Shown here: piece after piece, positions 1-64,000 of the stretch
Layout of the letters: each line of letters opens with the position of its first letter
Position numbering within the stretch: position 1 is the stretch's first letter
Source of the DNA: Micromonospora coriariae
GTDB lineage: Bacteria > Actinomycetota > Actinomycetes > Mycobacteriales > Micromonosporaceae
DNA: 64,000 nt
Direction: 5' to 3'
NCBI RefSeq assembly: GCF_900091455.1
Contig: NZ_LT607412.1
Location: forward strand, 6,448,001 to 6,512,000
The notes under the pieces: generated by a model
What the model saw: the letters and a program-made list of their open reading frames with translations, nothing else
Databases searched by the model: none
Told to the model about the DNA's origin: nothing
Program-made: the position numbers and the translations under genes

Positions 1-272
1 AACACCCGCTCGACCCGCCCGGTGGCGCCGGTGAGCCGCAACCAGCCGCCCTCGGCGGCGGCCCGGTTGTCCCCCCGCACGAACACGGCCATGCCGGTGG
101 AGTCGCAGAAGGTGAGATCGGTGAGGTCGAGCAGGACGCGGCTCTCGCCCGCGTCGGCAAGCCGGTCGATCGCGGCGGCCAGCTCGGGCGCGGTGCTCAG
201 ATCAAGCTCACCGGCGAGCCTCAGGCAGTAGCCATCGCCGTCGCGCCCGGCGTGCCTGACGCTGAACGTCAC
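1..272 (-). CDS. STAS-domain anti-sigma factor antagonist (3' part cut by window edge)
   Basis: The first 90 residues of an anti-anti-sigma protein of the SpoIIAA/RsbV type are visible; the rest lies left of the window. Such proteins bind the anti-sigma kinase when dephosphorylated and thereby free a sigma factor. The GELDLSTAP strand-helix start and the phospho-acceptor loop FCDSTG with Ser58 are intact. The GTG start at 272 follows a purine-rich GGGGAG element. It is transcribed in the same direction as the B12-binding and phosphatase genes upstream of it, so the three probably form one signalling group. No RsbW-like kinase is seen inside the window; it may lie further left. Confidence 0.88.
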   Translation of the reverse strand, partial: MTFSVRHAGRDGDGYCLRLAGELDLSTAPELAAAIDRLADAGESRVLLDLTDLTFCDSTGMAVFVRGDNRAAAEGGWLRLTGATGRVERV

Positions 273-388
273 CGTGCTCCCCCTCGCTCCACCGTTGGGT
301 GGGACGTTTGCAGTGCGGCAAGTATAAGCAGGGGCACCCGGCCGAGCGCATGGCGCGGTGATCGGCAGCGAACGCCGCAGGTCGGCGA

Positions 389-1444
389 TCAGGGGGCGGT
401 ACTGCCCCCGACGACGGGCAGCACGGCCCGGCCCAGGGTCAGCGCGCGCACCGCCCGGGGGAAGTCGCGCAGCGCGGCGGCGTAGTGCTCCAGGGGCAGG
501 TCCACCGCCGCGGCGGGCACCCCACGGCTGGTCAGGATCCCCACCAGCCACTGGACGAACTCGGTGAACAGCGAGGCGTCGTCGACGTAGAGCGCCGCGG
601 CCAGGAAGTCGATGATGTGGCCCAGGTCGCTCACGGTCGAGTCGAGCTGGGCGGCCGTGTACGCCCGCGTCGCCGGCACCCGCTCGCGCAGGTCGGCCAG
701 CGCGCTGTCGATCAGCTCACCCCGGCGCCGGACCAGGCTGGCGTACTCGTCGTCGGCCAGGTGCGACAGCTGTGCCGGTGGCACCCGACGCAGCGCCCGC
801 TCGTCGGCGATCAGCTCCGCCGCCGCCGGCGCGTCCGCCGCCCAGGGGGCGCCCAGCCGACGGGTCCACCGCCCGTCCGCACCGAACCCGCGCCCGCCGA
901 CCACCACCGGCACGTCCGAACGGCGGCACGCCTCGATCATGCGGTGCGCGTGCGGCAGCCGTACCGGCAGCGCGCAGGCCAGCGCCACCGCGTGCGCGTC
1001 GTGCTGGTGCAGGTACGACACCAGGTGCGCCGCCGGGACGCTCGCGCCCAGAAAGGTCACCTGCCACCCACGCAGCCGCAGCACCTCGGCCACCAGCCGG
1101 GGCGGCAGCGCGTGCCACTCACCATCCATGCAGGCCACGACGACCCGCCCGCCGGTCGGACGCGGGTTGGCGTGCGCGGCGACCGCCGCCACCACCCGCT
1201 CGCTGATGTGGGTGGCGGCGTGCTCCTGGGCGACGCTCCACTCGTTGCGCGCCCACCGCTCGCCCACCTCCGACTGGGCGGGCGCGACCAGGTCGAGCAG
1301 CACCCGCTCGGCCGGCAGGCCCGCGTCGAGCAGGCCGAGCGCCAGGTCGATCGCGGCGTACTCGTCGGCGTCGGCGAGGCAGTCCAGATAGCCGGGGTAG
1401 ACGTCGGTCAGGTCGGCTGCGGTGGACGGCCCGGTCACGCTCAC
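389..1444 (-). CDS. Cobalamin-binding, probable light-sensing regulatory protein
   Basis: A 351-aa soluble protein. Residues about 20-95 form the helical B12-binding cap domain; residues about 98-225 form the Rossmann-like B12-binding domain with E109-W-H111, the His expected to be the lower axial cobalt ligand. W64 followed by nine residues and E74-H75 reproduces the W-x9-EH signature of CarH/LitR photosensors that use adenosylcobalamin. There is no MerR DNA-binding domain; instead a helical C-terminal domain of about 120 residues follows, whose function I cannot name. The GTG start at 1444 overlaps the stop of the PP2C gene by 4 nt (GTGA), so the two are translationally coupled. I infer that it tunes the phosphatase in response to light or B12. 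Confidence 0.85.
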   Translation of the reverse strand: MSVTGPSTAADLTDVYPGYLDCLADADEYAAIDLALGLLDAGLPAERVLLDLVAPAQSEVGERWARNEWSVAQEHAATHISERVVAAVAAHANPRPTGGRVVVACMDGEWHALPPRLVAEVLRLRGWQVTFLGASVPAAHLVSYLHQHDAHAVALACALPVRLPHAHRMIEACRRSDVPVVVGGRGFGADGRWTRRLGAPWAADAPAAAELIADERALRRVPPAQLSHLADDEYASLVRRRGELIDSALADLRERVPATRAYTAAQLDSTVSDLGHIIDFLAAALYVDDASLFTEFVQWLVGILTSRGVPAAAVDLPLEHYAAALRDFPRAVRALTLGRAVLPVVGGSTAP

Positions 1445-3201
1445 GTCTCCCTCTGCTGGTCGGCCCTGGTCGGTGTGGGAACGGCGTGCAGGTGCCGTGA
1501 CGGTCGCCCGTTCGGGCTGACCGCGCGCAGCGCCAGCACCGCGATGTCGTCGTGGTCGCCGTGCGCCAGCCAGTCGCAGGTGACCTGCTCGACCCGCTCG
1601 GCCAGGGCGGGTGCCGGCATCCGCTGGCAGCCGGTCACCGCGGTGACGAGCCGCTCCGGGCCGAACTGCTCGTCGCCACGACGGCCACCACGGGCCTCGG
1701 TCACCCCGTCGCTGTAGAGCAGGCATGTCTCGCCCGGGGCCAGTCGCACGGTCACCTCACCGACGCGTGGGTCGGGCACCACGCCGATGAGCATGCCGCG
1801 CAGCGGGACGGTCTCCACCTCGCCGGAGGCGCGCAGCACCAGCGGCGGCAGGTGCCCGCCGCCGGCCATGGTGAGGGTGAGACCGCCCTCGCGCTCCAGC
1901 CTGGCGACGCCGAGCACGATGGTGGCGAAGCGGCCCTGGCCGTGCGCCTGGGTCGTCTCCAGCAGCGCGTCGTTGAGCAGCCGCAGCAGCCGCCCGGGGT
2001 GCGATTCCACCCGGTGCAGGGCCTGCAGGCACTGGCGCAGCTGGCCGGTGAAGACCGCCGCCTCGACGCCCTTGCCCGAGACGTCACCGAGGAAGAACAA
2101 CGAGCCTCCGTCGGCGAGCCGATGCGAGCCGTAGAAGTCGCCGCCGATCCGCAACCCCGCCTGCGCCGGCCGGTACGCGGTGCCCCACTGCACGCCGGCG
2201 GTCTCGGCCGGCTCCACGGGCAGCAGGCTGGCCTGGAGGGTGTCGGCCACCTCCGCCTGGTCGCGGTAGAGCAGCGCGGTGGTCAACGCCGCCCCGGCCC
2301 GGGCCGCGAAGGCGCGGATCAGCTCCACGTCGCCGTCGTCGTACGGGCGGGTGGCACGGCGGGCGACCAGCAGCACCCCCGCCGGGGTGTCTCCGCCCGG
2401 CAGCGGGACGACCCGAGCGGCGCTGTCGGCACCGGGCAGGCCGGGCAGCCAGCCCGCGTCGACCGCCTGCTCCACCAGCCAGTCCACCGCGTGCGGCTCC
2501 GCCCCGGTCAGCCCGTCGGCGATGGCCGTCGGCAGGTCGCCGCCGGCCAGCACGCCGCTGTCCACCATCGGCGCCTCGTCGTCCGCCCGTGAGGCCCGCC
2601 ACCAGCGGGCCCTCCCCGAGCGCGGGGCGAGCACCAGGACGGCCACCTCGGCCAGGGACGGCACGGCGAGCCGGACGACCGCCGCGGCGGCGCGGTCGGG
2701 GTGCAGCGGGTTGCCCAGCTTGTCGCCCACCACGGCCAGGAAAGCCGAGCGGGCCCGCTCGGCGAGGAGCGCGTCGGCGCGGCTGGCGCTCTCGGTGACG
2801 TCCTCGACATACCAGCAGCAGCGGGCGCCGGACAAGGGCACGCAGCGCGCGGTGAGCCGGCGTCCACGATGGGTGAAGCCGCCCGGGCTCCCGTCGCTCA
2901 ACGCGGGCACGCCGGCCGCGGCGAGCAGCTCACCGGGCACCACCTCGGGCAGCAACCGCTCGGCCACCGGGCTGATGTGCCGCACGACGCCGTCCGCGTC
3001 GCAGACGACCAGACCCTCGCGGAAGTGCTCGACGACCTCGGACCAGTCGGGCGGGACCTGACCGCGGTCGGGGGCCAGCGGCGGCAGGGCGCCCCCGGGC
3101 CGGGCCGGGGCGTCGGCGGACCACGCCGGCGCCCGTGTGGTACTCGGCGTGGAGATCCGTCCGTCGCCCGGGTCCCAGTCCCTGACGTCGGCAGCAGTCA
3201 C
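1441..3201 (-). CDS. PAS-GAF-PP2C (SpoIIE/RsbU-type) serine phosphatase
   Basis: A 586-aa phosphatase expected to dephosphorylate STAS anti-anti-sigma proteins. Domains in order: a PAS-like sensor (about 52-140), a GAF domain (about 155-315) and a PP2C/SpoIIE catalytic domain (about 335-575). The metal-binding acidic residues are all visible: D355 in GGDFYG, D373 in GDVSGKG, D498 in YSDGVTEARG, and a DDIAVLAL motif near the C terminus. The start is GTG at 3201, with AAGGAG about 13 nt upstream, slightly long spacing. It is the first gene of a unit with the B12-binding protein (4-nt overlap). The STAS gene on the other strand at 3398 is a plausible substrate together with the one at the left edge. 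Confidence 0.92.
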   Translation of the reverse strand: MTAADVRDWDPGDGRISTPSTTRAPAWSADAPARPGGALPPLAPDRGQVPPDWSEVVEHFREGLVVCDADGVVRHISPVAERLLPEVVPGELLAAAGVPALSDGSPGGFTHRGRRLTARCVPLSGARCCWYVEDVTESASRADALLAERARSAFLAVVGDKLGNPLHPDRAAAAVVRLAVPSLAEVAVLVLAPRSGRARWWRASRADDEAPMVDSGVLAGGDLPTAIADGLTGAEPHAVDWLVEQAVDAGWLPGLPGADSAARVVPLPGGDTPAGVLLVARRATRPYDDGDVELIRAFAARAGAALTTALLYRDQAEVADTLQASLLPVEPAETAGVQWGTAYRPAQAGLRIGGDFYGSHRLADGGSLFFLGDVSGKGVEAAVFTGQLRQCLQALHRVESHPGRLLRLLNDALLETTQAHGQGRFATIVLGVARLEREGGLTLTMAGGGHLPPLVLRASGEVETVPLRGMLIGVVPDPRVGEVTVRLAPGETCLLYSDGVTEARGGRRGDEQFGPERLVTAVTGCQRMPAPALAERVEQVTCDWLAHGDHDDIAVLALRAVSPNGRPSRHLHAVPTPTRADQQRET

Positions 3202-3397
3202 CAGCTGAGCCTCACTCCTTGTCGTTCACCCCGGCCGCGCCGGAACCGCGATCGGCGATCGAACTGTCCCGCCCACCCTACGCCGGGCGGCCGGGAGCGG
3301 CACCTCACGGCAGCTGGGAGGCGGATCGCCCACGCCACCGTCGCGGCGCTCACGCCCCCGGATTTGCGTTCGGTCCGGCTGCTGAGAACATGGAGGA

Positions 3398-3736
3398 ATG
3401 TCCCGGCAGCAGTTGACCATCGAGGTGACCCGGCTCGATGGCGGGCAGGTCCGGCTGCGGCTGGCCGGCGAGCTCGACTACGACAGCGCGCCCGACCTGA
3501 TCGCGGCGGCGGACGAGCTGCGCGGCGACGACCACCAGCCCTTGATGGTCGACCTGACCGGCGTGAGCCTCTGTGACTCGTCCGGGCTCAGCGCCCTGCT
3601 CGTGGTGCACCGCGCCGCCGGGGCGATCCGGCTGACCGGTGGCAGCCCGCAGCTCCAGCGGATGCTGGACCGCACCGGGCTGGCTGAGCTGCTGGCAGTG
3701 GAGCACGCCGACGGCGACCTGCGCGCCATCGGCTGA
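3398..3736 (+). CDS. STAS-domain anti-sigma factor antagonist
   Basis: A 112-aa single-domain STAS protein. It contains GELDYDSAPDL near residue 24 and the phospho-acceptor loop LCDSSGLSALL with Ser61/Ser62. The ATG is preceded by GGAGGA. It is a paralogue of the truncated STAS protein at the left edge and is divergent from the phosphatase gene across a 196-bp intergenic region that must hold both promoters. The family role is binding and neutralising an anti-sigma kinase after dephosphorylation. Which sigma factor is controlled cannot be told from the window. Confidence 0.92.
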   Translation: MSRQQLTIEVTRLDGGQVRLRLAGELDYDSAPDLIAAADELRGDDHQPLMVDLTGVSLCDSSGLSALLVVHRAAGAIRLTGGSPQLQRMLDRTGLAELLAVEHADGDLRAIG

Positions 3737-3771
3737 TCGGCGCGGCGCGGGCCGCCCCCGGAAAGGGGGGT

Positions 3772-3804
3772 GGCCCCCGACCCTGGGACCTGGGGTCGGG
3801 GGCC
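3772..3804. terminator. Bidirectional GC-rich hairpin
   Basis: A perfect 12-bp stem, GGCCCCCGACCC (3772-3783) pairing with 3793-3804, closes a 9-nt loop. It sits between two convergent genes (STAS ending 3736; hypothetical ending 3815), as expected of a shared terminator. There is no T-run, which is usual for actinobacterial hairpin terminators. Confidence 0.75.
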
Positions 3805-3814
3805 GGAGGAATGT

Positions 3815-4129
3815 CTAGGGTGCGGTCATCGGCTGGAGCCGGGGCCCGCTTTCGCGTAGCTCGCCGGTCGGCTCGGCGTCGGCGTCCTCGGGTGCCCCTG
3901 AATCAGGCGTCTGGTACAGGTAGCGGACAAAATCCGCACCGGACTCGTTGTCGTCCGCGCCCGGCCACTGGCCGATGCAGTCCATGCCGACCACCTCGCG
4001 GCCGGTCCCGTCGGCCTCCTCCAGCAGCGCCCACAGGCTCACCGGGTAGCACCGCGTGGCGTCGGGCGTGAGCTGCCAGCGGGCGTACCAGCCGGGTCGA
4101 GCGGGGACGATCTCGACGATCCGTTTCAT
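3815..4129 (-). CDS. Hypothetical protein, 104 aa
   Basis: I do not recognise a named family. The protein begins with a basic MKRIVEIVPARPGW segment, has aromatic-rich central strands (WYARW, VSLWALLEE, VGMDCIGQWPG) and an acidic, probably disordered tail of about 30 residues rich in Glu, Asp, Pro and Gly. No signal peptide or membrane segment is present. A strong ribosome site (GGAAGGAAGG) precedes the ATG, and codon use has the high GC3 of its neighbours, so it is likely expressed. It is monocistronic, ends at a shared terminator, and is divergent from the DUF2267 gene. Confidence 0.7.
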   Translation of the reverse strand: MKRIVEIVPARPGWYARWQLTPDATRCYPVSLWALLEEADGTGREVVGMDCIGQWPGADDNESGADFVRYLYQTPDSGAPEDADAEPTGELRESGPRLQPMTAP

Positions 4130-4332
4130 GACGACCTTCCTTCCGCGTACCTCGGAAGAACTCCGGTCCTGATCTGATCCTGGGGGCAGGGCGGGTGAGC
4201 GCCCATCACCCGCCCCGGATGAAGCCCACCGATGCCCGGCCGGCCTGCCCCGGCGGCGTCCGTTTCGGCGCCCCGGACGGCGGGAAGGCGACGAACGCAG
4301 GCACGATCCCCAGCGGAAGGGGTGTCATCACC

Positions 4333-5307
4333 ATGCGTAAGCAGATGGAGGGCGACAACCAGCGGCGCCGGGCACTGGCCCGGCAGGCCCGCGAACAGGG
4401 TCGCCAGCCCAGCGAGTTCGGCGCCAGCCTCAGCGCCTCCAAGCAGATCACCAGCCTCGATCAGGGCAGGCGGGCCGGACCGGGGCCGGCCGGACGCCAC
4501 AAACCGGACAGCACGCGCGGCGGACCGGCGCCGCCGCAGCTCGGCACGCCGGACAATCCCAGGCCGCAGTCCCCGACGCCGGAGTCGGCGGGGACCAGCA
4601 GCATGGGCTACAACGAGCTGGTCGAGGACGTCCGGCGCCGGGCCGGCGTCGACTTCAAGACGGCCAAGGTGGGCACCGAGGCGACAGTGCTGGTCCTCGC
4701 CTTCGCGCTGGAGGCGGCGGAGCGGCAGCGGCTGCTCACGGCGGTACCGTCGTCGTTGCACGATGTGCTGCCCGTCGACGGCGTCGAGCGGCACCGCGAC
4801 CTGCCCGGCTTCCTGGCCGAGGTGGGCCGGATCAGCGGCCGCACCCCGGAACAGGCCCGATACCAGGCGGAGGCGACGCTCGCCGCGCTCGCCGCGCAGG
4901 ACGGCGACCTGGTCGAGTCGCTGCACGTACCCGACGGCCTGCGGGACCTGTTGAACCCGCCGGAGGCCGGTGGTGGTCTCGTCGGCGCCTCCACCACCAC
5001 ACCCACCCTGGACGCGGCCGAGCTGCGCGCGGCGCTGGACGACCTGCCGTACTGGGCCGGCGACAGTGACGCCCTGTACCGGGTGGTCGCGCTGCCGCCG
5101 GACAACCTGGACCGGGTGCTGGACCGGCTCGACCGGCTGCGCCAGGAGACCGGACGCGCCCCGAGCATCGGGCGCCCCGGAGACACGGCCGCCGTGCTGA
5201 CCGTGCGGACCAACCAGGCGGACGGGGTGACCGCGCTCGACGTGGACCTCGCCCACCGGATCGACGACGCGATCGACGAGGTGGGTGCCGGGATGGCCGC
5301 CGGCTGA
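4333..5307 (+). CDS. DUF2267 protein with degenerate pterin-carbinolamine-dehydratase-like C-terminal domain
   Basis: A 324-aa protein. The first 95 residues are basic and then Pro/Gly-rich (likely disordered). A DUF2267 helical domain follows (MGYNELVEDVRRRAGV onward, about 96-200). Residues about 230-320 look like the fold of pterin-4a-carbinolamine dehydratase: the DDLPYW start, the RVLDRLDRL helix, and a C-terminal TALDVDLAHRIDDAIDE matching the usual GLT..D..LA..ID. The catalytic HHP motif of that enzyme is replaced by GRP, so dehydratase activity is unlikely. The start ATG at 4333 is chosen because GGAAGGGG lies about 10 nt upstream; an in-frame ATG at 4195 has no such site. A second DUF2267 gene lies at 18075. 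Confidence 0.75.
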   Translation: MRKQMEGDNQRRRALARQAREQGRQPSEFGASLSASKQITSLDQGRRAGPGPAGRHKPDSTRGGPAPPQLGTPDNPRPQSPTPESAGTSSMGYNELVEDVRRRAGVDFKTAKVGTEATVLVLAFALEAAERQRLLTAVPSSLHDVLPVDGVERHRDLPGFLAEVGRISGRTPEQARYQAEATLAALAAQDGDLVESLHVPDGLRDLLNPPEAGGGLVGASTTTPTLDAAELRAALDDLPYWAGDSDALYRVVALPPDNLDRVLDRLDRLRQETGRAPSIGRPGDTAAVLTVRTNQADGVTALDVDLAHRIDDAIDEVGAGMAAG

Positions 5308-5328
5308 CCGGGGCACATCGGCGCACGC

Positions 5329-5368
5329 GGGCCGGCGGCGCGGGCAACACGCCCCGTGCCGCCGGCCC
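5329..5368 (+). terminator. Long GC hairpin after the DUF2267 gene
   Basis: An 11-bp perfect stem (GGGCCGGCGGC at 5329-5339 with 5358-5368) extends inward by five more pairs, one of them G-U, to an 8-nt loop. It begins 21 nt after the stop codon of the DUF2267 gene and ends before the promoter of the next gene. Confidence 0.72.
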
Positions 5369-5411
5369 TTCGCCGTGCCGGGCCACAGGCGGCGCTCCCC
5401 GGCGGCTCGGC

Positions 5412-5417
5412 TAGCGT
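5412..5417 (+). promoter_or_regulatory. -10 box of a leaderless transcript
   Basis: TAGCGT lies exactly 7 nt before the ATG at 5425, and there is no Shine-Dalgarno sequence. This is the spacing at which transcription starts on the start codon, as in many actinobacterial leaderless genes. Confidence 0.55.
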
Positions 5418-5424
5418 GCCGGAC

Positions 5425-6219
5425 ATGAACCGCGCCGCCGACCGGCTGGAACTGGCCGCCGATCCGGTCCGCCGGACCGGGCGGATGCTGCTCTCCGGCG
5501 GCGTCGAGCAGTCGTACGTGGACGTCGACGATCCCCGGCACCTGCACTTCGAGTACGTCCGGCGGATCGCCTCAGCGGTGGAGCTGGCGGCCCCGGCGGG
5601 CGACCCGCTGAGCGTGCTGCACCTGGGCGGCGGCGCGTTGACGCTGCCCCGTTGGCTGGCCGCGACCCGGCCCGGCTCCCCGCAGCGGGTCATCGAGCGG
5701 GACCCGGCGGTGGTCGAGCTGGTCGCCCGGGAGCTGCCGCCGCTGCCGCCCGAGGTGGAGGTGCAGATCGCCGACGCCCGGGAGGCCGTCGCCGCCAGCC
5801 CGGCCGGCCGGTACGACCTGGTGATCGCCGACATCTACCGGGCGGCGCGGATGCCACCACACGTACGCACCGTGGAGTTCGCCGCCGAGGTGGCCCGCAC
5901 CCTGCGCCCGGATGGGTTGTACCTGGTCAACGTCACGGACCTGCCGCCACTGGTCGGCACCCGGGTGCAGGTGGCGACGCTGCGGGCGGTCTTCGGCGAC
6001 GTGTGCGTGCTCGGCGACCGGCGGATGCTGCGCGGCCGGCGCTACGGCAACCTGGTGCTCGCCGCCACGCCCCGCCCCGGCGGGCTGCCGGTCGGCCGGC
6101 TGGCGGTGGCCGCCCTGCGCGACCCGGTGCCCGGCGGGCTGCTGCACGCCGCCGCGCTGGACGGCTTCGTCGCCGGCGCCCGACCGGTCACGGACGCCGA
6201 CAGCATCGACCAGAAATGA
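5425..6219 (+). CDS. Spermidine-synthase-like methyltransferase-fold protein
   Basis: A 264-aa protein with the Rossmann fold of spermidine/spermine synthases. Visible are the N-terminal LLSGGVEQSYVDVDDP strand pair, the nucleotide-binding loop VLHLGGGALTLPRWLAA, the acidic end of strand 2 (VIERDPAVVELV), an IADAREAV motif, and YDLVIADIYRAARMP in place of the catalytic D-x-x-D region of true aminopropyl transferases. Proteins of this class in actinobacteria are usually annotated as fused-MFS/spermidine-synthase-like and their substrates are unknown. The start is set by a leaderless -10 box. The next gene starts 91 nt downstream. Confidence 0.82.
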   Translation: MNRAADRLELAADPVRRTGRMLLSGGVEQSYVDVDDPRHLHFEYVRRIASAVELAAPAGDPLSVLHLGGGALTLPRWLAATRPGSPQRVIERDPAVVELVARELPPLPPEVEVQIADAREAVAASPAGRYDLVIADIYRAARMPPHVRTVEFAAEVARTLRPDGLYLVNVTDLPPLVGTRVQVATLRAVFGDVCVLGDRRMLRGRRYGNLVLAATPRPGGLPVGRLAVAALRDPVPGGLLHAAALDGFVAGARPVTDADSIDQK

Positions 6220-6310
6220 CCACCCGATCCCTGGGCGATCGGCCGCACACCGCCGGGTGATCAGCGCCGGTGCCGGGTTTCCGGAGGTGAGCGCCGGGAA
6301 GCCGCGCCGG

Positions 6311-7411
6311 ATGAGCAACGCCGACACGCGGGTGACCGCTCGCCGGACCCTGATCGTGATCGGTCTGGTGCTGGCGACCGTGTTCGCGCTGGCCTTCGTG
6401 TACGCGACCCGCCGGGTGCTGGTCTGGGCCGTGGTGGCCGCCTTCTTCGCCGTCGCGCTCAAGCCACTGGTGGACCGGCTCCAACGGCTGTGGGTGCGGC
6501 GACGCGCGTTGGCCACGCTGCTCGTGTTCCTCGCCGCGTTCGTGGTGGTGGCGGTCCTGGCCACGGTCATCCTGGCGCCACTGCTGAACGAGCTGGGGCG
6601 GTTCGCCGAACGGGCGCCGGACCTGCTGCGCGACGCTCGCGCCGGCCGCGGCCCGCTGGGGCAACTGCTGGAGCGCTTCGGCGTTCGACGGTACGTGTCC
6701 GAGCACTCCGAGCAGCTGCGCACCTTCGGCACCCGGCTGCGTCAACCTGCCGTCGGCGTGCTGCGCGGCGTCGTGGAGACGGTCGCCGGGCTGGTCACGG
6801 TCATCGTGCTGGCGTACCTCATGGTGCTGGAGGCGCCGCGGATCACCGGTCGCGTGCTCGCGGCGGCCGGGGACGGCCAGCGCGAGCGGTTGCGCCGGGT
6901 GGGCCGCGAGGTGTCGCGCACCGTGACCGGCTACCTCACCGGCAACCTGGTGATCAGCGTGATCTGCGGGGCGTTGACCTTCGTGGTGCTGGCGCTCACC
7001 GGTGTGCCGTTCGCCGCCGTGATCGCCCTGCTGGTGGCGGTGGCGGACCTGATCCCGCTGGTCGGGGCGACGCTGGGAGCGGTGATCGCGGCCGGAGCGG
7101 GGTTCCTGCACTCCCCCACCGCCGGCGTCGTGGTGCTGGTCTTCTTCGTTGTCTACCAGCAGGTGGAGAACCACCTTCTGCAACCACTCATCCTGGCCCG
7201 CGCGGTCCGGCTGAACCCGCTGACCGTCCTGGTCAGCGTGCTGCTCGCGGCGGAGCTGGCCGGCCTGCTCGGCGCGCTGCTGGCCATTCCCGCCGCCGGC
7301 ATCGTCCAGACCCTGCTGCGCGAGTACGGCCCGGCCCGGCTGCGTCCCGACCCGCCGGCCGGTCCCGCCGACCCGCGACGCCGACCGGCCGGTCCCGCCC
7401 ACCAGGGCTGA
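6311..7411 (+). CDS. AI-2E/PerM family membrane permease
   Basis: A 366-aa integral membrane protein with the family layout: two N-terminal segments (residues about 12-50), one more (70-95), a soluble loop (about 100-150), then a hydrophobic C-terminal half of five segments containing the conserved LIPLVGATLGAV and QQVENHLLQPLI motifs. Family members export diverse small molecules or act as sodium/proton antiporters; the name AI-2 exporter should not be taken literally. The start at 6311 has only a weak GGGAAG site; in-frame GTG codons at 6257 and 6287 are alternatives. The tail after the last segment is Pro/Arg-rich. It is convergent with the NADH dehydrogenase gene, 19 nt apart. Confidence 0.85.
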   Translation: MSNADTRVTARRTLIVIGLVLATVFALAFVYATRRVLVWAVVAAFFAVALKPLVDRLQRLWVRRRALATLLVFLAAFVVVAVLATVILAPLLNELGRFAERAPDLLRDARAGRGPLGQLLERFGVRRYVSEHSEQLRTFGTRLRQPAVGVLRGVVETVAGLVTVIVLAYLMVLEAPRITGRVLAAAGDGQRERLRRVGREVSRTVTGYLTGNLVISVICGALTFVVLALTGVPFAAVIALLVAVADLIPLVGATLGAVIAAGAGFLHSPTAGVVVLVFFVVYQQVENHLLQPLILARAVRLNPLTVLVSVLLAAELAGLLGALLAIPAAGIVQTLLREYGPARLRPDPPAGPADPRRRPAGPAHQG

Positions 7412-7430
7412 CCGGCCGGATCGGCAGTGC

Positions 7431-8732
7431 TCAGCGGGACCGGGCCGCGACCTCGGGTGAGGTGCTCTCCAGCGGGACCGCGTTCGCCGGGACCAGGCCC
7501 AGCTGTGCCGCCTGCCGGGCGAGCGTGGCGTCCAGCGCCCAGTCGGCGCTGACCCTCGTCCGGTTCCCCGGCATCGCCATCAGGTGGTACGCGCGGGTGA
7601 CCGCCTTCGCGGGCAGCCCGGCCAGCGGCACGTGCAACGGGTTCGCCGCCGCGGCCTTGCCGCCCAGGTCGACCACCCAGCCCAGGTCGTGGTGCTTGTA
7701 CGGCTTGCGCTGGCCGAACCCGTAGGACGCGGCGATGTTGTGCGCCACGCGTTTGCCCTGCCGCTGGGCGTGCTGGGCGGTCATCGTGCAGATCTGGCCG
7801 GGGCGGGTCAGGTCGGGCACCGCTGCGGCGTCGCCGCAGGCGTACACCTCGGGGTAACCGGGGACGGTGAGGAACTCGTCGACCACCAGACGGCCCTTCT
7901 CGGTGCGCAGGCCCAGCTCGCTGACGAACGGGTCGGGGCGCACCCCCACACACCACACCAGCGTGCAGGTCGGCACGTAGTCGCCGTCGGTGAGCTTCAC
8001 CCCGTCGGCGGTCGCCTCGGCCACCGAGGTGCCCATCCGCACGTCCACCCCGCGCCGGTCGAGCACCTTCTGCGCGGTCTGCGACATCCGCTTGTCCAGC
8101 TCGGGCAGCACCCGGGGGGCGATGTCGAGCAGCATCCAGCGGGGACGGACCGTGAGCCGGGGCCGCTGGGCCTGCAACGCGTCGGTGAACAACTGCCCGT
8201 GCGCGGCGACCTCGGTGCCGGTGTAGCCCGCGCCGACCACCACGAAGGTTGACCGGGCACGCTGCTCGGCCGGGTCCTCGGCCTGCTCGGCCAACTCGAT
8301 CTGGCGGATCACGTGGTCGTGCAGGTAGACCGCCTCGGGCAGGCCACGGAAGCCGTGCGCGTACTCGGTCACCCCGGGGATGGGCAGCAGCTTGTTGACG
8401 CTGCCCACGGCGAGCACGAGCCGGTCGTACGCCAGCCGGTTCTTGTCCCCCTCCGGCTGGGTGAAGCCGACCCAGCGGTTCTGCAGGTCCACGTGGTCCG
8501 CCTCGCCGATCACGACCCGCACGCCCTTGAGCGTCCCGGTCAGCGGCACGGCGATCCGCTTGGGCTCGACCACGCCGGCGGCCACCTCGGGCAGCAGCGG
8601 CAGGTAGAGGAAGTAGTCGGTGGAGTTCAGCAGCACGATCTCGGCCCGGTCCCGGGCGAGGCGGCTCAACGTCTTCGCCGCGTGGTACCCGGCGAACCCG
8701 GCTCCCACGACCACCACACGAGGTTTCGTCAT
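7431..8732 (-). CDS. Type II NADH dehydrogenase-like FAD oxidoreductase
   Basis: A 433-aa flavoprotein of the NDH-2 family, which passes electrons from NADH to quinone without pumping protons. The FAD-binding VVVVGAGFAGYHAAK is at residues 6-20; the second dinucleotide-binding fold has VVVGAGYTGTEVAA near 170; the second FAD motif is EVYACGDAAAVPD near 305, followed by TMTAQHAQRQG. A C-terminal amphipathic region (about 355-400) would attach it to the inner leaflet. The ATG at 8732 is preceded by GGGAAACGG. The debranching gene lies 41 nt upstream on the same strand, so co-transcription is possible though functionally unrelated. Confidence 0.88.
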   Translation of the reverse strand: MTKPRVVVVGAGFAGYHAAKTLSRLARDRAEIVLLNSTDYFLYLPLLPEVAAGVVEPKRIAVPLTGTLKGVRVVIGEADHVDLQNRWVGFTQPEGDKNRLAYDRLVLAVGSVNKLLPIPGVTEYAHGFRGLPEAVYLHDHVIRQIELAEQAEDPAEQRARSTFVVVGAGYTGTEVAAHGQLFTDALQAQRPRLTVRPRWMLLDIAPRVLPELDKRMSQTAQKVLDRRGVDVRMGTSVAEATADGVKLTDGDYVPTCTLVWCVGVRPDPFVSELGLRTEKGRLVVDEFLTVPGYPEVYACGDAAAVPDLTRPGQICTMTAQHAQRQGKRVAHNIAASYGFGQRKPYKHHDLGWVVDLGGKAAAANPLHVPLAGLPAKAVTRAYHLMAMPGNRTRVSADWALDATLARQAAQLGLVPANAVPLESTSPEVAARSR

Positions 8733-8773
8733 TGCGGGCCGTTTCCCGCAGCAGCCCGGGACAAACGTCAAAC

Positions 8774-10930
8774 TCAGCTCGGCTGGAGCCGGAGGTGACC
8801 GCTGGTGCCCACCGCCTCCAGCCCCCACTCCTGGCCGAAGGCCCGCACACGATCGGCCGTGATCCGGCCCAGTTCGGCCGGGATGTCCGGGTCCAGCAAC
8901 AAGCGCCCCTGCTCCGGGTTGAGCCCCAGCATCGCGCGGATCAGGGCCAGCGGGGCGCCGGCCGCCCACGCCTGCGGGCTGCACGCGGTCGGGAACGGCA
9001 CGGCGAACACCATCCGCTCCCGCGCGAAACCGCTGAGCGCCTCGGGCAGCCGATGACCGAACTGCTCCGCCGCCTCGAACAGCGCCAGACTGATCCGGTT
9101 CGCCTCGGCCCGGTAGCCGTAGCGGGCCAGGCCGAGCACCGCTATCGAGTTGTCGTGCGGCCAGACCGTGCCGAGGTGGTAGCCGACGGCGTTGTACAGC
9201 GACTCCTCGCGGGACAGCGTGCGGATGCCCCAACCGGAGAACATGTCCGGCGACATGAGCTGGCGCACCACGGCGTCGGCCCGCTCCGATGGCACGATCC
9301 CGCTCCACAGCAGGTGACCCATGTTCGAGGTCTTGGAGTCCACCCGGTTCTTGTCTCCGTCCAGGGCGACGGCGTAGTAGCCGCCCCGCTCCTCGATCCA
9401 GAAGTCCCGGTTGAAGCGCTCGTACAGGGTGCCGGCCTCGTCGCGCAGCCGCATCGCCAGCGCGGGATTGTCCAACGGCCCGTCGAACAGCTCGGCCAGC
9501 CGCAGCTTCGCGTCGTAGGTGTAGCCCTGCAGGTCACAGGTGGCCAGAGGGAGCACCGGGATCCGGCCGTCGGCGAAGCAGACGCCGTCCGGGGAGTCCC
9601 GCCAGCACTGGTTTCCCAGCCCTTCCGGTGAGCGGGTGGCGTACTCGACGTACCCGTCGCCGTCCCGGTCGCCGTACACGTCGATCCAGTTCAGCGCGGC
9701 CAACGCGTTGTCCCGCAGGCGCTGGACGGTCTCGTCGTCACCGGTCCAGCGCCAGTACTCGGAGAGCAGGATCAGCCAGAGCTGGGTGGCGTCGGCGGTG
9801 CCGTAGTACGGCCCGTACGGCTTGAGCCCGCTGCGGGTCAGCTCACCGCTGCGCACCTCGTGCAGGATCTTGCCCGGCTGCTCGTCGGCGAAGTCGTCGC
9901 ACGTGTCGCCCTGCAGGCGGGCCAGCCCCAACAGGGCACCCCTGGCCAATGCCGGTCCCGCGACCAGCGTCTGGTAGGCGGTGATCAGCGTGTCGCGGCC
10001 GAAGACGGTGAGGAACCAGGGCAGTCCCGCGCCGGGCAGCATGATCCGCTGGCCCTTGACCTCCAGGTCCAGTCGCAGCGCCGAGATGTCGTCGCGGGAC
10101 TGGCGCACGGTCCGCTCCAGCGGCTGGTTGTCGCTGCGCAGCACGGCCCGGTCCTCGGTCCACCGGCGCAGCGGGTCGTCGGCCCGGCCATGGATGATGT
10201 CGGCGATGTCGCCCCGGACCGGCTCGACCACCCCCATCCCCGGCGGCAGCGGCACGTGCAGGTCCACCTGCCACTGCTCACGCGGGGGCAGGTACAGGTC
10301 CCAGACCAGCTCGTCCCCCTCGACGCGGTCCGCCGGCGCCTGGCAGCGCACCCTGGTCTCGGCCGAGAATCTCCCCTGCCCGTAGGAGAAGCACAGCTCG
10401 GCCCCATCGGCGGCGTGGTTGCGGACGATCTCCGCGGACCGGTCCCGGACCACCGACTTGACCTCGAACAGGTCGGCGAAGTCGGCGGCGACGGCCAGCC
10501 GCAGCTCCACCCGGACCGGCTCCGGCCGGAACGACCGCACCTCCACCCGCTCATGGAAGCCGTCGCCGACATAGCGCAGTCGTTCGACGCCCAGACTGTT
10601 CAGCGGCAGTCCGGGCAGCTCGGGGTTGGTGAGGACGTACTGCGCCGAGTAGTGCTCGATGGTTTCCGCGCGCAGCGCCAGCAGTTCGCTGCCGTTGACG
10701 GTCAGCGTCCAGCCGCTGATCAGCCGGGTGTCCAGGTGCACGAGCCCACCGATGCTGCCCGGCGGCACGTCCCCCCGCGAATTGGAGTACAGGAACGTGG
10801 GGCCACTGAGCACGGCCAGCGAGTCGGGCCCCAGCTCGGGCGGCATGGCGCGCTGGTCCCCGCCCTCCCCGGGCGCCTCCGGTCGCACTCCGGGAGTGGG
10901 ATCCGCGGGGGTCGCGCGCACGGCAGCCAT
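8774..10930 (-). CDS. Glycogen debranching-type glycoside hydrolase
   Basis: A 718-aa cytoplasmic protein. Residues about 35-230 form the N-terminal beta-sandwich of the amylo-alpha-1,6-glucosidase group (LSGPTFLYSNSRGDVPPG, GLVHLDTRLISGW); the C-terminal 430 residues form the six-hairpin alpha-barrel typical of GH15/GH63-like debranching enzymes (WFLTVFGRDTLITAYQTL, GDGYVEYATRSPEGLGNQCW, GYHLGTVWPHDNS). The likely role is hydrolysis of alpha-glucan branches or of a trehalose/glycogen-related substrate. I place the start at ATG 10930 because a TACCGT box lies 7 nt upstream; the in-frame ATG at 10957 would sit upstream of that box. Divergent from a secreted peptidase. Confidence 0.85.
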   Translation of the reverse strand: MAAVRATPADPTPGVRPEAPGEGGDQRAMPPELGPDSLAVLSGPTFLYSNSRGDVPPGSIGGLVHLDTRLISGWTLTVNGSELLALRAETIEHYSAQYVLTNPELPGLPLNSLGVERLRYVGDGFHERVEVRSFRPEPVRVELRLAVAADFADLFEVKSVVRDRSAEIVRNHAADGAELCFSYGQGRFSAETRVRCQAPADRVEGDELVWDLYLPPREQWQVDLHVPLPPGMGVVEPVRGDIADIIHGRADDPLRRWTEDRAVLRSDNQPLERTVRQSRDDISALRLDLEVKGQRIMLPGAGLPWFLTVFGRDTLITAYQTLVAGPALARGALLGLARLQGDTCDDFADEQPGKILHEVRSGELTRSGLKPYGPYYGTADATQLWLILLSEYWRWTGDDETVQRLRDNALAALNWIDVYGDRDGDGYVEYATRSPEGLGNQCWRDSPDGVCFADGRIPVLPLATCDLQGYTYDAKLRLAELFDGPLDNPALAMRLRDEAGTLYERFNRDFWIEERGGYYAVALDGDKNRVDSKTSNMGHLLWSGIVPSERADAVVRQLMSPDMFSGWGIRTLSREESLYNAVGYHLGTVWPHDNSIAVLGLARYGYRAEANRISLALFEAAEQFGHRLPEALSGFARERMVFAVPFPTACSPQAWAAGAPLALIRAMLGLNPEQGRLLLDPDIPAELGRITADRVRAFGQEWGLEAVGTSGHLRLQPS

Positions 10931-10937
10931 GGCACCC

Positions 10938-10943
10938 ACGGTA
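10938..10943 (-). promoter_or_regulatory. -10 box of a leaderless transcript
   Basis: On the minus strand TACCGT is followed by 7 nt and then the ATG at 10930, with no ribosome site between. It decides the start of the debranching gene. Confidence 0.5.
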
Positions 10944-11049
10944 GGAACGGGCGACACGAGGTGTCATCACCCGGTCCGGGTGAAAGCCCGCTGAACATCC
11001 ACGCCCGGCGATATGGACAGACGCCTCCATCGATGGGGAGGATGCCGGA

Positions 11050-12498
11050 ATGGGATCTGACGACACCGGCGCAAAGCCCACGAGGTCCACCCGCCGCACC
11101 TTCCTGTCCGCCTCCGCCGCCGCCACCGCGGCGACCGCCGCCACCGCGGCGGTGCCCGCGCTCGCCGCGCCGGCCACCGCCGACGCCCCGCCGTCCGGCC
11201 CGGGCCGCCCGGCACGCCCGCAACGGCCCGACCGCGAGCTGCGCGAAATGCTGCGCCAGGTCGATCCGCGCCGCATCGAGGCGATCGTCCGCCGGCTGGC
11301 CGCGTTCGGCACCCGGCACACCCTCTCCAGCCAGGACGACCCACAGCGGGGCATCGGCGCCGCCCGGGACTGGATCTTCGCCCGCCTCCAGGAGTACGCG
11401 GCGGCCTCCGGCGGCCGGATGACCGTGGAACTCCAGTCGTACATCCAGCAACCGGCTTCGCGGATCCCCACCGCGACCCGGATCACCAACGTGGTCGCCA
11501 CCCTGCGCGGGACGACCTCGCCGAACCGGACGTACGTGGTGACCGGCCACTACGACTCCCGGGTCACCGACGTGATGGACGCGGTCAGCGATGCGCCCGG
11601 CGCCGACGACGACGCCTCCGGCGTGGCCGTGGTCATGGAGCTGGCCCGGTTGATGGCCAGCCGGCCCACCGCCGCCACAGTCGTCTTCGCGGCGGTCGCC
11701 GCCGAGGAGCAGGGGCTGTACGGCTCGGCGTACCTGGCCCAGCAGCTCAAGGCGGCCGGTGCGGACGTGCAGGGCATGTTCAGCAACGACATCGTGGGCA
11801 GCAGCACGGCCGACGACGGTACCCGCGACCCGTACGCGGTGCGGCTGTTCGCCGAGGGCGTGCCGACGGCGGAGACCCCTGCGGAGGCGAGCACCCGGCA
11901 GTCCGTCGGCGGCGAGAACGACTCGCCTTCCCGGCAGCTCGCCCGGTTCGTTCGGGACGTGGCGGAGAACGCCACCACCGGAATGCGGGTACGGGTCATC
12001 TACCGGCGGGACCGCTACCTGCGCGGCAGCGACCACATCTCGTTCCTTCGCCAGGGTTGGCCGGCGGCGCGGTTCACCGAGCCGAACGAGGACTTCGCCC
12101 ACCAGCACCAGGACGTCCGGGTGCAGGACGGGCAGCAGTTCGGTGACCTGCCGGAGTTCTGCGACTTCGGGTACATCGCCCGGGTGGCCCGGGTCAACGG
12201 CGCGGCGCTGTGGTCGCTGGCCCAGGGGCCGGGCACGCCCAAGGGTGCCATCATCGTGACCACCGACCTGACCAACAACACGACTCTGCGCTGGCAGCGC
12301 GGAACCGAACCGGACCTGGCCGGCTACGAGGTGCTGTGGCGTGAGACCACGGCCGCCGAGTGGCAGCGAGTCATCCCGGTCGGTGACGTCACCGAGGTCA
12401 GCGTCGACCTGTCCAAGGACAACGTCTTCTTCGGCATCCGCGCCGTTGGCCGTGACGGCCTGCGCAGCCCTGTCGCGTTCCCCCGGCCGGGCAGCTGA
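11050..12498 (+). CDS. Tat-exported M28 family metallopeptidase with C-terminal fibronectin-like domain
   Basis: A 482-aa secreted aminopeptidase-type enzyme. The N terminus carries the twin-arginine motif STRRTFLSA (R15-R16) and an Ala-rich signal ending near AAPATADA, so export is by Tat. The two-zinc site is complete: H167 in TGHYDSR, D187 in PGADDDASG, E219/E220 in AAEEQGLYGS, D247 in SNDIVG, and a final His in FAHQHQDV. Residues about 395-480 form a fibronectin type III-like domain (LRWQRGTEPDLAGYEVLW). GGGGAG lies 9 nt before the ATG at 11050; an ATG at 11042 is in another frame. The role is extracellular peptide scavenging. Confidence 0.93.
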   Translation: MGSDDTGAKPTRSTRRTFLSASAAATAATAATAAVPALAAPATADAPPSGPGRPARPQRPDRELREMLRQVDPRRIEAIVRRLAAFGTRHTLSSQDDPQRGIGAARDWIFARLQEYAAASGGRMTVELQSYIQQPASRIPTATRITNVVATLRGTTSPNRTYVVTGHYDSRVTDVMDAVSDAPGADDDASGVAVVMELARLMASRPTAATVVFAAVAAEEQGLYGSAYLAQQLKAAGADVQGMFSNDIVGSSTADDGTRDPYAVRLFAEGVPTAETPAEASTRQSVGGENDSPSRQLARFVRDVAENATTGMRVRVIYRRDRYLRGSDHISFLRQGWPAARFTEPNEDFAHQHQDVRVQDGQQFGDLPEFCDFGYIARVARVNGAALWSLAQGPGTPKGAIIVTTDLTNNTTLRWQRGTEPDLAGYEVLWRETTAAEWQRVIPVGDVTEVSVDLSKDNVFFGIRAVGRDGLRSPVAFPRPGS

Positions 12499-12670
12499 GC
12501 GGCGGGGGCGGCCGGGGCGGACCGTTCGATCGTCCCGGTCGTCCCCTTGGCGGCCTGGCGTCCACTGAATTCACAATGTCGAAACCCGGCGCCGGCAACT
12601 TCGGGTCGAACCCACCGCGGCTCGGCGGCTGCACAGCCGAGCAGGCCCCGCCAGCGCCCACCGGCTCGCC

Positions 12671-12698
12671 GCCGGGCCCGCAGCGGAGCGGGCCCGGC
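12671..12698. terminator. Bidirectional hairpin between convergent genes
   Basis: A perfect 11-bp stem, GCCGGGCCCGC (12671-12681) with 12688-12698, encloses a 6-nt loop. It lies just before the stop codon of the convergent acetyltransferase gene. The rest of 12499-12705 holds no gene that I can support. Confidence 0.75.
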
Positions 12699-12705
12699 GG
12701 TCGTG

Positions 12706-13233
12706 TCAGCTCGCCGCCGGCGCCGTGATCGCCCAGCGCTCGTGGTCGCGCCACGCGCCGTCGATGAACAGGTAGTCCGGGGAGAAGCCCTCCAACCGGA
12801 AACCCAGCTTGCGGGCCACCCGCCGGGACGGCTCGTTGCCGGGTTGGATGTTCGCCTCCAGCCGGTGCAGCCCGAGCGCGTCGAACGCGTGGCCGATGAC
12901 CAGGGCGAGGCCCGCCGAGGCGTGCCCGGTGCCGCTGTACGGCTGGAACGCCGCGTATCCGAGGTAGCCGCCGCGCAGCGCGCCCAGCACGATCCCGCTG
13001 ATGTTCACGTAGCCGGCGATGTCGCCGCCGGCCCGGTCACAGATCAGGTAGCCGGAGCTGTCCCGGCGGCGGATCCGGCGCAGGTACCGGTCGTACTCCT
13101 CCGGGCTGTCCGGCGCGACCAGCCACGGGTGGTGCAGGTCCCGGCTGCGGCGCGCGGCGGCGATGAACTCCTTCGAGTCGGTGGGCCGGGGTCGGCGGAT
13201 CGCGGCGGGACCGCCGGTACGCAGGTATCTCAC
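12706..13233 (-). CDS. GNAT family N-acetyltransferase, RimJ/RimL type
   Basis: A 175-aa GNAT protein. The opening AAIRRPRPTDSKEF is typical of RimJ/RimL-like enzymes that acetylate alpha-amino groups of proteins or small amines. Strands 2-4 (YLICDRAGGDIAGYVNISGIV), the acetyl-CoA loop region (YSGTGHASAGLAL), and the closing LHRLEANIQPGNEPSRRVARKLGF motif, the best family signature, are all present. The start is GTG 13233; the longer in-frame ATG at 13272 has no supporting signal. It lies 46 nt after the LacI gene on the same strand. Confidence 0.88.
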   Translation of the reverse strand: MRYLRTGGPAAIRRPRPTDSKEFIAAARRSRDLHHPWLVAPDSPEEYDRYLRRIRRRDSSGYLICDRAGGDIAGYVNISGIVLGALRGGYLGYAAFQPYSGTGHASAGLALVIGHAFDALGLHRLEANIQPGNEPSRRVARKLGFRLEGFSPDYLFIDGAWRDHERWAITAPAAS

Positions 13234-13279
13234 GGCGGACCACTCTGACCGATCCACCCGGGCGCTGTCCAACCGTCGG

Positions 13280-14296
13280 TCAGCGCACCGTGGGCTCGGT
13301 GCTCTCCCGGGGGAGCACGGTGTGCGGCGCGGTGATCACGGCGACCGCCGCGTCCGGCTGGTCGATCCGGGCGGTGAGCCGGGCCACGGCCTCCCGGGCG
13401 AGGAACCCGGTGTCGATGGAGACGGTGCTCAGCGTGGGCCGGGAGTAGCGCCCCTCCTCGATGTCTCCGATGCCCATCACCGCGACGTCGGTGGGGACAC
13501 GCAGCCCGGCGTCGAAGGCCGCGCGCATCGCGCCGATGGCGAGGGGGTCGGAGTAGCAGAAGATGGCGTCCGGTCGGTCCGGCTGGGCGAGCAGGGCGCG
13601 GGCCGCACGGTAGCCGTCGGCCCGGCGGTGCCGCGACGCCGGCAGCAGGTGACCGGGTACTGCCGTCAGCCCGGCCCGGCGCAGCGCGCGGTGATGGCCG
13701 GCCGTGCGCGGCCTTGGCACGGCAACGGACTCCGTCGGGTACGCGCCGATCGCGGCGATCCGCCGGCGGCCGGCGCGCAGCAGGTGGGTGGTCGCGTCCT
13801 CGGCGGCCTGGGCGACGTCGACGCACACCTGGTCGCAGTGCCCGTCGCGGGTTTCGCCGCCGACCAGCACGACGGGACGCCCGGTGGCCGCCCACACCTC
13901 GACCAGTTCGGCCGGTGCGACGGGGCCGCTGACCAGCACGCCGTCCACCGGCATCGGACGGGCAGCGCTCAACGACGACCCCGGGCGCTCGTCGTCGGGC
14001 TCCACCTGTTCGATGATCACCCGGTAGCCCCGGCTCCCGGCCGCGCGGACGACCGCGCGCGCGAGGTCTGCCTGGCAGGGCGCCTCGGTGCCGGGCAGGA
14101 CGAGGGCGAGCACGCCGGTGCGGCCGGTGCGCAGGGTCCGGGCGAAAGCGTTCGGCCGGTAGCTCAGCTGGGCGACGGCGGTCTCGACCCGCCGGCGCAC
14201 CTCGGGGCTCACGTGGGGATAGCCGTTGATGACGTTGGAGACGGTCTTCACCGACACGTCAGCGAGCCGCGCCACGTCCTTGAGGGTGGAAGCCAC
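13280..14296 (-). CDS. LacI family transcriptional regulator
   Basis: A 338-aa repressor. The N-terminal helix-turn-helix and hinge are clear (TLKDVARLADVSVKTVSNV, residues about 4-24, then YRPNAFARTLRTGRTG). The effector-binding periplasmic-binding-protein-like domain runs to the end, with GVLVSGPV, VVLVGGE, and DAIFCYSDPLAIGAMRAA motifs. The GTG at 14296 is chosen because GGGGAGG lies 7 nt upstream; the in-frame ATG at 14317 has only an A/T stretch before it. No sugar-utilisation operon is adjacent. Instead the divergent gene encodes a CGNR zinc-finger regulator, and the space between holds a duplicated inverted repeat that either protein could bind. Confidence 0.93.
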   Translation of the reverse strand: MASTLKDVARLADVSVKTVSNVINGYPHVSPEVRRRVETAVAQLSYRPNAFARTLRTGRTGVLALVLPGTEAPCQADLARAVVRAAGSRGYRVIIEQVEPDDERPGSSLSAARPMPVDGVLVSGPVAPAELVEVWAATGRPVVLVGGETRDGHCDQVCVDVAQAAEDATTHLLRAGRRRIAAIGAYPTESVAVPRPRTAGHHRALRRAGLTAVPGHLLPASRHRRADGYRAARALLAQPDRPDAIFCYSDPLAIGAMRAAFDAGLRVPTDVAVMGIGDIEEGRYSRPTLSTVSIDTGFLAREAVARLTARIDQPDAAVAVITAPHTVLPRESTEPTVR

Positions 14297-14320
14297 GACC
14301 CGCCCTCCCCTGAACAAAAA

Positions 14321-14404
14321 TCACACCACCAAAGCTGTTTCACTGGTGTACTTCCGACCCTCGCAGGCGATTTCACACCTGTCAAGGCGCTACGGTGGTG
14401 TAAC
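14321..14404. promoter_or_regulatory. Two copies of a 27-bp inverted repeat, ACACC-N17-GGTGT
   Basis: The first copy spans 14323-14349 and the second 14375-14401. Both keep the same arms (TCACACC and GGTGTA) and exactly the same 17-nt spacing, and are offset by 52 bp, about five helical turns. They fill the divergent promoter region between the LacI and CGNR genes, and the second overlaps the probable -10 region of the CGNR gene. This looks like a cooperative operator for one of the two regulators. Confidence 0.7.
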
Positions 14405-14421
14405 TGGCAAGGAGGTGGTCG

Positions 14422-15003
14422 GTGGACGACGACGCTGGGGTGCCGGCCGCCGTACGGCTCGTCCGGGACTTCGTGAACACCCTCGAGCCGCAGATCGACG
14501 ACGAGATGTTGACCAGCCCCGACCGGCTCCGCGACTGGTTCGTCGAGCGGGACCTGATGGCGGTGGACGCGCGCCTCGGGCCGGCGGACCTCGACGTGGC
14601 CGTGACGGTCCGGGAGGGCCTGCGCGCCGTGCTGCTCGGCCACGCCGGTCACCACGGCGACCCCACAGCGCTCGACCGGCTCAACCGGGCCCTGGCCGGT
14701 GTGCCCGTCACCCTGCGCTTCACCGACGACGGGCACCGCCTGGTCGCCGCCGGCAGCGCTCCCCTGGACCGGGCGCTTGCCGGGCTGGTCGACGCGATCC
14801 GCGTGTGCGGCGAGGATGGCACCTGGCCGAGGCTCAAGGTCTGCGCCCGCGACACCTGCCGCTGGGCCTACTACGACGCCTCCCGCAACCAGGCCCGCCG
14901 TTGGTGCTCGATGGCCGGCTGCGGCAACTACATCAAGATGAAGCGGGCGTACGCCGTCCGCACCGGCCGCACCCGCGCGGTCCGCGACGGCGGGAGCGGG
15001 TAG
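14422..15003 (+). CDS. CGNR zinc-finger (ABATE domain) protein, putative stress regulator
   Basis: A 193-aa protein. Residues about 8-130 form the ABATE domain (FVNTLEPQIDDEMLTSPDRL), and residues 141-172 the CGNR zinc finger with C141, C146, C162 and C167 and the basic RNQARRWCSMAGCGNY stretch. Such proteins are predicted transcription regulators that sense ligands through ABATE; few have been studied. The GTG start is preceded by AAGGAGG. It is divergent from the LacI gene across the paired inverted repeats, so one of the two proteins probably regulates the other. Confidence 0.9.
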   Translation: MDDDAGVPAAVRLVRDFVNTLEPQIDDEMLTSPDRLRDWFVERDLMAVDARLGPADLDVAVTVREGLRAVLLGHAGHHGDPTALDRLNRALAGVPVTLRFTDDGHRLVAAGSAPLDRALAGLVDAIRVCGEDGTWPRLKVCARDTCRWAYYDASRNQARRWCSMAGCGNYIKMKRAYAVRTGRTRAVRDGGSG

Positions 15004-15054
15004 GGCTCGCGCCCCCGTACCGCGGCGGCCTTCTGGGCAACGTCGACCGTTCCG

Positions 15055-15348
15055 TCACAGCGGGCCGGGCTGGGTCTGCTCCAGCGGCATCGGGACCTGG
15101 AGGAAGGTGGTGCCGCGCATGTCCAGCCAGGCCCGGTCCGGTGCCCGAACCAGCCGCAGCATCACCGACTCACAGGACGGGCAGCGCGCGACCAGGCCCG
15201 GGGCGTGCGAGAACACGTGCAGGCTGGCCATCGGGCCGGTCATTCCGCAGTTCTCGCAGCGGCCCACAGCGGTGCTCAGGTCGACGGCGAACATCTCGCG
15301 CAGCGGGCCGTCGAGCATGTTGCCGTCCAGGTACGACATCTCGGTCAT
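15055..15348 (-). CDS. DUF6510-type small zinc-ribbon protein
   Basis: A 97-aa protein with two CxxC knuckles, C31/C34 (CENCG) and C56/C59 (CPSCE), arranged as a zinc ribbon or rubredoxin-like metal site, followed by a strand-rich end (VMLRLVRAP, WLDMRGTTFLQV). GGAGA precedes the ATG. It is the third gene after the molybdopterin oxidoreductase and flavin reductase genes on the same strand, 38 nt downstream of the latter. I infer a shared redox function, for instance as an electron carrier or maturation factor, but the sequence does not say whether it binds Zn or Fe. Confidence 0.75.
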   Translation of the reverse strand: MTEMSYLDGNMLDGPLREMFAVDLSTAVGRCENCGMTGPMASLHVFSHAPGLVARCPSCESVMLRLVRAPDRAWLDMRGTTFLQVPMPLEQTQPGPL

Positions 15349-15386
15349 CGGGTCTCCTCGACGTTGCGTGGGGCGGGCGGGTGCGG

Positions 15387-16166
15387 TCAGCCGGTGGGGC
15401 CGAAGCGTTCGGTCTTCACCCGCCGCGACGGGTGGCCCAACCCCACCAGCAGGTCGGCCACGGTCTCCACGAACCCGGTCGGGCCGCAGACGTAGGTGAG
15501 TGGTTCCAGGTCCGGCGGCCAGCCGTGGGTGTTGACGTCGGCCAGCCCGATCCGGTGCGGCTCACCACGCCATCCCTCGGGCGCCTCGCGGGTGTACACG
15601 TACGCCACGTCCAGCCCGAAGTCGTCGCGGACCCGGCGGCGCAACTCGTCGCCGTAGATCACGTCGCCGGGCGTGCGCACCGAGTAGAGCAGCCGGAACG
15701 GCACCTTGCTGCCGGCCGCCCGGCGAGCCCGGATCATCGCCATCAGCGGCACGATGCCGGAGCCACCGCCGAGCAGCTGCACCGGCGCGGTCTCCTCCGG
15801 TCGCCAGATGAACCAGCCACCGAGCGGGCCGCGGACCTCCACCGGGTCGCCCGGGCCGTAGACGTCGATCAGGTACGGCGACACCTCGCCGTCCGGCACC
15901 CGCTGCACGGTCACCTCGATGCGCGGCCCGCCCGGACCATCCACGACGGGCCCGGCCACCGAGTACGACCGGGCAGCCTGGTAGCCGTCCGGGGCGGTCA
16001 GCCGCAGGTCGACATGCTGCCCGGGCAGGTGCCCCGGCCAGTCCGGCACCTCCAGCACCAGGGTGTGCGCGCTGGGCGTCTCCACCCGGCGCTCCACCAG
16101 CCGGCCGACCTGCCAGCGGATCGGAGCACGCGCCGGGGTGCCCGTCGCGACCGCGCGCTCAGTCAC
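15387..16166 (-). CDS. FNR-type flavin/NAD(P)H oxidoreductase partner of a molybdoenzyme
   Basis: A 259-aa ferredoxin-reductase-like protein without a [2Fe-2S] domain. The FAD site has R66-S-Y-S69; the NAD(P)H domain has LLGGGSGIVPLMAM and YVCGPTGFVETV. The GTG start lies inside the 3' end of the molybdopterin gene with an 8-nt overlap, so production of the two proteins is coupled. The likely job is to pass electrons between NAD(P)H and the molybdenum enzyme, directly or through the small Cys-rich protein encoded next. Confidence 0.88.
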   Translation of the reverse strand: MTERAVATGTPARAPIRWQVGRLVERRVETPSAHTLVLEVPDWPGHLPGQHVDLRLTAPDGYQAARSYSVAGPVVDGPGGPRIEVTVQRVPDGEVSPYLIDVYGPGDPVEVRGPLGGWFIWRPEETAPVQLLGGGSGIVPLMAMIRARRAAGSKVPFRLLYSVRTPGDVIYGDELRRRVRDDFGLDVAYVYTREAPEGWRGEPHRIGLADVNTHGWPPDLEPLTYVCGPTGFVETVADLLVGLGHPSRRVKTERFGPTG

Positions 16167-16758
16167 CCTGGTACCGCTGCTCGCGCCACGGGTCGCCGTA
16201 GTCGTGGTACCCGGCGGTCTCCCAGAACCCCGGCTTGTCCATCGTCTTGAGCCGGATGCCGCGCACCCACTTCGCGGACTTCCAGAAGTACAGGTGCGGC
16301 ACCAGCAGCCGTGCCGGCCCGCCGTGCTCCGGAGCCAGCGGCGCGCCGTCGAAGGTGTGCGCCACCCAGGCCCGGCCGCCGCGCAGGTCGTCCAGCGGGA
16401 GGTTGGTGGTGTACCCGCCGTACGAGTGCGCGAGCGCGAAGTGCGCGCCGGTGTCCACGCCGTCGAGCAGGGTGTCCAGCGAGACGCCCTGCCAGGTGGT
16501 GCCGAGCTTGGACCAGTGGGTGACGCAGTGGATGTCCACCATCGGCGTCTCCTGCGGCAGCGCCATCAGCTCCTGCCACGACCACCGGTACTCGGTGCCG
16601 TTCTCGGCGGCGATGACGAACTCCCAGGTGTCCAGCGACACCCGGGGCGTCGGGCCGGCCGAGAGCACCGGGAAATCCTCGGTCAGGTACTGACCGGGCG
16701 GCAGGGCCGGCTCCTGTGTTCGGGGCCGACCCTGAAAGCCCGGTGACACGATTCCCAT
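16159..16758 (-). CDS. Sulfite-oxidase-fold molybdopterin-dependent oxidoreductase
   Basis: A 199-aa protein with the core of the sulfite oxidase/MsrP (YedY) molybdenum domain. C78 in VDIHCVTHWSKLG is the expected Mo-coordinating cysteine; LAHSYGGYTTNLPL and GGPARLLVPHLYFWKSAKWV are family motifs. There is no signal peptide, so unlike MsrP it should be cytoplasmic. It lacks the heme and dimerisation domains of sulfite oxidases. The ATG has no ribosome site; TACGAC 6 nt upstream suggests a leaderless message. It is the first gene of a three-gene operon with the flavin reductase and the zinc-ribbon protein. The substrate is unknown. Confidence 0.88.
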   Translation of the reverse strand: MGIVSPGFQGRPRTQEPALPPGQYLTEDFPVLSAGPTPRVSLDTWEFVIAAENGTEYRWSWQELMALPQETPMVDIHCVTHWSKLGTTWQGVSLDTLLDGVDTGAHFALAHSYGGYTTNLPLDDLRGGRAWVAHTFDGAPLAPEHGGPARLLVPHLYFWKSAKWVRGIRLKTMDKPGFWETAGYHDYGDPWREQRYQGD

Positions 16759-16834
16759 TACACAGTCGTACCACCCGCGCCGGCCGGGGCGGGGGCTTTC
16801 CCGCGTACCTCCTCGTCGCCCCGGCGCGGCGCGG

Positions 16835-17857
16835 TCAGCGCCGCTCCGCGACCACCTCGCGCTCCTCGGGCTGACCGCCCCGGGTGGCGCGCAGGCTGGT
16901 CAGCGTGACCACCACCAGCACCCCGATGATCACGCCGAGCGAGGCCAGGGTGGGGATCTGCGGCACGCTCTCCCAGATTCCGTGCGCCCAGTGCAGGCCC
17001 AGCTTGAGACCGATGAACGCCAGGATGATGGCCAGGCCGTAGCTGAGGTGCACCAGCCGGCTCAGCGCCGCGTGCAGGACGAAGTAGAGCGCCCGCAGAC
17101 CGAGCAGCGCGAACGCGTTCGTGGCGAAGACCAGGTACGGGTCCTCGGTGATGCCGTAGACCGCCGGCACCGAGTCGACCGCGAAGACCACGTCGGTGGC
17201 CAGCACGGCGACCACCACCAGGGCGAACGGGGTCAGCGCCCGCTTCGCGCCCTGCCGGACTGTCATCCGGGTGCCGTGGTACTCGTCGACCACCGGCATG
17301 AACCTTTGCAGCAGCCGCACCGAACGCATCTTGTTGATGTCGACTTCCTGCTGGTGCCCGGAAAGGGCGTCACGGAGCAGCTTCACCGCGGTGGCGATGA
17401 GGATGATCGCGAAGAGCAGGAAGGCGAAATCGAGGGTCTGCAACGCCGCCGCACCGAGCGCGATGAAGATGGCCCGCAGCACCAGCGCGCCGGCGATGCC
17501 GTAGAGCAGCACCCGCTGGGCGAGCACCGCCGGCACCGCGAACGCCGCCAGCAGCAGCATGAAGACGAAGAGGTTGTCGACCGAGAGGGACTTCTCCACC
17601 AGATAGCCGGTGAGGTACTGCACGCCCAACTCGGAGCCGTAGCGGGCCCAGACCCAGCCGCCGAACGCCAGCGGCAGGGCGATGTAGAACGCCGACCAGC
17701 CGATCGCCTCCCGCATCGACACCTCGTGCGGGCGGCGGGTGACCAGGAAGTCCAGCACCAGCAACAGCAGCACGCCGGCGATGGTCAGCGCCCACAGCAT
17801 GGGCGTGCCCACCGACGACAACTCACCGGCAGCGGACAGGTACGACACTTCGGTCAT
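16835..17857 (-). CDS. TerC family integral membrane protein, probable Mn exporter
   Basis: A 340-aa protein with about nine membrane segments. The acidic membrane motifs of the family are present (EKSLSVDNLFVFM near residue 90; TDVVFAVDSVPA near 220). TerC/Alx proteins export manganese or supply it to secreted enzymes; earlier work linked them to tellurite resistance. AGGAGG lies 4 nt before the ATG and is partly inside a hairpin at the 3' end of a yybP-ykoY riboswitch, which strongly supports a manganese role. It is monocistronic. Confidence 0.92.
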   Translation of the reverse strand: MTEVSYLSAAGELSSVGTPMLWALTIAGVLLLLVLDFLVTRRPHEVSMREAIGWSAFYIALPLAFGGWVWARYGSELGVQYLTGYLVEKSLSVDNLFVFMLLLAAFAVPAVLAQRVLLYGIAGALVLRAIFIALGAAALQTLDFAFLLFAIILIATAVKLLRDALSGHQQEVDINKMRSVRLLQRFMPVVDEYHGTRMTVRQGAKRALTPFALVVVAVLATDVVFAVDSVPAVYGITEDPYLVFATNAFALLGLRALYFVLHAALSRLVHLSYGLAIILAFIGLKLGLHWAHGIWESVPQIPTLASLGVIIGVLVVVTLTSLRATRGGQPEEREVVAERR

Positions 17858-17864
17858 GGGGCCT

Positions 17865-17890
17865 CCTCGAACACCGTGTCATGTTCGAGG
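17865..17890 (-). promoter_or_regulatory. Shine-Dalgarno-sequestering hairpin of the TerC leader
   Basis: In the transcript, CCTCGAACA (17890-17882) pairs perfectly over 9 bp with TGTTCGAGG (17873-17865), loop 8 nt. The 3' arm overlaps the ribosome site AGGAGG at 17867-17862. The 5' arm contains CCTCG, the same bases that close P1 of the riboswitch, so the two structures exclude each other. Confidence 0.75.
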
Positions 17891-17980
17891 TCTCCTTCAC
17901 CCACCAGAGATGGGCAACCACCCGAGGCGCGCCGGGCGCGCCGTACTGACCGGAATGGTTCGTGGGAAGTACTCCCCTCG
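17886..17980 (-). promoter_or_regulatory. yybP-ykoY manganese riboswitch upstream of TerC
   Basis: The leader has the conserved features of this aptamer: P1 formed by CGAGG and CCTCG at its two ends, the L1 sequence GGGGAGTA directly after the 5' strand, a second conserved loop GGTCAGTACGG, and GGAGACC before the 3' strand. The family binds Mn2+ and commonly controls TerC/Alx-type genes. When Mn2+ stabilises P1, the competing hairpin that hides the ribosome site cannot form, so the switch should turn translation on. Confidence 0.82.
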
Positions 17981-17987
17981 CAGGACA

Positions 17988-18017
17988 AGGTTAGGCCAGG
18001 CTCAATCTCGACGCCAA
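17988..18017 (-). promoter_or_regulatory. Probable promoter of the TerC riboswitch transcript
   Basis: Minus-strand TTGGCG (18017-18012) and TAACCT (17993-17988) are separated by 18 nt. Transcription would start about 17981, just at the first base of the aptamer. Confidence 0.5.
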
Positions 18018-18074
18018 GCGGGACGTCGATGGTTGCCCTGACCAACCGCTGGGTGCGACGTGGGCCTTGCGCGG

Positions 18075-18485
18075 TCAGCCGCGACGCAACGTCGCCCCCG
18101 GGGCCATCGCAGGCTCGACCAGCTGCCGGTAGTCGCGCGGCAGCTGGGTGACCACGTCGTCGAACTCCCCGCCGGTGATCGCCTCGCGCAGGGTGGTGAA
18201 AACCGCCCGGACGGCGTCCCGGGCGACCGGCTCCTCCACGTCGGCGCGCAGCGCCACCCGGGCGACGAACTCGGCCGCCCCGAACCGGTCCGCCTGCTCC
18301 GTGCGCGGGCTCGGCTTGAGCACCAGCTGCAGTGGTTTGGGCATCTGGGCGGCCAGATCCAGCACCTCCCCGCCGGTGAGCCGCTCGGCGAACGTCTCCA
18401 GCACGGCCCGGGTCAGCTCGACGGACCGCTCGGACGGCGCCCGGGTGCGTTGGGAAACCTGGTCGATGAAGGTGTCGTAGTTCAT
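18075..18485 (-). CDS. DUF2267 domain protein
   Basis: A 136-aa all-helical protein that is essentially one DUF2267 domain: MNYDTFIDQVSQRT, then RAVLETFAERLTGGEVLDLAAQMP and AVFTTLREAITGGEFDDVVTQLP, an internal repeat of the same two-helix unit. The function of the family is unknown; members often sit near small stress-associated proteins. ATG 18485 is preceded by GGGAG. It is divergent from a DUF2795 gene 157 nt away. It shares its domain with the larger protein at 4333 but lacks that protein's PCD-like end. Confidence 0.85.
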   Translation of the reverse strand: MNYDTFIDQVSQRTRAPSERSVELTRAVLETFAERLTGGEVLDLAAQMPKPLQLVLKPSPRTEQADRFGAAEFVARVALRADVEEPVARDAVRAVFTTLREAITGGEFDDVVTQLPRDYRQLVEPAMAPGATLRRG

Positions 18486-18642
18486 CACGTACTCCCTCGG
18501 GCTGGCGTCGGCGCCTGCGGGTACCCGCGGCGGCCGGGGAGAAACGGCAGGCGATTCGACCACCCGCCCGGGCGTGACCGGACGGCGAGCGGGTAACCGC
18601 CGCCCGTCGTGACCACATCGATGTCTTGAGGGAGCCCCTGCC

Positions 18643-18912
18643 ATGGCGAGCTACGCCGACGTCCTGCAGTACCTGTCGAGCCTGGACTATCCGGCCGAGA
18701 AGGACGACGTGGTCCGCGAGGCCGAGCGGGAGGGTGCCCCGCCGGACGTGCTGAAGGCGTTGCGCGCCCTGCCTCCGGTGGACTACGCCAACGGCACCGA
18801 GGTGGCCCGATCGGCCGGCATCGACGCGGCCCCCGAGGTGGGCCCTTCGCAGCGGGCCGCGCAGGCCCGGGACAAGCACAACCGTGTCTCCCAGCACCTG
18901 CGTGGCATCTGA
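18643..18912 (+). CDS. DUF2795 small protein
   Basis: An 89-aa soluble protein with the DUF2795 pattern: YADVLQYLSSLDYPAEKDDVV, then VLKALRALPPVDYANGTEVARS. These are small helical proteins, widespread in actinobacteria, without a known function. GAGGGAG precedes the ATG. It is followed after 45 nt by a DUF1345 membrane protein on the same strand and may be co-transcribed with it. Confidence 0.85.
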   Translation: MASYADVLQYLSSLDYPAEKDDVVREAEREGAPPDVLKALRALPPVDYANGTEVARSAGIDAAPEVGPSQRAAQARDKHNRVSQHLRGI

Positions 18913-18957
18913 TCCGCGGGCGGTGGCGGCCCGAGTCCCGACGCGCGGCCGGCACGG

Positions 18958-19626
18958 ATGACTGGCAAGGGTCCGCTGTCCCGGGCCCCGATCGGGCACA
19001 CCTCCGCCGCGGTCCAGCTCGCCCTGGTGGGGGTGGTGGGCATCGTCGCCGGCGGCGTCGTCGCCGTCATGTGGTCGCCGCAACTCGGCCCGCTGGTCGG
19101 CTGGGACGCGGCCGCGCTGAGCTGGCTGGGGCTGGTCTGGCACAAGCTCTGGCCGCTGGACGCCGCACAGACCTCGCGGGTCGCCTCGTACGAGGACCCC
19201 AACCGCGCCGTCCGTGATCTGGTGCTGCTGATCGCCTGCCTGGCCAGCCTGCTGGCGGTGGGGCTGGTCCTGGCCAGCGCCCACGCCGCGCCGCCCGGGC
19301 TGCACCGCGAGGTGTCCGGCGGGGTGGGCCTGCTCAGTGTGGTGCTCTCCTGGCTGGTGGTGCACACTGTGTTCGGCGCCCGGTACGCCCGGATCTACTA
19401 CACCGGGCCGGACGGCGGGGTGAACTTCAATCAGCCCGACCCGCCGCGCTACTCCGACTTCGCCTACGTGGCGTTCACCATCGGGACGACGTTCCAGGTC
19501 TCCGACACGAACCTGACGAGCAACGAGATGCGTCGCACAGTGCTGCGGCACTCGATGGTGTCGTACCTGTTCGGCGCGTTCATCATCGCCGTCACGGTGA
19601 ACCTGCTGGCGGGTCTGGCCCGCTGA
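18958..19626 (+). CDS. DUF1345 integral membrane protein
   Basis: A 222-aa protein with five predicted membrane segments (about residues 17-38, 48-64, 82-103, 115-135 and 195-218). The family signature is visible: SWLVVHTVFGARYARIYY and FAYVAFTIGTTFQVSDTN. The function of DUF1345 is not established. It follows the DUF2795 gene by 45 nt. Downstream is a hairpin and a convergent gene. Confidence 0.85.
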   Translation: MTGKGPLSRAPIGHTSAAVQLALVGVVGIVAGGVVAVMWSPQLGPLVGWDAAALSWLGLVWHKLWPLDAAQTSRVASYEDPNRAVRDLVLLIACLASLLAVGLVLASAHAAPPGLHREVSGGVGLLSVVLSWLVVHTVFGARYARIYYTGPDGGVNFNQPDPPRYSDFAYVAFTIGTTFQVSDTNLTSNEMRRTVLRHSMVSYLFGAFIIAVTVNLLAGLAR

Positions 19627-19642
19627 GACGCCGGGACAGGCG

Positions 19643-19678
19643 GGCGCCCCGTGGCCACGAACCGCGACCGGGGGCGCC
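19643..19678. terminator. Hairpin in the convergent gap
   Basis: GGCGCCCC (19643-19650) pairs with GGGGCGCC (19671-19678) across a 20-nt loop. It starts 17 nt after the DUF1345 stop codon. The remainder of 19627-19842 shows no gene; it is less GC-rich around 19770-19820 and has no other structure that I can name. Confidence 0.5.
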
Positions 19679-19842
19679 ACGCAAACCTGCCCAGGCGGTG
19701 AAACGCGCCCGAACCGGACGCGATCACCAGGCGGTGGATGGGCGCCCGAACCGAGCGGCCAGCACTGCCGGGTACAACCATACGGCAGAACATCATCCGT
19801 ACGGTCAGATTTTGCCGAACTGTGGGCCAGGGCACGTCCTGA

Positions 19843-20508
19843 TCATCCGGTCAGCTCCGCGTACCGGTGCTCCAGGTCGACCCGCGCCAGCGCCCCCACC
19901 AGCCAGGCAAGGCGCTCCGACTCTCCGCTGCCGGCCAACCCGGCCAGGTCGTCGGCGGATCGGCCCAGGCCGAGCCGGCGGGCCGCGGCCAACGCCCGCC
20001 GGTCGGCCACCGGGGCGACCTCGCGCCACAGCGCCTGAGCCTCGCGCAGGAACAGGTCGACCACCTGGTCGTCCACGCCGGGCAGCTCGGCGAGGAGCTT
20101 GCGCTCCCGGGCGGGGTCGTGGTGCGCCAGCGCCCGCAACCGGCGCAGGTCACCCCGGTACCGCTCGACGACCGTGCGAGCCAGGTCGCCCAGCACGTCG
20201 GCCAACGCGTCCACGTCGCCACGCTGACCGGCGTCGCGCAGCACCCGCACCCGGTCCTGGTGCAGCGAGCGGGCCAACCGGGCGGCGCTGTCCCACCCCT
20301 CGTCGCGCAGCGCCCGCGCGCCGTCCAACGCCCGACGGAAGTCACCACGTCGCGCCAGCAGCACCGCGAGGTAGAGCACCTGGAACAGGCTCGCCGGGTT
20401 GTTGGTGACCCGGAAGCCGTACTGCTCGGCGAAGCCCCGTCCGCTGCCGGCGAGCCGCCGGGCCAGGCGCTTCCGGTCCTCCACGGGAGTGATCAATGTG
20501 GTCGCCAT
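19843..20508 (-). CDS. HhH-GPD (endonuclease III fold)-like protein
   Basis: A 221-aa helical protein. The C-terminal half resembles the DNA glycosylase fold: KLLAELPGVDDQVVDLFL aligns with the helix-hairpin-helix LPGVGRKTA of endonuclease III, and PVADRRALAAARRLGL with its PVDTHVLRVARRLGL. The aspartate is kept but the lysine of bifunctional enzymes is replaced (DDQ for GRK), and no Fe-S cysteines are present. The N-terminal 100 residues (NPASLFQVLYLAVLLARRG) correspond to the first helices. It could be a monofunctional glycosylase or a non-catalytic relative. I am confident of a real gene, less of the activity. Confidence 0.68.
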   Translation of the reverse strand: MATTLITPVEDRKRLARRLAGSGRGFAEQYGFRVTNNPASLFQVLYLAVLLARRGDFRRALDGARALRDEGWDSAARLARSLHQDRVRVLRDAGQRGDVDALADVLGDLARTVVERYRGDLRRLRALAHHDPARERKLLAELPGVDDQVVDLFLREAQALWREVAPVADRRALAAARRLGLGRSADDLAGLAGSGESERLAWLVGALARVDLEHRYAELTG

Positions 20509-20579
20509 GCCGGCGACTACCCATGCCGACGTCGGTCACACGCTCACCGCGAGGGTGCGCCGCCGCGCGGGCCATGGCC

Positions 20580-21551
20580 TCAGCCGTGCAGGCCACCGGT
20601 GCGGTCGCGGGCCTTGAGCCGGGTGGTGGGCAGGGCGGGCGCCGGCAGCGGCGGTGCCGGATCGTCGGCGACGACGCCGAAACGTCGCCCGGCCATCCAG
20701 TCCTCCCGAGCCGCGGCGACCTCCTCGTGCGAACGGCCGACGAAGTTCCACCACATCACCAGCGGCTCGTCGAACGGCGTCCCGCCCAGCAGCAGCAACC
20801 GGGCCCCGGCCCCACCGCGCACGGTCAGCTCGCGGCGATTGGAGCCAAGGTAGAGCAGTGCGCCGGGTTCGAACCCGACACCGGCCGCCTCGGCGGAACC
20901 GGACATCGCCAGCAGCGCGTACTCGAAGTCGGGCCGCAGCGGCAGCGTGGTCGGCGCCGTGCCACTCAGCTCCAGCTGCGCGCCGACCAGCGGGGTGTGC
21001 ACCACCGCCGGGGACCGCTCCCCGGCGAGCTCACCGACCAGCAGGGTGACGTCCAGATCGCCGTCGCGCCAGCGCGGCAGGTCCGCGTGGTGCGCGAAGT
21101 CCGCCGCTCCCGCCCGCGCCGGATCCGGCAGCGCCACCCAGAGCTGCACGCCGTGCATCACCGGCGGATGGGTGGCCGGCGACCGCTCGGAGTGCGCGAT
21201 GCCGTGCCCGGAGGTCATCACGTTCAGCTGTCCGGGCCGGATCGGCTGGACGTTGCCGAGGCTGTCCCGGTGCAGAATCTCGCCGTCCAGCAACCAGGTC
21301 ACCGTCTGCAGGCCGGTGTGCGGGTGCGGCGGCACCTCCATGCCGGGTCGCTGCGCCACGTCGTCCGGGCCGAAATGGTCGACGAAGCACCACGCGCCGA
21401 CCATCCGACGGGGGCGCTGCGGCAGCAGGCGGCGGACGGTGGTGTATCGGCCCAGCGGCACGTCATGGCCCGGCAGCAGCACGCTGCCCGGATCGACGTC
21501 GGCCACGCCGGGTGGTCGGGTCTCCGCCAGCATCGATTCAGTACGCTCCAC
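20580..21551 (-). CDS. Pirin family bicupin protein
   Basis: A 323-aa protein with two cupin domains. The metal-binding N-terminal cupin has HPHTGLQTVTWLLDGE, MTSGHGIAHSE and GVQLWVALP; the second cupin covers about residues 190-290. Bacterial pirins are iron-dependent and some act as quercetinases or as partners of regulators. The start is taken as GTG 21551, because TACAGT lies 6 nt upstream; ATG 21533 is the alternative (6 residues shorter). It is followed on the same strand by the HhH-GPD-like gene, 71 nt away. Confidence 0.9.
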   Translation of the reverse strand: MERTESMLAETRPPGVADVDPGSVLLPGHDVPLGRYTTVRRLLPQRPRRMVGAWCFVDHFGPDDVAQRPGMEVPPHPHTGLQTVTWLLDGEILHRDSLGNVQPIRPGQLNVMTSGHGIAHSERSPATHPPVMHGVQLWVALPDPARAGAADFAHHADLPRWRDGDLDVTLLVGELAGERSPAVVHTPLVGAQLELSGTAPTTLPLRPDFEYALLAMSGSAEAAGVGFEPGALLYLGSNRRELTVRGGAGARLLLLGGTPFDEPLVMWWNFVGRSHEEVAAAREDWMAGRRFGVVADDPAPPLPAPALPTTRLKARDRTGGLHG

Positions 21552-21557
21552 CGCCCG

Positions 21558-21563
21558 ACTGTA
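21558..21563 (-). promoter_or_regulatory. -10 box of a leaderless transcript
   Basis: Minus-strand TACAGT followed by 6 nt and GTG at 21551. It supports the longer start of the pirin gene. Confidence 0.45.
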
Positions 21564-21613
21564 CGCTCGGCCCCACCCGCGGCCGCAGCGCTTCCCGCAC
21601 CGGGCGACCTGGC

Positions 21614-22621
21614 TCACCGGGTGCTGGCACCCACCGTCACGCTGCTGACTCCCGCCACCAGGTCGAGATAGAGCCGGTCTGCCGACCGGTCCCACCCTGG
21701 CGTACCCACCAGCGCTCCGGCGGCCACCCCGACCCAGCGCTCGCCGCGCAGCACCACCGAGGCGGCGCCGGCTCCCGCACGGACCCGTACCGGCGGCTCG
21801 CCCGGCACCCGGACGTCGAGTTGACTGGTCCCGCCGGTCAACCGCACAGTCGTGGTGCCGCTCACCGCTGGCGGGAGCAGTTCGGTACGGGCCGACCCGC
21901 CGGCGAGCTCCAGCCCCAGCAACCGGGCCCGGGTCAGGTCCAGCACCTGGCTGCTCACGCCACCGACCAGCTGGAAACGCCAGCTGACCCGCTCGTTGAG
22001 CAACACCCGCACGGCTCTCGCCCCGGAGGCACCGGTCGTCACCACACCGAGCCGGACGGTCTCGCCCAGCACCGCCGGCCGGGCCGTCACGCCCGAGTCG
22101 GCCGGGCTGCTGATCCGGTAGAGGTCGTCACCCAGGTCGACCACCCGCAGCTCCAACAAGGACAACCCGTCCGCCAGCACGAAGGTGGCCCGCTGCCGCC
22201 CCGCCAACGGCGCGGTCACCGCCTGCCCGGCAGCCGCCGCGCCCTCGCCACCCGTCCCGCCGCCGGGCCTGTCGGGGTCGACCGCGCCGGTCTCAGGGTC
22301 GGCGTCCGATCGGGCACCGTCAGGTCGGCCCGCATCGGGGTGGACGCTGCCGGGGCGGACGTGGTCCGGCGGGGTGCCGTCCGGACGGGTGCGGTCGGGG
22401 CGGGTGCCGTCGGGTGCGCTGGAGTAGGACATGCCGAGGCGGTGCGGATCAGCAATGATCACGGCCACCGCGGTGGCGCCGAGGATCAGCACGACGGCCG
22501 CGGCGGCCAGCAGCACCCGAGTCCCGGTGGGCCAGCCCCGACCTGTGGCGACCTCACCCGTCGGCTCCGGCTCCGCCTCCGGTTCCGGCTGGTGATCCGT
22601 GCCGTTCCCCACTGCGGCCAT
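21614..22621 (-). CDS. Single-pass membrane protein with Asp-Pro-Gly linker and extracellular beta domain
   Basis: A 335-aa protein of unknown function. An acidic cytoplasmic tail of about 30 residues (PEPEAEPEPTGE) is followed by one membrane segment (VLLAAAAVVLILGATAVAVI, about 37-56), then a 70-residue extracellular linker built from degenerate RPDGT/RPD units, and a strand-rich domain of about 190 residues with repeated LTGGTSQLDVRVPGEPPVRV-type hairpins. The latter resembles the parallel-beta adhesin-like domains of many actinobacterial membrane proteins. GGAGGG before ATG 22621 supports the start. It is probably a surface or envelope-sensing protein. Confidence 0.75.
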   Translation of the reverse strand: MAAVGNGTDHQPEPEAEPEPTGEVATGRGWPTGTRVLLAAAAVVLILGATAVAVIIADPHRLGMSYSSAPDGTRPDRTRPDGTPPDHVRPGSVHPDAGRPDGARSDADPETGAVDPDRPGGGTGGEGAAAAGQAVTAPLAGRQRATFVLADGLSLLELRVVDLGDDLYRISSPADSGVTARPAVLGETVRLGVVTTGASGARAVRVLLNERVSWRFQLVGGVSSQVLDLTRARLLGLELAGGSARTELLPPAVSGTTTVRLTGGTSQLDVRVPGEPPVRVRAGAGAASVVLRGERWVGVAAGALVGTPGWDRSADRLYLDLVAGVSSVTVGASTR

Positions 22622-22702
22622 GTACTCGTCCCTCCGCCGGTCCCCGCCGGTGAGTACGTACCCGCCCACCCTTCGGATCACTCAGCGCTGGTCCTGGACA
22701 TG

Positions 22703-22741
22703 CCGCTGGCCGGCACCCCGGGTTGGGGTGCCGGCCAGCGG
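22703..22741 (-). terminator. Very strong hairpin after the secreted lysozyme-like gene
   Basis: A perfect 17-bp stem (22703-22719 with 22725-22741) with a 5-nt loop gggtt, the most stable simple hairpin in the window. It starts 22 nt after the stop codon of the gene ending at 22764 and isolates it from the next minus-strand gene. Confidence 0.85.
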
Positions 22742-22763
22742 TCAGTGCTCAGTGCGCGGTGGG

Positions 22764-23345
22764 TCAGCTGTTCCAGTACTGGGCGACCAGGTCGGCGGCC
22801 TGCTGCTCCCACTGGGCGTAGGCATCCGGGTAGGCCGAGACCTGCACGGTCTGCGCGGCGTCGGTCAACGCCATGTCCTGCCACCCGTCAACCTGCTTGA
22901 GACCCTTGAGGAACGCGGTGGTCGAGTACTCGGGGTTGGTGATCTGCTCCGGGGTGCCCCAACCACTGGACGGGCGCTGCTGGAACAGGCCCAGCGAGTC
23001 ATGGTCGTTCATGTCGCCGAGGTGGCCCAGGTTCTCCAGCTTCGACTCCTGCAGGCTCGTGGCGATCGAGATGACCGCGGCCCGCTCGGGCAGGCCGGCC
23101 TTCTTCGTCGCGGCGATGATCGCCTTCACGTTCGCGGTCTGCTCGTCGTTCAGGTCGATGTGCGACTGCGCGCCCTGGGTGCCGTGCGGGATCAGCTTGC
23201 CCATGTCGGGCTTGTCCGACTGCACCACAGCGACGGGCTTCGCGTCCACGGCCGGTGCGCCGTGGGCGACGGGGCCCGCGAAGACACCACCGACGAAGGC
23301 GAGACCAGCAACAGACAGCATGCTCTTACGAATGATCGTGTTCAT
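22764..23345 (-). CDS. Secreted lysozyme-like/transglycosylase-like protein, paralogue 1
   Basis: A 193-aa exported protein: MNTIIRKSMLSVAGLAF and following residues form a Sec signal ending near AHGA. The mature domain (about 70-193) has VISIATSLQESKLENLG, with the glutamate in the position of lytic transglycosylases, HDSLGLFQQRPSSGWGTPEQ, and a C-terminal AQTVQVSAYPDAYAQWE segment. This suggests a peptidoglycan-acting lysozyme fold; activity is not proven. AAGGAGCTGACCCCC precedes the ATG. It is about 70% identical over the core to the protein at 27291, so the pair arose by duplication. The upstream region (23346-23824) is unusually long for this window. Confidence 0.82.
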   Translation of the reverse strand: MNTIIRKSMLSVAGLAFVGGVFAGPVAHGAPAVDAKPVAVVQSDKPDMGKLIPHGTQGAQSHIDLNDEQTANVKAIIAATKKAGLPERAAVISIATSLQESKLENLGHLGDMNDHDSLGLFQQRPSSGWGTPEQITNPEYSTTAFLKGLKQVDGWQDMALTDAAQTVQVSAYPDAYAQWEQQAADLVAQYWNS

Positions 23346-23495
23346 GGGGGTCAGCTCCTTCAGGGGGTAGACACCCGCGCTCCGATCCGGGGGAACGGCG
23401 CAGGGGTGCGAGCACCTCGTCCGGCGCTTTCAACTACACGGGGAAAAGTCTTCAAGGTCGGCGGCCTACGGGCGGGGGCTCGTGGCGCCGGGACT

Positions 23496-23611
23496 GTGTG
23501 TAACGACCGCCGGGCCGGGGTCATTCCGGGGGTGGCCCATCCATCGGCACCCCTGTCATGCGGGTGCTGGTGCGGTCGGTGGTGCTGCGATCGTCAGGGT
23601 GTGTAACGACC
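23496..23611. repeat. 13-bp direct repeat GTGTGTAACGACC, two copies 103 bp apart
   Basis: Copies at 23496-23508 and 23599-23611, each followed by a C/G-rich run. They lie 150-270 bp upstream of the lysozyme-like gene. The core TGTAACGA resembles half-sites of MtrA, a response regulator of cell-wall hydrolase genes in actinobacteria; the link is an inference. Confidence 0.55.
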
Positions 23612-23720
23612 CCCGGCCCGCCACGATTCCAGCCCACGGATGCGCCCGGTCACAGCCCAGAAACCCCCGATACCGGACATTCGACGTGGGGACCGCAGGC
23701 CGCCTCGGCTGGCTGGGGTT

Positions 23721-23794
23721 GATCGACTCGATATCGCCGATATCGGGCCATCCGCTCGCCTGGACACCCCGACATCGCCGACATCGAGTCGATC
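23721..23794 (-). terminator. Long imperfect hairpin downstream of the MazG-like gene
   Basis: Arms 23721-23747 and 23768-23794 (27 nt each) match at 24 positions with a 20-nt loop. Two of the three mismatches become G-U pairs in minus-strand RNA but A-C in plus-strand RNA, so the structure fits the transcript of the gene ending at 23825. It is made of ATATCG/ACATCG-like units and could also be a dispersed repeat element. Confidence 0.6.
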
Positions 23795-23824
23795 GCCGTG
23801 AACCAGGCGCGCCCCCGGGCGAGG

Positions 23825-24136
23825 TCAGCCAGCGAGGCGGGAGCGGACCTTCGCGGCGCATGAGTCCAACACCGAGGAAGCATCGAGACCCAGGCTCTCG
23901 ATGGCGACCAGCGCCGTGAACGCGACGTCAGCCAGCTCCGCTGCCACGTCCTCGCGGGTGTGCGTGACGCCCTTGCGAGGATTCTGCCCGAGCAGACCGA
24001 TCCAGGCCGCCGACGCCTCCCCCGCCTCCTCGGTGAGCTTGAGGATGCGACAGGTCAGTTCCGTCTGCCCGGTGCCGTTCGCCGCGTCCAACCAGCTGCG
24101 CGACGCCCGGGCCGCCTCCCAGATCGACTCGTTCAC
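23825..24136 (-). CDS. MazG-like nucleotide pyrophosphohydrolase
   Basis: A 103-aa all-alpha NTP pyrophosphatase of the MazG-like group, which removes aberrant nucleotides. The metal site EExxE (E36-E37-x-x-E40 in KLTEEAGEA) and ExxD (E67-x-x-D70 in AAELADVAF) are intact. The start is GTG 24136. It is divergent from the glutamate dehydrogenase gene. The long hairpin downstream is its likely terminator. Confidence 0.88.
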   Translation of the reverse strand: MNESIWEAARASRSWLDAANGTGQTELTCRILKLTEEAGEASAAWIGLLGQNPRKGVTHTREDVAAELADVAFTALVAIESLGLDASSVLDSCAAKVRSRLAG

Positions 24137-24274
24137 GGCGACCAGTCAACCCGACCCGCCCACCGGGCCGCACAGCCGGGCTGGGTCGGCGAGCGAGGTG
24201 ACGCCGGCAGGACGCGGCCGGGACGAACGCCGGGACGGGTGGTGCCGGTGCGAGGACCGGCCGACGAGTGATGA

Positions 24275-25711
<1,437 letters not shown>

Positions 25712-25729
25712 GCGGCAGGACAGTCGGGC

Positions 25730-25803
25730 CTGACCGGCCGGTCAGCGCAGCCATTGACTCTGGTCGACGGCGGCCCTAGGTTCAGGACGCTACCGGCCGG
25801 TAG
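25730..25803 (+). promoter_or_regulatory. Near-consensus promoter bracketed by two ACCGGCCGGT palindromes
   Basis: TTGACT (25754-25759) and TAGGTT (25777-25782) are separated by 17 nt. A perfect 16-bp palindrome CTGACCGGCCGGTCAG (25730-25745) lies just upstream of the -35, and a perfect 14-bp palindrome CTACCGGCCGGTAG (25790-25803) lies at the expected transcription start. Both share the core ACCGGCCGGT, centre to centre 59 bp. This layout suggests repression by a TetR-type dimer. The upstream palindrome could also help terminate the gdhA transcript. Confidence 0.7.
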
Positions 25804-25857
25804 GCAACCGTCCCGCCTGGTCGCCCGCGGGCGACATCCGTCCGATGAGGAGCATCG

Positions 25858-27228
25858 ATGCTGTCCTCACCCGTTCGCACCCTCCGCCGCCTGCTCGCCG
25901 CCACCGCGACGCTGACCCTGGCGGTCGGTCTGGCCGGCGCCGCGCCAGCCACCGCCACCGCCGACCGCGACCCGGGTGGCAGCCAGCCGCTGCCCGGCTA
26001 CACCATCGAGAACCCGCCGCTGGCGCCGCTCGTCGTGGCCGGCAGAACGACGACGGTACGTCAGGGCGTGCACCGCCACGCCGGGTACATCATCGAGGTC
26101 CCCGCCCGGTGGAACGGTGACCTGGTGCTGTGGGCCCACGGCTATCGTGGCCAGGGCACGGTGCTCTCGCCGGAGCCGCCCGGCTTCGGCCTGCGCCAGC
26201 GACTGCTGGAGCAGGGGTACGCCTGGGCGTCGTCCTCGTACGACCGCAACGGCTTCAACATCCGTTCGGGCGTGCTGGGCACCAAGGACCTCGCCGACCA
26301 CTTCGGACGGACGGTCCGCCGGCCGCACCGCACCTACCTCGCCGGGGTGTCGATGGGCGGATACGTCATCGGCCGCTCGCTGGAGCAGTACCCCGGCTAC
26401 TACGACGGAGCGCTGCCCATGTGCGGCGTGCTCGGCGACCAGACGCTGCTCGACTTCTACCTCGACTACAACCTGGTCGCGCAGTCTCTCGCCGGGGTGC
26501 CGGCCTATCCCACGCCGGCCGACTACCTGACCAACGCGGTGCCCCGCATCCAGGTGGCTCTCGGCCTGGCCGGGCTCACCCCCACCGGGCCGGACACCAC
26601 CACCGACCGGGGCAAGCAGTTGCGGGCGATCACGGTGAACCGGTCCGGCGGGCAGCGCCCCGGCGCCGACGCCGCATTCGCGGTCTGGAAGGACTTCCTC
26701 TTCTCGATCAGCGTCACCAGTGGCGGCGACTCCCCCGCCCAGCGGCCCGGTCAGCTCTCCACCAACCTGCTCACCCGCTACACCCCGAACAGCCCGGTCA
26801 ACGTCAACGCGACCGTCCGGCGGGTCGTCCCGGAGAACATCTGGCAGCGACTCCTGCCGACGCTGACCGAGGTGCCCCACATCGCCGGCCGCCCCACCGC
26901 GCCGGTGCTCACCCTGCACGGCCTCGGTGACCTGTTCGTGCCGTTCAGCATGGAGCAGGCGTACGCCACCGACGTGGCACGGCACGGACGCAGCCGGCTG
27001 GTGGTGCAGCGGGCCATCCGGGCCACGCAGCACTGCGAGTTCACCCCGGCCGAGGCCGGCGCCGCCTGGGACGACCTGGTGTCCTGGGTACGCACCGGTG
27101 CCCGCCCCGCCGGCGACACGGTTTCCGACCCGACGGTGGTCGCCCGTCCCGACTACGGCTGCCGGTTCAGCGATCGGGCCGCGTACGCCGCCGGGGTCGG
27201 CACCCGGCGCCTCTACGCCGCCTGCTGA
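25858..27228 (+). CDS. Secreted alpha/beta-hydrolase
   Basis: A 456-aa exported hydrolase. A Sec-type signal (RTLRRLLAATATLTLAVGLAG, ending near ATATA) is followed by an alpha/beta fold: DLVLWAHGYRGQG for the oxyanion region, YLAGVSMGGYV with the nucleophile Ser in GxSxG, LTLHGLGDLFVPF with the probable acid Asp, and ATQHCEFTPAEA with the catalytic His. Two Cys near the C terminus may form a disulfide. GAGGAG precedes the ATG. The promoter is of high quality and flanked by palindromes, so expression is probably induced by a small molecule. The substrate is unknown. Confidence 0.88.
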   Translation: MLSSPVRTLRRLLAATATLTLAVGLAGAAPATATADRDPGGSQPLPGYTIENPPLAPLVVAGRTTTVRQGVHRHAGYIIEVPARWNGDLVLWAHGYRGQGTVLSPEPPGFGLRQRLLEQGYAWASSSYDRNGFNIRSGVLGTKDLADHFGRTVRRPHRTYLAGVSMGGYVIGRSLEQYPGYYDGALPMCGVLGDQTLLDFYLDYNLVAQSLAGVPAYPTPADYLTNAVPRIQVALGLAGLTPTGPDTTTDRGKQLRAITVNRSGGQRPGADAAFAVWKDFLFSISVTSGGDSPAQRPGQLSTNLLTRYTPNSPVNVNATVRRVVPENIWQRLLPTLTEVPHIAGRPTAPVLTLHGLGDLFVPFSMEQAYATDVARHGRSRLVVQRAIRATQHCEFTPAEAGAAWDDLVSWVRTGARPAGDTVSDPTVVARPDYGCRFSDRAAYAAGVGTRRLYAAC

Positions 27229-27239
27229 GGTACACGACG

Positions 27240-27276
27240 ACGCCGGCCGGCCCCCTGTTCGGGAGCCGGCCGGCGT
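27240..27276. terminator. Bidirectional hairpin between convergent genes
   Basis: ACGCCGGCCGGC (27240-27251) pairs perfectly with 27265-27276, and three more C-G pairs can form in the loop. It lies between the stop codons of the secreted hydrolase and the second lysozyme-like gene. Confidence 0.8.
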
Positions 27277-27290
27277 GGTGTGCGCGGGTG

Positions 27291-28004
27291 TCACCAGAGC
27301 TGCTGGACGATGTCCGCCGCCTGCTCCTCCCACTGCGCGTACGCGTACGGGAAGGCGGAGACCTGGACGGTCTGCGCCGCGGCGGTCAGCGGCAGGTCCT
27401 GCCAGCCGCCCACGTTCTTCAGCGCGCTGAAGAACGCCGTGGCGGAGTACTCCGGGTCGGTGATCTGCTCGGGCGTACCCCAACCGGACGACGGGCGCTG
27501 CTGGAACAGGCCCTGCGAATCGTGGTCGTTGTACGCGCCGAGGTGGCCGAGGTTGTACAGCTTCGACTCCTGCAAGGAGGTGGCGACGCCGATCACCGCG
27601 CCCCGGTCGCCGACGCCGGTCTTCTTGGCCGCGTCGACGATGGCCCGGGCGTTGGCCAGCTGCGCGTCGTCGAGCGGGATGCGCGACTGGGCGCCTTCGA
27701 TGCCGTGCGGAATGAGCTGCTCGCGGCTCGGCTTGCCAGCCGGCGGCTTGCCGGTGGCGGACCCGGTGGTCAGCCCCGACTCGACGGGCTGGTCCTCCTG
27801 GCGGGCCGCGGTGGCGGCCTTGCCGGTGGCGAGGTCGATGGCGGCGACGGCGCCCTGGTGCGGCCCGGAGGTGACCGGGGCGGCGGCCGCTGTCGGCGCG
27901 AGTGCCAGGCCACCGAGGGCGGCCACACCCACAACGCTCAGCGCGGTCTTGCGGTACGAGTCCTTAGCGATGGCGGGGAGCCATCGAGTGAAGTCGACCT
28001 TCAC
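27291..28004 (-). CDS. Secreted lysozyme-like/transglycosylase-like protein, paralogue 2
   Basis: A 237-aa exported protein homologous to the one at 22764 but with a longer N-terminal region. The signal (ALSVVGVAALGGLALAPTAAA) is preceded by about 20 basic residues, and a 60-residue Ala/Gly/Lys-rich segment precedes the shared domain. The core keeps VIGVATSLQESKLYNLG, HDSQGLFQQRPSSGWGTPEQ and AQTVQVSAFPYAYAQWE. The GTG at 28004 is chosen since GAAAGGG lies correctly upstream. Both paralogues end close to the tryptophan-containing C terminus. The role is probably peptidoglycan remodelling; catalysis is inferred only from the conserved Glu. Confidence 0.82.
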   Translation of the reverse strand: MKVDFTRWLPAIAKDSYRKTALSVVGVAALGGLALAPTAAAAPVTSGPHQGAVAAIDLATGKAATAARQEDQPVESGLTTGSATGKPPAGKPSREQLIPHGIEGAQSRIPLDDAQLANARAIVDAAKKTGVGDRGAVIGVATSLQESKLYNLGHLGAYNDHDSQGLFQQRPSSGWGTPEQITDPEYSATAFFSALKNVGGWQDLPLTAAAQTVQVSAFPYAYAQWEEQAADIVQQLW

Positions 28005-28260
28005 GATGGTTGCCCTTTCGATCGTGCGGAGCGCTCCGGGGTGAACACTCCTCGGGAGATGACCGCGGAAAGGGTTTGGGCTCCGGCGGTACGGGGGACA
28101 CAACCAGCTTCACCTGTCGGGCATTCCGGAAATGCCCCGGCCTCGGCGAGGTGCGGTCCCGGTCACCCGCGGAATCGGACAGATCGCCTACTAACCCGAC
28201 AGCGGTGACAGAGGGTGATCTTTCGCGGCCGTGCGCCACACCGTCCGGAAAGGAGCCGTC

Positions 28261-28686
28261 ATGGCCCACGCCCAGAGCGATGCCTATCTGCTGCGCCCGG
28301 TCGGCCGGGTCTCGTCAACCTTGACCGATGCGGCGAGTGCGCCCAGACAGGGCGACGAGGGCGCACCGGACGCCTGGCTGGTCTTCGACCCGCAGGTGGA
28401 GCGGGCGCTGGGCGACGTACAGGTCGGCGCTGAGCTGCTGGTGCTGACCTGGCTGGACCGGGCCCGACGGGACATCCTCAGCGTGCACCCGCGCGGGGAC
28501 GAGACACGGCCGGAGACCGGAGTCTTCAGCACCCGCTCCCCACACCGGCCCAACCCGATCGGGCTGCACCGCGTACGGGTGCTGGCGGTGGACGGGCTGC
28601 GCGTCCGGGTGGCCGATCTGGAGGCGCTGGACGGCACGCCCGTGCTCGACGTCAAGCCGGTGCTGGGCGCGGCCGACGAGCGTTGA
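28261..28686 (+). CDS. trmO: tRNA N6-threonylcarbamoyladenosine methyltransferase TrmO/TsaA family
   Basis: A 141-aa protein, close to a single TsaA/YaeB domain. It has the family motifs YLLRPVGRVSSTL, LDRARRDILSVHPRGD, and GVFSTRSPHRPNPIGLHRV, the last being the SAM-binding signature, followed by VADLEALDGTPVLDVKP. In E. coli TrmO adds a methyl group to t6A37 of tRNA-Thr using SAM; the short form lacks the C-terminal extension of that enzyme. The ATG is preceded by AAAGGAG. Confidence 0.9.
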   Translation: MAHAQSDAYLLRPVGRVSSTLTDAASAPRQGDEGAPDAWLVFDPQVERALGDVQVGAELLVLTWLDRARRDILSVHPRGDETRPETGVFSTRSPHRPNPIGLHRVRVLAVDGLRVRVADLEALDGTPVLDVKPVLGAADER

Positions 28687-28719
28687 CTCGCCGGCCCCGC
28701 CCCGGCCAGCCGACCGTGC

Positions 28720-29349
28720 TCAGTGGCCTCGGGCCAGCCACTCCTGAAGGTGCGGCGCCTCCGCGCCGATCGTCGTGTCGTCACCGTGCCCGGTGTGCAC
28801 GACCGTCTCCGGCGGCAGGGTGAGCAGCCGGGTGCGGATCGACCGGACGATGGTGTCGAAGTCGCTGTACGAGCGGCCGGTGGCACCCGGGCCGCCGGCG
28901 AAGAGCGTGTCGCCGGTGAACACGACGCCCAGCTCGGGCGCGTGGAAGCTGCACGCGCCGGGGCTGTGCCCGGGGGTGTGCAGCACCCGCAGCGTGGTGC
29001 CGGCCACGTCGATGCTCTGCCCGTCGTGCAGTTCGCCGTTGGGCGGCAGCTGGGGGTGGACCATGTCCCAGAGCACCCGGTCGGCGGTGTGCAACAGCAC
29101 CGCCGCGCCGGTTGCCTGGGCCAGCTCGGGCGCCACGCGGACGTGGTCGTCGTGCGCGTGGGTGGCCAGGATCGCCCGCACCCGCCGGTCACCCACCACG
29201 GCGAGGATCGCGGCCACGTCGTGCGGCGCGTCGAAGACGACGCACTCGCTGTCGTCGCCCAGCACCCAGACGTTGTTGTCCACGTCGAACGTCTGCCCGT
29301 CCAGGGAGAACGTCCCAGAGGTGACCGTGTGCTCGACCCGGGCGCTCAC
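28720..29349 (-). CDS. MBL-fold hydrolase of the mycothiol formaldehyde pathway
   Basis: A 209-aa metallo-beta-lactamase-fold protein. The metal motif THAHDDH is at about residue 64, further ligands are in [22 protein letters not shown] and the closing HTGHGDDT. The GTG start overlaps the stop of the mycothiol-dependent dehydrogenase gene by 4 nt (GTGA). In M. tuberculosis the same order is found (adhE2 followed by an MBL-fold gene). By analogy with glyoxalase II/S-formylglutathione hydrolase, it may hydrolyse the S-formylmycothiol produced by its partner; this is an inference. Confidence 0.88.
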
Positions 29350-30434
29350 GGGAACACCACCACCGAACGGAGCACGTCGCCGTGGTGCATCCGGCCGAAC
29401 GCGTTCTCGACCTGGTCCAGCGCGATCTCCTCGGTGACGAACGCGTCCAGGTCGAGCCGACCCTGGAGGTACAGCTCGGTCAGCATCGGGAAGTCCCGGC
29501 TGGGCAGGCAGTCCCCGTACCAGCTGGACTTGAGGGAGCCGCCGCGACCGAAGACGTCCAGCAGCGGCAGCTCGATCTTCATCTGCGGGGTCGGCACGCC
29601 CACCAGCACCACTGTGCCGGCCAGATCCCGGGCGTAGAACGCCTGCTTCCACGTCTCCGGTCGACCCACCGCGTCGATCACCACGTCGGCGCCGAAGCCG
29701 CCGGTGGCGGCGCGGATCGCCTCGACGGGGTCGGTCTCGGAGGCGTTCACGGTGTGCGTGGCGCCGAACCGGCGAGCCCAGTCCAGCTTGCGGGAGTCAG
29801 TGTCCACGGCGATGATCGTCGTGGCGCCGGCCAGGGCCGCTCCGGCGACCGCCGCGTCGCCGACGCCACCGCAGCCGATCACCGCGACCGAGTCGCCGCG
29901 GGTGACGTTACCGGTGTTCATGGCCGCACCCAGGCCGGCCATCACCCCGCAGCCGAGCAGCCCCACAGCGGCCGGTCGGGCGGCCGGGTCCACCTTGGTG
30001 CACTGTCCGGCGTGCACCAGGGTCTTCTCGGCGAAGGCGCCGATGCCCAGCGCCGGTGCGAGCTCGGTGCCGTCGGTGAGGGTCATCCGCTGGCTGGCGT
30101 TGTGGGTGTTGAAGCAGTACCAGGGGCGGCCACGGCGGCAGGCCCGACAGACCCCGCACACCGCCCGCCAGTTGAGCACCACGAAGTCGCCCGGGGCGAC
30201 GCCGGTGACGCCCTCCCCCACCTGCTCGACGATGCCCGCCGCCTCGTGCCCGAGCAGGAACGGGTAGTCGTCGTTGATGCCACCCTCGCGGTAGTGCAGG
30301 TCGGTGTGGCAGACCCCGCAGGACTGGATCCGGACGATCGCCTCACCCGGACCGGGATCGGGCACCACGATGGTGGTGACCTCGACCGGCGCGCCCTTGC
30401 TGCGGGAGATGACTCCCCGGACTTCCTGGCTCAC
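29346..30434 (-). CDS. mscR: S-(hydroxymethyl)mycothiol dehydrogenase / S-nitrosomycothiol reductase
   Basis: A 362-aa zinc-dependent, class III-like medium-chain alcohol dehydrogenase. The catalytic zinc site is C-x-x-D ([11 protein letters not shown]) with [12 protein letters not shown]; the structural zinc motif has four Cys ([15 protein letters not shown]). The NAD fold has [16 protein letters not shown]. Sequence and neighbourhood match the mycothiol-dependent formaldehyde dehydrogenase of actinobacteria, which oxidises S-hydroxymethylmycothiol and reduces S-nitrosomycothiol. GGAGG lies before the GTG start. It forms a coupled pair with the MBL-fold gene. Confidence 0.9.
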
Positions 30435-30615
30435 TTCGCCTCCTGCTGGTGATCTGCGGCGGGGTCGGGTGCCGGGCTGGCGGGTGGCCGGGGCCGGCGG
30501 GAGCCCCTCGCGAACCTACCGCGATCACCACGGCCGGCCCAGTCGGCTCAACGGGTTATCGCGGGCCGCGGCGGGTACGCGGGCCGCATTCGGACCACGG
30601 CCACCGGGAGTGATC

Positions 30616-31035
30616 ATGAAACTGGCGCATCTGCCGCTGCGGGTCAGCATCGGCGCGTACGTCCTCAATTCGGGCCTGACCAAGCGGACCCTGGAGGGCG
30701 ATGCCGCGCAGGGCCTGCACGGGATGGCGGTGGCGGCCATTCCGCAACTCGGCCAGCTGGAGCCGGCGCGCTTCGCCAAGCTGCTGTCGTACTCCGAGCT
30801 GGCGTTGGGTGCCGCGTTGATCGCCCCGTTCGTGCCGGCGACGCTGGCCGGGCTCGGCCTGACCGCCTTCGGCGCGGGCCTGGTACAGCTGTACCTGAAG
30901 ACGCCGGGGATGCGCGAGGCCGGCAGCGTGCGCCCGACCCAGCAGGGCAGCGGGCTGGCCAAGGACGTCTGGCTTGTCGGCGCCGGGCTGACCCTGGTGC
31001 TGGAGGGGCTGACCCACGGCCGCCGGCGCCACTGA
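30616..31035 (+). CDS. DoxX-like small membrane protein
   Basis: A 139-aa protein with about four membrane segments (residues 8-24, 57-75, 78-96, 113-131). MKLAHLPLRVSIGAYVLNSGL at the start and ELALGAALIAPFVPA in the middle are like DoxX/SURF4-type proteins, but the match is not strong and the function is unknown. The ATG follows GGGAG. It is divergent from mscR across 181 bp. Confidence 0.7.
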   Translation: MKLAHLPLRVSIGAYVLNSGLTKRTLEGDAAQGLHGMAVAAIPQLGQLEPARFAKLLSYSELALGAALIAPFVPATLAGLGLTAFGAGLVQLYLKTPGMREAGSVRPTQQGSGLAKDVWLVGAGLTLVLEGLTHGRRRH

Positions 31036-31104
31036 TCCGACCGGCGAAAGCAGCGGTCCGTCGGCGCAGGCGTGAGCGGGCCGTGCCGGGGTAGCAGGGC
31101 CGCC

Positions 31105-31938
31105 ATGACCGACGTGACAGTGGTGGTGGCCACCCGCAACCGACGTGAGCAACTGCTCGACATGCTGGGCCGGCACACCGCCCCGGTGATCCTGGTGGAC
31201 AACGGCTCCGACGACGGCACAGCGGCGGCGGTGGCCCGGGCCTTCCCCGCGGTGCGGGTGGTGCGGCTCGCCGAGAACGCGGGTGCCGGCGCGGCGCGCA
31301 ACATCGGTGTCGAACTGGCCGACACGCCGTTCGTGGCGTTCGCCGACGACGACTCGTACTGGGCGCCGGACGCGCTGGAACGGGCCACCGCGATCCTGCG
31401 CGCGCACCCCGGCACCGGCCTGCTCACCGGACAGGTGCGGGTCGGGCGGGAGCAGCGGCTCGACCCGGTGTCCGCAGCGATGGCCCGCGCGCCGCTGGGC
31501 ACCCCGCCGGGCGCGCCGGGCCCTGCGGTGCTGGGCTTCCTGGCCTGCGCGGCGGTGCTGCGCCGTCGGGCGTTCCAGCAGGTCGGCGGCTTCACCGAGC
31601 GACTGGGCACGTACGGCGAGGAGGCGCTGCTGGCGATGGACCTGGCCGCGGCCGGCTGGCAGCTGGCGTACGCCGACGAGGTGGTGGCCCACCATCTGCC
31701 GCTGCCGGTGGGGCGGGACGGGCCGGCCCGAAAGCGGATGGAAACGCGCAACCGGCTGCTCACCGCGCTGCTGCGTCGTCCGGCGGGGGTGGTGCTGCGC
31801 ACGGCGACCGCCGTGGCCCGGGACGCCGCCGGCCGGGGCGGGCTGCTCGACGCCGCCGGTGACCTGGGGTGGGCACTGCGTGGCCGGCGCCGGTTGCCCG
31901 CCGAGGTCGAGGCTGCCCTGCGCACGCTGGCCCGCTGA
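31105..31938 (+). CDS. Family 2 glycosyltransferase
   Basis: A 277-aa GT-A-fold protein. VTVVVATRNRREQLLDML and ILVDNGSDDGT form the UDP-binding strand and first loop; VAFADDDSYW has the metal-binding DxD; GFLACAAVLRRRAFQQVGGF and GEEALLAMDLAAAGW are typical of GT2 enzymes (catalytic base in the ED-like position is E-E). No membrane segment is present, so it should act on a soluble or membrane-surface acceptor. No other glycan genes are close by, and the acceptor is unknown. The start has weak signals: TAGCAG 7 nt upstream. Confidence 0.88.
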   Translation: MTDVTVVVATRNRREQLLDMLGRHTAPVILVDNGSDDGTAAAVARAFPAVRVVRLAENAGAGAARNIGVELADTPFVAFADDDSYWAPDALERATAILRAHPGTGLLTGQVRVGREQRLDPVSAAMARAPLGTPPGAPGPAVLGFLACAAVLRRRAFQQVGGFTERLGTYGEEALLAMDLAAAGWQLAYADEVVAHHLPLPVGRDGPARKRMETRNRLLTALLRRPAGVVLRTATAVARDAAGRGGLLDAAGDLGWALRGRRRLPAEVEAALRTLAR

Positions 31939-32009
31939 CCGCCCCGGCGGCGATCGATCCCGCGACAAGCGTCGGGCTCGCTATCGTGTGGGCGACCCGA
32001 GGAGCTGCG

Positions 32010-33197
32010 TTGACCCGTTCCCGATCCGTGCGGCCGTTCTACCGGCCGATGAGGCCCCGCCACCGGCGTGAGCCGCACCGCTCGGCCACGCCGCTGGAGC
32101 TCTTCTTCGACCTCTGCTTCGTGGTGGCAGTGGCGCAGGCCGCCGGCAGCCTGCACCACGACGTCTCCGAGGGTCACTTCGGTCACGCGGTGGCCAGTTA
32201 CGCGATGGTGTTCTTCGCGATCTGGTGGTCGTGGATGAACTTCACCTGGTTCGCCTCGGCCTACGACACCGACGACGACGTCTACCGGATCACCGCGCTG
32301 GTGCAGATCACCGGAGCGTTGATCCTGGCGGCCGGGGTGCCGCGCGCCTTCACCGACGGCGACTTCACCGTCATCACCTACGGCTACGTGGTGATGCGGT
32401 TGGCCGCCGTCGTGCAGTGGAGCAGAGCCGGCGTCGGCGACCCGGCGCACCGCGCGGCGGCACGCCGCTACGCGATCGGCGTGACAGTGGTGCAGGTCGG
32501 CTGGTTGCTGCGGCTGACGCTGCCCGACGAGTGGGGCATCGCGTCGTTCGTGCTGCTGGCGCTGGCCGACCTGCTGGTGCCGGCGGTGGCCGAGCGGCCC
32601 GGAATGACCCCGTGGCACCCCCGGCACATCACCGAGCGGTACGGGCTGTTCACCCTCATCGTGCTCGGTGAGGTGGTGCTGTCGGTGTCGGTGGCGATCC
32701 AGACCGAGCTGGACGGCGGCGGAAGCAACCTCTGGTCGCTCGCGGCGGCCGGCACGGTCATCGTGTTCGCGCTCTGGTGGCTCTACTTCGACCGGCCGAT
32801 CGAGGCGCCCGACCGGCTGCCGTACTCGCTGATCTGGGGCTACGGCCACTATCTGATCTTCGCAGCGGTCGCGGCGGTCGGCGCGGGCCTGGTCGTGGCG
32901 GTGGACCACCAGCGGCACGTCGGGCACATCTCCGGAGTCGCCGCCGGATACGCGGTCGCCGTACCGATCGCCGTCTACCTGCTCACCATCTGGGTGCTGC
33001 ACGTCCGCCGGCAGCAGCACGGCGCGGTGGTCGTCGCCTTCCCGGTGGTCGCGCTGCTGGCACTGCTCGCGCCGCTGGGTCCGGTTCCGGTGCACCTGCT
33101 CGCGCTGCTGCTCTTCGCCCTGGTGGCGCTGACGGTGGTGATGCGCCAGCGGGACGTCCTGCCGACCTCGGCGCCGGCCGACGCCGACGAGACCTGA
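32010..33197 (+). CDS. Low temperature requirement A (LtrA) family membrane protein
   Basis: A 395-aa integral membrane protein with about ten to eleven segments. The LtrA signature is at the start (TPLELFFDLCFVVAVAQAA) with FFAIWWSWMNFTWFASAYDTDD and HITERYGLFTLIVLGEVVL later. The family is named from Listeria, but its molecular function is unknown. TTG at 32010 is the start, because GAGGAG lies 5-6 nt upstream and the LtrA motif begins soon after; no ATG lies in the right place. A TATCGT -10 box is at 31982-31987. Confidence 0.87.
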   Translation: MTRSRSVRPFYRPMRPRHRREPHRSATPLELFFDLCFVVAVAQAAGSLHHDVSEGHFGHAVASYAMVFFAIWWSWMNFTWFASAYDTDDDVYRITALVQITGALILAAGVPRAFTDGDFTVITYGYVVMRLAAVVQWSRAGVGDPAHRAAARRYAIGVTVVQVGWLLRLTLPDEWGIASFVLLALADLLVPAVAERPGMTPWHPRHITERYGLFTLIVLGEVVLSVSVAIQTELDGGGSNLWSLAAAGTVIVFALWWLYFDRPIEAPDRLPYSLIWGYGHYLIFAAVAAVGAGLVVAVDHQRHVGHISGVAAGYAVAVPIAVYLLTIWVLHVRRQQHGAVVVAFPVVALLALLAPLGPVPVHLLALLLFALVALTVVMRQRDVLPTSAPADADET

Positions 33198-33266
33198 TTC
33201 GCCGCGACCGTCGGCCGCCCGGCCTGCCGTTGAGCGCGACGGCCCGGGAGTGGGCAGAATTGGGGC

Positions 33267-34715
33267 ATGCTTCGCCGCCGATGGTTGCTGGCCGACCAAC
33301 TCGGGCCACACTTCCTCGACGACCCCGACCAGCCGGTGCTGCTGGTGGAGATCCGGGAACTGTTCCGCCGACGTCCGACGCACCGGCAGAAGGCGCACCT
33401 GATCCTCTCCGCGCTGCGGCACCGGGCGGCGGAGCTGGGCGACCGGGCGCTGCTGCTGCGTACCGACACGTTCCGTGCGGCACTGGCGCAGGTCGCCGAG
33501 CCGGTGGAGGTGTGCCATCCGCACTCCCGGGCGGCGTTGCGCTTCGCCCGATCGGTGCCGGGGCTGACGGTGCTGCCGCCGCGTGGCTTCATCACCAGCC
33601 AGGCCGACTTCGCCGGCTGGGCGGACCGCAGCCGGCGCGGCCCGCTGCGGATGACCGACTTCTACCGGCACGCCCGCCGCCGGCACGACGTGCTGACCGG
33701 TCCGGCCGGCGGACCCCGACCGCGCACCGAGGGCCGCGCGGCGCCGGGGACGCCGCCACCACCGCCGCCGATCGTCGAGGACGACATCGACGCGGAGGTC
33801 CGCCGCGACCTGGACCGGTGGGCGGCCGACGGGGTGCGGTTCGTCGGCCGGGACGGCCCGCGGCGGTTCCCGGCCACCCACTGCGAGGCGCGGGCCCGGC
33901 TGGAGCACTTCCTGACCCACCGGCTGGCCGAGTACGGCCGCTACGCCGACGTGATGAGCGCCGACGACCCGCTGTTCGCGCACTCCGTGCTCTCGTCCTC
34001 GTTCAACCTCGGACTGCTCGACCCGGAGTCGGCCGTCCGGGCCGCCGAGCGGGCGTGGCGGGCCGGCGCTGCTCCCCGTACGGCGGTCGAGCCGTTCATC
34101 CGGGGGTTGCTCGGCTGGCGCGAGTTCCTCTGGCAGCTGTACTGGCATGTCGAGCCGCGGTTTCGGGGAGCGGACCGGCTGGCTGCGACCGAGCCGGTGC
34201 CGGACTGGTTCGCCGAGTTGGACGCCGACGCGGTCGAGGCCCGCTGCCTGGCCGACGTGCTCGCCACCGTCCGGGACGGGGCGTGGACGCACCACGCGCC
34301 CCGGTTGCTCGTGCTGGCGAACTACGCGTTGCAGCGCGGCTGGCGCCCGGCCGAGGTGGTGGACTGGTTTCAGCGTTGCTTCGTGGACGGCACCGACTGG
34401 GTGATGAACGCGACGGTGATGGGCATGAGCCGGTACGCCGATCTGGGTCCGGTGGACACCCGCCCGTACGCGGTGGACGGCACCGACATCGACGAGATCA
34501 GCGACTACTGCGCGGGCTGCCGCTACATGCCCGAGCGGGCGCTCGGTGACCTGGCCTGCCCGTACACCGGGGGTTTCGAGAGCTTCCTGCACCGCAACCG
34601 GGCGCAGCTGGTGGCCGACCCGCGGCTCGCCGCCGAGCTGGCCCGCCGGGACGAGCCGGAGCACCGCGAGGCCGTGCTGGCCCAGGAGGAGAAGCGGGGC
34701 GGCACCCCGCCCTGA
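33267..34715 (+). CDS. FeS-BCP cryptochrome/(6-4) photolyase (PhrB type)
   Basis: A 482-aa member of the iron-sulfur bacterial cryptochrome and photolyase family, which repairs (6-4) photoproducts with light. The four cluster ligands C327, C415, C418 and C431 have the spacing 88-3-13 known from Agrobacterium PhrB. RMTDFYRHAR, GWREFLWQLYW, DGTDWVMNATVMGMSRYAD and MPERALGDLACPYTGGF are family motifs. A Pro-rich insertion (PGTPPPPPPIVEDD, about residue 165) lies between the antenna and FAD domains. CAGAAT 6 nt before the ATG suggests a leaderless message. It is convergent with the EthA-like fusion gene, 3 nt apart. Confidence 0.92.
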   Translation: MLRRRWLLADQLGPHFLDDPDQPVLLVEIRELFRRRPTHRQKAHLILSALRHRAAELGDRALLLRTDTFRAALAQVAEPVEVCHPHSRAALRFARSVPGLTVLPPRGFITSQADFAGWADRSRRGPLRMTDFYRHARRRHDVLTGPAGGPRPRTEGRAAPGTPPPPPPIVEDDIDAEVRRDLDRWAADGVRFVGRDGPRRFPATHCEARARLEHFLTHRLAEYGRYADVMSADDPLFAHSVLSSSFNLGLLDPESAVRAAERAWRAGAAPRTAVEPFIRGLLGWREFLWQLYWHVEPRFRGADRLAATEPVPDWFAELDADAVEARCLADVLATVRDGAWTHHAPRLLVLANYALQRGWRPAEVVDWFQRCFVDGTDWVMNATVMGMSRYADLGPVDTRPYAVDGTDIDEISDYCAGCRYMPERALGDLACPYTGGFESFLHRNRAQLVADPRLAAELARRDEPEHREAVLAQEEKRGGTPP

Positions 34716-34718
34716 CCG

Positions 34719-37082
34719 TCAGCCGCGGCCGGCGTCGGCGGCCGGCACCGCACCGGCGGGCGGCACGGGGCGGACGACGCCGCGGTTCAGGCCGGTGACC
34801 AGCAGCCGGTTGTACGAGGCCGGCATGACCCGGGCCAGCAGGTCGGGCAGCTTCGCCGACCAGCCGATCAGCACCCTGCCCCGGCGTCGCTCGACGCCCC
34901 GCAGGATCACCTCGGCGGCCCGTTCCGGAGCGATGGTGAGCAGCTTCTCGAACTGCGCCCGGCCGGCCGCGTACTCCTCGATGGAGACGCCGCTGCCGAC
35001 GCGGGCGTTCTCGGTGATCCGGGTGCGGATCCCGCCGGGGTGCACCGAGGTCACCCCGATGCCGTCGTCGACCAACTCGTGGCGCAGCGCCTCGGTGAAG
35101 CCGCGCACCGCGAACTTGCTCGCCGAGTAGGCGGTCTGCCCGGCCGGCGCGATCAGCCCGAACAGGCTGGAGACGTTGACCAGGTGCGCGCCCGGTTCCG
35201 CCTTGAGGGTGGGCAGCAGCGCGTGGGTCAGCTGCGCCACGGCCCGGAAGTTGATGTCGATCACCCAGCTGAACTCGTCGAACGTCACCTGGTCGAACCG
35301 GCCTCCGAGGCCGACACCAGCGTTGTTCACCAGCAGCCGGACCCGCGGGTGCCGTTGACCGATCTCGACGGCCACCCGCGCGGTGGCCGCCGCGTCGGCG
35401 AGGTCCACCAGGTAGGTGTGCAGCTGGCGATCGGGGTGGTCGGCCCGGATGGCGGCGGCGACCGCGTCCAGCCGCCCGGCGTCGCGGTCCAGCAGGACCA
35501 GGTCGCTGCCCCGGCGGGCGAGCGCGTGCGCCAGCGCGGCGCCGATGCCGCTGGCCGCGCCGGTGACCACGGCCGTTCCGCCGGCGAAGTCGAATCTCTG
35601 CACGACCGGTGCTCCTTTCCTGGTGGCCCCCGAACGGGAGAACCGCACGCCCTCGTCGGTGAGCCGGCCGTGCCGCATCAGCAGCACGTCGCGGGCGTAG
35701 TTCTGGTAGAGCCGCCACGGCGCGGTGGCGCCCTGCTTGGGCAGCGCGTCGACGCTGCGCAGCACGTACCCGGAGCGCAGGTCGATGAGTGGTACCCGCT
35801 CGTCGTCGGGCGGTGGGAGCGGGGTGACGACGTGCTGGCCGGTGCGGGCCAGGTGGCGCAGCAGCCGGCAGACGTAGCCGGCGACCAGGTCGGCCTTGAG
35901 CGTCCACGAGGCGTTGGTGTAGCCGATGGTGAACGCGAAGTTCGGCACGCCGGAGAGCATCATGCCCTTGTAGGCGACGGTGCTGGCCAGGTCGACCTCG
36001 GTGCCGTCCACGCTGAGTGTCAGGCCACCGAGGGCGAGCAGGTTGAGCCCGGTGGCGGTGACCACGATGTCGGCGGGTACCTCGTCGCCGGAGGCCAGCC
36101 GGACGCCGTGCGCCGTGAAGGTGTCGACGGTGTCGGTGACCACCGACGCCCGGCCCTGCTGCAGGGCGGTGAACAGGTCGCCGTCGGGCACCACGCAGAG
36201 CCGCTGGTCCCACGGGTCGTAGCGGGGCGAGAAGTGCCTGTCGATGTCGTACCCGGCTGGCAGCCGACCCTTCGCGCCCCGGCGCAGCAGCCGCTTCACG
36301 AGCCCGGGCGCGCGTCGGCTGAGCTGGAAGTTGATGGTGGACAACAACACGTTCTTCCAGCGCACCACGGGATACGCGGCCTTCGCCGGCAGCCAGCGCC
36401 GCAGCGCGTCGGCCAGGACGTCGCGCGAGGGCAGCGCGATGATGTACGTGGGTGAGCGCTGGAGCATGGTCACGTGGGCGGCCCGCTCGGCCATCGCCGG
36501 CACCAGGGTGACCGCGGTGGCGCCGCTGCCGATCACCACCACCCGCTTGCCGGTGTGGTCGAGGTCGGCCGGCCAGTGCTGCGGGTGCACCAGCCGTCCG
36601 GCGTACTCCTCGACGCCGGGCAGCGGCGGGGTGTATCCCTCGTCGTAGCGGTAGTAGCCGGCGCAGGCGAACAGGAACGAGCAGGTGAGCAGGATCGCCT
36701 CGGCGGTGTCGGTGCGCTGTGCGTGCACCGTCCAGCGGGCGGTGTCGCTGTCCCACTCGGCGCGCAGCACCCGGTGCCCGAAGCGGATGTGCCGCTGCAC
36801 GTCGTACTCCCTGGCGGTTTCCCGGACGTACTCGCGGATGGCCGCGCCGTCGGCGATGGCCTTCGGGTCGGTCCACGGCTTGAAGGAGTAGCCGAGGGTG
36901 AACATGTCCGAGTCGGACCGGACGCCCGGGTAGCGGAACAGGTCCCAGGTGCCACCGATGGCGTCGCGTGCCTCGAGCACCGCGTACGTCTTGTCGGGGC
37001 AGTCGCGGCGCAGGTGGCAGGCCGCGCCGATGCCGGACAGGCCGGCTCCGACGATGAGCACGTCGACGTGGTCGGAGGTCAT
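34719..37082 (-). CDS. EthA-type Baeyer-Villiger monooxygenase fused to a short-chain dehydrogenase
   Basis: A 787-aa fusion. Residues 1 to about 490 are a type I flavin monooxygenase very like mycobacterial EthA: FAD loop VGAGLSGIGAACHL (11-24), FRYPGVRSDSDMFTLGY, the Baeyer-Villiger fingerprint Y160-x-G-x3-H-x3-W170-P, and the NADPH loop VVVIGSGATAVTLVP. Residues about 496-787 are a classical SDR: TGAASGIG (507-514), NNAG (586-589), Ser638/639, Y652-SAS-K656. Mycobacterial EthA is free-standing. The reading frame is continuous with no sign of error. GGAGG precedes the ATG. It is divergent from ethR. A coupled ketone-forming and oxygenating reaction is a reasonable inference; substrates are unknown. 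Confidence 0.9.
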   Translation of the reverse strand: MTSDHVDVLIVGAGLSGIGAACHLRRDCPDKTYAVLEARDAIGGTWDLFRYPGVRSDSDMFTLGYSFKPWTDPKAIADGAAIREYVRETAREYDVQRHIRFGHRVLRAEWDSDTARWTVHAQRTDTAEAILLTCSFLFACAGYYRYDEGYTPPLPGVEEYAGRLVHPQHWPADLDHTGKRVVVIGSGATAVTLVPAMAERAAHVTMLQRSPTYIIALPSRDVLADALRRWLPAKAAYPVVRWKNVLLSTINFQLSRRAPGLVKRLLRRGAKGRLPAGYDIDRHFSPRYDPWDQRLCVVPDGDLFTALQQGRASVVTDTVDTFTAHGVRLASGDEVPADIVVTATGLNLLALGGLTLSVDGTEVDLASTVAYKGMMLSGVPNFAFTIGYTNASWTLKADLVAGYVCRLLRHLARTGQHVVTPLPPPDDERVPLIDLRSGYVLRSVDALPKQGATAPWRLYQNYARDVLLMRHGRLTDEGVRFSRSGATRKGAPVVQRFDFAGGTAVVTGAASGIGAALAHALARRGSDLVLLDRDAGRLDAVAAAIRADHPDRQLHTYLVDLADAAATARVAVEIGQRHPRVRLLVNNAGVGLGGRFDQVTFDEFSWVIDINFRAVAQLTHALLPTLKAEPGAHLVNVSSLFGLIAPAGQTAYSASKFAVRGFTEALRHELVDDGIGVTSVHPGGIRTRITENARVGSGVSIEEYAAGRAQFEKLLTIAPERAAEVILRGVERRRGRVLIGWSAKLPDLLARVMPASYNRLLVTGLNRGVVRPVPPAGAVPAADAGRG

Positions 37083-37111
37083 CGCGTTCCTCCATCCGGG
37101 GCAGTGGACGG

Positions 37112-37186
37112 ACACTATCCACCGCCGTCGACAGCAGTCAACACCCTGTCGAGTGCCGTCGACAGGGTGTCGAGTTCGGGTAGCAT
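37112..37186. promoter_or_regulatory. Overlapping divergent promoters and EthR-type operator
   Basis: A perfect palindrome with 12-bp arms, ACACCCTGTCGA (37141-37152) and TCGACAGGGTGT (37159-37170), lies between the two genes, and further GTCGACAG half-sites flank it. For ethR, TCGACA (37159-37164) and TAGCAT (37181-37186) form -35 and -10. For the monooxygenase, minus-strand TTGACT (37141-37136) and TAGTGT (37117-37112) do, with an 18-nt spacer. A bound repressor would cover both -35 elements. Confidence 0.75.
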
Positions 37187-37194
37187 CACCGGCC

Positions 37195-37854
37195 ATGACG
37201 ACCGCGCGTACCGGGAGGGCGAGTCCGCGCGGTCGCCGCGCCGCCCGTTCCACAGGCGACGACCGGGAGACGGCGATCCTGGCCACCGCCGAGCGGCTGC
37301 TGGAGCGCAAGGCGTTCGGCGACATCTCGATCGACGACCTGGCCCGGGGAGCGGGCATCTCCCGGCCGACGTTCTACTTCTACTTCCCGTCCAAGGACGC
37401 CGTGCTGCTGACCCTGCTGGATCGGGTCACCGAGGAGGCCGACGCGGCCGCCGGAGACGTCCTGGTCCGGCTCGCCGAGGACCCACGGGCCCGGTGGCGG
37501 GAGCTGATCCAGCGGTTCCACGACACGTTCGGCGCACACCGCGCGCTGGTGCTCGCCTGCGCGCAGGTCCGTGGCACAAACGCCGAGGTACGCCGGCTCT
37601 GGGCGGCGGTGCTGGAGCGCTGGGTGCAGGCGATCGAGGCGGCCATCGAGGCGGAGCGGCGACGCGGCGCGGCCCCGGACGGGCTGCCCGCCCGGGACCT
37701 CGCCATCGCGCTCAACTCGATGAACGAACGCGTCTGGTACGCGACCTTCGCCGGCGACGGGCCGGCGGTCGACGAGCGGGACGTGGTGGACGTGCTGCTC
37801 GACCTCTGGCTGGCCGGCATCTACCGCGACACCACTCCCCCGCGGTCCAGCTGA
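37195..37854 (+). CDS. ethR: EthR-type TetR family repressor
   Basis: A 219-aa TetR regulator with striking similarity to mycobacterial EthR: DDRETAILATAERLLE, the recognition helix region AGISRPTFYFYFPSKDAVLL (about 52-72), then TFGAHRALV, ERRRGAAPDGLPA and ALNSMNERVWYATFAG in the ligand-binding domain. EthR represses the divergent ethA gene and is released by small hydrophobic ligands. Here too it is divergent from an EthA-type gene with a palindrome between. The -10 box lies 8 nt before the ATG, so the message is nearly leaderless and autorepression is likely. Confidence 0.93.
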   Translation: MTTARTGRASPRGRRAARSTGDDRETAILATAERLLERKAFGDISIDDLARGAGISRPTFYFYFPSKDAVLLTLLDRVTEEADAAAGDVLVRLAEDPRARWRELIQRFHDTFGAHRALVLACAQVRGTNAEVRRLWAAVLERWVQAIEAAIEAERRRGAAPDGLPARDLAIALNSMNERVWYATFAGDGPAVDERDVVDVLLDLWLAGIYRDTTPPRSS

Positions 37855-37855
37855 G

Positions 37856-38314
37856 CTACTCCGCCGCCTTGGTGAACGTCATGATCCAGTTGGTCTCCCA
37901 GGTGCGCTCGCCGTCCACGGAGAAGGCCTGCTCCCAGCGGGCGGAGGTCGCGGTGATCTCCGACCAGATGAACCGGCACCGCACCGGGCGCCCCTCGTGC
38001 TGGTCGTCGGCGTAGAGGCGGCCCACACCGTCGACGAAGCGGCCCACCATCGGCGGCTGCTCCAACTCGCCGCGACCGCTGTTCATCCAGTAGATCGACC
38101 ACTGCTCGGTCGCCGGGTCGAAGAGCCGGATCGTGGCGCCGGCGAAGCCCTTGGTCGGGAAGACGATCTCGTCGAAGTGGCCGCCGCCGCCGAAGAAGCC
38201 GTGCGCGACGGACATCCCCGGAAACTCCTCCCACTCGTCCGAGCCGACCAGCCGCTTGCGCAGCCGCCGGTTTACCACGTTCCAGGTGCCCACAAAGAAG
38301 TCGAAGTCGCCCAT
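37856..38314 (-). CDS. Hypothetical lipocalin-like protein, 152 aa
   Basis: A soluble, strand-rich protein that starts MGDFDFFVGTWNVVNRRL, like the opening of DUF1579-type or nitrobindin-type small beta-barrels; later strands are TIRLFDPATEQWSIYWMNS, VRCRFIWSEI and TWETNWIMTFTK. I cannot assign a ligand. Its ATG shares the A of the preceding gene's stop (TGATG), so it is translated together with the gene at 38314-38793. The unit is divergent from a WYL regulator. Confidence 0.75.
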   Translation of the reverse strand: MGDFDFFVGTWNVVNRRLRKRLVGSDEWEEFPGMSVAHGFFGGGGHFDEIVFPTKGFAGATIRLFDPATEQWSIYWMNSGRGELEQPPMVGRFVDGVGRLYADDQHEGRPVRCRFIWSEITATSARWEQAFSVDGERTWETNWIMTFTKAAE

Positions 38315-38793
38315 CAGCGGCCCACCGGCCCTTCCGCTCGCGTGTCGTGCAGGTAACCGGTCAGATCGGGGTTCTCCGGCACCAGCATGTGCCGGACCCA
38401 GGCGGCCCGCTCGTGCTCCAGCACCGCCAGCTCCCAGACGCAGCCCACGGCGGGGCGGCGTAGTTCGACGAAGTGTGCCGGATCATCGTCCGGACAGTCC
38501 AGTGCGGGCTGCCCGGCGGCCGCGATGCGGACCTCCAACGCGTTGTCCCACACCCAGGTGTACGCCAGCAGGTAGGCGCCGGTGTCCGCGCCCCGATGCA
38601 GCACCACCCACCCGGCGGCCGGTGTGCCGTCGTCCGCGACGTCCGCCAGCAGCGCGGGCAGCAGGTCGTACGCGGCCTTCTCCACCTCCGGCTCGAGCGG
38701 CCGTTCCAGCTGGTCGATGTGGTAGCGCTTGAGCTGTCGGCCGTCCACCATGACCGGTCCCGGCGTTCGTAGATCCTTGTCGCGAAAAGCCAT
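38314..38793 (-). CDS. Hypothetical protein, 159 aa, first gene of a WYL-linked pair
   Basis: The sequence starts MAFRDKDLRTPGPVMVDGRQLKRYHID and continues with alternating strands and helices (GWVVLHRGADTGAYLLAYTWVW, VWELAVLEHERAAWVRHMLV). There is no signal peptide and I do not recognise a named domain. The ATG has no ribosome site, but TACCGT lies 6 nt upstream, pointing to a leaderless transcript. It is coupled to the lipocalin-like gene downstream and divergent from the WYL regulator, which likely controls it. Confidence 0.72.
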   Translation of the reverse strand: MAFRDKDLRTPGPVMVDGRQLKRYHIDQLERPLEPEVEKAAYDLLPALLADVADDGTPAAGWVVLHRGADTGAYLLAYTWVWDNALEVRIAAAGQPALDCPDDDPAHFVELRRPAVGCVWELAVLEHERAAWVRHMLVPENPDLTGYLHDTRAEGPVGR

Positions 38794-38799
38794 GCCGGG

Positions 38800-38833
38800 A
38801 CGGTAGAACGACTCCCCTGACAGCTAGTGTCAG
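38800..38833. promoter_or_regulatory. Divergent leaderless promoters with a CTGACA-N5-TGTCAG operator
   Basis: A perfect inverted repeat, CTGACA (38817-38822) and TGTCAG (38828-38833), overlaps the -10 box TAGTGT (38825-38830) of the WYL gene, which starts 7 nt later. On the other strand TACCGT (38805-38800) is the -10 box of the gene starting at 38793. The site could serve autoregulation and control of the divergent pair at once. Confidence 0.65.
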
Positions 38834-38837
38834 TGAA

Positions 38838-39830
38838 GTGCGGGCCAGTCGACTTCTCTCCCTCCTGCTGCTGCTCCAGTCGCACGGCCGGCTCACCGCC
38901 GGGCAGCTCGCCGAGCGGTTGGCCGTCTCACCACGGACGATCTACCGGGACGTGGAGTCGCTGCACGCAGCCGGCATCCCGCTCTACGGGGAGGCCGGGC
39001 ACGCGGGCGGCTACCAACTGGTCGACGGCTGGCGGACCCGGTTGACCGGTCTGACCGCCGAGGAGGCCGACCGGCTCTTCCTGGCCGGCCTGCCCGGGCC
39101 GGCCGACGAGCTGGGCTACGGCGACGTGGTGGCCGCGCTGCAACTCAAGCTGCACGCCGCCCTGCCGGCCCCACTGCGCGACCGGGCCACCCAGCTCCAG
39201 CAACGCTTCCACCTCGACACGCCCGGCTGGTACGCCGACGGCGACGCCTCCCCCGAGCTGGCCCGCACGGCCGAAGCGGTCTGGCGGCAGCACCGCGTCG
39301 AGGTGCGCTACCGCAGCTGGCGCGGCGAGGTGACCCGGGTGCTGGAGCCGTACGGGCTGGTGCTCAAGGGCGGCCGGTGGTACGTGGTGGCCGACCGGCC
39401 CGGCCGGGGTGCCCCGGCGACCTACCGGGTCAACCAGATCCTCACCCTGACCCCCCTGGCCGAGGAGTTCGACCGCCCGGCCGACTTCGACCTGCCGGCC
39501 TGGTGGCGCGCGCACGTGGTGCAGTTCCGGGCCCGACTGCACCGGGACGAGGCCACCGTGCGGCTCTCCCCGGGCGGCCGGCAGCGGCTGCGGGAGATCG
39601 GCAGCGATCCGGTGGTGGCCGCGGTGGAGGCCAGCGCCGGGCCACCGGACGCCCAGGGCTGGGTGACCGCTGTGCTGCCGATCGAGTCGCTCACCCACGC
39701 CCACGGTGACCTGCTGCGCCTCGGCGCCGACGTGGAGGTGCTGGCCCCGGTCGCGCTACGCGAACGGCTCGCCGCCACTGCGGCCGGACTCGCGGCCCTC
39801 TACGCCCGTGCCGACCAACCGGCCGGATGA
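38838..39830 (+). CDS. YafY-type HTH-WYL transcriptional regulator
   Basis: A 330-aa regulator. An N-terminal winged helix (RLTAGQLAERLAVSPRTIYR, about 18-37, then GGYQLVDGW) is followed by the WYL domain (VRYRSWRGEVTRVLEPYGLVLKG, with the WYL triad as WYV in GRWYVVADR) and a WCX-like C-terminal domain (WVTAVLPIESLTHAHGDLL). WYL proteins bind nucleic acid or cyclic ligands and act as activators or repressors. The GTG start follows a -10 box at leaderless distance. It is divergent from two hypothetical genes and 97 nt upstream of the pseudo-ABC operon. Confidence 0.92.
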   Translation: MRASRLLSLLLLLQSHGRLTAGQLAERLAVSPRTIYRDVESLHAAGIPLYGEAGHAGGYQLVDGWRTRLTGLTAEEADRLFLAGLPGPADELGYGDVVAALQLKLHAALPAPLRDRATQLQQRFHLDTPGWYADGDASPELARTAEAVWRQHRVEVRYRSWRGEVTRVLEPYGLVLKGGRWYVVADRPGRGAPATYRVNQILTLTPLAEEFDRPADFDLPAWWRAHVVQFRARLHRDEATVRLSPGGRQRLREIGSDPVVAAVEASAGPPDAQGWVTAVLPIESLTHAHGDLLRLGADVEVLAPVALRERLAATAAGLAALYARADQPAG

Positions 39831-39927
39831 CGGCACGAGCCATCTTTTCTCCACAGTGGAAGATCCACGGGGCATCGACTGTCGGCGCGATGTGCCACCC
39901 TGGGACGGTCACCAGCGGTCACCGGAG

Positions 39928-40560
39928 GTGAGGGTCACGTTACGGCTAAGCGCACTGGTCGCCGTCCCCGGCACCGGGCCGGTGACCCTCGACGTTCCGG
40001 CCGGCACGACCGCCGCCCTGGTGGCGCCGCCCCGGGTCGGCACGGCCGTGGCCCGGGTGCTGGCCGGGCTCGCCGCCCCGGTCACCGGGCGGGTCATGGT
40101 CGGCGACCGGGACGTCACCGCCCTGCCGCCGCCACGCCGGCAGATCGGCTACGTGCCCGCCGGCGGCGCCCTGCTGCCACAGCTCACCGTGCGCCGCAAC
40201 ATCGAGTACGGCCAACGCCGGCGCGAACGGGTGCACGAGGTGGCCGACGACTGGACGGCCACAGTGGTGGACCGGCTGGAGCTGGCCCCGACGCTGGCCC
40301 TGCTGCCGCATCTGCTCTCCGACGCCCAGCGGTTCCGGGTGGCGCTGGCCCGGGCCGCGGTCTGCCTGCCCGAGGTCCTGGTTGTCGACCTTCCCGTCGA
40401 TCCGACCGGCGGTAGCCGCCTCGGCGACCTGCTGCCCCGACTCTCCCCACCGGACGCGCCGGGGGTGGCCGTGGTGGTGTGCACCGCCGACCCGGCCACC
40501 CTGGCCGAGATCCCGCGCCGGCACGAGCTGGTCACCGAACCCGACGGGACGCCCCGGTGA
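39928..40560 (+). CDS. ABC ATPase-like protein with all catalytic motifs lost (pseudo-NBD)
   Basis: About 210 aa with the fold and order of a MalK/PotA-type nucleotide-binding domain but no working motifs. The Walker A GxSGxGKST is LVAPPRVGTAVARVLAGL (Thr39 where Lys belongs); the Q-loop Gln is Ala78 (GYVPAGGALLPQLTV); the signature LSGGQ is LSDAQ (130-134); Walker B keeps D154 but has Leu for the catalytic Glu (VLVVDLPVDP); the switch His is Ala (VCTADPAT). ATP hydrolysis is not expected. The start is uncertain: GTG 39928 is chosen, GTG 39892 is possible. Upstream, TCCAC/GTGGA half-sites at 39850-39868 may be an operator. It overlaps the solute-binding gene by 4 nt. Confidence 0.8.
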   Translation: MRVTLRLSALVAVPGTGPVTLDVPAGTTAALVAPPRVGTAVARVLAGLAAPVTGRVMVGDRDVTALPPPRRQIGYVPAGGALLPQLTVRRNIEYGQRRRERVHEVADDWTATVVDRLELAPTLALLPHLLSDAQRFRVALARAAVCLPEVLVVDLPVDPTGGSRLGDLLPRLSPPDAPGVAVVVCTADPATLAEIPRRHELVTEPDGTPR

Positions 40561-41837
40561 CGCCGGCCGGCCGGGCGACCCGCCGTACCCTGCTGCGCGC
40601 CGCCGCGGCCGGGGCCGCGGCGACCGCGGCCGGCTGCACCGGCGGCACCCGGTCCGTGCAGGTCGCGGTGGTCTGGAGCGGAAGCGAGCTGGACAGGTTC
40701 CGACGGGTCGTCGCCAACTACCCGGCGCCGGTGCACGTGGTCAGCGCCGGCAACGACATCGACGCGTTCCTGCGTGCCCGGCACCTCGCCGGCACCAGCC
40801 CCGACGTGGCGATCCTGCCGCGCCCCGGCCTGGTCACCGAGTACGCCCAGCGAGGCTGGCTGAGCCCGGTGCGCCCGTCGAGCGAGTACGCGGTGCCCAG
40901 CGGGCTGAGCGACCTGCTGATGACCCGCGGGCGGCGCTACGGCGTCTGGGTGAAGGCGGCGCACAAGTCGCTCATCTGGCATCTGCCGTCGGCGCTGCCC
41001 CGGCCGCCGGCCACCTGGGACGAGCTGGTCACGCTGACCCGCACCCTCGGCGCGCTCGCCCGGCGCGGGTCCGGCCCGGCGCCCCTGGCCATCGGGGCGG
41101 CGGACGGCTGGGTGCTCACCGACTGGTTCGAGAACGTGCTCGCCGACCTGGCACCCGACGCGTACGACGCCCTCGCCGGGCCGGACGCCGACTGGCAGGG
41201 GCGACCGGTGCGCGACACCCTGGACCGGCTCGCCGAGCTGTGGAGCATCGATGGCGCGTTCCCCGGCGGCGGCCGCCGTGCCCTGCTCACCCAGTACGAG
41301 GAGTCGGTGATCCAGGTGGTGCGCTCCCGGCGGGCGGTGATGGTCTTCGAGGCCGACTTCACCGCCGAGGTGGTCGGCACGTTCCGACGGGGCCCGGAGC
41401 AGCCGAAGACCTTCCGGTTCCCGAGCGCGCGGGCGGGCGGCGGTGGCCCACTGATCGTCGGCGGAGACGCGGCGGTGGCCTTCGCCGACGCCCGCGGCGG
41501 GGTGGAGCTGGTCGAGTGGCTCACCCGGGCCGCCTCGTTCCAGCCCTGGTTGGACGCCAGCGGCTACCTGTCGCCGAACACCACTGTCGCGCTGGACAGC
41601 TACGCCGACCCGGTCAGCCGCCAACTCGCCGGCGAGATGCGCGCCCCCGGCACCCTGCGCTTCGACCTCTCCGACCAGCTGCCCGGGCCGTTCACCGGCT
41701 CCGACGGGGTGGGCATCTGGCGGATCATGCAGGACTTCTTCGCCGACGTCACCGACGGCGTACCCACCGCGGTGGCGGTCCGCCGGGCCACCGGGCAGCT
41801 CGCCGCGGCGGCCCGCAGCGCGGGAGGCGGCCGGTGA
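40557..41837 (+). CDS. Tat-exported lipoprotein, ABC extracellular solute-binding protein family 1
   Basis: A 426-aa protein. R9-R10 followed by TLLRAAAAGAAATAAGC gives a twin-arginine signal with a lipobox and Cys27 as the lipid-modified residue. The mature part has the two-lobe fold of family 1 carbohydrate-binding proteins (VQVAVVWSGSELDRFRRVV, PDVAILPRPGLVTEYAQRGWL, a hinge GVWVKAAHKSLIWHL, and C-terminal PNTTVALDSYADPV). It is coupled by 4-nt GTGA overlaps both to the pseudo-ATPase before it and to the fused permease after it. In an ordinary importer it would deliver a sugar or sugar alcohol; here it may act as a ligand sensor. Confidence 0.88.
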   Translation: MTPAGRATRRTLLRAAAAGAAATAAGCTGGTRSVQVAVVWSGSELDRFRRVVANYPAPVHVVSAGNDIDAFLRARHLAGTSPDVAILPRPGLVTEYAQRGWLSPVRPSSEYAVPSGLSDLLMTRGRRYGVWVKAAHKSLIWHLPSALPRPPATWDELVTLTRTLGALARRGSGPAPLAIGAADGWVLTDWFENVLADLAPDAYDALAGPDADWQGRPVRDTLDRLAELWSIDGAFPGGGRRALLTQYEESVIQVVRSRRAVMVFEADFTAEVVGTFRRGPEQPKTFRFPSARAGGGGPLIVGGDAAVAFADARGGVELVEWLTRAASFQPWLDASGYLSPNTTVALDSYADPVSRQLAGEMRAPGTLRFDLSDQLPGPFTGSDGVGIWRIMQDFFADVTDGVPTAVAVRRATGQLAAAARSAGGGR

Positions 41838-43600
41838 GCCGGGTCCGGGTGCTCGGCGAGCTGGCCGTGCTCGACGATGTGGGGCCACCCCGGCGCGGCC
41901 GGGCGTACCCGGCGGCCGGCGCGACCTCCGCGCTGCTGCTGCCGGCGATCCTGCTGCTCGGCGGGCTGGTGCTGTGGCCGGTGCTGCGAACGGTGCACGC
42001 CAGCGTCACCACGGACGGCCACTGGGTCGGCGCCGAGCACTTCCGTACCGCGCTCGACGCGCCGGACACCGGCGCGGTGGTCGGCCGCACGGTCCTCTGG
42101 GCGGTGCTGGTGCCGGCGGTGGTCACGGCGCTGGGCTACCTGCTCGCCGCCGCGTCGCGCCGCTCTCAGGAGGGTGGGCTGGTCCGCCTGATCCTGCTGG
42201 TGCCGGTGGCGTTGCCGCTGGTCGTCACCGGAGTGACGTTCCGGCTGATGTACGACCCCGACCCGAGCCGGGGCCTGGCCACGCTGGTCGCGGCGCGACT
42301 GACCGGCCGGTCCGCCGCGGACGCCCCGCAACTGCTCGGGCCGGGCCTGGTCACTGTGGCGCTGATGTCGGCGTTCGTCTGGGCCTGGGTCGGCCTGGCC
42401 GTGCTGGTCTTCCGGGCCGCGCTGGACGCGGTGCCGCCGAACCTGGCCGACGCGGTACGCGCCTACGGCGGCGGTCGCCGGCATGTGCTGTGGGACGCGC
42501 AGTGGCGGCCGCTGCTGCTGCGTACCGTTGCGGTGGTCTTCGCGCTGGTCGCGGTGGGCACCAGCCGCACCTTCGACCTGATCCTGGTGATGACCCCCGG
42601 CTCGGTCCGGGACGAGGCCGCCGTGCTGGCGTTGCGGGTCTGGCAGACCTCGGGTGGCACCACCACCGGCGAGGGCGCCGCACTCGGTGTGGTGTGGCTG
42701 GTGGCGGTGATCGGCGGGATCCTGGTGGCCGCGCTGTTCGTCCGGCAGGCGTGGCCGCCGCCGCGGGCCGAGGCGCCGCCGGACCCGGACCGGGTGGCAC
42801 CGCCCCGGCGGGTGTTCCGACTGCTCGCGGCGGGTGCCGCGGTGGCGTGGCTGGTGCCGCTGGTGGTGCTGGTCGCCACTTCCCTGCACGGTCAGGTGGA
42901 CGCGGCGGCGCGCGGCTGGTGGTCGGCGCCGCCGGGGGCCGGCTCCTACCGTGACCTGGTCACCGGCACCGAGCTGTGGCGCACTCTGGCCTTCACGCTG
43001 CTGCTGGCCACCGTCGTGACCGCCACGGTGCTGGTGGTCGCGCTGCTGGCCGCGTACCCGCTGGCCTGGTTGACCGGGCCGGCCGCGCAGGCCACCGGGC
43101 TGCTGCTGCTGGCCGCCAGCGTCGTACCGGTCCAGGTCATCGCCGGGCCGCTCAACGAGGTGCTCGGCCTGGTGCTCTCCTCCGGGACCGCCCGCGGCCT
43201 GGCCCTGGTGCACGTGGCGCTGGGCGTGCCGTTCGCGGTGCTGGTGCTGCGCAACGCGTTCGCCGACCTGCCCGCCGAGCAGGTGCGCGGCGCCCGGCTG
43301 GGTGGGCGCCGCTGGTGGGGCACGCTGCGCCGGCTGGCCCGGCACAACCTGCCCGCGGTGGTCGCGGTCTCCGTGCTGGAGTTCGTCCAGGTCTGGAACG
43401 ACCTGGTGGTGGGCCTGCTGTTCAGTGGGCCGGAGGCGACACCGCTGGGGCTGTTCCTGGCCGGGCAGTCGCGTGGCTTCGTGTCCAACAGCGGGGCGCT
43501 GGCCGCCGCCTCGGTGCTCGCCTCGGTGCTGCCGGTGCTGCTGGTGGTGCTCGCCCGGCGGCAGCTCGTCGCCGGGCTGGTCTCCGGGGGCGTCCGGTGA
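41834..43600 (+). CDS. Fused ABC permease (MalF- and MalG-like halves in one chain)
   Basis: A 588-aa protein with about twelve membrane segments. The first half (about 25-300) and second half (about 320-588) each have the MalFG-type permease layout, with an EAA-like coupling loop in each: NLADAVRAYGGGRRHVLW near residue 210 and EQVRGARLGGRRWWGTL near 485. The two are normally separate genes; here they are joined by a short Pro-rich linker (PPPRAEAPPDPD). The G of each EAA loop is kept, so docking to a nucleotide-binding domain is possible. Coupled by 4-nt overlaps on both sides. Confidence 0.88.
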   Translation: MSRVRVLGELAVLDDVGPPRRGRAYPAAGATSALLLPAILLLGGLVLWPVLRTVHASVTTDGHWVGAEHFRTALDAPDTGAVVGRTVLWAVLVPAVVTALGYLLAAASRRSQEGGLVRLILLVPVALPLVVTGVTFRLMYDPDPSRGLATLVAARLTGRSAADAPQLLGPGLVTVALMSAFVWAWVGLAVLVFRAALDAVPPNLADAVRAYGGGRRHVLWDAQWRPLLLRTVAVVFALVAVGTSRTFDLILVMTPGSVRDEAAVLALRVWQTSGGTTTGEGAALGVVWLVAVIGGILVAALFVRQAWPPPRAEAPPDPDRVAPPRRVFRLLAAGAAVAWLVPLVVLVATSLHGQVDAAARGWWSAPPGAGSYRDLVTGTELWRTLAFTLLLATVVTATVLVVALLAAYPLAWLTGPAAQATGLLLLAASVVPVQVIAGPLNEVLGLVLSSGTARGLALVHVALGVPFAVLVLRNAFADLPAEQVRGARLGGRRWWGTLRRLARHNLPAVVAVSVLEFVQVWNDLVVGLLFSGPEATPLGLFLAGQSRGFVSNSGALAAASVLASVLPVLLVVLARRQLVAGLVSGGVR

Positions 43601-45975
43601 CCGGCCCCACCGGCGCCGGCCGGGGGCCGCGCTGGCCGGTGCTGATCGCGGTCGGCACGCTGGTCAGCGGGGTGCTCGGCAACCTGGCCAGCAACATGCT
43701 CTCCGAGCTGGCGGCCAGCGTGCTCGGGCCGGCCAGCATCGCGCTGGTGGTCAGCGGCGGGGTCGGTTTCGTGGTGTTCGAGATGCGCCGGCGCCGAACC
43801 GGTCGGGAGGTGAGCCCGGAACCCACCGAGGTCGTCGCCGCACCGGCCACCGGCGCGCCGACGCTGCCGTACCCGGCCGGCTTCACCGGCCGCGACGAGC
43901 ACGTCGAGGCTGTGCTCGCGCTGCTCACCCGGGAGCACGCGGTGGCGGTGCTGGGTCGGCGGGCGGTGGGCACCTCCGCCTGCGCGGTACAGGCGGCGAA
44001 CCTGTGCCGGGAGGACTTCCCGGACGGGCAGTACTACCTCGACCTGCGCCGCGGCGGGCGACCCCGGTCCGCCCGACAGGTGCTCACCGCGCTGGCCGGG
44101 GTGCTGGGCACCGCCGCCCCCGTCTCGGGCCGGCCGGACGCCCTCGCGGTCGCCGCCGACGCGCTGCGTGGCCAGCTCGACGGCCGCAAGATCCTGCTGG
44201 TGCTGGACAACGTCGACCGACCCGAGCAGGTCCTGCCGCTGCTGCCGCCGACCGCGCGGACCTGCCGGCTGCTGCTGGCCGGCGGGCCGGCGTTGAGTGG
44301 GCTGCAGGGTGTGGTCGCGCACTGGATCGCCGAGCCGGGCCGGGCCGAGGCGGTCGAGCTGTTCGCCGCCGCGGGCGTGGCCGCGCCGGCCGCCCGGATC
44401 CGCCGCGCCGACCCGCGCACCGACCCGGCGGTCGGCGAGATCGTCGAGCTGTGCGGGCGGCAGCCGCGCACCGTCCGGGCCCTCGGCTACCGCACAGCAC
44501 AGCACGGCTGGCGGCACGCCGACGTGCTGGACGCGCTGCGCCGCGCGGTGCAGACGCCACCGCACCAGCGGGTCACCGTCTCGCCGGCGGCCCGGCTGGT
44601 CACCGAACGGGACACCGCGTACCGGGCGTTGACCCGCGAGGCCCGCCGGCTGTACAGGCTGATGTCGCTGGCGCCCGCCCCGGTGGACCGGCCCGCCATC
44701 GCCGCCCTGGCCGGTCGGCACCCGGAACGGGTGACCGCGCTGCTCGACCAACTGGCCGCCGCGGCGTTCGTCGTCGGCGCGCCCGGCGACCGGTACGAGA
44801 TCCGCCCCCTGCTCGCCGGCAACGCACGGCTGCACCTGCGCGACGCCGATCCGGCCCGGGCCCGGGTCGCCGCGCAGGCCCGGCTGACCCGGCACCTGGC
44901 CCGGCGGGCCGAACGGCACGCGGCCAACCTGGCCGTGCTGGGCTCCCCACCGGACCGGGAGTGGTCGCTGCCGCTGGACGACGACCCGTACGGCTGGTTC
45001 GATCTGCACCAGGAGCTGCTGCTGGCGGTGGTCCGGGTGCCGGCCGGCGCGGCTGAGACGCTGCCCCGCCGGGTGCGCCGGTGGTGGTTCCGGCTGGCCG
45101 TGGCGCTGTGCGGATGGCTGGCGCACGTCGAGCGGCTGACCGAGTGGGAGCAGGTCTGCCGCACGGTGCTGGCCACCCCGACCGCCGACGACCGACCGGA
45201 GATCGCCGGGTGGGCGCACAACGAGCTGGGGGTGCTGCGCCGGCGCCGGCACGACCCGCAGGGTGCCGCCGCCGCCCTGACCCTCGCGGTGGCCGAGCGT
45301 GGCCGGCGGGGCACCGCCCAGGCCCGGATGAACCTCGGCCTGGCCCTGCTCGACCTGGGGCAGCTCGACGACGCGGTGGAGCACCTGGAGCTGTCCCGCC
45401 GGCACCGCTCGGGGGCGGACCGGGCCGGGCACGCCCTCACCGACCTGGGCCTGGGCGCCGCGCAGTTGGCCCGGGGTGAGCTGGACACCGCGCACCATCA
45501 TCTGGTGCGGGCGGCGAACACCTTCCGGTCGGTGGGTGACGCCCGCGGCTACGCGGCGGCGCTGACCAACCTGGTGCTGGTGCACGCCGCCCTCGGCGAG
45601 CACCTGGACGCCGCGCAGGCGTGGCGGGCCGCGCTGCGCGAGTACGAGTCGGTCAGCGACCCGACGAGCCGGGCGGCGGCGCTGCTCAACGCCGGGGCGA
45701 CGCTGTTGACCGCCGCACCGGCGCAGGCGCGGGCGGCGTACGAACTGCTGGCCGAGGGCCGGCGGCTGCGCGAGGAGGGCCGACCCACCCCGGGGCTGGC
45801 ACGCACCCTGCTGTACCTGGGTGACGCCGCCGCGGCGCTGGGCGACCGGGCCGAGGCGCGGCGCCACTGGGCGGACGCGGCGGCGGTGGCCGAGGAGGTC
45901 GGCGACGCCGACGGGCAGGCCGCCGCGGACAGCCAGCTGGAGGACGACGGCGACCTCCCGGCGACCGGCGGGTGA
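43597..45975 (+). CDS. Membrane-anchored NB-ARC/TPR (STAND-like) protein with dead P-loop
   Basis: A 792-aa protein. Two N-terminal membrane segments (about 13-31 and 40-62) end in RRRRTGR, placing the rest in the cytoplasm. An AfsR-like NB-ARC region follows: FTGRDEHVEAVLALL, a Walker A reading AVLGRRAVGTSACAV (Thr126 in place of Lys), FPDGQYYLDLRRG, and an intact Walker B ILLVLDNVD (D204). A winged-helix segment (YRLMSLAPAPVDRPAIAAL) and about six TPR-like repeats (560-785) complete it. Its GTG overlaps the permease stop by 4 nt. STAND proteins are signal switches; without the P-loop Lys this one is probably a scaffold or a nucleotide-independent sensor. Confidence 0.86.
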   Translation: MTGPTGAGRGPRWPVLIAVGTLVSGVLGNLASNMLSELAASVLGPASIALVVSGGVGFVVFEMRRRRTGREVSPEPTEVVAAPATGAPTLPYPAGFTGRDEHVEAVLALLTREHAVAVLGRRAVGTSACAVQAANLCREDFPDGQYYLDLRRGGRPRSARQVLTALAGVLGTAAPVSGRPDALAVAADALRGQLDGRKILLVLDNVDRPEQVLPLLPPTARTCRLLLAGGPALSGLQGVVAHWIAEPGRAEAVELFAAAGVAAPAARIRRADPRTDPAVGEIVELCGRQPRTVRALGYRTAQHGWRHADVLDALRRAVQTPPHQRVTVSPAARLVTERDTAYRALTREARRLYRLMSLAPAPVDRPAIAALAGRHPERVTALLDQLAAAAFVVGAPGDRYEIRPLLAGNARLHLRDADPARARVAAQARLTRHLARRAERHAANLAVLGSPPDREWSLPLDDDPYGWFDLHQELLLAVVRVPAGAAETLPRRVRRWWFRLAVALCGWLAHVERLTEWEQVCRTVLATPTADDRPEIAGWAHNELGVLRRRRHDPQGAAAALTLAVAERGRRGTAQARMNLGLALLDLGQLDDAVEHLELSRRHRSGADRAGHALTDLGLGAAQLARGELDTAHHHLVRAANTFRSVGDARGYAAALTNLVLVHAALGEHLDAAQAWRAALREYESVSDPTSRAAALLNAGATLLTAAPAQARAAYELLAEGRRLREEGRPTPGLARTLLYLGDAAAALGDRAEARRHWADAAAVAEEVGDADGQAAADSQLEDDGDLPATGG

Positions 45976-46060
45976 TCCGCGCCCAGCTCAGCGGGGGCAC
46001 GGGGAGCGCGCGTGATGTCGGTCGCTCAGGTTGGCCGGTTGAAGGGGTCTGGGAGAGTGT

Positions 46061-46684
46061 GTGATCGTGGATACGCTCTCGGTGCGGGGACTCAGCCGCA
46101 ACTTCGGCAACCTGGTCGTGCTCGACGACGTGAGTTTCACGCTCCAGGCGGGCCGGATCGCGGTGGTGCTGGGCCCCAACGGCAGCGGCAAGACCACGCT
46201 GCTGCGCTGCGTGGTCGGCGCCGACCGGCCGGACGCGGGCGAGGTGCTGGTGCAGGGTCGCCGGGCCGATGAGACCGATCCCCAGGTGCGGGCGCTGGTG
46301 GCGGCCGCCCTGGACGACATCGACTTCTTCCCCGACCTGTCCGTGGTCGAGCACCTGGAGCTGGTCGCGTACGCGCACGGCGGCAACGCCGAGCCGGTCG
46401 AGGAGGTGCTCGCCGAGCTGGGCCTGGAACCGGCCCGCGATCAACTGCCGGTGACCCTGTCCAGCGGGCAGCGCCGCCGGCTGGCGCTGGCGTCCTGCTT
46501 CGTGCGCCCCCGCCGGGTGCTGATCCTGGACGAGCCGGAGCAGCGGTTGGACGTCCGGGGCCGGCAGTGGCTGGCCGACCGGCTGCGCCGGGAACGGGAC
46601 GCGGGCACCGCCGTGCTGCTCGCCTCGCACGACCCGGAGCTGATCGACGCGGTGGTCGACGAGCGCATCGAGATCGGCCGGTGA
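46061..46684 (+). CDS. ABC transporter ATP-binding protein (intact)
   Basis: A 207-aa nucleotide-binding protein with complete motifs: Walker A VLGPNGSGKTTLLR (about 38-51), signature LSSGQRRRLALA, Walker B VLILDEPEQRLD and switch His in LLASHDPEL. It resembles small exporter ATPases. GGGAG lies 5 nt before the GTG at 46061. The downstream DUF6297 permease gene overlaps by 4 nt, so the two form a transporter. An 85-nt gap separates it from the NB-ARC/TPR gene; whether it could also serve the pseudo-ABC permease is unknown. Confidence 0.93.
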   Translation: MIVDTLSVRGLSRNFGNLVVLDDVSFTLQAGRIAVVLGPNGSGKTTLLRCVVGADRPDAGEVLVQGRRADETDPQVRALVAAALDDIDFFPDLSVVEHLELVAYAHGGNAEPVEEVLAELGLEPARDQLPVTLSSGQRRRLALASCFVRPRRVLILDEPEQRLDVRGRQWLADRLRRERDAGTAVLLASHDPELIDAVVDERIEIGR

Positions 46685-48102
46685 CCGCCCCACCGGTGAC
46701 CGTCGCCGACGCGCCGGCGGGTGTGCCCACCGCCCGGCAGGTGCGTACGCACCTGCGCCGGGCCCGCCGCCGGCATCACGACCACTCCCTCGGTGACGTG
46801 CTGGGCGACGCGTACGTCATGGTCCTCTTCGTGGGTATGTACGGCTGGTTCGCGATCAGCGCCAGCCGCGACATGTTGAACTCCCCCACCGTCGGCCGGG
46901 CCGACCCGGGGGTGCGCTGGTGGCTGGCGGTCGCCGCGCTGCTGGCCGGTGCCGGGCTCGCCTGGCGCGGCCTGCGCGCGCTCGGTCCGCTCCTGGTCAC
47001 CCCGGCGACGCAGAGCTGGGTGACCAGCGCGCCTGTCGACCGCCGGGCCTGGCTGGCGCCGCGCCTCGGTGTGCTGCTGACGGCCGCGGCGGTCGGCACC
47101 GCGCTGCTCGGGGTGGCCGTGGCGGCGCTCGGCGGCGTCAGCGACCCGACCGCGCTGGGCTGGGCGGCGGCGGCCGGCGCGGGGTGGGGGGCGGCCGCGC
47201 TGGCGCTGAGCGTCGTCGCCCAGGGCAGCCGGACGGGCCGGCGGTGGCCGGCCATGGCGGGGGCGGCGCCGATGCTGGCGGCCGCCGTCATCACGGGGCT
47301 GGTGGTGCTCGTCGGTCGTCTCGGCGACGGGCTGCCCCGGCCGGCGGCGACGCCGACCGCCGCCCTGGTGGCCGTCGGGGCGCCCCTCGCGGTCGTCGCC
47401 GCCGTCCTGGCGGTCCGCGCGCTGCCCCGGGTGGACCGGGCCACCCTGACCACCGGCGCGCAGTTCGCCAACGCCGCCGCCACGGCCACGATCCTGCTCG
47501 ACCCGAGCCTGCTCACCGGCCTGGTGGAGAGCCGGCGCTGGCGCCGGATCGGCCGGGTGCGCAGCAGGCGCTTCCTGCCCGGCCCCGCCTGGTGGGCGCT
47601 GCTCCAGGCCGACGTGCGCCGGCTGGGCCGCCACCCCAGCGCCCTGCTGATCTGGGCGGCGCTGATCGGGGTCCAGTACGCCGCCGCGCTCGCCCTGCCC
47701 GGGCTGGCCGGTGCCGCGCAGGTGGTGTTCGGCTACCTCGCCGCCTCCCGGTTGACCGGCGGCCTGCGGTCGGTCAGCCGGTCACCCGGGTTGCGTCGGG
47801 CGCTCGGTGGCAGTGACGCGGCGCTGCGCGGGATCCACGTGGTCGTGCCGGCGGTCGGCGCGGGCCTGTGGTGGCTGTTGACCCTGCCGACCGTCGACGG
47901 TGGGCCGCCGTGGCTGGCGCCGACGCTGGCGCTCGGGGTGGTGGCCGCCGCCTGGCGGGCCGCCACCCGACCGGCGATCGACTACGGCGGCGCGACGGTG
48001 AACACGCCGTTCGGGATGATCCCGGTGGACCTGCTGCGCCAGGGCGCGCGCGGGCCGGCGCTGCTCGCCGTGCTGGTCCTGGTCCGCCTGCTCGTGGGCT
48101 GA
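46681..48102 (+). CDS. DUF6297 family ABC-associated membrane protein
   Basis: A 473-aa protein with about twelve hydrophobic segments after a 55-residue basic cytoplasmic N terminus (VRTHLRRARRRHHDHSLGD). Motifs include FVGMYGWFAISASRDML, SWVTSAPVDRRAWLAPRL and RSVSRSPGLRRALGGSD. It is coupled to the ATPase gene by a GTGA overlap. DUF6297 proteins are taken to be permeases of two-component ABC exporters in actinobacteria; the cargo is unknown. Confidence 0.85.
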   Translation: MTAPPVTVADAPAGVPTARQVRTHLRRARRRHHDHSLGDVLGDAYVMVLFVGMYGWFAISASRDMLNSPTVGRADPGVRWWLAVAALLAGAGLAWRGLRALGPLLVTPATQSWVTSAPVDRRAWLAPRLGVLLTAAAVGTALLGVAVAALGGVSDPTALGWAAAAGAGWGAAALALSVVAQGSRTGRRWPAMAGAAPMLAAAVITGLVVLVGRLGDGLPRPAATPTAALVAVGAPLAVVAAVLAVRALPRVDRATLTTGAQFANAAATATILLDPSLLTGLVESRRWRRIGRVRSRRFLPGPAWWALLQADVRRLGRHPSALLIWAALIGVQYAAALALPGLAGAAQVVFGYLAASRLTGGLRSVSRSPGLRRALGGSDAALRGIHVVVPAVGAGLWWLLTLPTVDGGPPWLAPTLALGVVAAAWRAATRPAIDYGGATVNTPFGMIPVDLLRQGARGPALLAVLVLVRLLVG

Positions 48103-48121
48103 CCGGGCGGGACCCGCCCGG
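48103..48121. terminator. Compact bidirectional hairpin
   Basis: CCGGGCGG (48103-48110) pairs with CCGCCCGG (48114-48121) around a 3-nt loop, directly after the DUF6297 stop codon and 15 nt before the end of the convergent esterase gene. Confidence 0.75.
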
Positions 48122-48135
48122 TCAGCCCCGGACCG

Positions 48136-49167
48136 TCAGCCGTCCAGGCGGCGGATCATGTTCATGACGGTCTCCACCTGGGCGCCGCCCTTGATCGGGT
48201 AGTTGGTCGCGCCGAGGTAGCCCCACCAGTCCCAGCAGCCGTTCGGGTTGGTGCCGGCGGTGCTCGCCTGGGGGTAGAGGACGATCAGGTTGTTGGTGTC
48301 GGCGTACTGGTTCAGGTTCGCCCGGTCGACGAAGGCGGTGCCCACCGAGCCGTACCCCTGCAGGCAGCCGTGCAGCGCCACCAGCAGCCGGCACGACTGG
48401 CCGGCCGCGCAGGACGAGGGGACGTACGCGAAGCCGTTGGCGTCCATGCTCAGCCCGTTGGCCCAGCCGTTGACCGCGAACGTGTTCTGGCTGAACCGGA
48501 TGAGCGTGCCGCCGAGCGGGCCGGTGTTCGGCGCGTTCACGCCACCGAGCAGTTTGCGGAGCAGGGCGTTCTGCGGGTCGGTGCCGCAGTCGTTGAGGAA
48601 CGGAGAGGTGGTCGCGGTGCAGCCCCGCGTCCCGTACGGGGTGACCCAGCCGTGGCCGGCGGCGGAGCCGCTGTCGTACTGCACGCTGGCCCCGAAGTGC
48701 TGGTAGTAGCGGACCAGGTCGTCGGTGACGGACTTCTTGACGGTGGTGTCGTTGCCGCCGTGGAAGACGTACACCGGGTCACCTGACAGGTTGCCGACCG
48801 GATCGACCCAGCCGTAGGACGCCCAGGTCCGGGTGTACGTCTGCAGGGCGGACAGGTTCGTCGGGTACCGGTTGTCGCCGCAGCCGTAGAGCGCCTGGGC
48901 GACGTTGTTCTGGGCGCAGTAGTACGGTCCGGCGGCGAAGACGGCCGCGCCGCGGATCCGGGACGAGTAGGCGACGTGCAGTTGCGTGGCGAGGTAGGCG
49001 CCGGAGGAGACGCCCGCGACGTAGACGCCGGACACGTTGTAGGTGCCCAGCGATCCGGAGACCGGGGGCTTGGTGGCCGGGTTGGCGGCCTGGGCGGGCG
49101 CCGGGGTGGTGAGGATCAGCAGGAGGACGGCGGCGAGGGCGGTGGCGGCTTTCAGCGGTGTCGTCAT
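48136..49167 (-). CDS. Secreted PHB-depolymerase-type esterase
   Basis: A 343-aa exported alpha/beta-hydrolase. The signal (MTTPLKAATALAAVLLLILT, ending AQA) is followed by the nucleophile motif YVAGVSSGAYLATQL, VYVFHGGNDTTV with the acid Asp, and RLLVALHGCLQGYGSVG, which in intracellular-type PHB depolymerases has the oxyanion His. Several Cys pairs fit a secreted enzyme. AAGGAGAG precedes ATG 49167. It likely hydrolyses short-chain polyhydroxyalkanoates or related polyesters. A TTGCGC/TATGTC promoter is upstream. Confidence 0.88.
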   Translation of the reverse strand: MTTPLKAATALAAVLLLILTTPAPAQAANPATKPPVSGSLGTYNVSGVYVAGVSSGAYLATQLHVAYSSRIRGAAVFAAGPYYCAQNNVAQALYGCGDNRYPTNLSALQTYTRTWASYGWVDPVGNLSGDPVYVFHGGNDTTVKKSVTDDLVRYYQHFGASVQYDSGSAAGHGWVTPYGTRGCTATTSPFLNDCGTDPQNALLRKLLGGVNAPNTGPLGGTLIRFSQNTFAVNGWANGLSMDANGFAYVPSSCAAGQSCRLLVALHGCLQGYGSVGTAFVDRANLNQYADTNNLIVLYPQASTAGTNPNGCWDWWGYLGATNYPIKGGAQVETVMNMIRRLDG

Positions 49168-49223
49168 GGACGCTCTCCTTGCGAGCGCCGGCGGGGGCGT
49201 CGGCGTGCGCCCGACGCTATCGT

Positions 49224-49252
49224 GACATAGAGCACAGCAGATATGAGCGCAA
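49224..49252 (-). promoter_or_regulatory. Promoter of the esterase gene
   Basis: Minus-strand TTGCGC (49252-49247) and TATGTC (49229-49224) are separated by exactly 17 nt, 57 nt upstream of the ATG, in a stretch with more A/T than its surroundings. Confidence 0.5.
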
Positions 49253-49303
49253 CCGACACGTCGGGCGGAGACGGTGTGTTCCCCGCGCCCATCCGCGGTC
49301 ACG

Positions 49304-49322
49304 GCCCGGTGATCCACCGGGC
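49304..49322 (-). terminator. Hairpin downstream of the MocR gene
   Basis: GCCCGGT (49304-49310) pairs with ACCGGGC (49316-49322) around a 5-nt loop, 7 nt beyond the end of the MocR gene. Confidence 0.6.
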
Positions 49323-49329
49323 AACGTGA

Positions 49330-50811
49330 TCACGGTTGACGGAGCTGGCGGAGCGCGGTGGCGACCGTGGCGACGCCCTCCTCGATGTCCGATGCGGTGT
49401 TCGCCGCGTAGCCGAGCACCAGACCGGGCCGGTGTGGCCGCTGGCAGTGCCAGGACAACGGCTGCGTCTTCACCCCACGGGCCAATGTCGCAGCGGCCAG
49501 CTCGGTGTCGGCCAGCTCGGAGTCCAGTGTGATCATCAGGTGCAGCCCGGCCGCCGCGCCGTGCACTGTCGCGCCGGGCAGGTGCCGGGTCAACGCGGTG
49601 ATCATCGCGTCCCGGCGACGGATGTGTCGGCGGCGCAGCAGCCGCAGTTGTCGCTCCAGCGCGCCGGAGGTCATCAGTTCCGCCAGCACCAGTTGCGGTA
49701 GCACCGCGTTGCCCAGGTCGGCGTTGCGCTTGGCGGCCACCACCGCATCCCGGTGGCGGGCCGGCACGAGCAGCCAGCCGACCCGCAGCGCCGGGGCGAG
49801 CAGTTTGGACACGCTGCCGGCGTAGCAGACCTGCTCGGGCAGCAGGCCGCGCAGCGCCGGCACCGGGGGCCGGTCGTAGCGGTGCTCGGCGTCGTAGTCG
49901 TCCTCGATGATCAGGCCGCCGGCCCGGGCCCAGTCGAGGAGCTGACGCCGACGGTCGCCGTCGAGCACCACGCCGGTCGGGAACTGGTGCGCGGGGGTGA
50001 GCATCACCGCGGGCGCACCGCTGGCGGCCAGCTCGTCGACGCGCAGCCCCGCGCCGTCCACCGCGATCGGCGGGGTGTGGATCCCCCAGTTGTTCAGGTG
50101 CTGCCGTACGCCCAAGGAGCCGGGGTCCTCGACCGCGATCCGGTCGATGCCGAGTGCCTGGGCGAGCAGCCCGAGCGCCTGGGACACGCCCGCCACGATG
50201 ATCACCTCGACGGGGTCGACGGCGATGCCCCGGCTGCGGGCCAGCCAGGCGGCCACGGCTCGGCGCAGCACGGGAGTGCCGCACGGGTCGCCGTAGCCCA
50301 GGTCGGCCGCGGCGAGGTGGCGCAGCACGGTCCGTTCGGCGCGCAGCCAGTCCGCGCGCGGAAAGGCGGCCAGATCGGGCACGCCGGGGGTCAGGTCGAT
50401 GGTCGCGCTCGCCGCGCGTACCGCGTCGAAGATGTCGCTGCCCGGAGCGGGAGGGAAGAGCGCGGCCGGTGCCGACGCGGCGGCCGGGGCGGGCGCCGGC
50501 GTGGCGGGCGCGGCCGGGGCGGCGACGACCACCGTCCCGGCGCGACCCCGACCGGTGACATGCCCCTCCTCGGTCAGCCGCTGGTACGCCTCGGTGACGA
50601 CGCCCCGGGAGACACCGAGGTCGGCGGCGAGCACCCGGGTGGCGGGCAGCCGCCCGCCGACCGGCACCCGCCCGTCGGCGATTGCCTGGCGTAGCCGGGC
50701 GGCCAGCCAGTCGGCCCGCCCACCCGGCGGAGCGTCAGTGATGGTCAGGTGCAGGAAGTCCGAGCCGGCCGTTATGGACCTCTCGGGCGCTCTCGGTTTG
50801 GCCCTGCTCAC
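49330..50811 (-). CDS. MocR family regulator (GntR helix-turn-helix fused to aminotransferase)
   Basis: A 493-aa protein. Residues about 30-95 are a GntR winged helix (LAARLRQAIADGRVPVGGRL, LAADLGVSRGVVTEAYQRL); an Ala/Pro-rich linker follows; residues about 135-490 are a fold type I aminotransferase domain with the PLP-lysine motif YAGSVSKLLAPALRVGW and IIEDDYDAEHRYD. MocR proteins sense PLP or amino compounds. The GTG start at 50811 has CAGGAT 6 nt upstream, a leaderless layout. It is divergent from lysE and the B3/B4 gene, its likely targets. Confidence 0.93.
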   Translation of the reverse strand: MSRAKPRAPERSITAGSDFLHLTITDAPPGGRADWLAARLRQAIADGRVPVGGRLPATRVLAADLGVSRGVVTEAYQRLTEEGHVTGRGRAGTVVVAAPAAPATPAPAPAAASAPAALFPPAPGSDIFDAVRAASATIDLTPGVPDLAAFPRADWLRAERTVLRHLAAADLGYGDPCGTPVLRRAVAAWLARSRGIAVDPVEVIIVAGVSQALGLLAQALGIDRIAVEDPGSLGVRQHLNNWGIHTPPIAVDGAGLRVDELAASGAPAVMLTPAHQFPTGVVLDGDRRRQLLDWARAGGLIIEDDYDAEHRYDRPPVPALRGLLPEQVCYAGSVSKLLAPALRVGWLLVPARHRDAVVAAKRNADLGNAVLPQLVLAELMTSGALERQLRLLRRRHIRRRDAMITALTRHLPGATVHGAAAGLHLMITLDSELADTELAAATLARGVKTQPLSWHCQRPHRPGLVLGYAANTASDIEEGVATVATALRQLRQP

Positions 50812-50873
50812 CGGACCATCCTGGCAGCAGAGTGGAGATCAGGCAGCACCACCGAGGGCATCGGAGGACAACC

Positions 50874-51485
50874 GTGACAATCCCGTTCCTGGTCACCACG
50901 CTGGTCGTGGTGGTCACTCCGGGCACCGGGGTGTTCTTCACCCTGTCCGCCGGCCTGTCCCGGGGCGCCCGGGCCGGCGTGCTGGCCGCGTTCGCCTGCA
51001 CGCTGGGGGTGGTGCCGCACCTGCTGGCGGCGATGACCGGTCTGGCAGCCCTGTTGCAGGCGAGCGCGGCGGCGTTCGAGGTGGTCCGGTACCTCGGCGT
51101 CGGGTACCTGCTCTACCTGGCCTGGTCGACCGTGCGGGACCGCAGCGCCTTCACGGCGACTCCCGGCACGCCACCCCGCTCGGCTGCCCGGGTGATCATC
51201 TCCGGGGTGCTGGTCAACCTGCTCAACCCGAAGCCGACGCTGTTCTTCGTCGCGTTCCTGCCGCAGTTCGTGGACACCACCGCGCCCGGCTCGACGCGGT
51301 CGATGCTCGCGTCCGGGGCGGTGTTCATGCTGCTCACCTTCGTGGTGTTCAGCGGCTACGGCATTTTCGCGGCCCGGCTGCGCGACCGGGTGCTGACCCG
51401 GCCGAGGGTCACCGACTGGCTGCGCCGGTCCGTCGCCGGCGCGTTCGTCGCGCTCGGCGTGACGCTCGCTCTCACCGAACGATAG
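50874..51485 (+). CDS. LysE/RhtB family amino acid exporter
   Basis: A 203-aa membrane protein with six segments. The family start TIPFLVTTLVVVVTPGTGVFF (PG in the first segment), RYLGVGYLLYLAWSTVR, and LVNLLNPKPTLFFVAFLPQF are all present. GGAGG precedes GTG 50874. Substrates of the family are amino acids and analogues. It is divergent from a MocR regulator and followed after 8 nt by the B3/B4-domain gene. Confidence 0.92.
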   Translation: MTIPFLVTTLVVVVTPGTGVFFTLSAGLSRGARAGVLAAFACTLGVVPHLLAAMTGLAALLQASAAAFEVVRYLGVGYLLYLAWSTVRDRSAFTATPGTPPRSAARVIISGVLVNLLNPKPTLFFVAFLPQFVDTTAPGSTRSMLASGAVFMLLTFVVFSGYGIFAARLRDRVLTRPRVTDWLRRSVAGAFVALGVTLALTER

Positions 51486-51493
51486 GAAGTCCC

Positions 51494-52240
51494 GTGCACT
51501 TCGAGCATTCCGCGCGGCTCCGCGCCGCGTACCCGGACCTGGTGGCCGGCGTGGTCCTGGCCACCGGCATCACCGCCACGGCGGACGTGGCGCAGCGGAC
51601 CGCCGCGTACACCGCCGTCGCCCGTGAACGGTTGGCCGGTGGCGCCGAGAGCGGATTCCCGCAGATCCAGGCGTGGCGGCGGGCGTACGCGGCGATGGGG
51701 CTGCGGCCCACCCGGTACCGGTGCGCCGCGGAGGCCCTGCTGCGCCGGCTCCGACTGGACGACGAGCTGCCCCGGCTGCACCCCCTGGTGGACCTCTGCA
51801 ACGCCGTCTCGGCCGCGTACGCGATCCCGGTCGCGGTGCTCGACCTGGACCGGGTCGACGGCGACCTGGTGGTCCGCCCCGCCCACGGCGACGAGGAGTA
51901 CCTGAGCTTCGCCGGCGAGACCGAGCATCCCGACCCGGGCGAGGTGACCTTCGTGGACACCGCCGGCCGGGCGCACGCCCGGCGCTGGACGAACCGGCAG
52001 AGCGGCTGGTCGGCCGTGCGGGAGGGCACCTCGTCGGTGCTGATCGTCGCCGAGGCGCTGCACCCCGGCGCCGAGGCGGACGTGACCCGGCTGGTCGCCG
52101 CACTGGTGGCGGAACTGGCCGAGGGGTGGTCGGCACCGACGCGGGCCGCCGTGCTCACCGACACCGCACCCCGTTTCGACGTGACGACCGCCGGTGAAGC
52201 GTCAGGTCAGGCGGTGTCGCCGGGGACGAGGTGGCGGTAG
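51494..52240 (+). CDS. B3/B4 tRNA-binding-domain protein
   Basis: A 248-aa protein related to the B3/B4 (editing) domain of phenylalanyl-tRNA synthetase beta: IQAWRRAYAAMGLRPTRYRCAAEALLRR, LHPLVDLCNAVSAAYAIPVAVLDLD and VTFVDTAGRAHARRWTNRQSG. Free-standing B3/B4 proteins may deacylate mischarged tRNA or handle unusual amino acids, which fits the neighbouring amino acid exporter. GTG 51494 follows AGGAAG. Its last 34 bp overlap the convergent UlaG-like gene, so the two C termini are encoded by the same DNA on opposite strands. Confidence 0.85.
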   Translation: MHFEHSARLRAAYPDLVAGVVLATGITATADVAQRTAAYTAVARERLAGGAESGFPQIQAWRRAYAAMGLRPTRYRCAAEALLRRLRLDDELPRLHPLVDLCNAVSAAYAIPVAVLDLDRVDGDLVVRPAHGDEEYLSFAGETEHPDPGEVTFVDTAGRAHARRWTNRQSGWSAVREGTSSVLIVAEALHPGAEADVTRLVAALVAELAEGWSAPTRAAVLTDTAPRFDVTTAGEASGQAVSPGTRWR

Positions 52241-52809
52241 CCGGGGATCGTATCGGCGAACCAGCCGGCGACGCTGGCCAGGCCGCGCTCGTTGAGCTGC
52301 GCGTCGTGGATCGGGTACGCCCGTTCGGCGCCCACCTCCCGGGCGAAGCGGATCGCCTCGTCGAGGCGCAGCCAGGACCCCTGCGCCGGGACCAGCAGCG
52401 TGCGCACCGGCTCGTCCGGCACGTGCACCGAGTCGCCCGGGTGGTAGAGCCCGTCGCCGATCAGGTAGCCGAGGTTGGGACAGTCCGGCTGGCCTTCGTG
52501 GATGGCGGCGTGCCGGCCGCCGTGGGCGGTGACCGTGATGCCGGCCGCGGTGAAGCGCTGCCCGGCGTGGACCCGGGTCACCGGCAGCGGGGCGAGGTCG
52601 GGCAGTTGAGCGCCCTCCGGGGCGTACACCGGGACGCCCAGGCCGGCGAGCCGCAGCACGTCCACGTGGTCGGTGTGCTCGTGGGTGACCAGGACGGCGT
52701 CCGCGCCGACCAGGGCGCGCGGTTCGCTCCACGTGCCGGGGTCGACGACCAGCACGCCGCCGTCGTGCTCGACGCGGACGCAGGAGTGGGTGAACCGGGT
52801 GATCCGCAT
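52207..52809 (-). CDS. UlaG-like MBL-fold hydrolase
   Basis: A 200-aa metallo-hydrolase: MRITRFTHSCVRVEHDGG at the start, the metal motif THEHTDHVD (about 46-54), TAHGGRHAAIH, YHPGDSVHVP, and the closing IHDAQLNE. It belongs to the UlaG/ComA-like L-ascorbate-6-phosphate-lactonase superfamily; the substrate is unknown. The start is ATG 52809, with TACCGT 6 nt upstream (leaderless). Its 3' end overlaps the convergent B3/B4 gene by 34 bp. Confidence 0.88.
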   Translation of the reverse strand: MRITRFTHSCVRVEHDGGVLVVDPGTWSEPRALVGADAVLVTHEHTDHVDVLRLAGLGVPVYAPEGAQLPDLAPLPVTRVHAGQRFTAAGITVTAHGGRHAAIHEGQPDCPNLGYLIGDGLYHPGDSVHVPDEPVRTLLVPAQGSWLRLDEAIRFAREVGAERAYPIHDAQLNERGLASVAGWFADTIPGYRHLVPGDTA

Positions 52810-52815
52810 CAGGTG

Positions 52816-52821
52816 ACGGTA
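52816..52821 (-). promoter_or_regulatory. -10 box of a leaderless transcript
   Basis: Minus-strand TACCGT, then 6 nt, then ATG at 52809. It excludes the longer in-frame ATG at 52875. Confidence 0.5.
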
Positions 52822-52895
52822 CGTCGCCGGCCGGGCGGCCGTGGTCCCGGCCGATCGGGGCGGTGGGTGGGCCACCGGCCGGCATGATCGGGGGC

Positions 52896-53324
52896 ATGCA
52901 GCGCTCGACGCGACGAGGGCACCGGAGCGTGCCGCACACCGCAGACGTACGGATCGAGGCGTGGGCGCCGGACCGGGAGGGGTGTCTGGCCGAAGCGGTC
53001 GTCGCCCTGGTCGAGACGTTCGCCGACCTCAGCGGCGCCCGGCCGCAGGCGGACACCGAGTTCCAACTGCCGCCCGGTGACGACGGGGACCTGCTGGTCG
53101 GCCTGCTGGACGAGGTGATCTTCCGGCTGGACACCGAGGGCACCCTCCCGCTGGACTGCGACGTGCGGCCGACCGGGGACGGCGGGCTGACCGCGCGCTG
53201 GCGATCGACAAGCACCGACGCTGTGGAACTGGTCGGCGCGGTGCCGAAGGCGGTGTCCCTGCACGCGCTGCGCGTCGGCCCGGACGACGCCGGTTGGTCG
53301 TGTGCAGTGACCCTGGACGTCTGA
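52896..53324 (+). CDS. Archease, RtcB activator
   Basis: A 142-aa archease-fold protein: HRSVPHTADVRIEAWAPDREG with the metal-site Asp/His region, then LLVGLLDEVIFRLDTEG and AVELVGAVPKAVSLHALRVG. Archease promotes guanylylation and turnover of the RNA ligase RtcB, whose gene is convergent and 38 nt away. The exact start is uncertain (ATG 52884 or 52896); neither has a good ribosome site. Confidence 0.88.
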   Translation: MQRSTRRGHRSVPHTADVRIEAWAPDREGCLAEAVVALVETFADLSGARPQADTEFQLPPGDDGDLLVGLLDEVIFRLDTEGTLPLDCDVRPTGDGGLTARWRSTSTDAVELVGAVPKAVSLHALRVGPDDAGWSCAVTLDV

Positions 53325-53339
53325 GCGTCGACCGGCGGG

Positions 53340-53359
53340 CACCGGCCGGTCAGCCGGTG
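53340..53359. terminator. Hairpin shared by archease and rtcB
   Basis: CACCGGC (53340-53346) pairs with GCCGGTG (53353-53359) around a 6-nt loop between the two convergent stop codons. Confidence 0.6.
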
Positions 53360-53362
53360 CGG

Positions 53363-54781
53363 TCAGCCCTTGACCACGCCGAGCGACGTGAGCCGGGCGA
53401 CCAGCCGGCACAGCCCGGCACCGCTTGCCGCCTCCACCACCGCCGACACGTCCTTGTACGCATCCGGCATCTCCTCGGCCAACCCCTTGCGGGACGCGCC
53501 GCGCACCGCCACGCCCCGCGCCGCCAGGTCGCGCCGAACGTCCTGGCCCCGAGCGGCGCGGGTGGCCTCGCCCCGGCTGCGGGTACGGCCGGCGCCGTGA
53601 CAGGTGGACGCGAAGGCGGGATTGCCGGCGACGCCGGTGAGCACGTACGAGGACGTGCCCATCGAGCCGGGAATCAGCACCGGCTGCCCCACGTCGCGCA
53701 GGTCGGCGGGGAGGTCCGGGTGATCGGGCGGCAGCGCCCGGGTGGCGCCCTTGCGGTGCACGCAGAGCCGTCGGGTGCCGCCGTCCCGCTCGTGTTCCTC
53801 GATCTTGGCGAGGTTGTGCGACACGTCGTAGACCAGATCCAGATCGGTCCCGGCGACCCGGGTGAAGACCCGGCGGGCCGCCTCGGTGAGCAGTTGACGG
53901 TTGGCCCGGGCGTAGTTCGCCGCCGCGGCCATCGCGCCCAGGTAGGCCCGTCCCTCCGGCGAATCGACAGGCGCGCAGGCCAACTGCCGGTCCGGCACCT
54001 CGATGCCGTGCCGGGGCATCACCCCCTCCATGATCCGCACGTAGTCGGTGCAGATCTGGTGGCCCAGCCCACGGGAACCACAGTGGATCATGACGCAGAC
54101 CTGTCCCGGGCGCAGCCCGAAAGCCGCCGCGACCGGCTCGTCGTACACCTCCTCGACGGCCTGCACCTCGAGGAAATGGTTGCCGGAGCCCAGGCTGCCG
54201 ACCTGGCCCTGCCCCCGCTGCACGGCCCGCTCGCCGACCTGCGCCGGATCGGCGTCGGTCACCGCGCCGTCGTCCTCGCAGCGGGCCAGGTCCCGGGGCA
54301 CCCCGTGCCCCCGCTCGACCGCGTACCGGGAACCGCCGCGCAGCACCGCGTCCAGCTCGGCGCGGTCCGCGAGCTGCCACACCGCGCCCCGGCCCATGCC
54401 GCGCGGGATGGCCGGGTCCAGACCGTCCATCAGCGCCTCGATGACCCGGGGAAGCTCCGCCCGGTCCAGCTCGGCGGTGAGCAGCCGGACCCCGCAGGAG
54501 ATGTCGAAACCCACCCCGCCGGGCGAGACCACCCCGCCGGCGGCGACGTCGGTGGCCGCGACGCCGCCGATCGGGAAGCCGTAACCCCAGTGCACGTCCG
54601 GCATGGCGTACGACGCCTCGACGATGCCGGGCAGGGTGGCCACGTTCGCCACCTGGTCCAGCGACCGGTCGGCGCCGACCTCGGGCAGCAGCTCCGGCAC
54701 GGCGAACACGACCCCGGGCACCCGCATCGGCGCCTCGCGGTCGATCCGGAACCGGTACGGCGACTCCTGGACCAGCTCCAT
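53363..54781 (-). CDS. rtcB: RNA-splicing ligase RtcB
   Basis: A 472-aa GTP-dependent ligase that joins 2',3'-cyclic phosphate (or 3'-phosphate) and 5'-OH RNA ends. The manganese ligands are visible: D93 and C96 in [10 protein letters not shown], His in [18 protein letters not shown] and [12 protein letters not shown]. The guanylylated His lies in [32 protein letters not shown] is the N-terminal signature. The gene ends right at the archease terminator. In bacteria, RtcB acts in repair of tRNA and rRNA after stress cleavage. Confidence 0.95.
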
Positions 54782-54852
54782 GCCGGGCGGCTACCCGCCG
54801 CGCCGCCTGGTACACCCGATTGGGGCCCGGCCGGTCCGGGTAGTGCGGGAGC

Positions 54853-55659
54853 ATGCCCCAGCGATACGAGAACTACCCGAGAATCGCGGTCGTCACCGGC
54901 GCGGACTCCGGCATCGGAAAGGCGTGCGCGGTCGCCCTTGCCCAGGCCGGCTTCGAGATCGGCATCACCTGGTACGGCGACCCGGACGGCGCCGAGCGGA
55001 CCGCGACCGAGGTCCGCGCCACCGGGCGGCGCTGCGAGGTCGCCGAGGTCGACCTGACCCGGCTGCCGGCGGCGGCGGCGGTGGTGGATGAGCTGGCCGA
55101 CCGGCTGGGCGGCATCGGGGTGTTGGTCAACAACGCGGGGACCGGCGCCTCGACCCCGTTCGTCGACACCGGGTGGGAGCAGTGGCGAGAGGTGCTCGCC
55201 GTCGACCTGGACGCGCCGTTCCTGTGCGCGCAGCGCGCCGCCCGGCGGATGCGGGCCGCCGGGGCCGGCGGGCGGATCATCAACATCACCAGCGTGCACG
55301 AGCACGCACCCCGGGTCGGCTCGGCCGCGTACTGCGCCGCCAAGGGTGGGCTGGGGCTGTTGACCCGGGTGATGGCACAGGAACTGGCCGCGGACGGCAT
55401 CACCGTCAACGCGGTCGCCCCGGGTGAGATCGCCACGCCGATGACCGGCCAGGAGGACGTCGACCCGTTCACCCAGGAGCGGCCCGGCGTACCTGTGGGA
55501 CGGCCGGGCGACGCCCGGGAGGTCGCCGGCGTGGTCGCCCTGCTCGCCTCCCCCGCCGCCAGCTACGTCACCGGGGCGTCCTGGCCGGTCGACGGTGGCA
55601 TGCTGCTGATGGGCCCGCAGGCCAACAGCCTGACGTCCGACGACTGGCGGTCGGTCTGA
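54853..55659 (+). CDS. Short-chain dehydrogenase/reductase
   Basis: A 268-aa classical SDR: VVTGADSGIGKACAVAL for NAD(P) binding, VLVNNAGTG, IINITSVHEHAPRVG with the catalytic Ser, YCAAKGG with Tyr/Lys, and VNAVAPGEIATPM. The C terminus has YVTGASWPVDGGMLLM. It resembles glucose 1-dehydrogenase-like enzymes but the substrate cannot be told. It is divergent from rtcB across 71 nt; GGGAGC precedes the ATG. Confidence 0.9.
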   Translation: MPQRYENYPRIAVVTGADSGIGKACAVALAQAGFEIGITWYGDPDGAERTATEVRATGRRCEVAEVDLTRLPAAAAVVDELADRLGGIGVLVNNAGTGASTPFVDTGWEQWREVLAVDLDAPFLCAQRAARRMRAAGAGGRIINITSVHEHAPRVGSAAYCAAKGGLGLLTRVMAQELAADGITVNAVAPGEIATPMTGQEDVDPFTQERPGVPVGRPGDAREVAGVVALLASPAASYVTGASWPVDGGMLLMGPQANSLTSDDWRSV

Positions 55660-55684
55660 CCGTCAGCGGGAAAGCGGTCGGTCC

Positions 55685-55882
55685 ATGCACGCCCGGTTCG
55701 AGGAGCTGTGGGAGCACGAGCAGGCGACCTTGGACCTGGAACGGTACTGGTCGGTGACGGTCACGCTGTACGGGCCCGGCAACGGGGAGCGGGCGATCCG
55801 CCGCTTGGCGCCGCAGCAGCCGGGCGGCCCGCGTACCCCCGCGCCCCGCTCCTCGGCGGCCGGTGACACGCACGGACGGTGA
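55685..55882 (+). CDS. Small hypothetical protein, 65 aa
   Basis: It starts MHARFEELWEHEQATLDLERYW, likely helix followed by a strand, and ends in a Pro/Ser/Arg-rich tail. I recognise no family. Almost every third base is G or C, as in real genes here, and GGGAAAG lies upstream, so it is probably coding. It follows the SDR gene by 25 nt and may be its operon partner. Confidence 0.42.
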   Translation: MHARFEELWEHEQATLDLERYWSVTVTLYGPGNGERAIRRLAPQQPGGPRTPAPRSSAAGDTHGR

Positions 55883-55956
55883 CCCCGACCCGCCTGGTGG
55901 GGCGGCGCGCGGGACAATGGTGGCTGCCGTGCCCGATCACCAGGAGGACCTCCCGC

Positions 55957-56853
55957 GTGTCGCCCAGCCCCGCTTCCCCGCCCGAGCCGACGCAGCTGCG
56001 CGCGGACTGTGGGCGCTGCTTCGGGCTGTGCTGCGTGGTGCCCGCCTTCGCCGCGTCGGCTGACTTCGCCGTCGACAAGCCGGCCGGTCAGCCCTGCGCC
56101 AACCTGCGTGCCGACCACCGCTGCGGCATCCACACCGAGCTGCGGGAGCGGGGCTTTCCCGGCTGCACGGTGTTCGACTGCTTCGGCGCCGGCCAGCAGG
56201 TCGCCCAGGTGACCTTCGGTGGGCGGGACTGGCGGGACGCGCCGGAGACGCTGCCGGACATGGCCGCGGCGTTCACCGTGCTGCGTCCGCTGCACGAGCT
56301 GCTCTGGTACCTGACCGAGGCGTTGGCGCTGCACCCACCGGCCGAGCTGCGCGTCGAGCTGGAGCGTGCCCGCGCCGAGACGGCGGCGCTCACCGGGGGC
56401 GATCCGGCGCAGCTGCGCGCCGTGGACGTGGCCGCGCACCGCGACCGGGTCAATCCGCTGCTCTCGCGGGCCGGGGACGCGGCCCGATCCCGGGGCGGGG
56501 CCGCCGGCCCCGATCGCCGTGGCGCACAGTTGCTGGGGGCGGATCTGCGCGGGATGGACCTGCGCCGGGCCAACCTGCGCGGGGCGCTGCTGATCGGCGC
56601 CGACCTGCGCGGTGTCGACCTGGGCCTGGCCGACGTCACGGGCGCCGACCTGCGCGGCGCCGATCTGCGCGGCGCGGACCTGCGCACCACCCTCTTCCTG
56701 CACCAGGCACAGCTGGACGCCGCTCGCGGTGACGTGCGCACCGCGCTGCCGGCGACCCTCACCCGGCCGGTGCACTGGACGGCGCTGGCGCTGACGCCGG
56801 TCCGCCGACCGCACCGGGCTGCGGCGCCCGCCCGTCGCGGCCGGCGTCGGTAG
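55957..56853 (+). CDS. Cys-cluster (YkgJ-like) protein fused to pentapeptide repeats
   Basis: A 298-aa protein. The N-terminal part has a cysteine cluster, RADCGRCFGLCCVVPAF, CANLRADHRCGIHTEL and GCTVFDCFG, similar to YkgJ/UPF0153 proteins that bind zinc or iron. A helical middle (about 100-190) leads to about ten pentapeptide repeats of the A(D/N)LRG type (ADLRGMDLRRANLRGALL), forming a right-handed beta-helix. The tail is basic. GGAGGACC lies 7-14 nt before the GTG at 55957. The combination suggests a metal-bound module on a repeat scaffold; the partner or target is unknown. Confidence 0.85.
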   Translation: MSPSPASPPEPTQLRADCGRCFGLCCVVPAFAASADFAVDKPAGQPCANLRADHRCGIHTELRERGFPGCTVFDCFGAGQQVAQVTFGGRDWRDAPETLPDMAAAFTVLRPLHELLWYLTEALALHPPAELRVELERARAETAALTGGDPAQLRAVDVAAHRDRVNPLLSRAGDAARSRGGAAGPDRRGAQLLGADLRGMDLRRANLRGALLIGADLRGVDLGLADVTGADLRGADLRGADLRTTLFLHQAQLDAARGDVRTALPATLTRPVHWTALALTPVRRPHRAAAPARRGRRR

Positions 56854-57042
56854 GCGGAGCGACCCCACCGCAGCGGCCCGGCTCGCCGAGACGTACGGCT
56901 GGTCGCAGACCGCCGGCCAGCTCGGCATCGCCGTCGGCTCGGCGACCACACGCCGGCGGTCAGCGCCGGCGGTCGAGGTTTCGCCCGCGACGACGCCGGG
57001 TAGCCACCGCCGACGCGGAACGGCACCGACGGGGGGCACGGC

Positions 57043-57279
57043 GTGGGTTTCCGAAAGCGCGACGGTGAGCAGCCGAGCGACCCGCAGCACAGCGAGGACG
57101 AGGCCGGCCAGGCCCGGTTGGTGCAGGTCGAGGCGGACACCGAGGTCCCGCCGCCGGACGGCACCGACGTACGACCGGACATCGTGACCGAGGACGACAA
57201 CTCGGGTGTCGCCGGGGGCTCCTCCGGCAGCAGCGGCGGCGGGTCGACCATGCCCGGGCATCCGGACGCGACCCGCTGA
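57043..57279 (+). CDS. Small disordered acidic protein, 78 aa
   Basis: A low-complexity protein rich in Asp, Glu, Gly, Ser and Pro (VAGGSSGSSGGGSTMPG), with a basic MGFRKRDGEQ start. GTG 57043 is preceded by a G-run that could serve as a ribosome site. There is no known domain. The 189 bp between the previous gene and this one show no clear gene. Moderate support only. Confidence 0.4.
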   Translation: MGFRKRDGEQPSDPQHSEDEAGQARLVQVEADTEVPPPDGTDVRPDIVTEDDNSGVAGGSSGSSGGGSTMPGHPDATR

Positions 57280-57301
57280 CGCGGGCTCAGCCCGGAGTCA
57301 G
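57276..57301. terminator. Hairpin containing both convergent stop codons
   Basis: CTGAC-CGGGCT (57276-57280, 57282-57287) pairs with AGCCCG-GTCAG (57289-57294, 57297-57301). The outer arms include the TGA of the small acidic protein on the plus strand and the TGA of RNase HI on the minus strand, so one structure ends both genes. Confidence 0.55.
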
Positions 57302-57774
57302 CGGCTGGCCAGCGCGGCCGCCCGCGCCTCGGTCATGCCCCTGTTGGCCAGCCCGTCGGCCCGCTCGTTCTCCGGGTGACCGTTGTGCCCCTTGACCCAC
57401 AGCCAGGTGACCTGGTGTCGCTCGCAGGCCGCCTCCAGCCGCTGCCACAGGTCGGCGTTCTTCACCGGCTGCTTCGCGGCGGTCAGCCAGCCGTTGCGCT
57501 TCCAGGACGCCAGCCAGCTGGTGATGCCGTTGCGCACGTACGTGCTGTCGGTGTGCAGCTCCACGGTGACCGGCCGGTTCAGGCTCTCCAGCGCCTGGAT
57601 GGCCGCCATCAGCTCCATCCGGTTGTTGGTGGTCGGGCTGGCCTCGCCGCCGCACAGCTCCCGCTCGTGGTCGCCGTAACGCAGCAGGGCGCCCCAACCG
57701 CCCGGCCCGGGGTTGCCGCTGCAGGCCCCGTCGGTCCAGATCTGCACACCCCTACCGGCCGCCGCGTCCACCAT
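57298..57774 (-). CDS. rnhA: Ribonuclease HI
   Basis: A 158-aa single-domain enzyme that cuts the RNA strand of RNA-DNA hybrids. The four catalytic acids are present: D15 ([11 protein letters not shown]), E54 ([12 protein letters not shown]), D76 (ELHTDSTYV) and D140 (NERADGLA), with the mobile His loop [10 protein letters not shown]. The size is that of classical RNase HI. A TAGGTT box lies 7 nt upstream of ATG 57774, a leaderless layout. It is divergent from a serine hydrolase. Confidence 0.95.
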
Positions 57775-57781
57775 GGCGAGC

Positions 57782-57787
57782 AACCTA
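57782..57787 (-). promoter_or_regulatory. -10 box of a leaderless transcript
   Basis: Minus-strand TAGGTT followed by 7 nt and ATG at 57774. Confidence 0.5.
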
Positions 57788-57892
57788 CCGGGCTGCGCCG
57801 CCGCGCCCCGCGCTCGGGGGGCCGCCACGCCGGGCGACGCCTGGCGAAAATCCCGCGCGCCATCCCGGCGCGGTCTGCCAGAGTCGATCGCC

Positions 57893-58999
57893 ATGGGCGG
57901 AAAGTGGGACGGCCTGCGGGCCGAGGTGCGGCAGCGGATTGACGAACTGATCGCCGCCGGGCGGGAGTCCGGCGTGCAGGTCGCGGCGTATCTCGACGGC
58001 GAGCCGATCCTGGAGGTGCACGTCGGGGCCGCCGACCGGGCCACCGGCCGGCCGCTGACCGCCGACACCCCGGTCTGGAGCGTGTCCACGGGCAAGGCGC
58101 TCACCGCGACGGTGGTGCAGGTGCTGGCCGAACGCGGCGAGCTGGACTACGACCTGCGGATCGCCGAGGTGTGGCCCGAGTTCGCCCGGCACGGCAAGGA
58201 CGGGGTCACCCTGCGGCACGCGCTGACCCACACCGCCGGCGTACCCGCCCTGCCGGCGGACGTGACGCCGGAGGACTTCACCGACTGGGACCGGATGTGC
58301 GAGATGGTCGCCGACGCCGAGCCGATCGCCCCGCCCGGCGCGGTGAAGGCGTACCACGCGTGGACCTTCGGCTGGCTGGTCGGCGAGGTGGTCCGCCGGG
58401 TGACCGGCCGGCGCGTCTCGCAGGTCCTGGCCGAGGACGTGGCCGGCCCGCTCGGGGTGCCAGGCGAGCTGTACCTCGGGGTGCCCGCGGCCGAGCTGGG
58501 CCGGCTGGCCCGGGTCGAGGACCGCAACCTGTCGGCGCTGTTCGACTACGCCAGCGCCAACCTGCCGAACTTCGACCGGGTCGCCCCGCCCGGCGTCCGG
58601 CCCGGCGCGGAGATCGGCAGCCGCGCCGACGTCCTCACCGCCGACGTGCCGGCCACCGGCACCATGACCGCCCGCGCGGCGGCCCGGATGCTCGCCGCCC
58701 TGATCGGCGAGGTGGACGGCGTCCGGCTGATCTCGCCGGCGCGGCTGCGCGCCGCCACCACGCCCGCCGGGCCGGGCCGGGAGTGGGTGTTCGGGCAGGA
58801 GGCGACCTGGGGTCTCGGGTACGCGGTGGACTCCGACGGGTCGTTCGGGGCGGCCGGCAGCGGTGGCAGCCTGGCGTACGCCTATCCGGAGCTGGGGCTG
58901 ACGGTCGCGGCGACGAAGACGCTGCTCGGGGCCGGCGACGGTGACCCGATGGAGGACCTGCGGGTCCTGATCCGCGACGCGGTGACCGCCCAGCGCTGA
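57893..58999 (+). CDS. Serine hydrolase, beta-lactamase/EstB family
   Basis: A 368-aa protein with the class C beta-lactamase fold: the SxxK motif in [15 protein letters not shown] (Ser-Thr-Gly-Lys), the conserved THTAGVP, Tyr in [17 protein letters not shown], and [18 protein letters not shown] in place of the KTG strand. No signal peptide is present, so it is a cytoplasmic esterase rather than a resistance enzyme. The ATG has no ribosome site; CAGAGT lies 8 nt upstream. Confidence 0.88.
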
Positions 59000-59008
59000 C
59001 CCGCCCGG

Positions 59009-60298
59009 TCAGCGCGGCGTGCCACGCTCCGACCCGGCGCCGTCCGGCACGGCATCGCCGGCCGCGCCCGCGGGCGAAACGCCCACCACGGCTGCCGGGA
59101 TGGCCGGGGCGGATCGGGTCGGGCGCAGCCGGTAGCGGACCCGGTCCGCCGCGTCGCCGGCGGTGGCCGCGATCATCGGCAGCAGCCGGGTGGAGTTCAT
59201 CACGGCGACCTCCTCGGCGGGGGTGGTCACGCCGTCGAGGAAGCGCAGCACCCGCTCGGCCGGGTTGCGGTCGAAGAGCCGGTCGAAGAAGTCCGGGCCA
59301 CCGACACCGCCCCGGTCCAGCGCGCGCAGCGCGACCGCGTCCATCCAGCGGTGCCGGCGCGGGTACGCCGGCGCGGGCACCGGCGGCCGCCCGGCGGCGA
59401 GGGCACGGGCCACCTGGTCGGCCTGGCGGTACATGGCGGAGAAGGTGAAGCCGGTGGAGGGGCGGGTCGCGCCGCCGGCCGTGCCGAGGCGGACCACCCG
59501 GGGTGAGGGCCGGGCCGGGAACGGCGCGTCGGTCATCGGGATCACCCCGTTCTCCACCTCGCGCACCCGAAGCCCGGCCGGATCGAGCCCGAGCAGGTCC
59601 CGGTAGCCGGTCAGCGCCGTGTCGTACCCGGAATCGGTGAGCAGCGCCGGCGAGAACTCGGTGTACTCGACCAGGGCGTAGCGATCGCTCACCGGGAGCA
59701 CGTACCCGAACGAGACGCCCCGGGCCGGCTGCGGGGTGCGAAAGTCCATCAGCACCGCCCGCGCCGGGTCGAACACCGCCCGGTCGGCTTCGAGCCACCA
59801 CCCGCGGAAGTGCTGCAACCAGGTGGTGCGCCCAGGTCGGGCCGGTGGTCGGGGACGGGAGTCGAGCACCCAGCCGGCTCGCACAGTGGGCCCGCCGCCG
59901 GTGCGCACCACCACCCGGGTGCCGTCGTCGACGACCGTCCCGGCGGGCGCGACGATCCGGGTGGCGCCGAGGCGACGCTCGGCCTCGGCAGCCCGGTCGT
60001 AGACCGGGCCGGAGCGGAGCATGGCGTACCGCAGCGGGGCCAGGTCCAGCACCCGTCGCCGCGCCGCCGTGATCACCTCGACCTGCTGCCAGCTCGCGCT
60101 GAGCAGCGGGTCCAGGTCATCGTCCGGGTGGCCCCAGAACGCCCAGGTACGGTCCTGGCCGCGCCGGCGCACCGGGTCGACCACCGCGATCCGGAGGTCG
60201 TGGACGCCGTGCCGGTCCAGCGCGGCGAGCAGCAGCGACGCGGCGCCGCCGCCGCCGAGCAGCGCGAGGTCGACGTCCAGCGGCGCGGATTCGGTCAC
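59009..60298 (-). CDS. crtY: Lycopene cyclase family flavoprotein
   Basis: A 429-aa protein of the CrtY/CrtL lycopene beta-cyclase family, which closes beta-ionone rings in carotenoid synthesis. It has the dinucleotide-binding start VDLALLGGGGAASLLLAAL, RTWAFW, TWLQHFRGWW, FRTPQPARGVSFGYVLP, YALVEYTEFSP and RLGTAGGATRPSTGFTFS, a run of family motifs. No other carotenoid gene lies in the window. The start is GTG 60298. It is divergent from the ArsR fusion gene, whose operators lie 80-125 bp upstream. Confidence 0.87.
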   Translation of the reverse strand: MTESAPLDVDLALLGGGGAASLLLAALDRHGVHDLRIAVVDPVRRRGQDRTWAFWGHPDDDLDPLLSASWQQVEVITAARRRVLDLAPLRYAMLRSGPVYDRAAEAERRLGATRIVAPAGTVVDDGTRVVVRTGGGPTVRAGWVLDSRPRPPARPGRTTWLQHFRGWWLEADRAVFDPARAVLMDFRTPQPARGVSFGYVLPVSDRYALVEYTEFSPALLTDSGYDTALTGYRDLLGLDPAGLRVREVENGVIPMTDAPFPARPSPRVVRLGTAGGATRPSTGFTFSAMYRQADQVARALAAGRPPVPAPAYPRRHRWMDAVALRALDRGGVGGPDFFDRLFDRNPAERVLRFLDGVTTPAEEVAVMNSTRLLPMIAATAGDAADRVRYRLRPTRSAPAIPAAVVGVSPAGAAGDAVPDGAGSERGTPR

Positions 60299-60372
60299 CG
60301 CCCCACGCTGCCACACCGCTCCGCCCGGGTCCTGCGCCGCGCCACTCGACGCGCCGCGGTCAAGCAACGCGT

Positions 60373-60423
60373 TTGACAGGCAACCATATGGTTGCCTATG
60401 TTCATGAGCAACCAGACGGTTGC
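60373..60423 (+). promoter_or_regulatory. Promoter with operator in the spacer plus a second operator
   Basis: TTGACA (60373-60378) and TATGTT (60397-60402) are the -35 and -10, spacer 18 nt. The spacer is filled by the perfect 18-bp palindrome GGCAACCATATGGTTGCC (60379-60396). A second site with the same arms, GCAACC-N4-GGTTGC (60408-60423), covers the transcription start. The centre-to-centre distance is 28 bp. Confidence 0.85.
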
Positions 60424-60437
60424 GCATGGGGAGGGTC

Positions 60438-61274
60438 ATGGACGAGGCGTTCCGGGCGCTGGCCGATCCCAGCCGCCGCCGACTGCTCGACCGGCTCAAC
60501 GAGCGCAACGGCCAGACCCTGCGGGAACTCTGTGACGGGCTGGCGACGACCCGACAGGCGGTCAGCAAGCACCTGTCGGTGCTGGAGGCGGCACATCTCG
60601 TCACGACAGTGCGGCGCGGCCGCGAGAAGCTGCACTACCTCAACGCCGCCCCGATCACCGCCATCGCCGACCGGTGGCTCAGCCGCTACGACCATCAGCG
60701 GGCGGCGGCGCTCGCCGACCTGAGCACAGCATTGGAGCGCCAGCCCATGGAGAGTCCCACCTTCGTCTACACCACGTACATCACCACCACGCCGCAGCGG
60801 CTCTGGGCCGCCCTCATCGAGCCGAGTTTCACCCGCCGCTACTGGGGCGGGGTCGCGCTGGTGTCGGACTGGCAGGTCGGCTCACCGGTGCTGTGGCAGG
60901 ACGCGCCCGACGCCGAGCCCCGCGACCTCGGCCAGCGGGTGCTGGTCGCCGAGCCGCACCGCCGCCTGTCCTACAGTTGGCACGGCTTCCAGCCGGAGCA
61001 CGCCGAGCACTTCGGTTGGTCCGCCGAGGAGCTGGCCGCCCGGCTCGACGAACGCCGGTCGACCGTGACCTTCGAGATCGAGCCGCACGGCCCGTCGGCC
61101 GTCCGGTTGACAGTCATCCACGACGGCTTCTCCCCCGACAGCGAGATGCACCGTGCGATCAGCGGCCAGCTCGACGGCAGCGGAGGCTGGCCGGAGCTGC
61201 TGGCCAGTCTCAAGACGCTGGTGGAGACCGGCGAGCCGATGCCCGAGCCGGCCCCGGCGGAGCGGGCCGGCTGA
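60438..61274 (+). CDS. ArsR-type helix-turn-helix fused to an AHSA1/SRPBCC domain
   Basis: A 278-aa fusion. Residues 1-100 are an ArsR winged helix (MDEAFRALADPSRRRLLDRL, LATTRQAVSKHLSVLEAAHL) without an obvious metal-binding Cys pair. Residues about 110-265 are an AHSA1/Aha1-like START-fold domain (FVYTTYITTTPQRLWAALI, RRYWGG, STVTFEIEPHGPSAVRLTV), a hydrophobic-ligand pocket. The usual arrangement is two adjacent genes; here one chain could sense its ligand directly. GGGGAGGG precedes the ATG. The paired GCAACC operators in its promoter point to tight autorepression. Confidence 0.9.
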   Translation: MDEAFRALADPSRRRLLDRLNERNGQTLRELCDGLATTRQAVSKHLSVLEAAHLVTTVRRGREKLHYLNAAPITAIADRWLSRYDHQRAAALADLSTALERQPMESPTFVYTTYITTTPQRLWAALIEPSFTRRYWGGVALVSDWQVGSPVLWQDAPDAEPRDLGQRVLVAEPHRRLSYSWHGFQPEHAEHFGWSAEELAARLDERRSTVTFEIEPHGPSAVRLTVIHDGFSPDSEMHRAISGQLDGSGGWPELLASLKTLVETGEPMPEPAPAERAG

Positions 61275-61469
61275 GCCGCCTCTCGGGTGGTGCATTACCG
61301 CCGTCGCCGGCAATACCTCGCCATCGACCCAGGCGTGACAGCCCGGCCGGACGGACATCGATCGGATCAGCGGTGCCGGTCGGGCCGTGCGGGCCTTTCC
61401 GCAGCTCTCCCCGCCTTCGGGTGGACACGTGACGGCAACGAGGATTTCTCATTTTCACCGGATCGAGGT

Positions 61470-61490
61470 CCCAACACACCTAGTGTTGGG
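61470..61490. promoter_or_regulatory. Inverted repeat CCCAACAC-N5-GTGTTGGG upstream of the surface protein gene
   Basis: Perfect 8-bp arms (61470-61477 and 61483-61490), 81 bp before the ATG at 61571, in the only A/T-richer part of the 61275-61570 gap. It may be an operator; a weak extended -10 (TGCTAGTCA) lies downstream. The gap holds nothing else that I can support. Confidence 0.45.
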
Positions 61491-61570
61491 CACACCGGTG
61501 CTAGTCACGGAGTTGGCCACCCGAACGACGTCCCACGCAGTCAGCGGACGAAAAGTGAGGGAAGACGCGT

Positions 61571-62056
61571 ATGAAGGTCTCAACAGCACTCTGTTCGGCA
61601 GCGCTCGGCGTGGGCCTCGGCACGCTCCTGCTGCCGGGCGCCGCACTGGCCGACACCACCGTGTCACCAGCCACCACCCCGGTCGGTGGGACCGTCGTGC
61701 TCACCGCGACGACCTGCAACCCGAAGTCGGGCGACGCCATCTTCCGCGTCACCGGCCCCAACCGCGACCAGAACGTCCGGTCCACCACCGCCGCGGCCGG
61801 CGGCGGGCTCAGCGCCGAACTCTTCACCGCCGGGTTCACCCTGGGCACGTACACCGTGGCGGCCACCTGCGGCGACGGCAGCTCGGCCGGCAGCGCCACG
61901 TTCACCGTGACCCCGATCGGCGGCGCGCCCGCCGGCTCCGGCGGCGGCAACCGCGACAACGGTGCCCTCGCCGCCGGCGGCACGCTGCTCGGCACCGCCC
62001 TCGCCGGCGCGGTGATCCTGTTCCGCCGGCGCCGTCCGGTGTCCGCCGTCGCCTGA
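61571..62056 (+). CDS. Secreted/cell-surface protein with C-terminal membrane anchor
   Basis: A 161-aa exported protein. A Sec signal (MKVSTALCSAALGVGLGTLL, cleavage near ALA-DTT) is followed by one Ig-like beta domain with two Cys (TATTCNPKSGD, VAATCGDGSS), a Gly-rich linker (APAGSGGGNRDNG), a hydrophobic segment (about 136-152) and the basic end RRRRP. This is the layout of a sortase substrate, but a clear LPxTG is missing; the linker region before the membrane segment would have to hold an unusual motif. GAGGGAAG precedes the ATG. The next gene encodes a class F sortase. Confidence 0.8.
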   Translation: MKVSTALCSAALGVGLGTLLLPGAALADTTVSPATTPVGGTVVLTATTCNPKSGDAIFRVTGPNRDQNVRSTTAAAGGGLSAELFTAGFTLGTYTVAATCGDGSSAGSATFTVTPIGGAPAGSGGGNRDNGALAAGGTLLGTALAGAVILFRRRRPVSAVA

Positions 62057-62083
62057 CCGGCGACGAGCTCCATCCCTGAGGAC

Positions 62084-62116
62084 GGGTGCCCGCGCCGTGT
62101 CACGGCGCGGGCACCC
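62084..62116 (+). terminator. Strong hairpin between the surface protein and sortase genes
   Basis: GGGTGCCCGCGCCGTG (62084-62099) is followed after one base by its exact reverse complement (62101-62116); with a realistic loop about 15 pairs form. It probably stops or slows most transcripts so that the surface protein is made in excess over the sortase. Confidence 0.72.
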
Positions 62117-62142
62117 CGACGATCCCGTACGGAGGTCGGCAC

Positions 62143-62754
62143 GTGTGGAGACGGCGGACCCTACCGGCCGTGGTCGCCCTGCTCGCCGTGAGCGGCCTGG
62201 GGCTGATCACCGTCGGCGTCACCGCCGACCCGCCGCGGCCGCCCCGGCCGCCGGCCGACACGCCGACCCGCACCCACCCCGCGCCGGACCTGGCGCCGCT
62301 GCCCCGCGCCGCGCCCGTCCGGGTCCAGATCCCCGCCATCGACGTACGCGCCGAGGTCGTCCCGGTCGGCGCGGACGCCGCCGGGGTGCTGGAGGTGCCG
62401 CCACTGGACCGACCGACCCTCGCCGGCTGGTACCGGCACGGCGTCAGCCCGGGCGAGACCGGCAACGCCGTCCTGGTCGGACACGTCGACTCCCCGGCCG
62501 GCCCGGCCGTCTTCTTCGACCTCGGGCGGCTACGCGCCGGCCAGGAGATCCGGATCACCCGCGCCGACGCGCGCGTCACGACGTTCACCGTGGACGGCGT
62601 GCGGTCGTACCCCAAGGAACACTTCCCCACCACGCTGGTCTACGGCCCGGCGGACAGCGCCGGGCTGCGCCTGATCACCTGCGGCGGCCGGTTCGACGCC
62701 GGGACCGGCAACTACGTGGACAACATCGTCGTCTTCGCCACCCGCACGACCTGA
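62143..62754 (+). CDS. Class F sortase
   Basis: A 203-aa membrane-anchored transpeptidase. One N-terminal segment (LPAVVALLAVSGLGLITVGV), a Pro-rich spacer (about 29-55), and the sortase barrel with H114 (LVGHVDSPAG), C180 (LITCGGRF) and a following Arg. The short size and the TCGGRFD motif are those of actinobacterial class F enzymes. GTG 62143 has GGAGG 7 nt upstream; the in-frame ATG at 62086 would start inside the hairpin. The adjacent surface protein is the natural candidate substrate. Confidence 0.9.
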   Translation: MWRRRTLPAVVALLAVSGLGLITVGVTADPPRPPRPPADTPTRTHPAPDLAPLPRAAPVRVQIPAIDVRAEVVPVGADAAGVLEVPPLDRPTLAGWYRHGVSPGETGNAVLVGHVDSPAGPAVFFDLGRLRAGQEIRITRADARVTTFTVDGVRSYPKEHFPTTLVYGPADSAGLRLITCGGRFDAGTGNYVDNIVVFATRTT

Positions 62755-62860
62755 GCCGGCCCGCCCGGCTGTCGGGAGCCGGACCCTGCTCGGCAGAATG
62801 CGGTGGCACCATCCCCTGCGGGCATCGTGAGGCGGTGCGCCGGCGACGGGGAGGCACGCT

Positions 62861-63967
62861 GTGGACCAGCAATCCGTACGGGACCGGGCCGGCCGAGGCG
62901 TACGCGCCCTGACCCGTCGGCTCCTCGGTCGGGTCGAGGAGCAGTTGCCCGCTCCGCGCCGGTCCAACCCGGACGCCGTGGTCGACTGCGCCGTCTACGT
63001 CAACGGCCGGCGCGAGCCCGGCCGCCCGCACTACGCCGACGCGTACGCCCACGCCCGGCGCGGCCGCGACGCCTTCGTCTGGCTGGGCCTGCACGAACCC
63101 GGGCCGGCGGTGCTCGCCGCGGTGGGCCGGACCTTCGGGCTCGACGAGCTGACCGTCGAGCAGGCGCTCGCCGACGGGCACCGGCCGACCGTGCAGCGCC
63201 ACGGGCCGGTCACCCTGCTGGTGCTGCGCACCGCCGGGTACGTGGAGCACGACGAGCTGACCGACACCTCCGAGGTGATCGACACCGGGGACGTGATGGT
63301 GCTGCTGGGTGACCGGTTCGCCATCACCGTGCGGCACGGCGCCGCCGGGGCGCTGCGCAGCGTCCGCGCCGACATCGAACGCCGACCGGCGCTGCTGGCC
63401 GCGGGACCGTGGGCGGTGGCGTACGCGGTCTGCGCCCGGATGGTCGACTCCTACCTGGAGGTGGCCGGGCACGTGGAGCGGGACCTGGAACGCGTCGAGG
63501 AGTCCGTGTTCGCCCGTGACCGCTCCGCCGACATCCAGCACATCTACCAGCTCAAGCGGGAGGTGGTGGAGTTCAAGCGGGCGGTGCTGCCCTTGCAGGC
63601 GCCCCTGCGTACGCTGCTCGACCCGGGCCCGGACGGGCCGCCGCGCGCACTGCACCGCTGGTTCGTCGACATGGACGGCCGGTTGAGCCGGGCGGTGGAC
63701 CGGGTGGCCGCGTACGACGACCTGCTCACCTCGATCGTCCAGTCCCGGCTGGCGCAGCTCGCCGTGGAGCAGAACAACGACATGCGCAAGATCGCGGCGT
63801 GGGCGGCCATCGCGGCCACCCAGACCGGCATCGCCGGCGTGTACGGCATGAACTTCTCGCACATGCCGGAGCTGGCCTGGCGCTACGGCTACGCCGGCGC
63901 GCTCACCCTGATGGCGGTGGCCGCCCTCGCCCTGTACCGGCTGTTCCGCCGCTCGGGCTGGCTGTGA
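62861..63967 (+). CDS. corA: CorA family magnesium/cobalt transporter
   Basis: A 368-aa channel-forming transporter: a large cytoplasmic domain (about 35-300) with the long stalk helix (VSYLEVAGHVERDLERVEE-type region near 200 and MRKIAAWAAIAATQTGI), then two membrane segments with the selectivity motif YGMNF (about residue 328) between them. The last segment ends in LYRLFRRSGWL. GGGGAGG precedes GTG 62861. It appears monocistronic. Confidence 0.94.
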   Translation: MDQQSVRDRAGRGVRALTRRLLGRVEEQLPAPRRSNPDAVVDCAVYVNGRREPGRPHYADAYAHARRGRDAFVWLGLHEPGPAVLAAVGRTFGLDELTVEQALADGHRPTVQRHGPVTLLVLRTAGYVEHDELTDTSEVIDTGDVMVLLGDRFAITVRHGAAGALRSVRADIERRPALLAAGPWAVAYAVCARMVDSYLEVAGHVERDLERVEESVFARDRSADIQHIYQLKREVVEFKRAVLPLQAPLRTLLDPGPDGPPRALHRWFVDMDGRLSRAVDRVAAYDDLLTSIVQSRLAQLAVEQNNDMRKIAAWAAIAATQTGIAGVYGMNFSHMPELAWRYGYAGALTLMAVAALALYRLFRRSGWL

Positions 63968-64000
63968 GCCCCGCGTCCACCGCCGTCCGCTAACCTCGCG
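63968..64000 (+). other. Right edge of window, non-coding
   Basis: The last 33 bases follow the corA stop codon. A TAACCT at 63991-63996 could be the -10 box of a gene beyond the edge. Confidence 0.3.

Follow-up and report, generated by a model that had tools for sequence, protein, structure and literature searches.

Four consecutive genes of Micromonospora coriariae, here called A to D, seem to represent a type I carbohydrate ABC importer that has been converted into an ATP-independent membrane complex responding to extracellular sugar, a reading that we hold, from sequence, with a probability of about 0.6. The sugar-binding part has been kept, the motifs for ATP use have been lost, and this state is conserved in several families, which suggests that the cassette probably senses sugar rather than imports it. 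The genes lie in the window, by which we mean the whole stretch of 64,000 nucleotides that was analysed, and the host genome is a single contig of 6.93 Mb. An earlier note on this DNA had described four genes joined by three 4-nt GTGA overlaps, and translation of 39928-45975 bears this out, with all four reading frames stop-free and a GTGA overlap at each of the three junctions (Table 1). The C/D overlap is 4 nt in nearly every locus read, and most loci of Streptosporangiaceae and Thermomonosporaceae have an A/B overlap of 11-17 nt, single gene gaps being uncertain because the start codons were picked by a script. No fifth conserved gene emerged from the 17-kb windows around 31 loci (GC-rich DNA with spurious ORFs), in which no cluster of neighbouring ORFs occurred in more than 6 of the 31 and none joined Micromonosporaceae with Streptosporangiaceae. 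One upstream ORF cluster is common to three Micromonosporaceae lineages (L144-L146).

Table 1. Features of the A-B-C-D cassette, with positions in the window.
Feature	Position	Strand	Basis
A: pseudo-NBD, MalK/PotA type, 210 aa	39928..40560	+	homology, translation, Lys/Gln/His losses
T39, Walker A Lys position of A	40042..40044	+	
A residues 71-94, Q-loop region	40138..40209	+	column identity, 36 sequences
LSDAQ replacing LSGGQ in A, residues 130-134	40315..40329	+	
L155, Walker B Glu position of A	40390..40392	+	
A187, switch-His position of A	40486..40488	+	
B: Tat-type lipoprotein, putative solute-binding protein of the carbohydrate kind, 426 aa	40557..41837	+	
GAADGWVLTDWFEN motif of B, presumed to belong to the sugar pocket	41094..41135	+	column identity, 37 sequences
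C: fused two-domain permease, SugA/SugB type, 588 aa	41834..43600	+	
Degenerate first EAA loop of C (LADAVRAYGG)	42440..42523	+	
Degenerate second EAA loop of C (QVRGARLGG)	43280..43357	+	
D: pseudo-NB-ARC plus TPR protein, hydrophobic N-terminus, 792 aa	43597..45975	+	
T126, Walker A Lys position of D	43972..43974	+	
TPR core of D, residues 536-680	45202..45636	+	column identity, 37 sequences

Gene A encodes an ABC ATPase homologue (PF00005, 50 bits in Pfam) whose closest sequences in the PDB are NBDs of the MalK/PotA type. Five lost motifs had been listed for it, and every item is right for the window: T39 replaces the Walker A Lys, A78 the Q-loop Gln, LSDAQ the LSGGQ signature, L155 the Walker B Glu and A187 the switch His, and the register of A78 also follows from alignment to solved NBDs. 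Neither the Walker A motif nor LSGGQ occurs in any of 58 A genes from distinct cassettes, and the Walker A Lys, Q-loop Gln and switch His are likewise found in none of the 58 (57 beyond the first piece of the split L087 gene, of which that piece alone was read). The sets of 58 A and 56 D genes exclude twelve loci of doubly fetched genomes (L142-L152 and L154), and the D set also excludes L183. Furthermore, the Walker A pattern has no match among the best 120 database homologues of A; in one of these (P0119) a Lys occupies the aligned position, with the motif absent, and two have a Glu at the Walker B Glu position with the preceding Asp changed. Deep members of the family have near-canonical P-loops in which the Lys is replaced (GPSGFGGTT in L099, GETGFGGTR in L096), and the A proteins of L096-L098 are 372 aa long with a C-terminal extension, features that are as expected of an eroding MalK-type NBD. 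In Streptosporangiaceae and Thermomonosporaceae, alignment of the Walker B stretch of A is poor and an acidic pair (IED, for example) persists nearby, an observation that counts against the ATP-independent reading. The best conserved of eight stretches of A is residues 71-94, with a mean column identity of 0.76 vs 0.53 overall (36 sequences), and the values are 0.72 for the signature helix, 0.55 for the P-loop and 0.48 for Walker B (36-37 diverse cassettes). The Q-loop region of MalK faces the permease (PMC7658222). Measured against six relatives, A has a dN/dS of 0.18-0.35.

The permease has lost its coupling motif as well. C is matched by BPD_transp_1 (Pfam) in two stretches, and its first half aligns to SugA and its second half to SugB. 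According to PMC3150292 and PMC7658222, the EAA motif (EAA-X3-G) is the contact between permease and NBD. It is present in neither half of any of 60 cassette C proteins (33 plus 27, the latter including two from Nocardia; contig ends truncate L100 and L165), whereas it is kept in 70 of 70 distinct permeases of the plain importers that form the sister group of B. These 70 comprise 32/32 in a first set and two each in 20 further loci with the overlap removed, L245 and the Thermomonospora locus L164 being counted once, and the importer motif counts exclude L228, L231, L232 and L233, in which no permease was recognised. In L251 the motif pattern has one additional match, due to chance. In the C of the window, the Gly of both loops is retained (YGG and LGG, in DAVRAYG and RGARLGG), which means that NBD docking on C may persist. 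The second loop is shortened in most of the Streptosporangiaceae C proteins shown in the alignment, and neither loop is recognisable in the three Nocardia-type C proteins shown.

The retained Gly lends some weight to the view that the cassette has remained an importer, driven by a shared MsiK-like ATPase that docks on C in trans, with A as an accessory subunit. MsiK is a shared ATPase that powers importers in trans, and in the sister importers of family f33, which we take to be Streptomyces-like, 8/8 loci have B and two permeases with no A-family match within the fetched stretch, which makes such an arrangement plausible for the family. A trans-powered importer also keeps some likelihood because NBDs with as much as 57% identity to an importer NBD are encoded in the genome. 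However, the f33 importers keep EAAxxDG in both permeases, in which they differ from all 60 cassette C proteins, the second loop is shortened or both are unrecognisable in the lineages named above, and A would be expected to occupy the docking surface of C. The MsiK-type motor that the earlier note had offered as an alternative is thus weakened: candidate NBDs exist in the genome, but C lacks the EAA motif, and we consider this explanation unlikely. An ATPase at 46061 had been proposed as the motor too; it has a 4-nt overlap with a DUF6297 gene and is absent beside the cassette in divergent relatives, which makes it a weak and unlikely candidate. It is also conceivable that C is an uncoupled, B-gated channel for facilitated diffusion, with A and D governing its opening. 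Conservation of the membrane-spanning regions of C (0.57-0.65) agrees with this, but as much would be expected of a receptor, and we know of no ABC importer that works in this way, hence we think such a channel quite improbable.

In D, the Walker A Lys is replaced by T126 (VGTS) and Walker B (VLDN) is kept, both as had been claimed. The Walker A motif is absent from all 56 D genes from distinct cassettes, and its pattern has no match among the best 120 database homologues of D; NB-ARC relatives fetched from outside cassettes carry GK[ST] in 14 of 14. The two P-loop proteins had been said to share the same loss, which holds in the window, where Lys has become Thr twice, but not across cassettes: D has Thr there except in L051 (Ser) and in L156 and L157 (both Ala), as judged by eye, and in A the residue varies, with Gly, Arg and Asp among those seen besides Thr. 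D is conserved at its P-loop (0.70) and its Walker B patch (0.68). The dead P-loop may accordingly still have something to bind, which counts against the main reading. The NB-ARC region is AfsR-like in an alignment to 8jke and is followed by TPRs, and a Pfam scan found no DNA-binding domain. Two weakly hydrophobic stretches (residues 14-32 and 34-52) precede these domains, and this membrane hairpin varies, a further point against the main reading: 5 of 9 relatives checked pass the cut-off with one stretch only, and in L163, one of these five, it lies away from the extreme N-terminus. Among the long regions of D, conservation is best in the TPR core (mean column identity 0.56 vs 0.48 overall in 37 sequences), which persists in the Nocardia-type proteins described below, and this would suit a membrane scaffold that recruits TPR partners, with ligand binding by B being incidental.

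The conservation of B argues against such a scaffold, to which we give little weight: GAADGWVLTDWFEN, with a mean column identity of 0.96 in 37 sequences, is the most conserved of all stretches measured. R9, R10 and C27 of B are invariant in 21 of 21 aligned sequences, which fits a Tat lipoprotein. Its motifs, which are common to cassettes and importers, lead us to expect that B binds sugar. The solved binding proteins nearest to B have chitin oligosaccharides, xylo-oligosaccharides and other sugars as ligands. In addition, the Trp of the GAADGW motif aligns to that of GDGW in NagB2, where Trp217 contacts the sugar (PMC8233162), and the two residues may be counterparts.

The cassette is conserved well beyond the genus. 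Orthologues of A and D share the same 16 of 61 genomes of the genus, which, like the dN/dS of A, speaks against a chance pattern, and the A-B-C-D order is found in all 15 same-genus loci fetched. Within the family, C is matched in 102 of 354 genomes (E <= 1e-30), 84 of which, by hand count, have it at an identity of at least 42%, and the order holds in 16 of 17 loci from other genera (including L087, with A in two frames), the seventeenth (L100) ending inside C. A scan of named genomes with B gave 114 relatives, and among the best 80 of these 114, cassettes are found in Nonomuraea, Streptosporangium, Sphaerisporangium, Acrocarpospora and Actinoallomurus, so that Micromonosporaceae, Streptosporangiaceae and Thermomonosporaceae are all represented. 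The dN/dS across the four genes is 0.13-0.51. Few copies are broken (A of L087 in two frames, B of L158 and D of L135 in pieces), while the C of L095 carries an insert and that of L042 has an altered stretch; some of these may be sequencing errors. P0177 (1379 aa), considered as a C-D fusion proving contact, was dropped because C seems to change frame at the junction. That the operon is a decaying transporter without function, as the breaks in L087, L158, L135 and P0177 might suggest, is hardly credible given the abundance of C in the family, the preserved overlaps, the dN/dS values and the identical losses in three families.

These results bear directly on the interpretation in the earlier note, which is partly supported as a whole. 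Gene order and motif losses, which it had wished to see compared among homologues, are both conserved across cassettes in the three families. Selection for forms that lack ATPase motifs, as it had suggested, is supported, since homologues with an intact Walker A were sought and none was found among the sequences examined. Scattered decay, which would have pointed to simple degeneration, is not the general pattern in relatives, although the few broken genes listed above do exist.

In a tree of B (52 of 55 rows, L221, L222 and L227 having been filtered out), the importers (17 rows) and the cassettes together with the Nocardia-type loci (35 rows) each form a group with 100/100 support, with Nocardia inside the latter. 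The conversion of an importer into the cassette would thus most simply have happened once; the tree is midpoint-rooted, and a single origin is its simplest reading, not a proof. The loci of Thermomonospora (L164), Allosalinactinospora (L168) and an acidimicrobiian (L182) each combine two separate permeases with an intact NBD encoded in cis. A class survey matched B in 96 of 394 genomes, and of 20 places read, 13 were two-permease importers, one was a cassette, two were Nocardia-type and four had no recognised permease; a further 20 were all importers. The Nocardia-type loci (L181 and L183, with L229 and L230 from the same clade) contain B, a fused C and a D-like TPR protein, and no match to A lies within the fetched stretch in any of the four. 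Against the D profile, their D-like proteins show a weak match at the N-terminus and no other until about residue 370, so that the NB-ARC region is missing. These loci, which are without A and the NB-ARC part, suggest that the dispensable parts are those whose ATP motifs have been lost.

If the cassette is a sugar-responsive complex, sugar-loaded B would dock on C, C would change its shape in response, and A would clamp C passively from the cytoplasmic side. D would be held at the membrane by its hydrophobic N-terminus, and its TPR domain would change what it holds. The conservation of the operon and the precedents MalK-MalT and GlnH-GlnX-PknG are what lead us to infer that C signals to D. A more far-reaching proposal is that the cassette represents a new class of bacterial receptor, in which an importer that is motorless on three levels (NBD, coupling loops and STAND switch) relays a sugar signal through the membrane to a TPR output purely by changing shape; this is tentative, and we place it a little short of an even chance.

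Should the sensing reading be true, a complete ABC importer would have been turned into an ATP-free receptor, which would allow asking which importer surfaces pass a signal without ATP and would point to a possible sugar-sensing route in actinobacteria. Apparent living intermediates are offered by L099 and L096, with near-canonical P-loops that lack the Lys, and by the Nocardia-type loci, which are without A and NB-ARC. Caution is also due with annotations, as 'ATP-binding cassette' here labels a protein without a Walker A motif.

Several known systems resemble the cassette in part. The type I importers SugABC-LpqY and those like NgcE have homologous A, B and C components and share the motifs of B, but the cassette lacks the Walker A and EAA motifs and has fused permeases and a fourth gene, D. 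Judged as a type I importer, it is missing the NBD motifs and EAA, and it retains what are predicted to be the conserved sugar-binding motifs of B. D is homologous to the STAND/NB-ARC ATPases over NB-ARC and TPR and lacks their Walker A Lys. It aligns with AfsR over the same two regions, without the DNA-binding domain and the Lys, and with HaaT (NF041717) at 117.6 bits, far under the 1125-bit cut-off of NCBIfam; its hydrophobic N-terminus sets it apart from both AfsR-type proteins and HaaT. Searches of an open-access library brought up no title or opening of an abstract that describes a system of this type. The principle of a binding protein acting through a membrane protein on a TPR partner is already known, and what appears to be new here, within the scope of those searches, is a whole importer without motor motifs combined with a STAND-like protein without its Lys. 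In actinobacteria, GlnH-GlnX-PknG unites a binding lipoprotein, a membrane protein and a TPR partner in a proposed sensor (PMC6069109); there, however, GlnX is described as a transmembrane protein and not as a permease, a pseudo-NBD is lacking, and the output is a kinase. In the maltose transporter of E. coli, MalK holds the STAND regulator MalT at the membrane (PMC10427625). There, the NBD of a sugar importer controls a STAND protein, and the cassette similarly pairs an NBD homologue with the STAND-like D; MalK, however, has ATPase activity and MalT is a soluble regulator, whereas the P-loops of A and D are both without the Lys.

The P-loop of D, the NB-ARC/TPR protein of the cassette, reads GxxxxGTS and is highly conserved (column identity 0.70) despite the loss of its lysine. 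In the Nocardia-type operons (L181, L183, L229 and L230), which are without A, the pseudo-NBD, in the fetched stretch, the D-like protein has kept its TPR homology and the NB-ARC part is missing. The A proteins of the Actinocatenispora type (L096-L098) are 372 aa long and retain a C-terminal extension that is absent in other A proteins. Cassette genes are broken in L087 (A), L158 (B, the solute-binding lipoprotein) and L135 (D), which may reflect either decay or sequencing errors; P0123, a database A protein from the species of L087, spans 84% of the query.

Coordinates of features in the window and in relatives
Location	Feature	Position	Strand	Basis
Window	CcmA-like ABC ATPase and DUF6297 protein	46061-48102		profile matches
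Window	single 879-aa ORF	34719-37358	(-)	translation
Window	P-loop of D	43948-43986		
L087	A, split over two frames	8357-8626	(-)	
L158	B, in pieces	7953-9276		
L135	D, in pieces	10153-13411		

Among the genes flanking the cassette, the CcmA-like ATPase scored 130.6 bits in the profile search (cut-off 131.6) and the DUF6297 protein (PF19814) 262 bits, their genes overlap by 4 nt, and together they look like a separate ABC pair. The 879-aa ORF presumably encodes, as read from its translation, a flavin monooxygenase-like part followed by a short-chain dehydrogenase-like part.

One surveyed genome, G695 (loci L214 and L234), has both a cassette and a B of the importer type accompanied by two permeases with EAA motifs, a combination that might be expected of a sensor next to its transporter.
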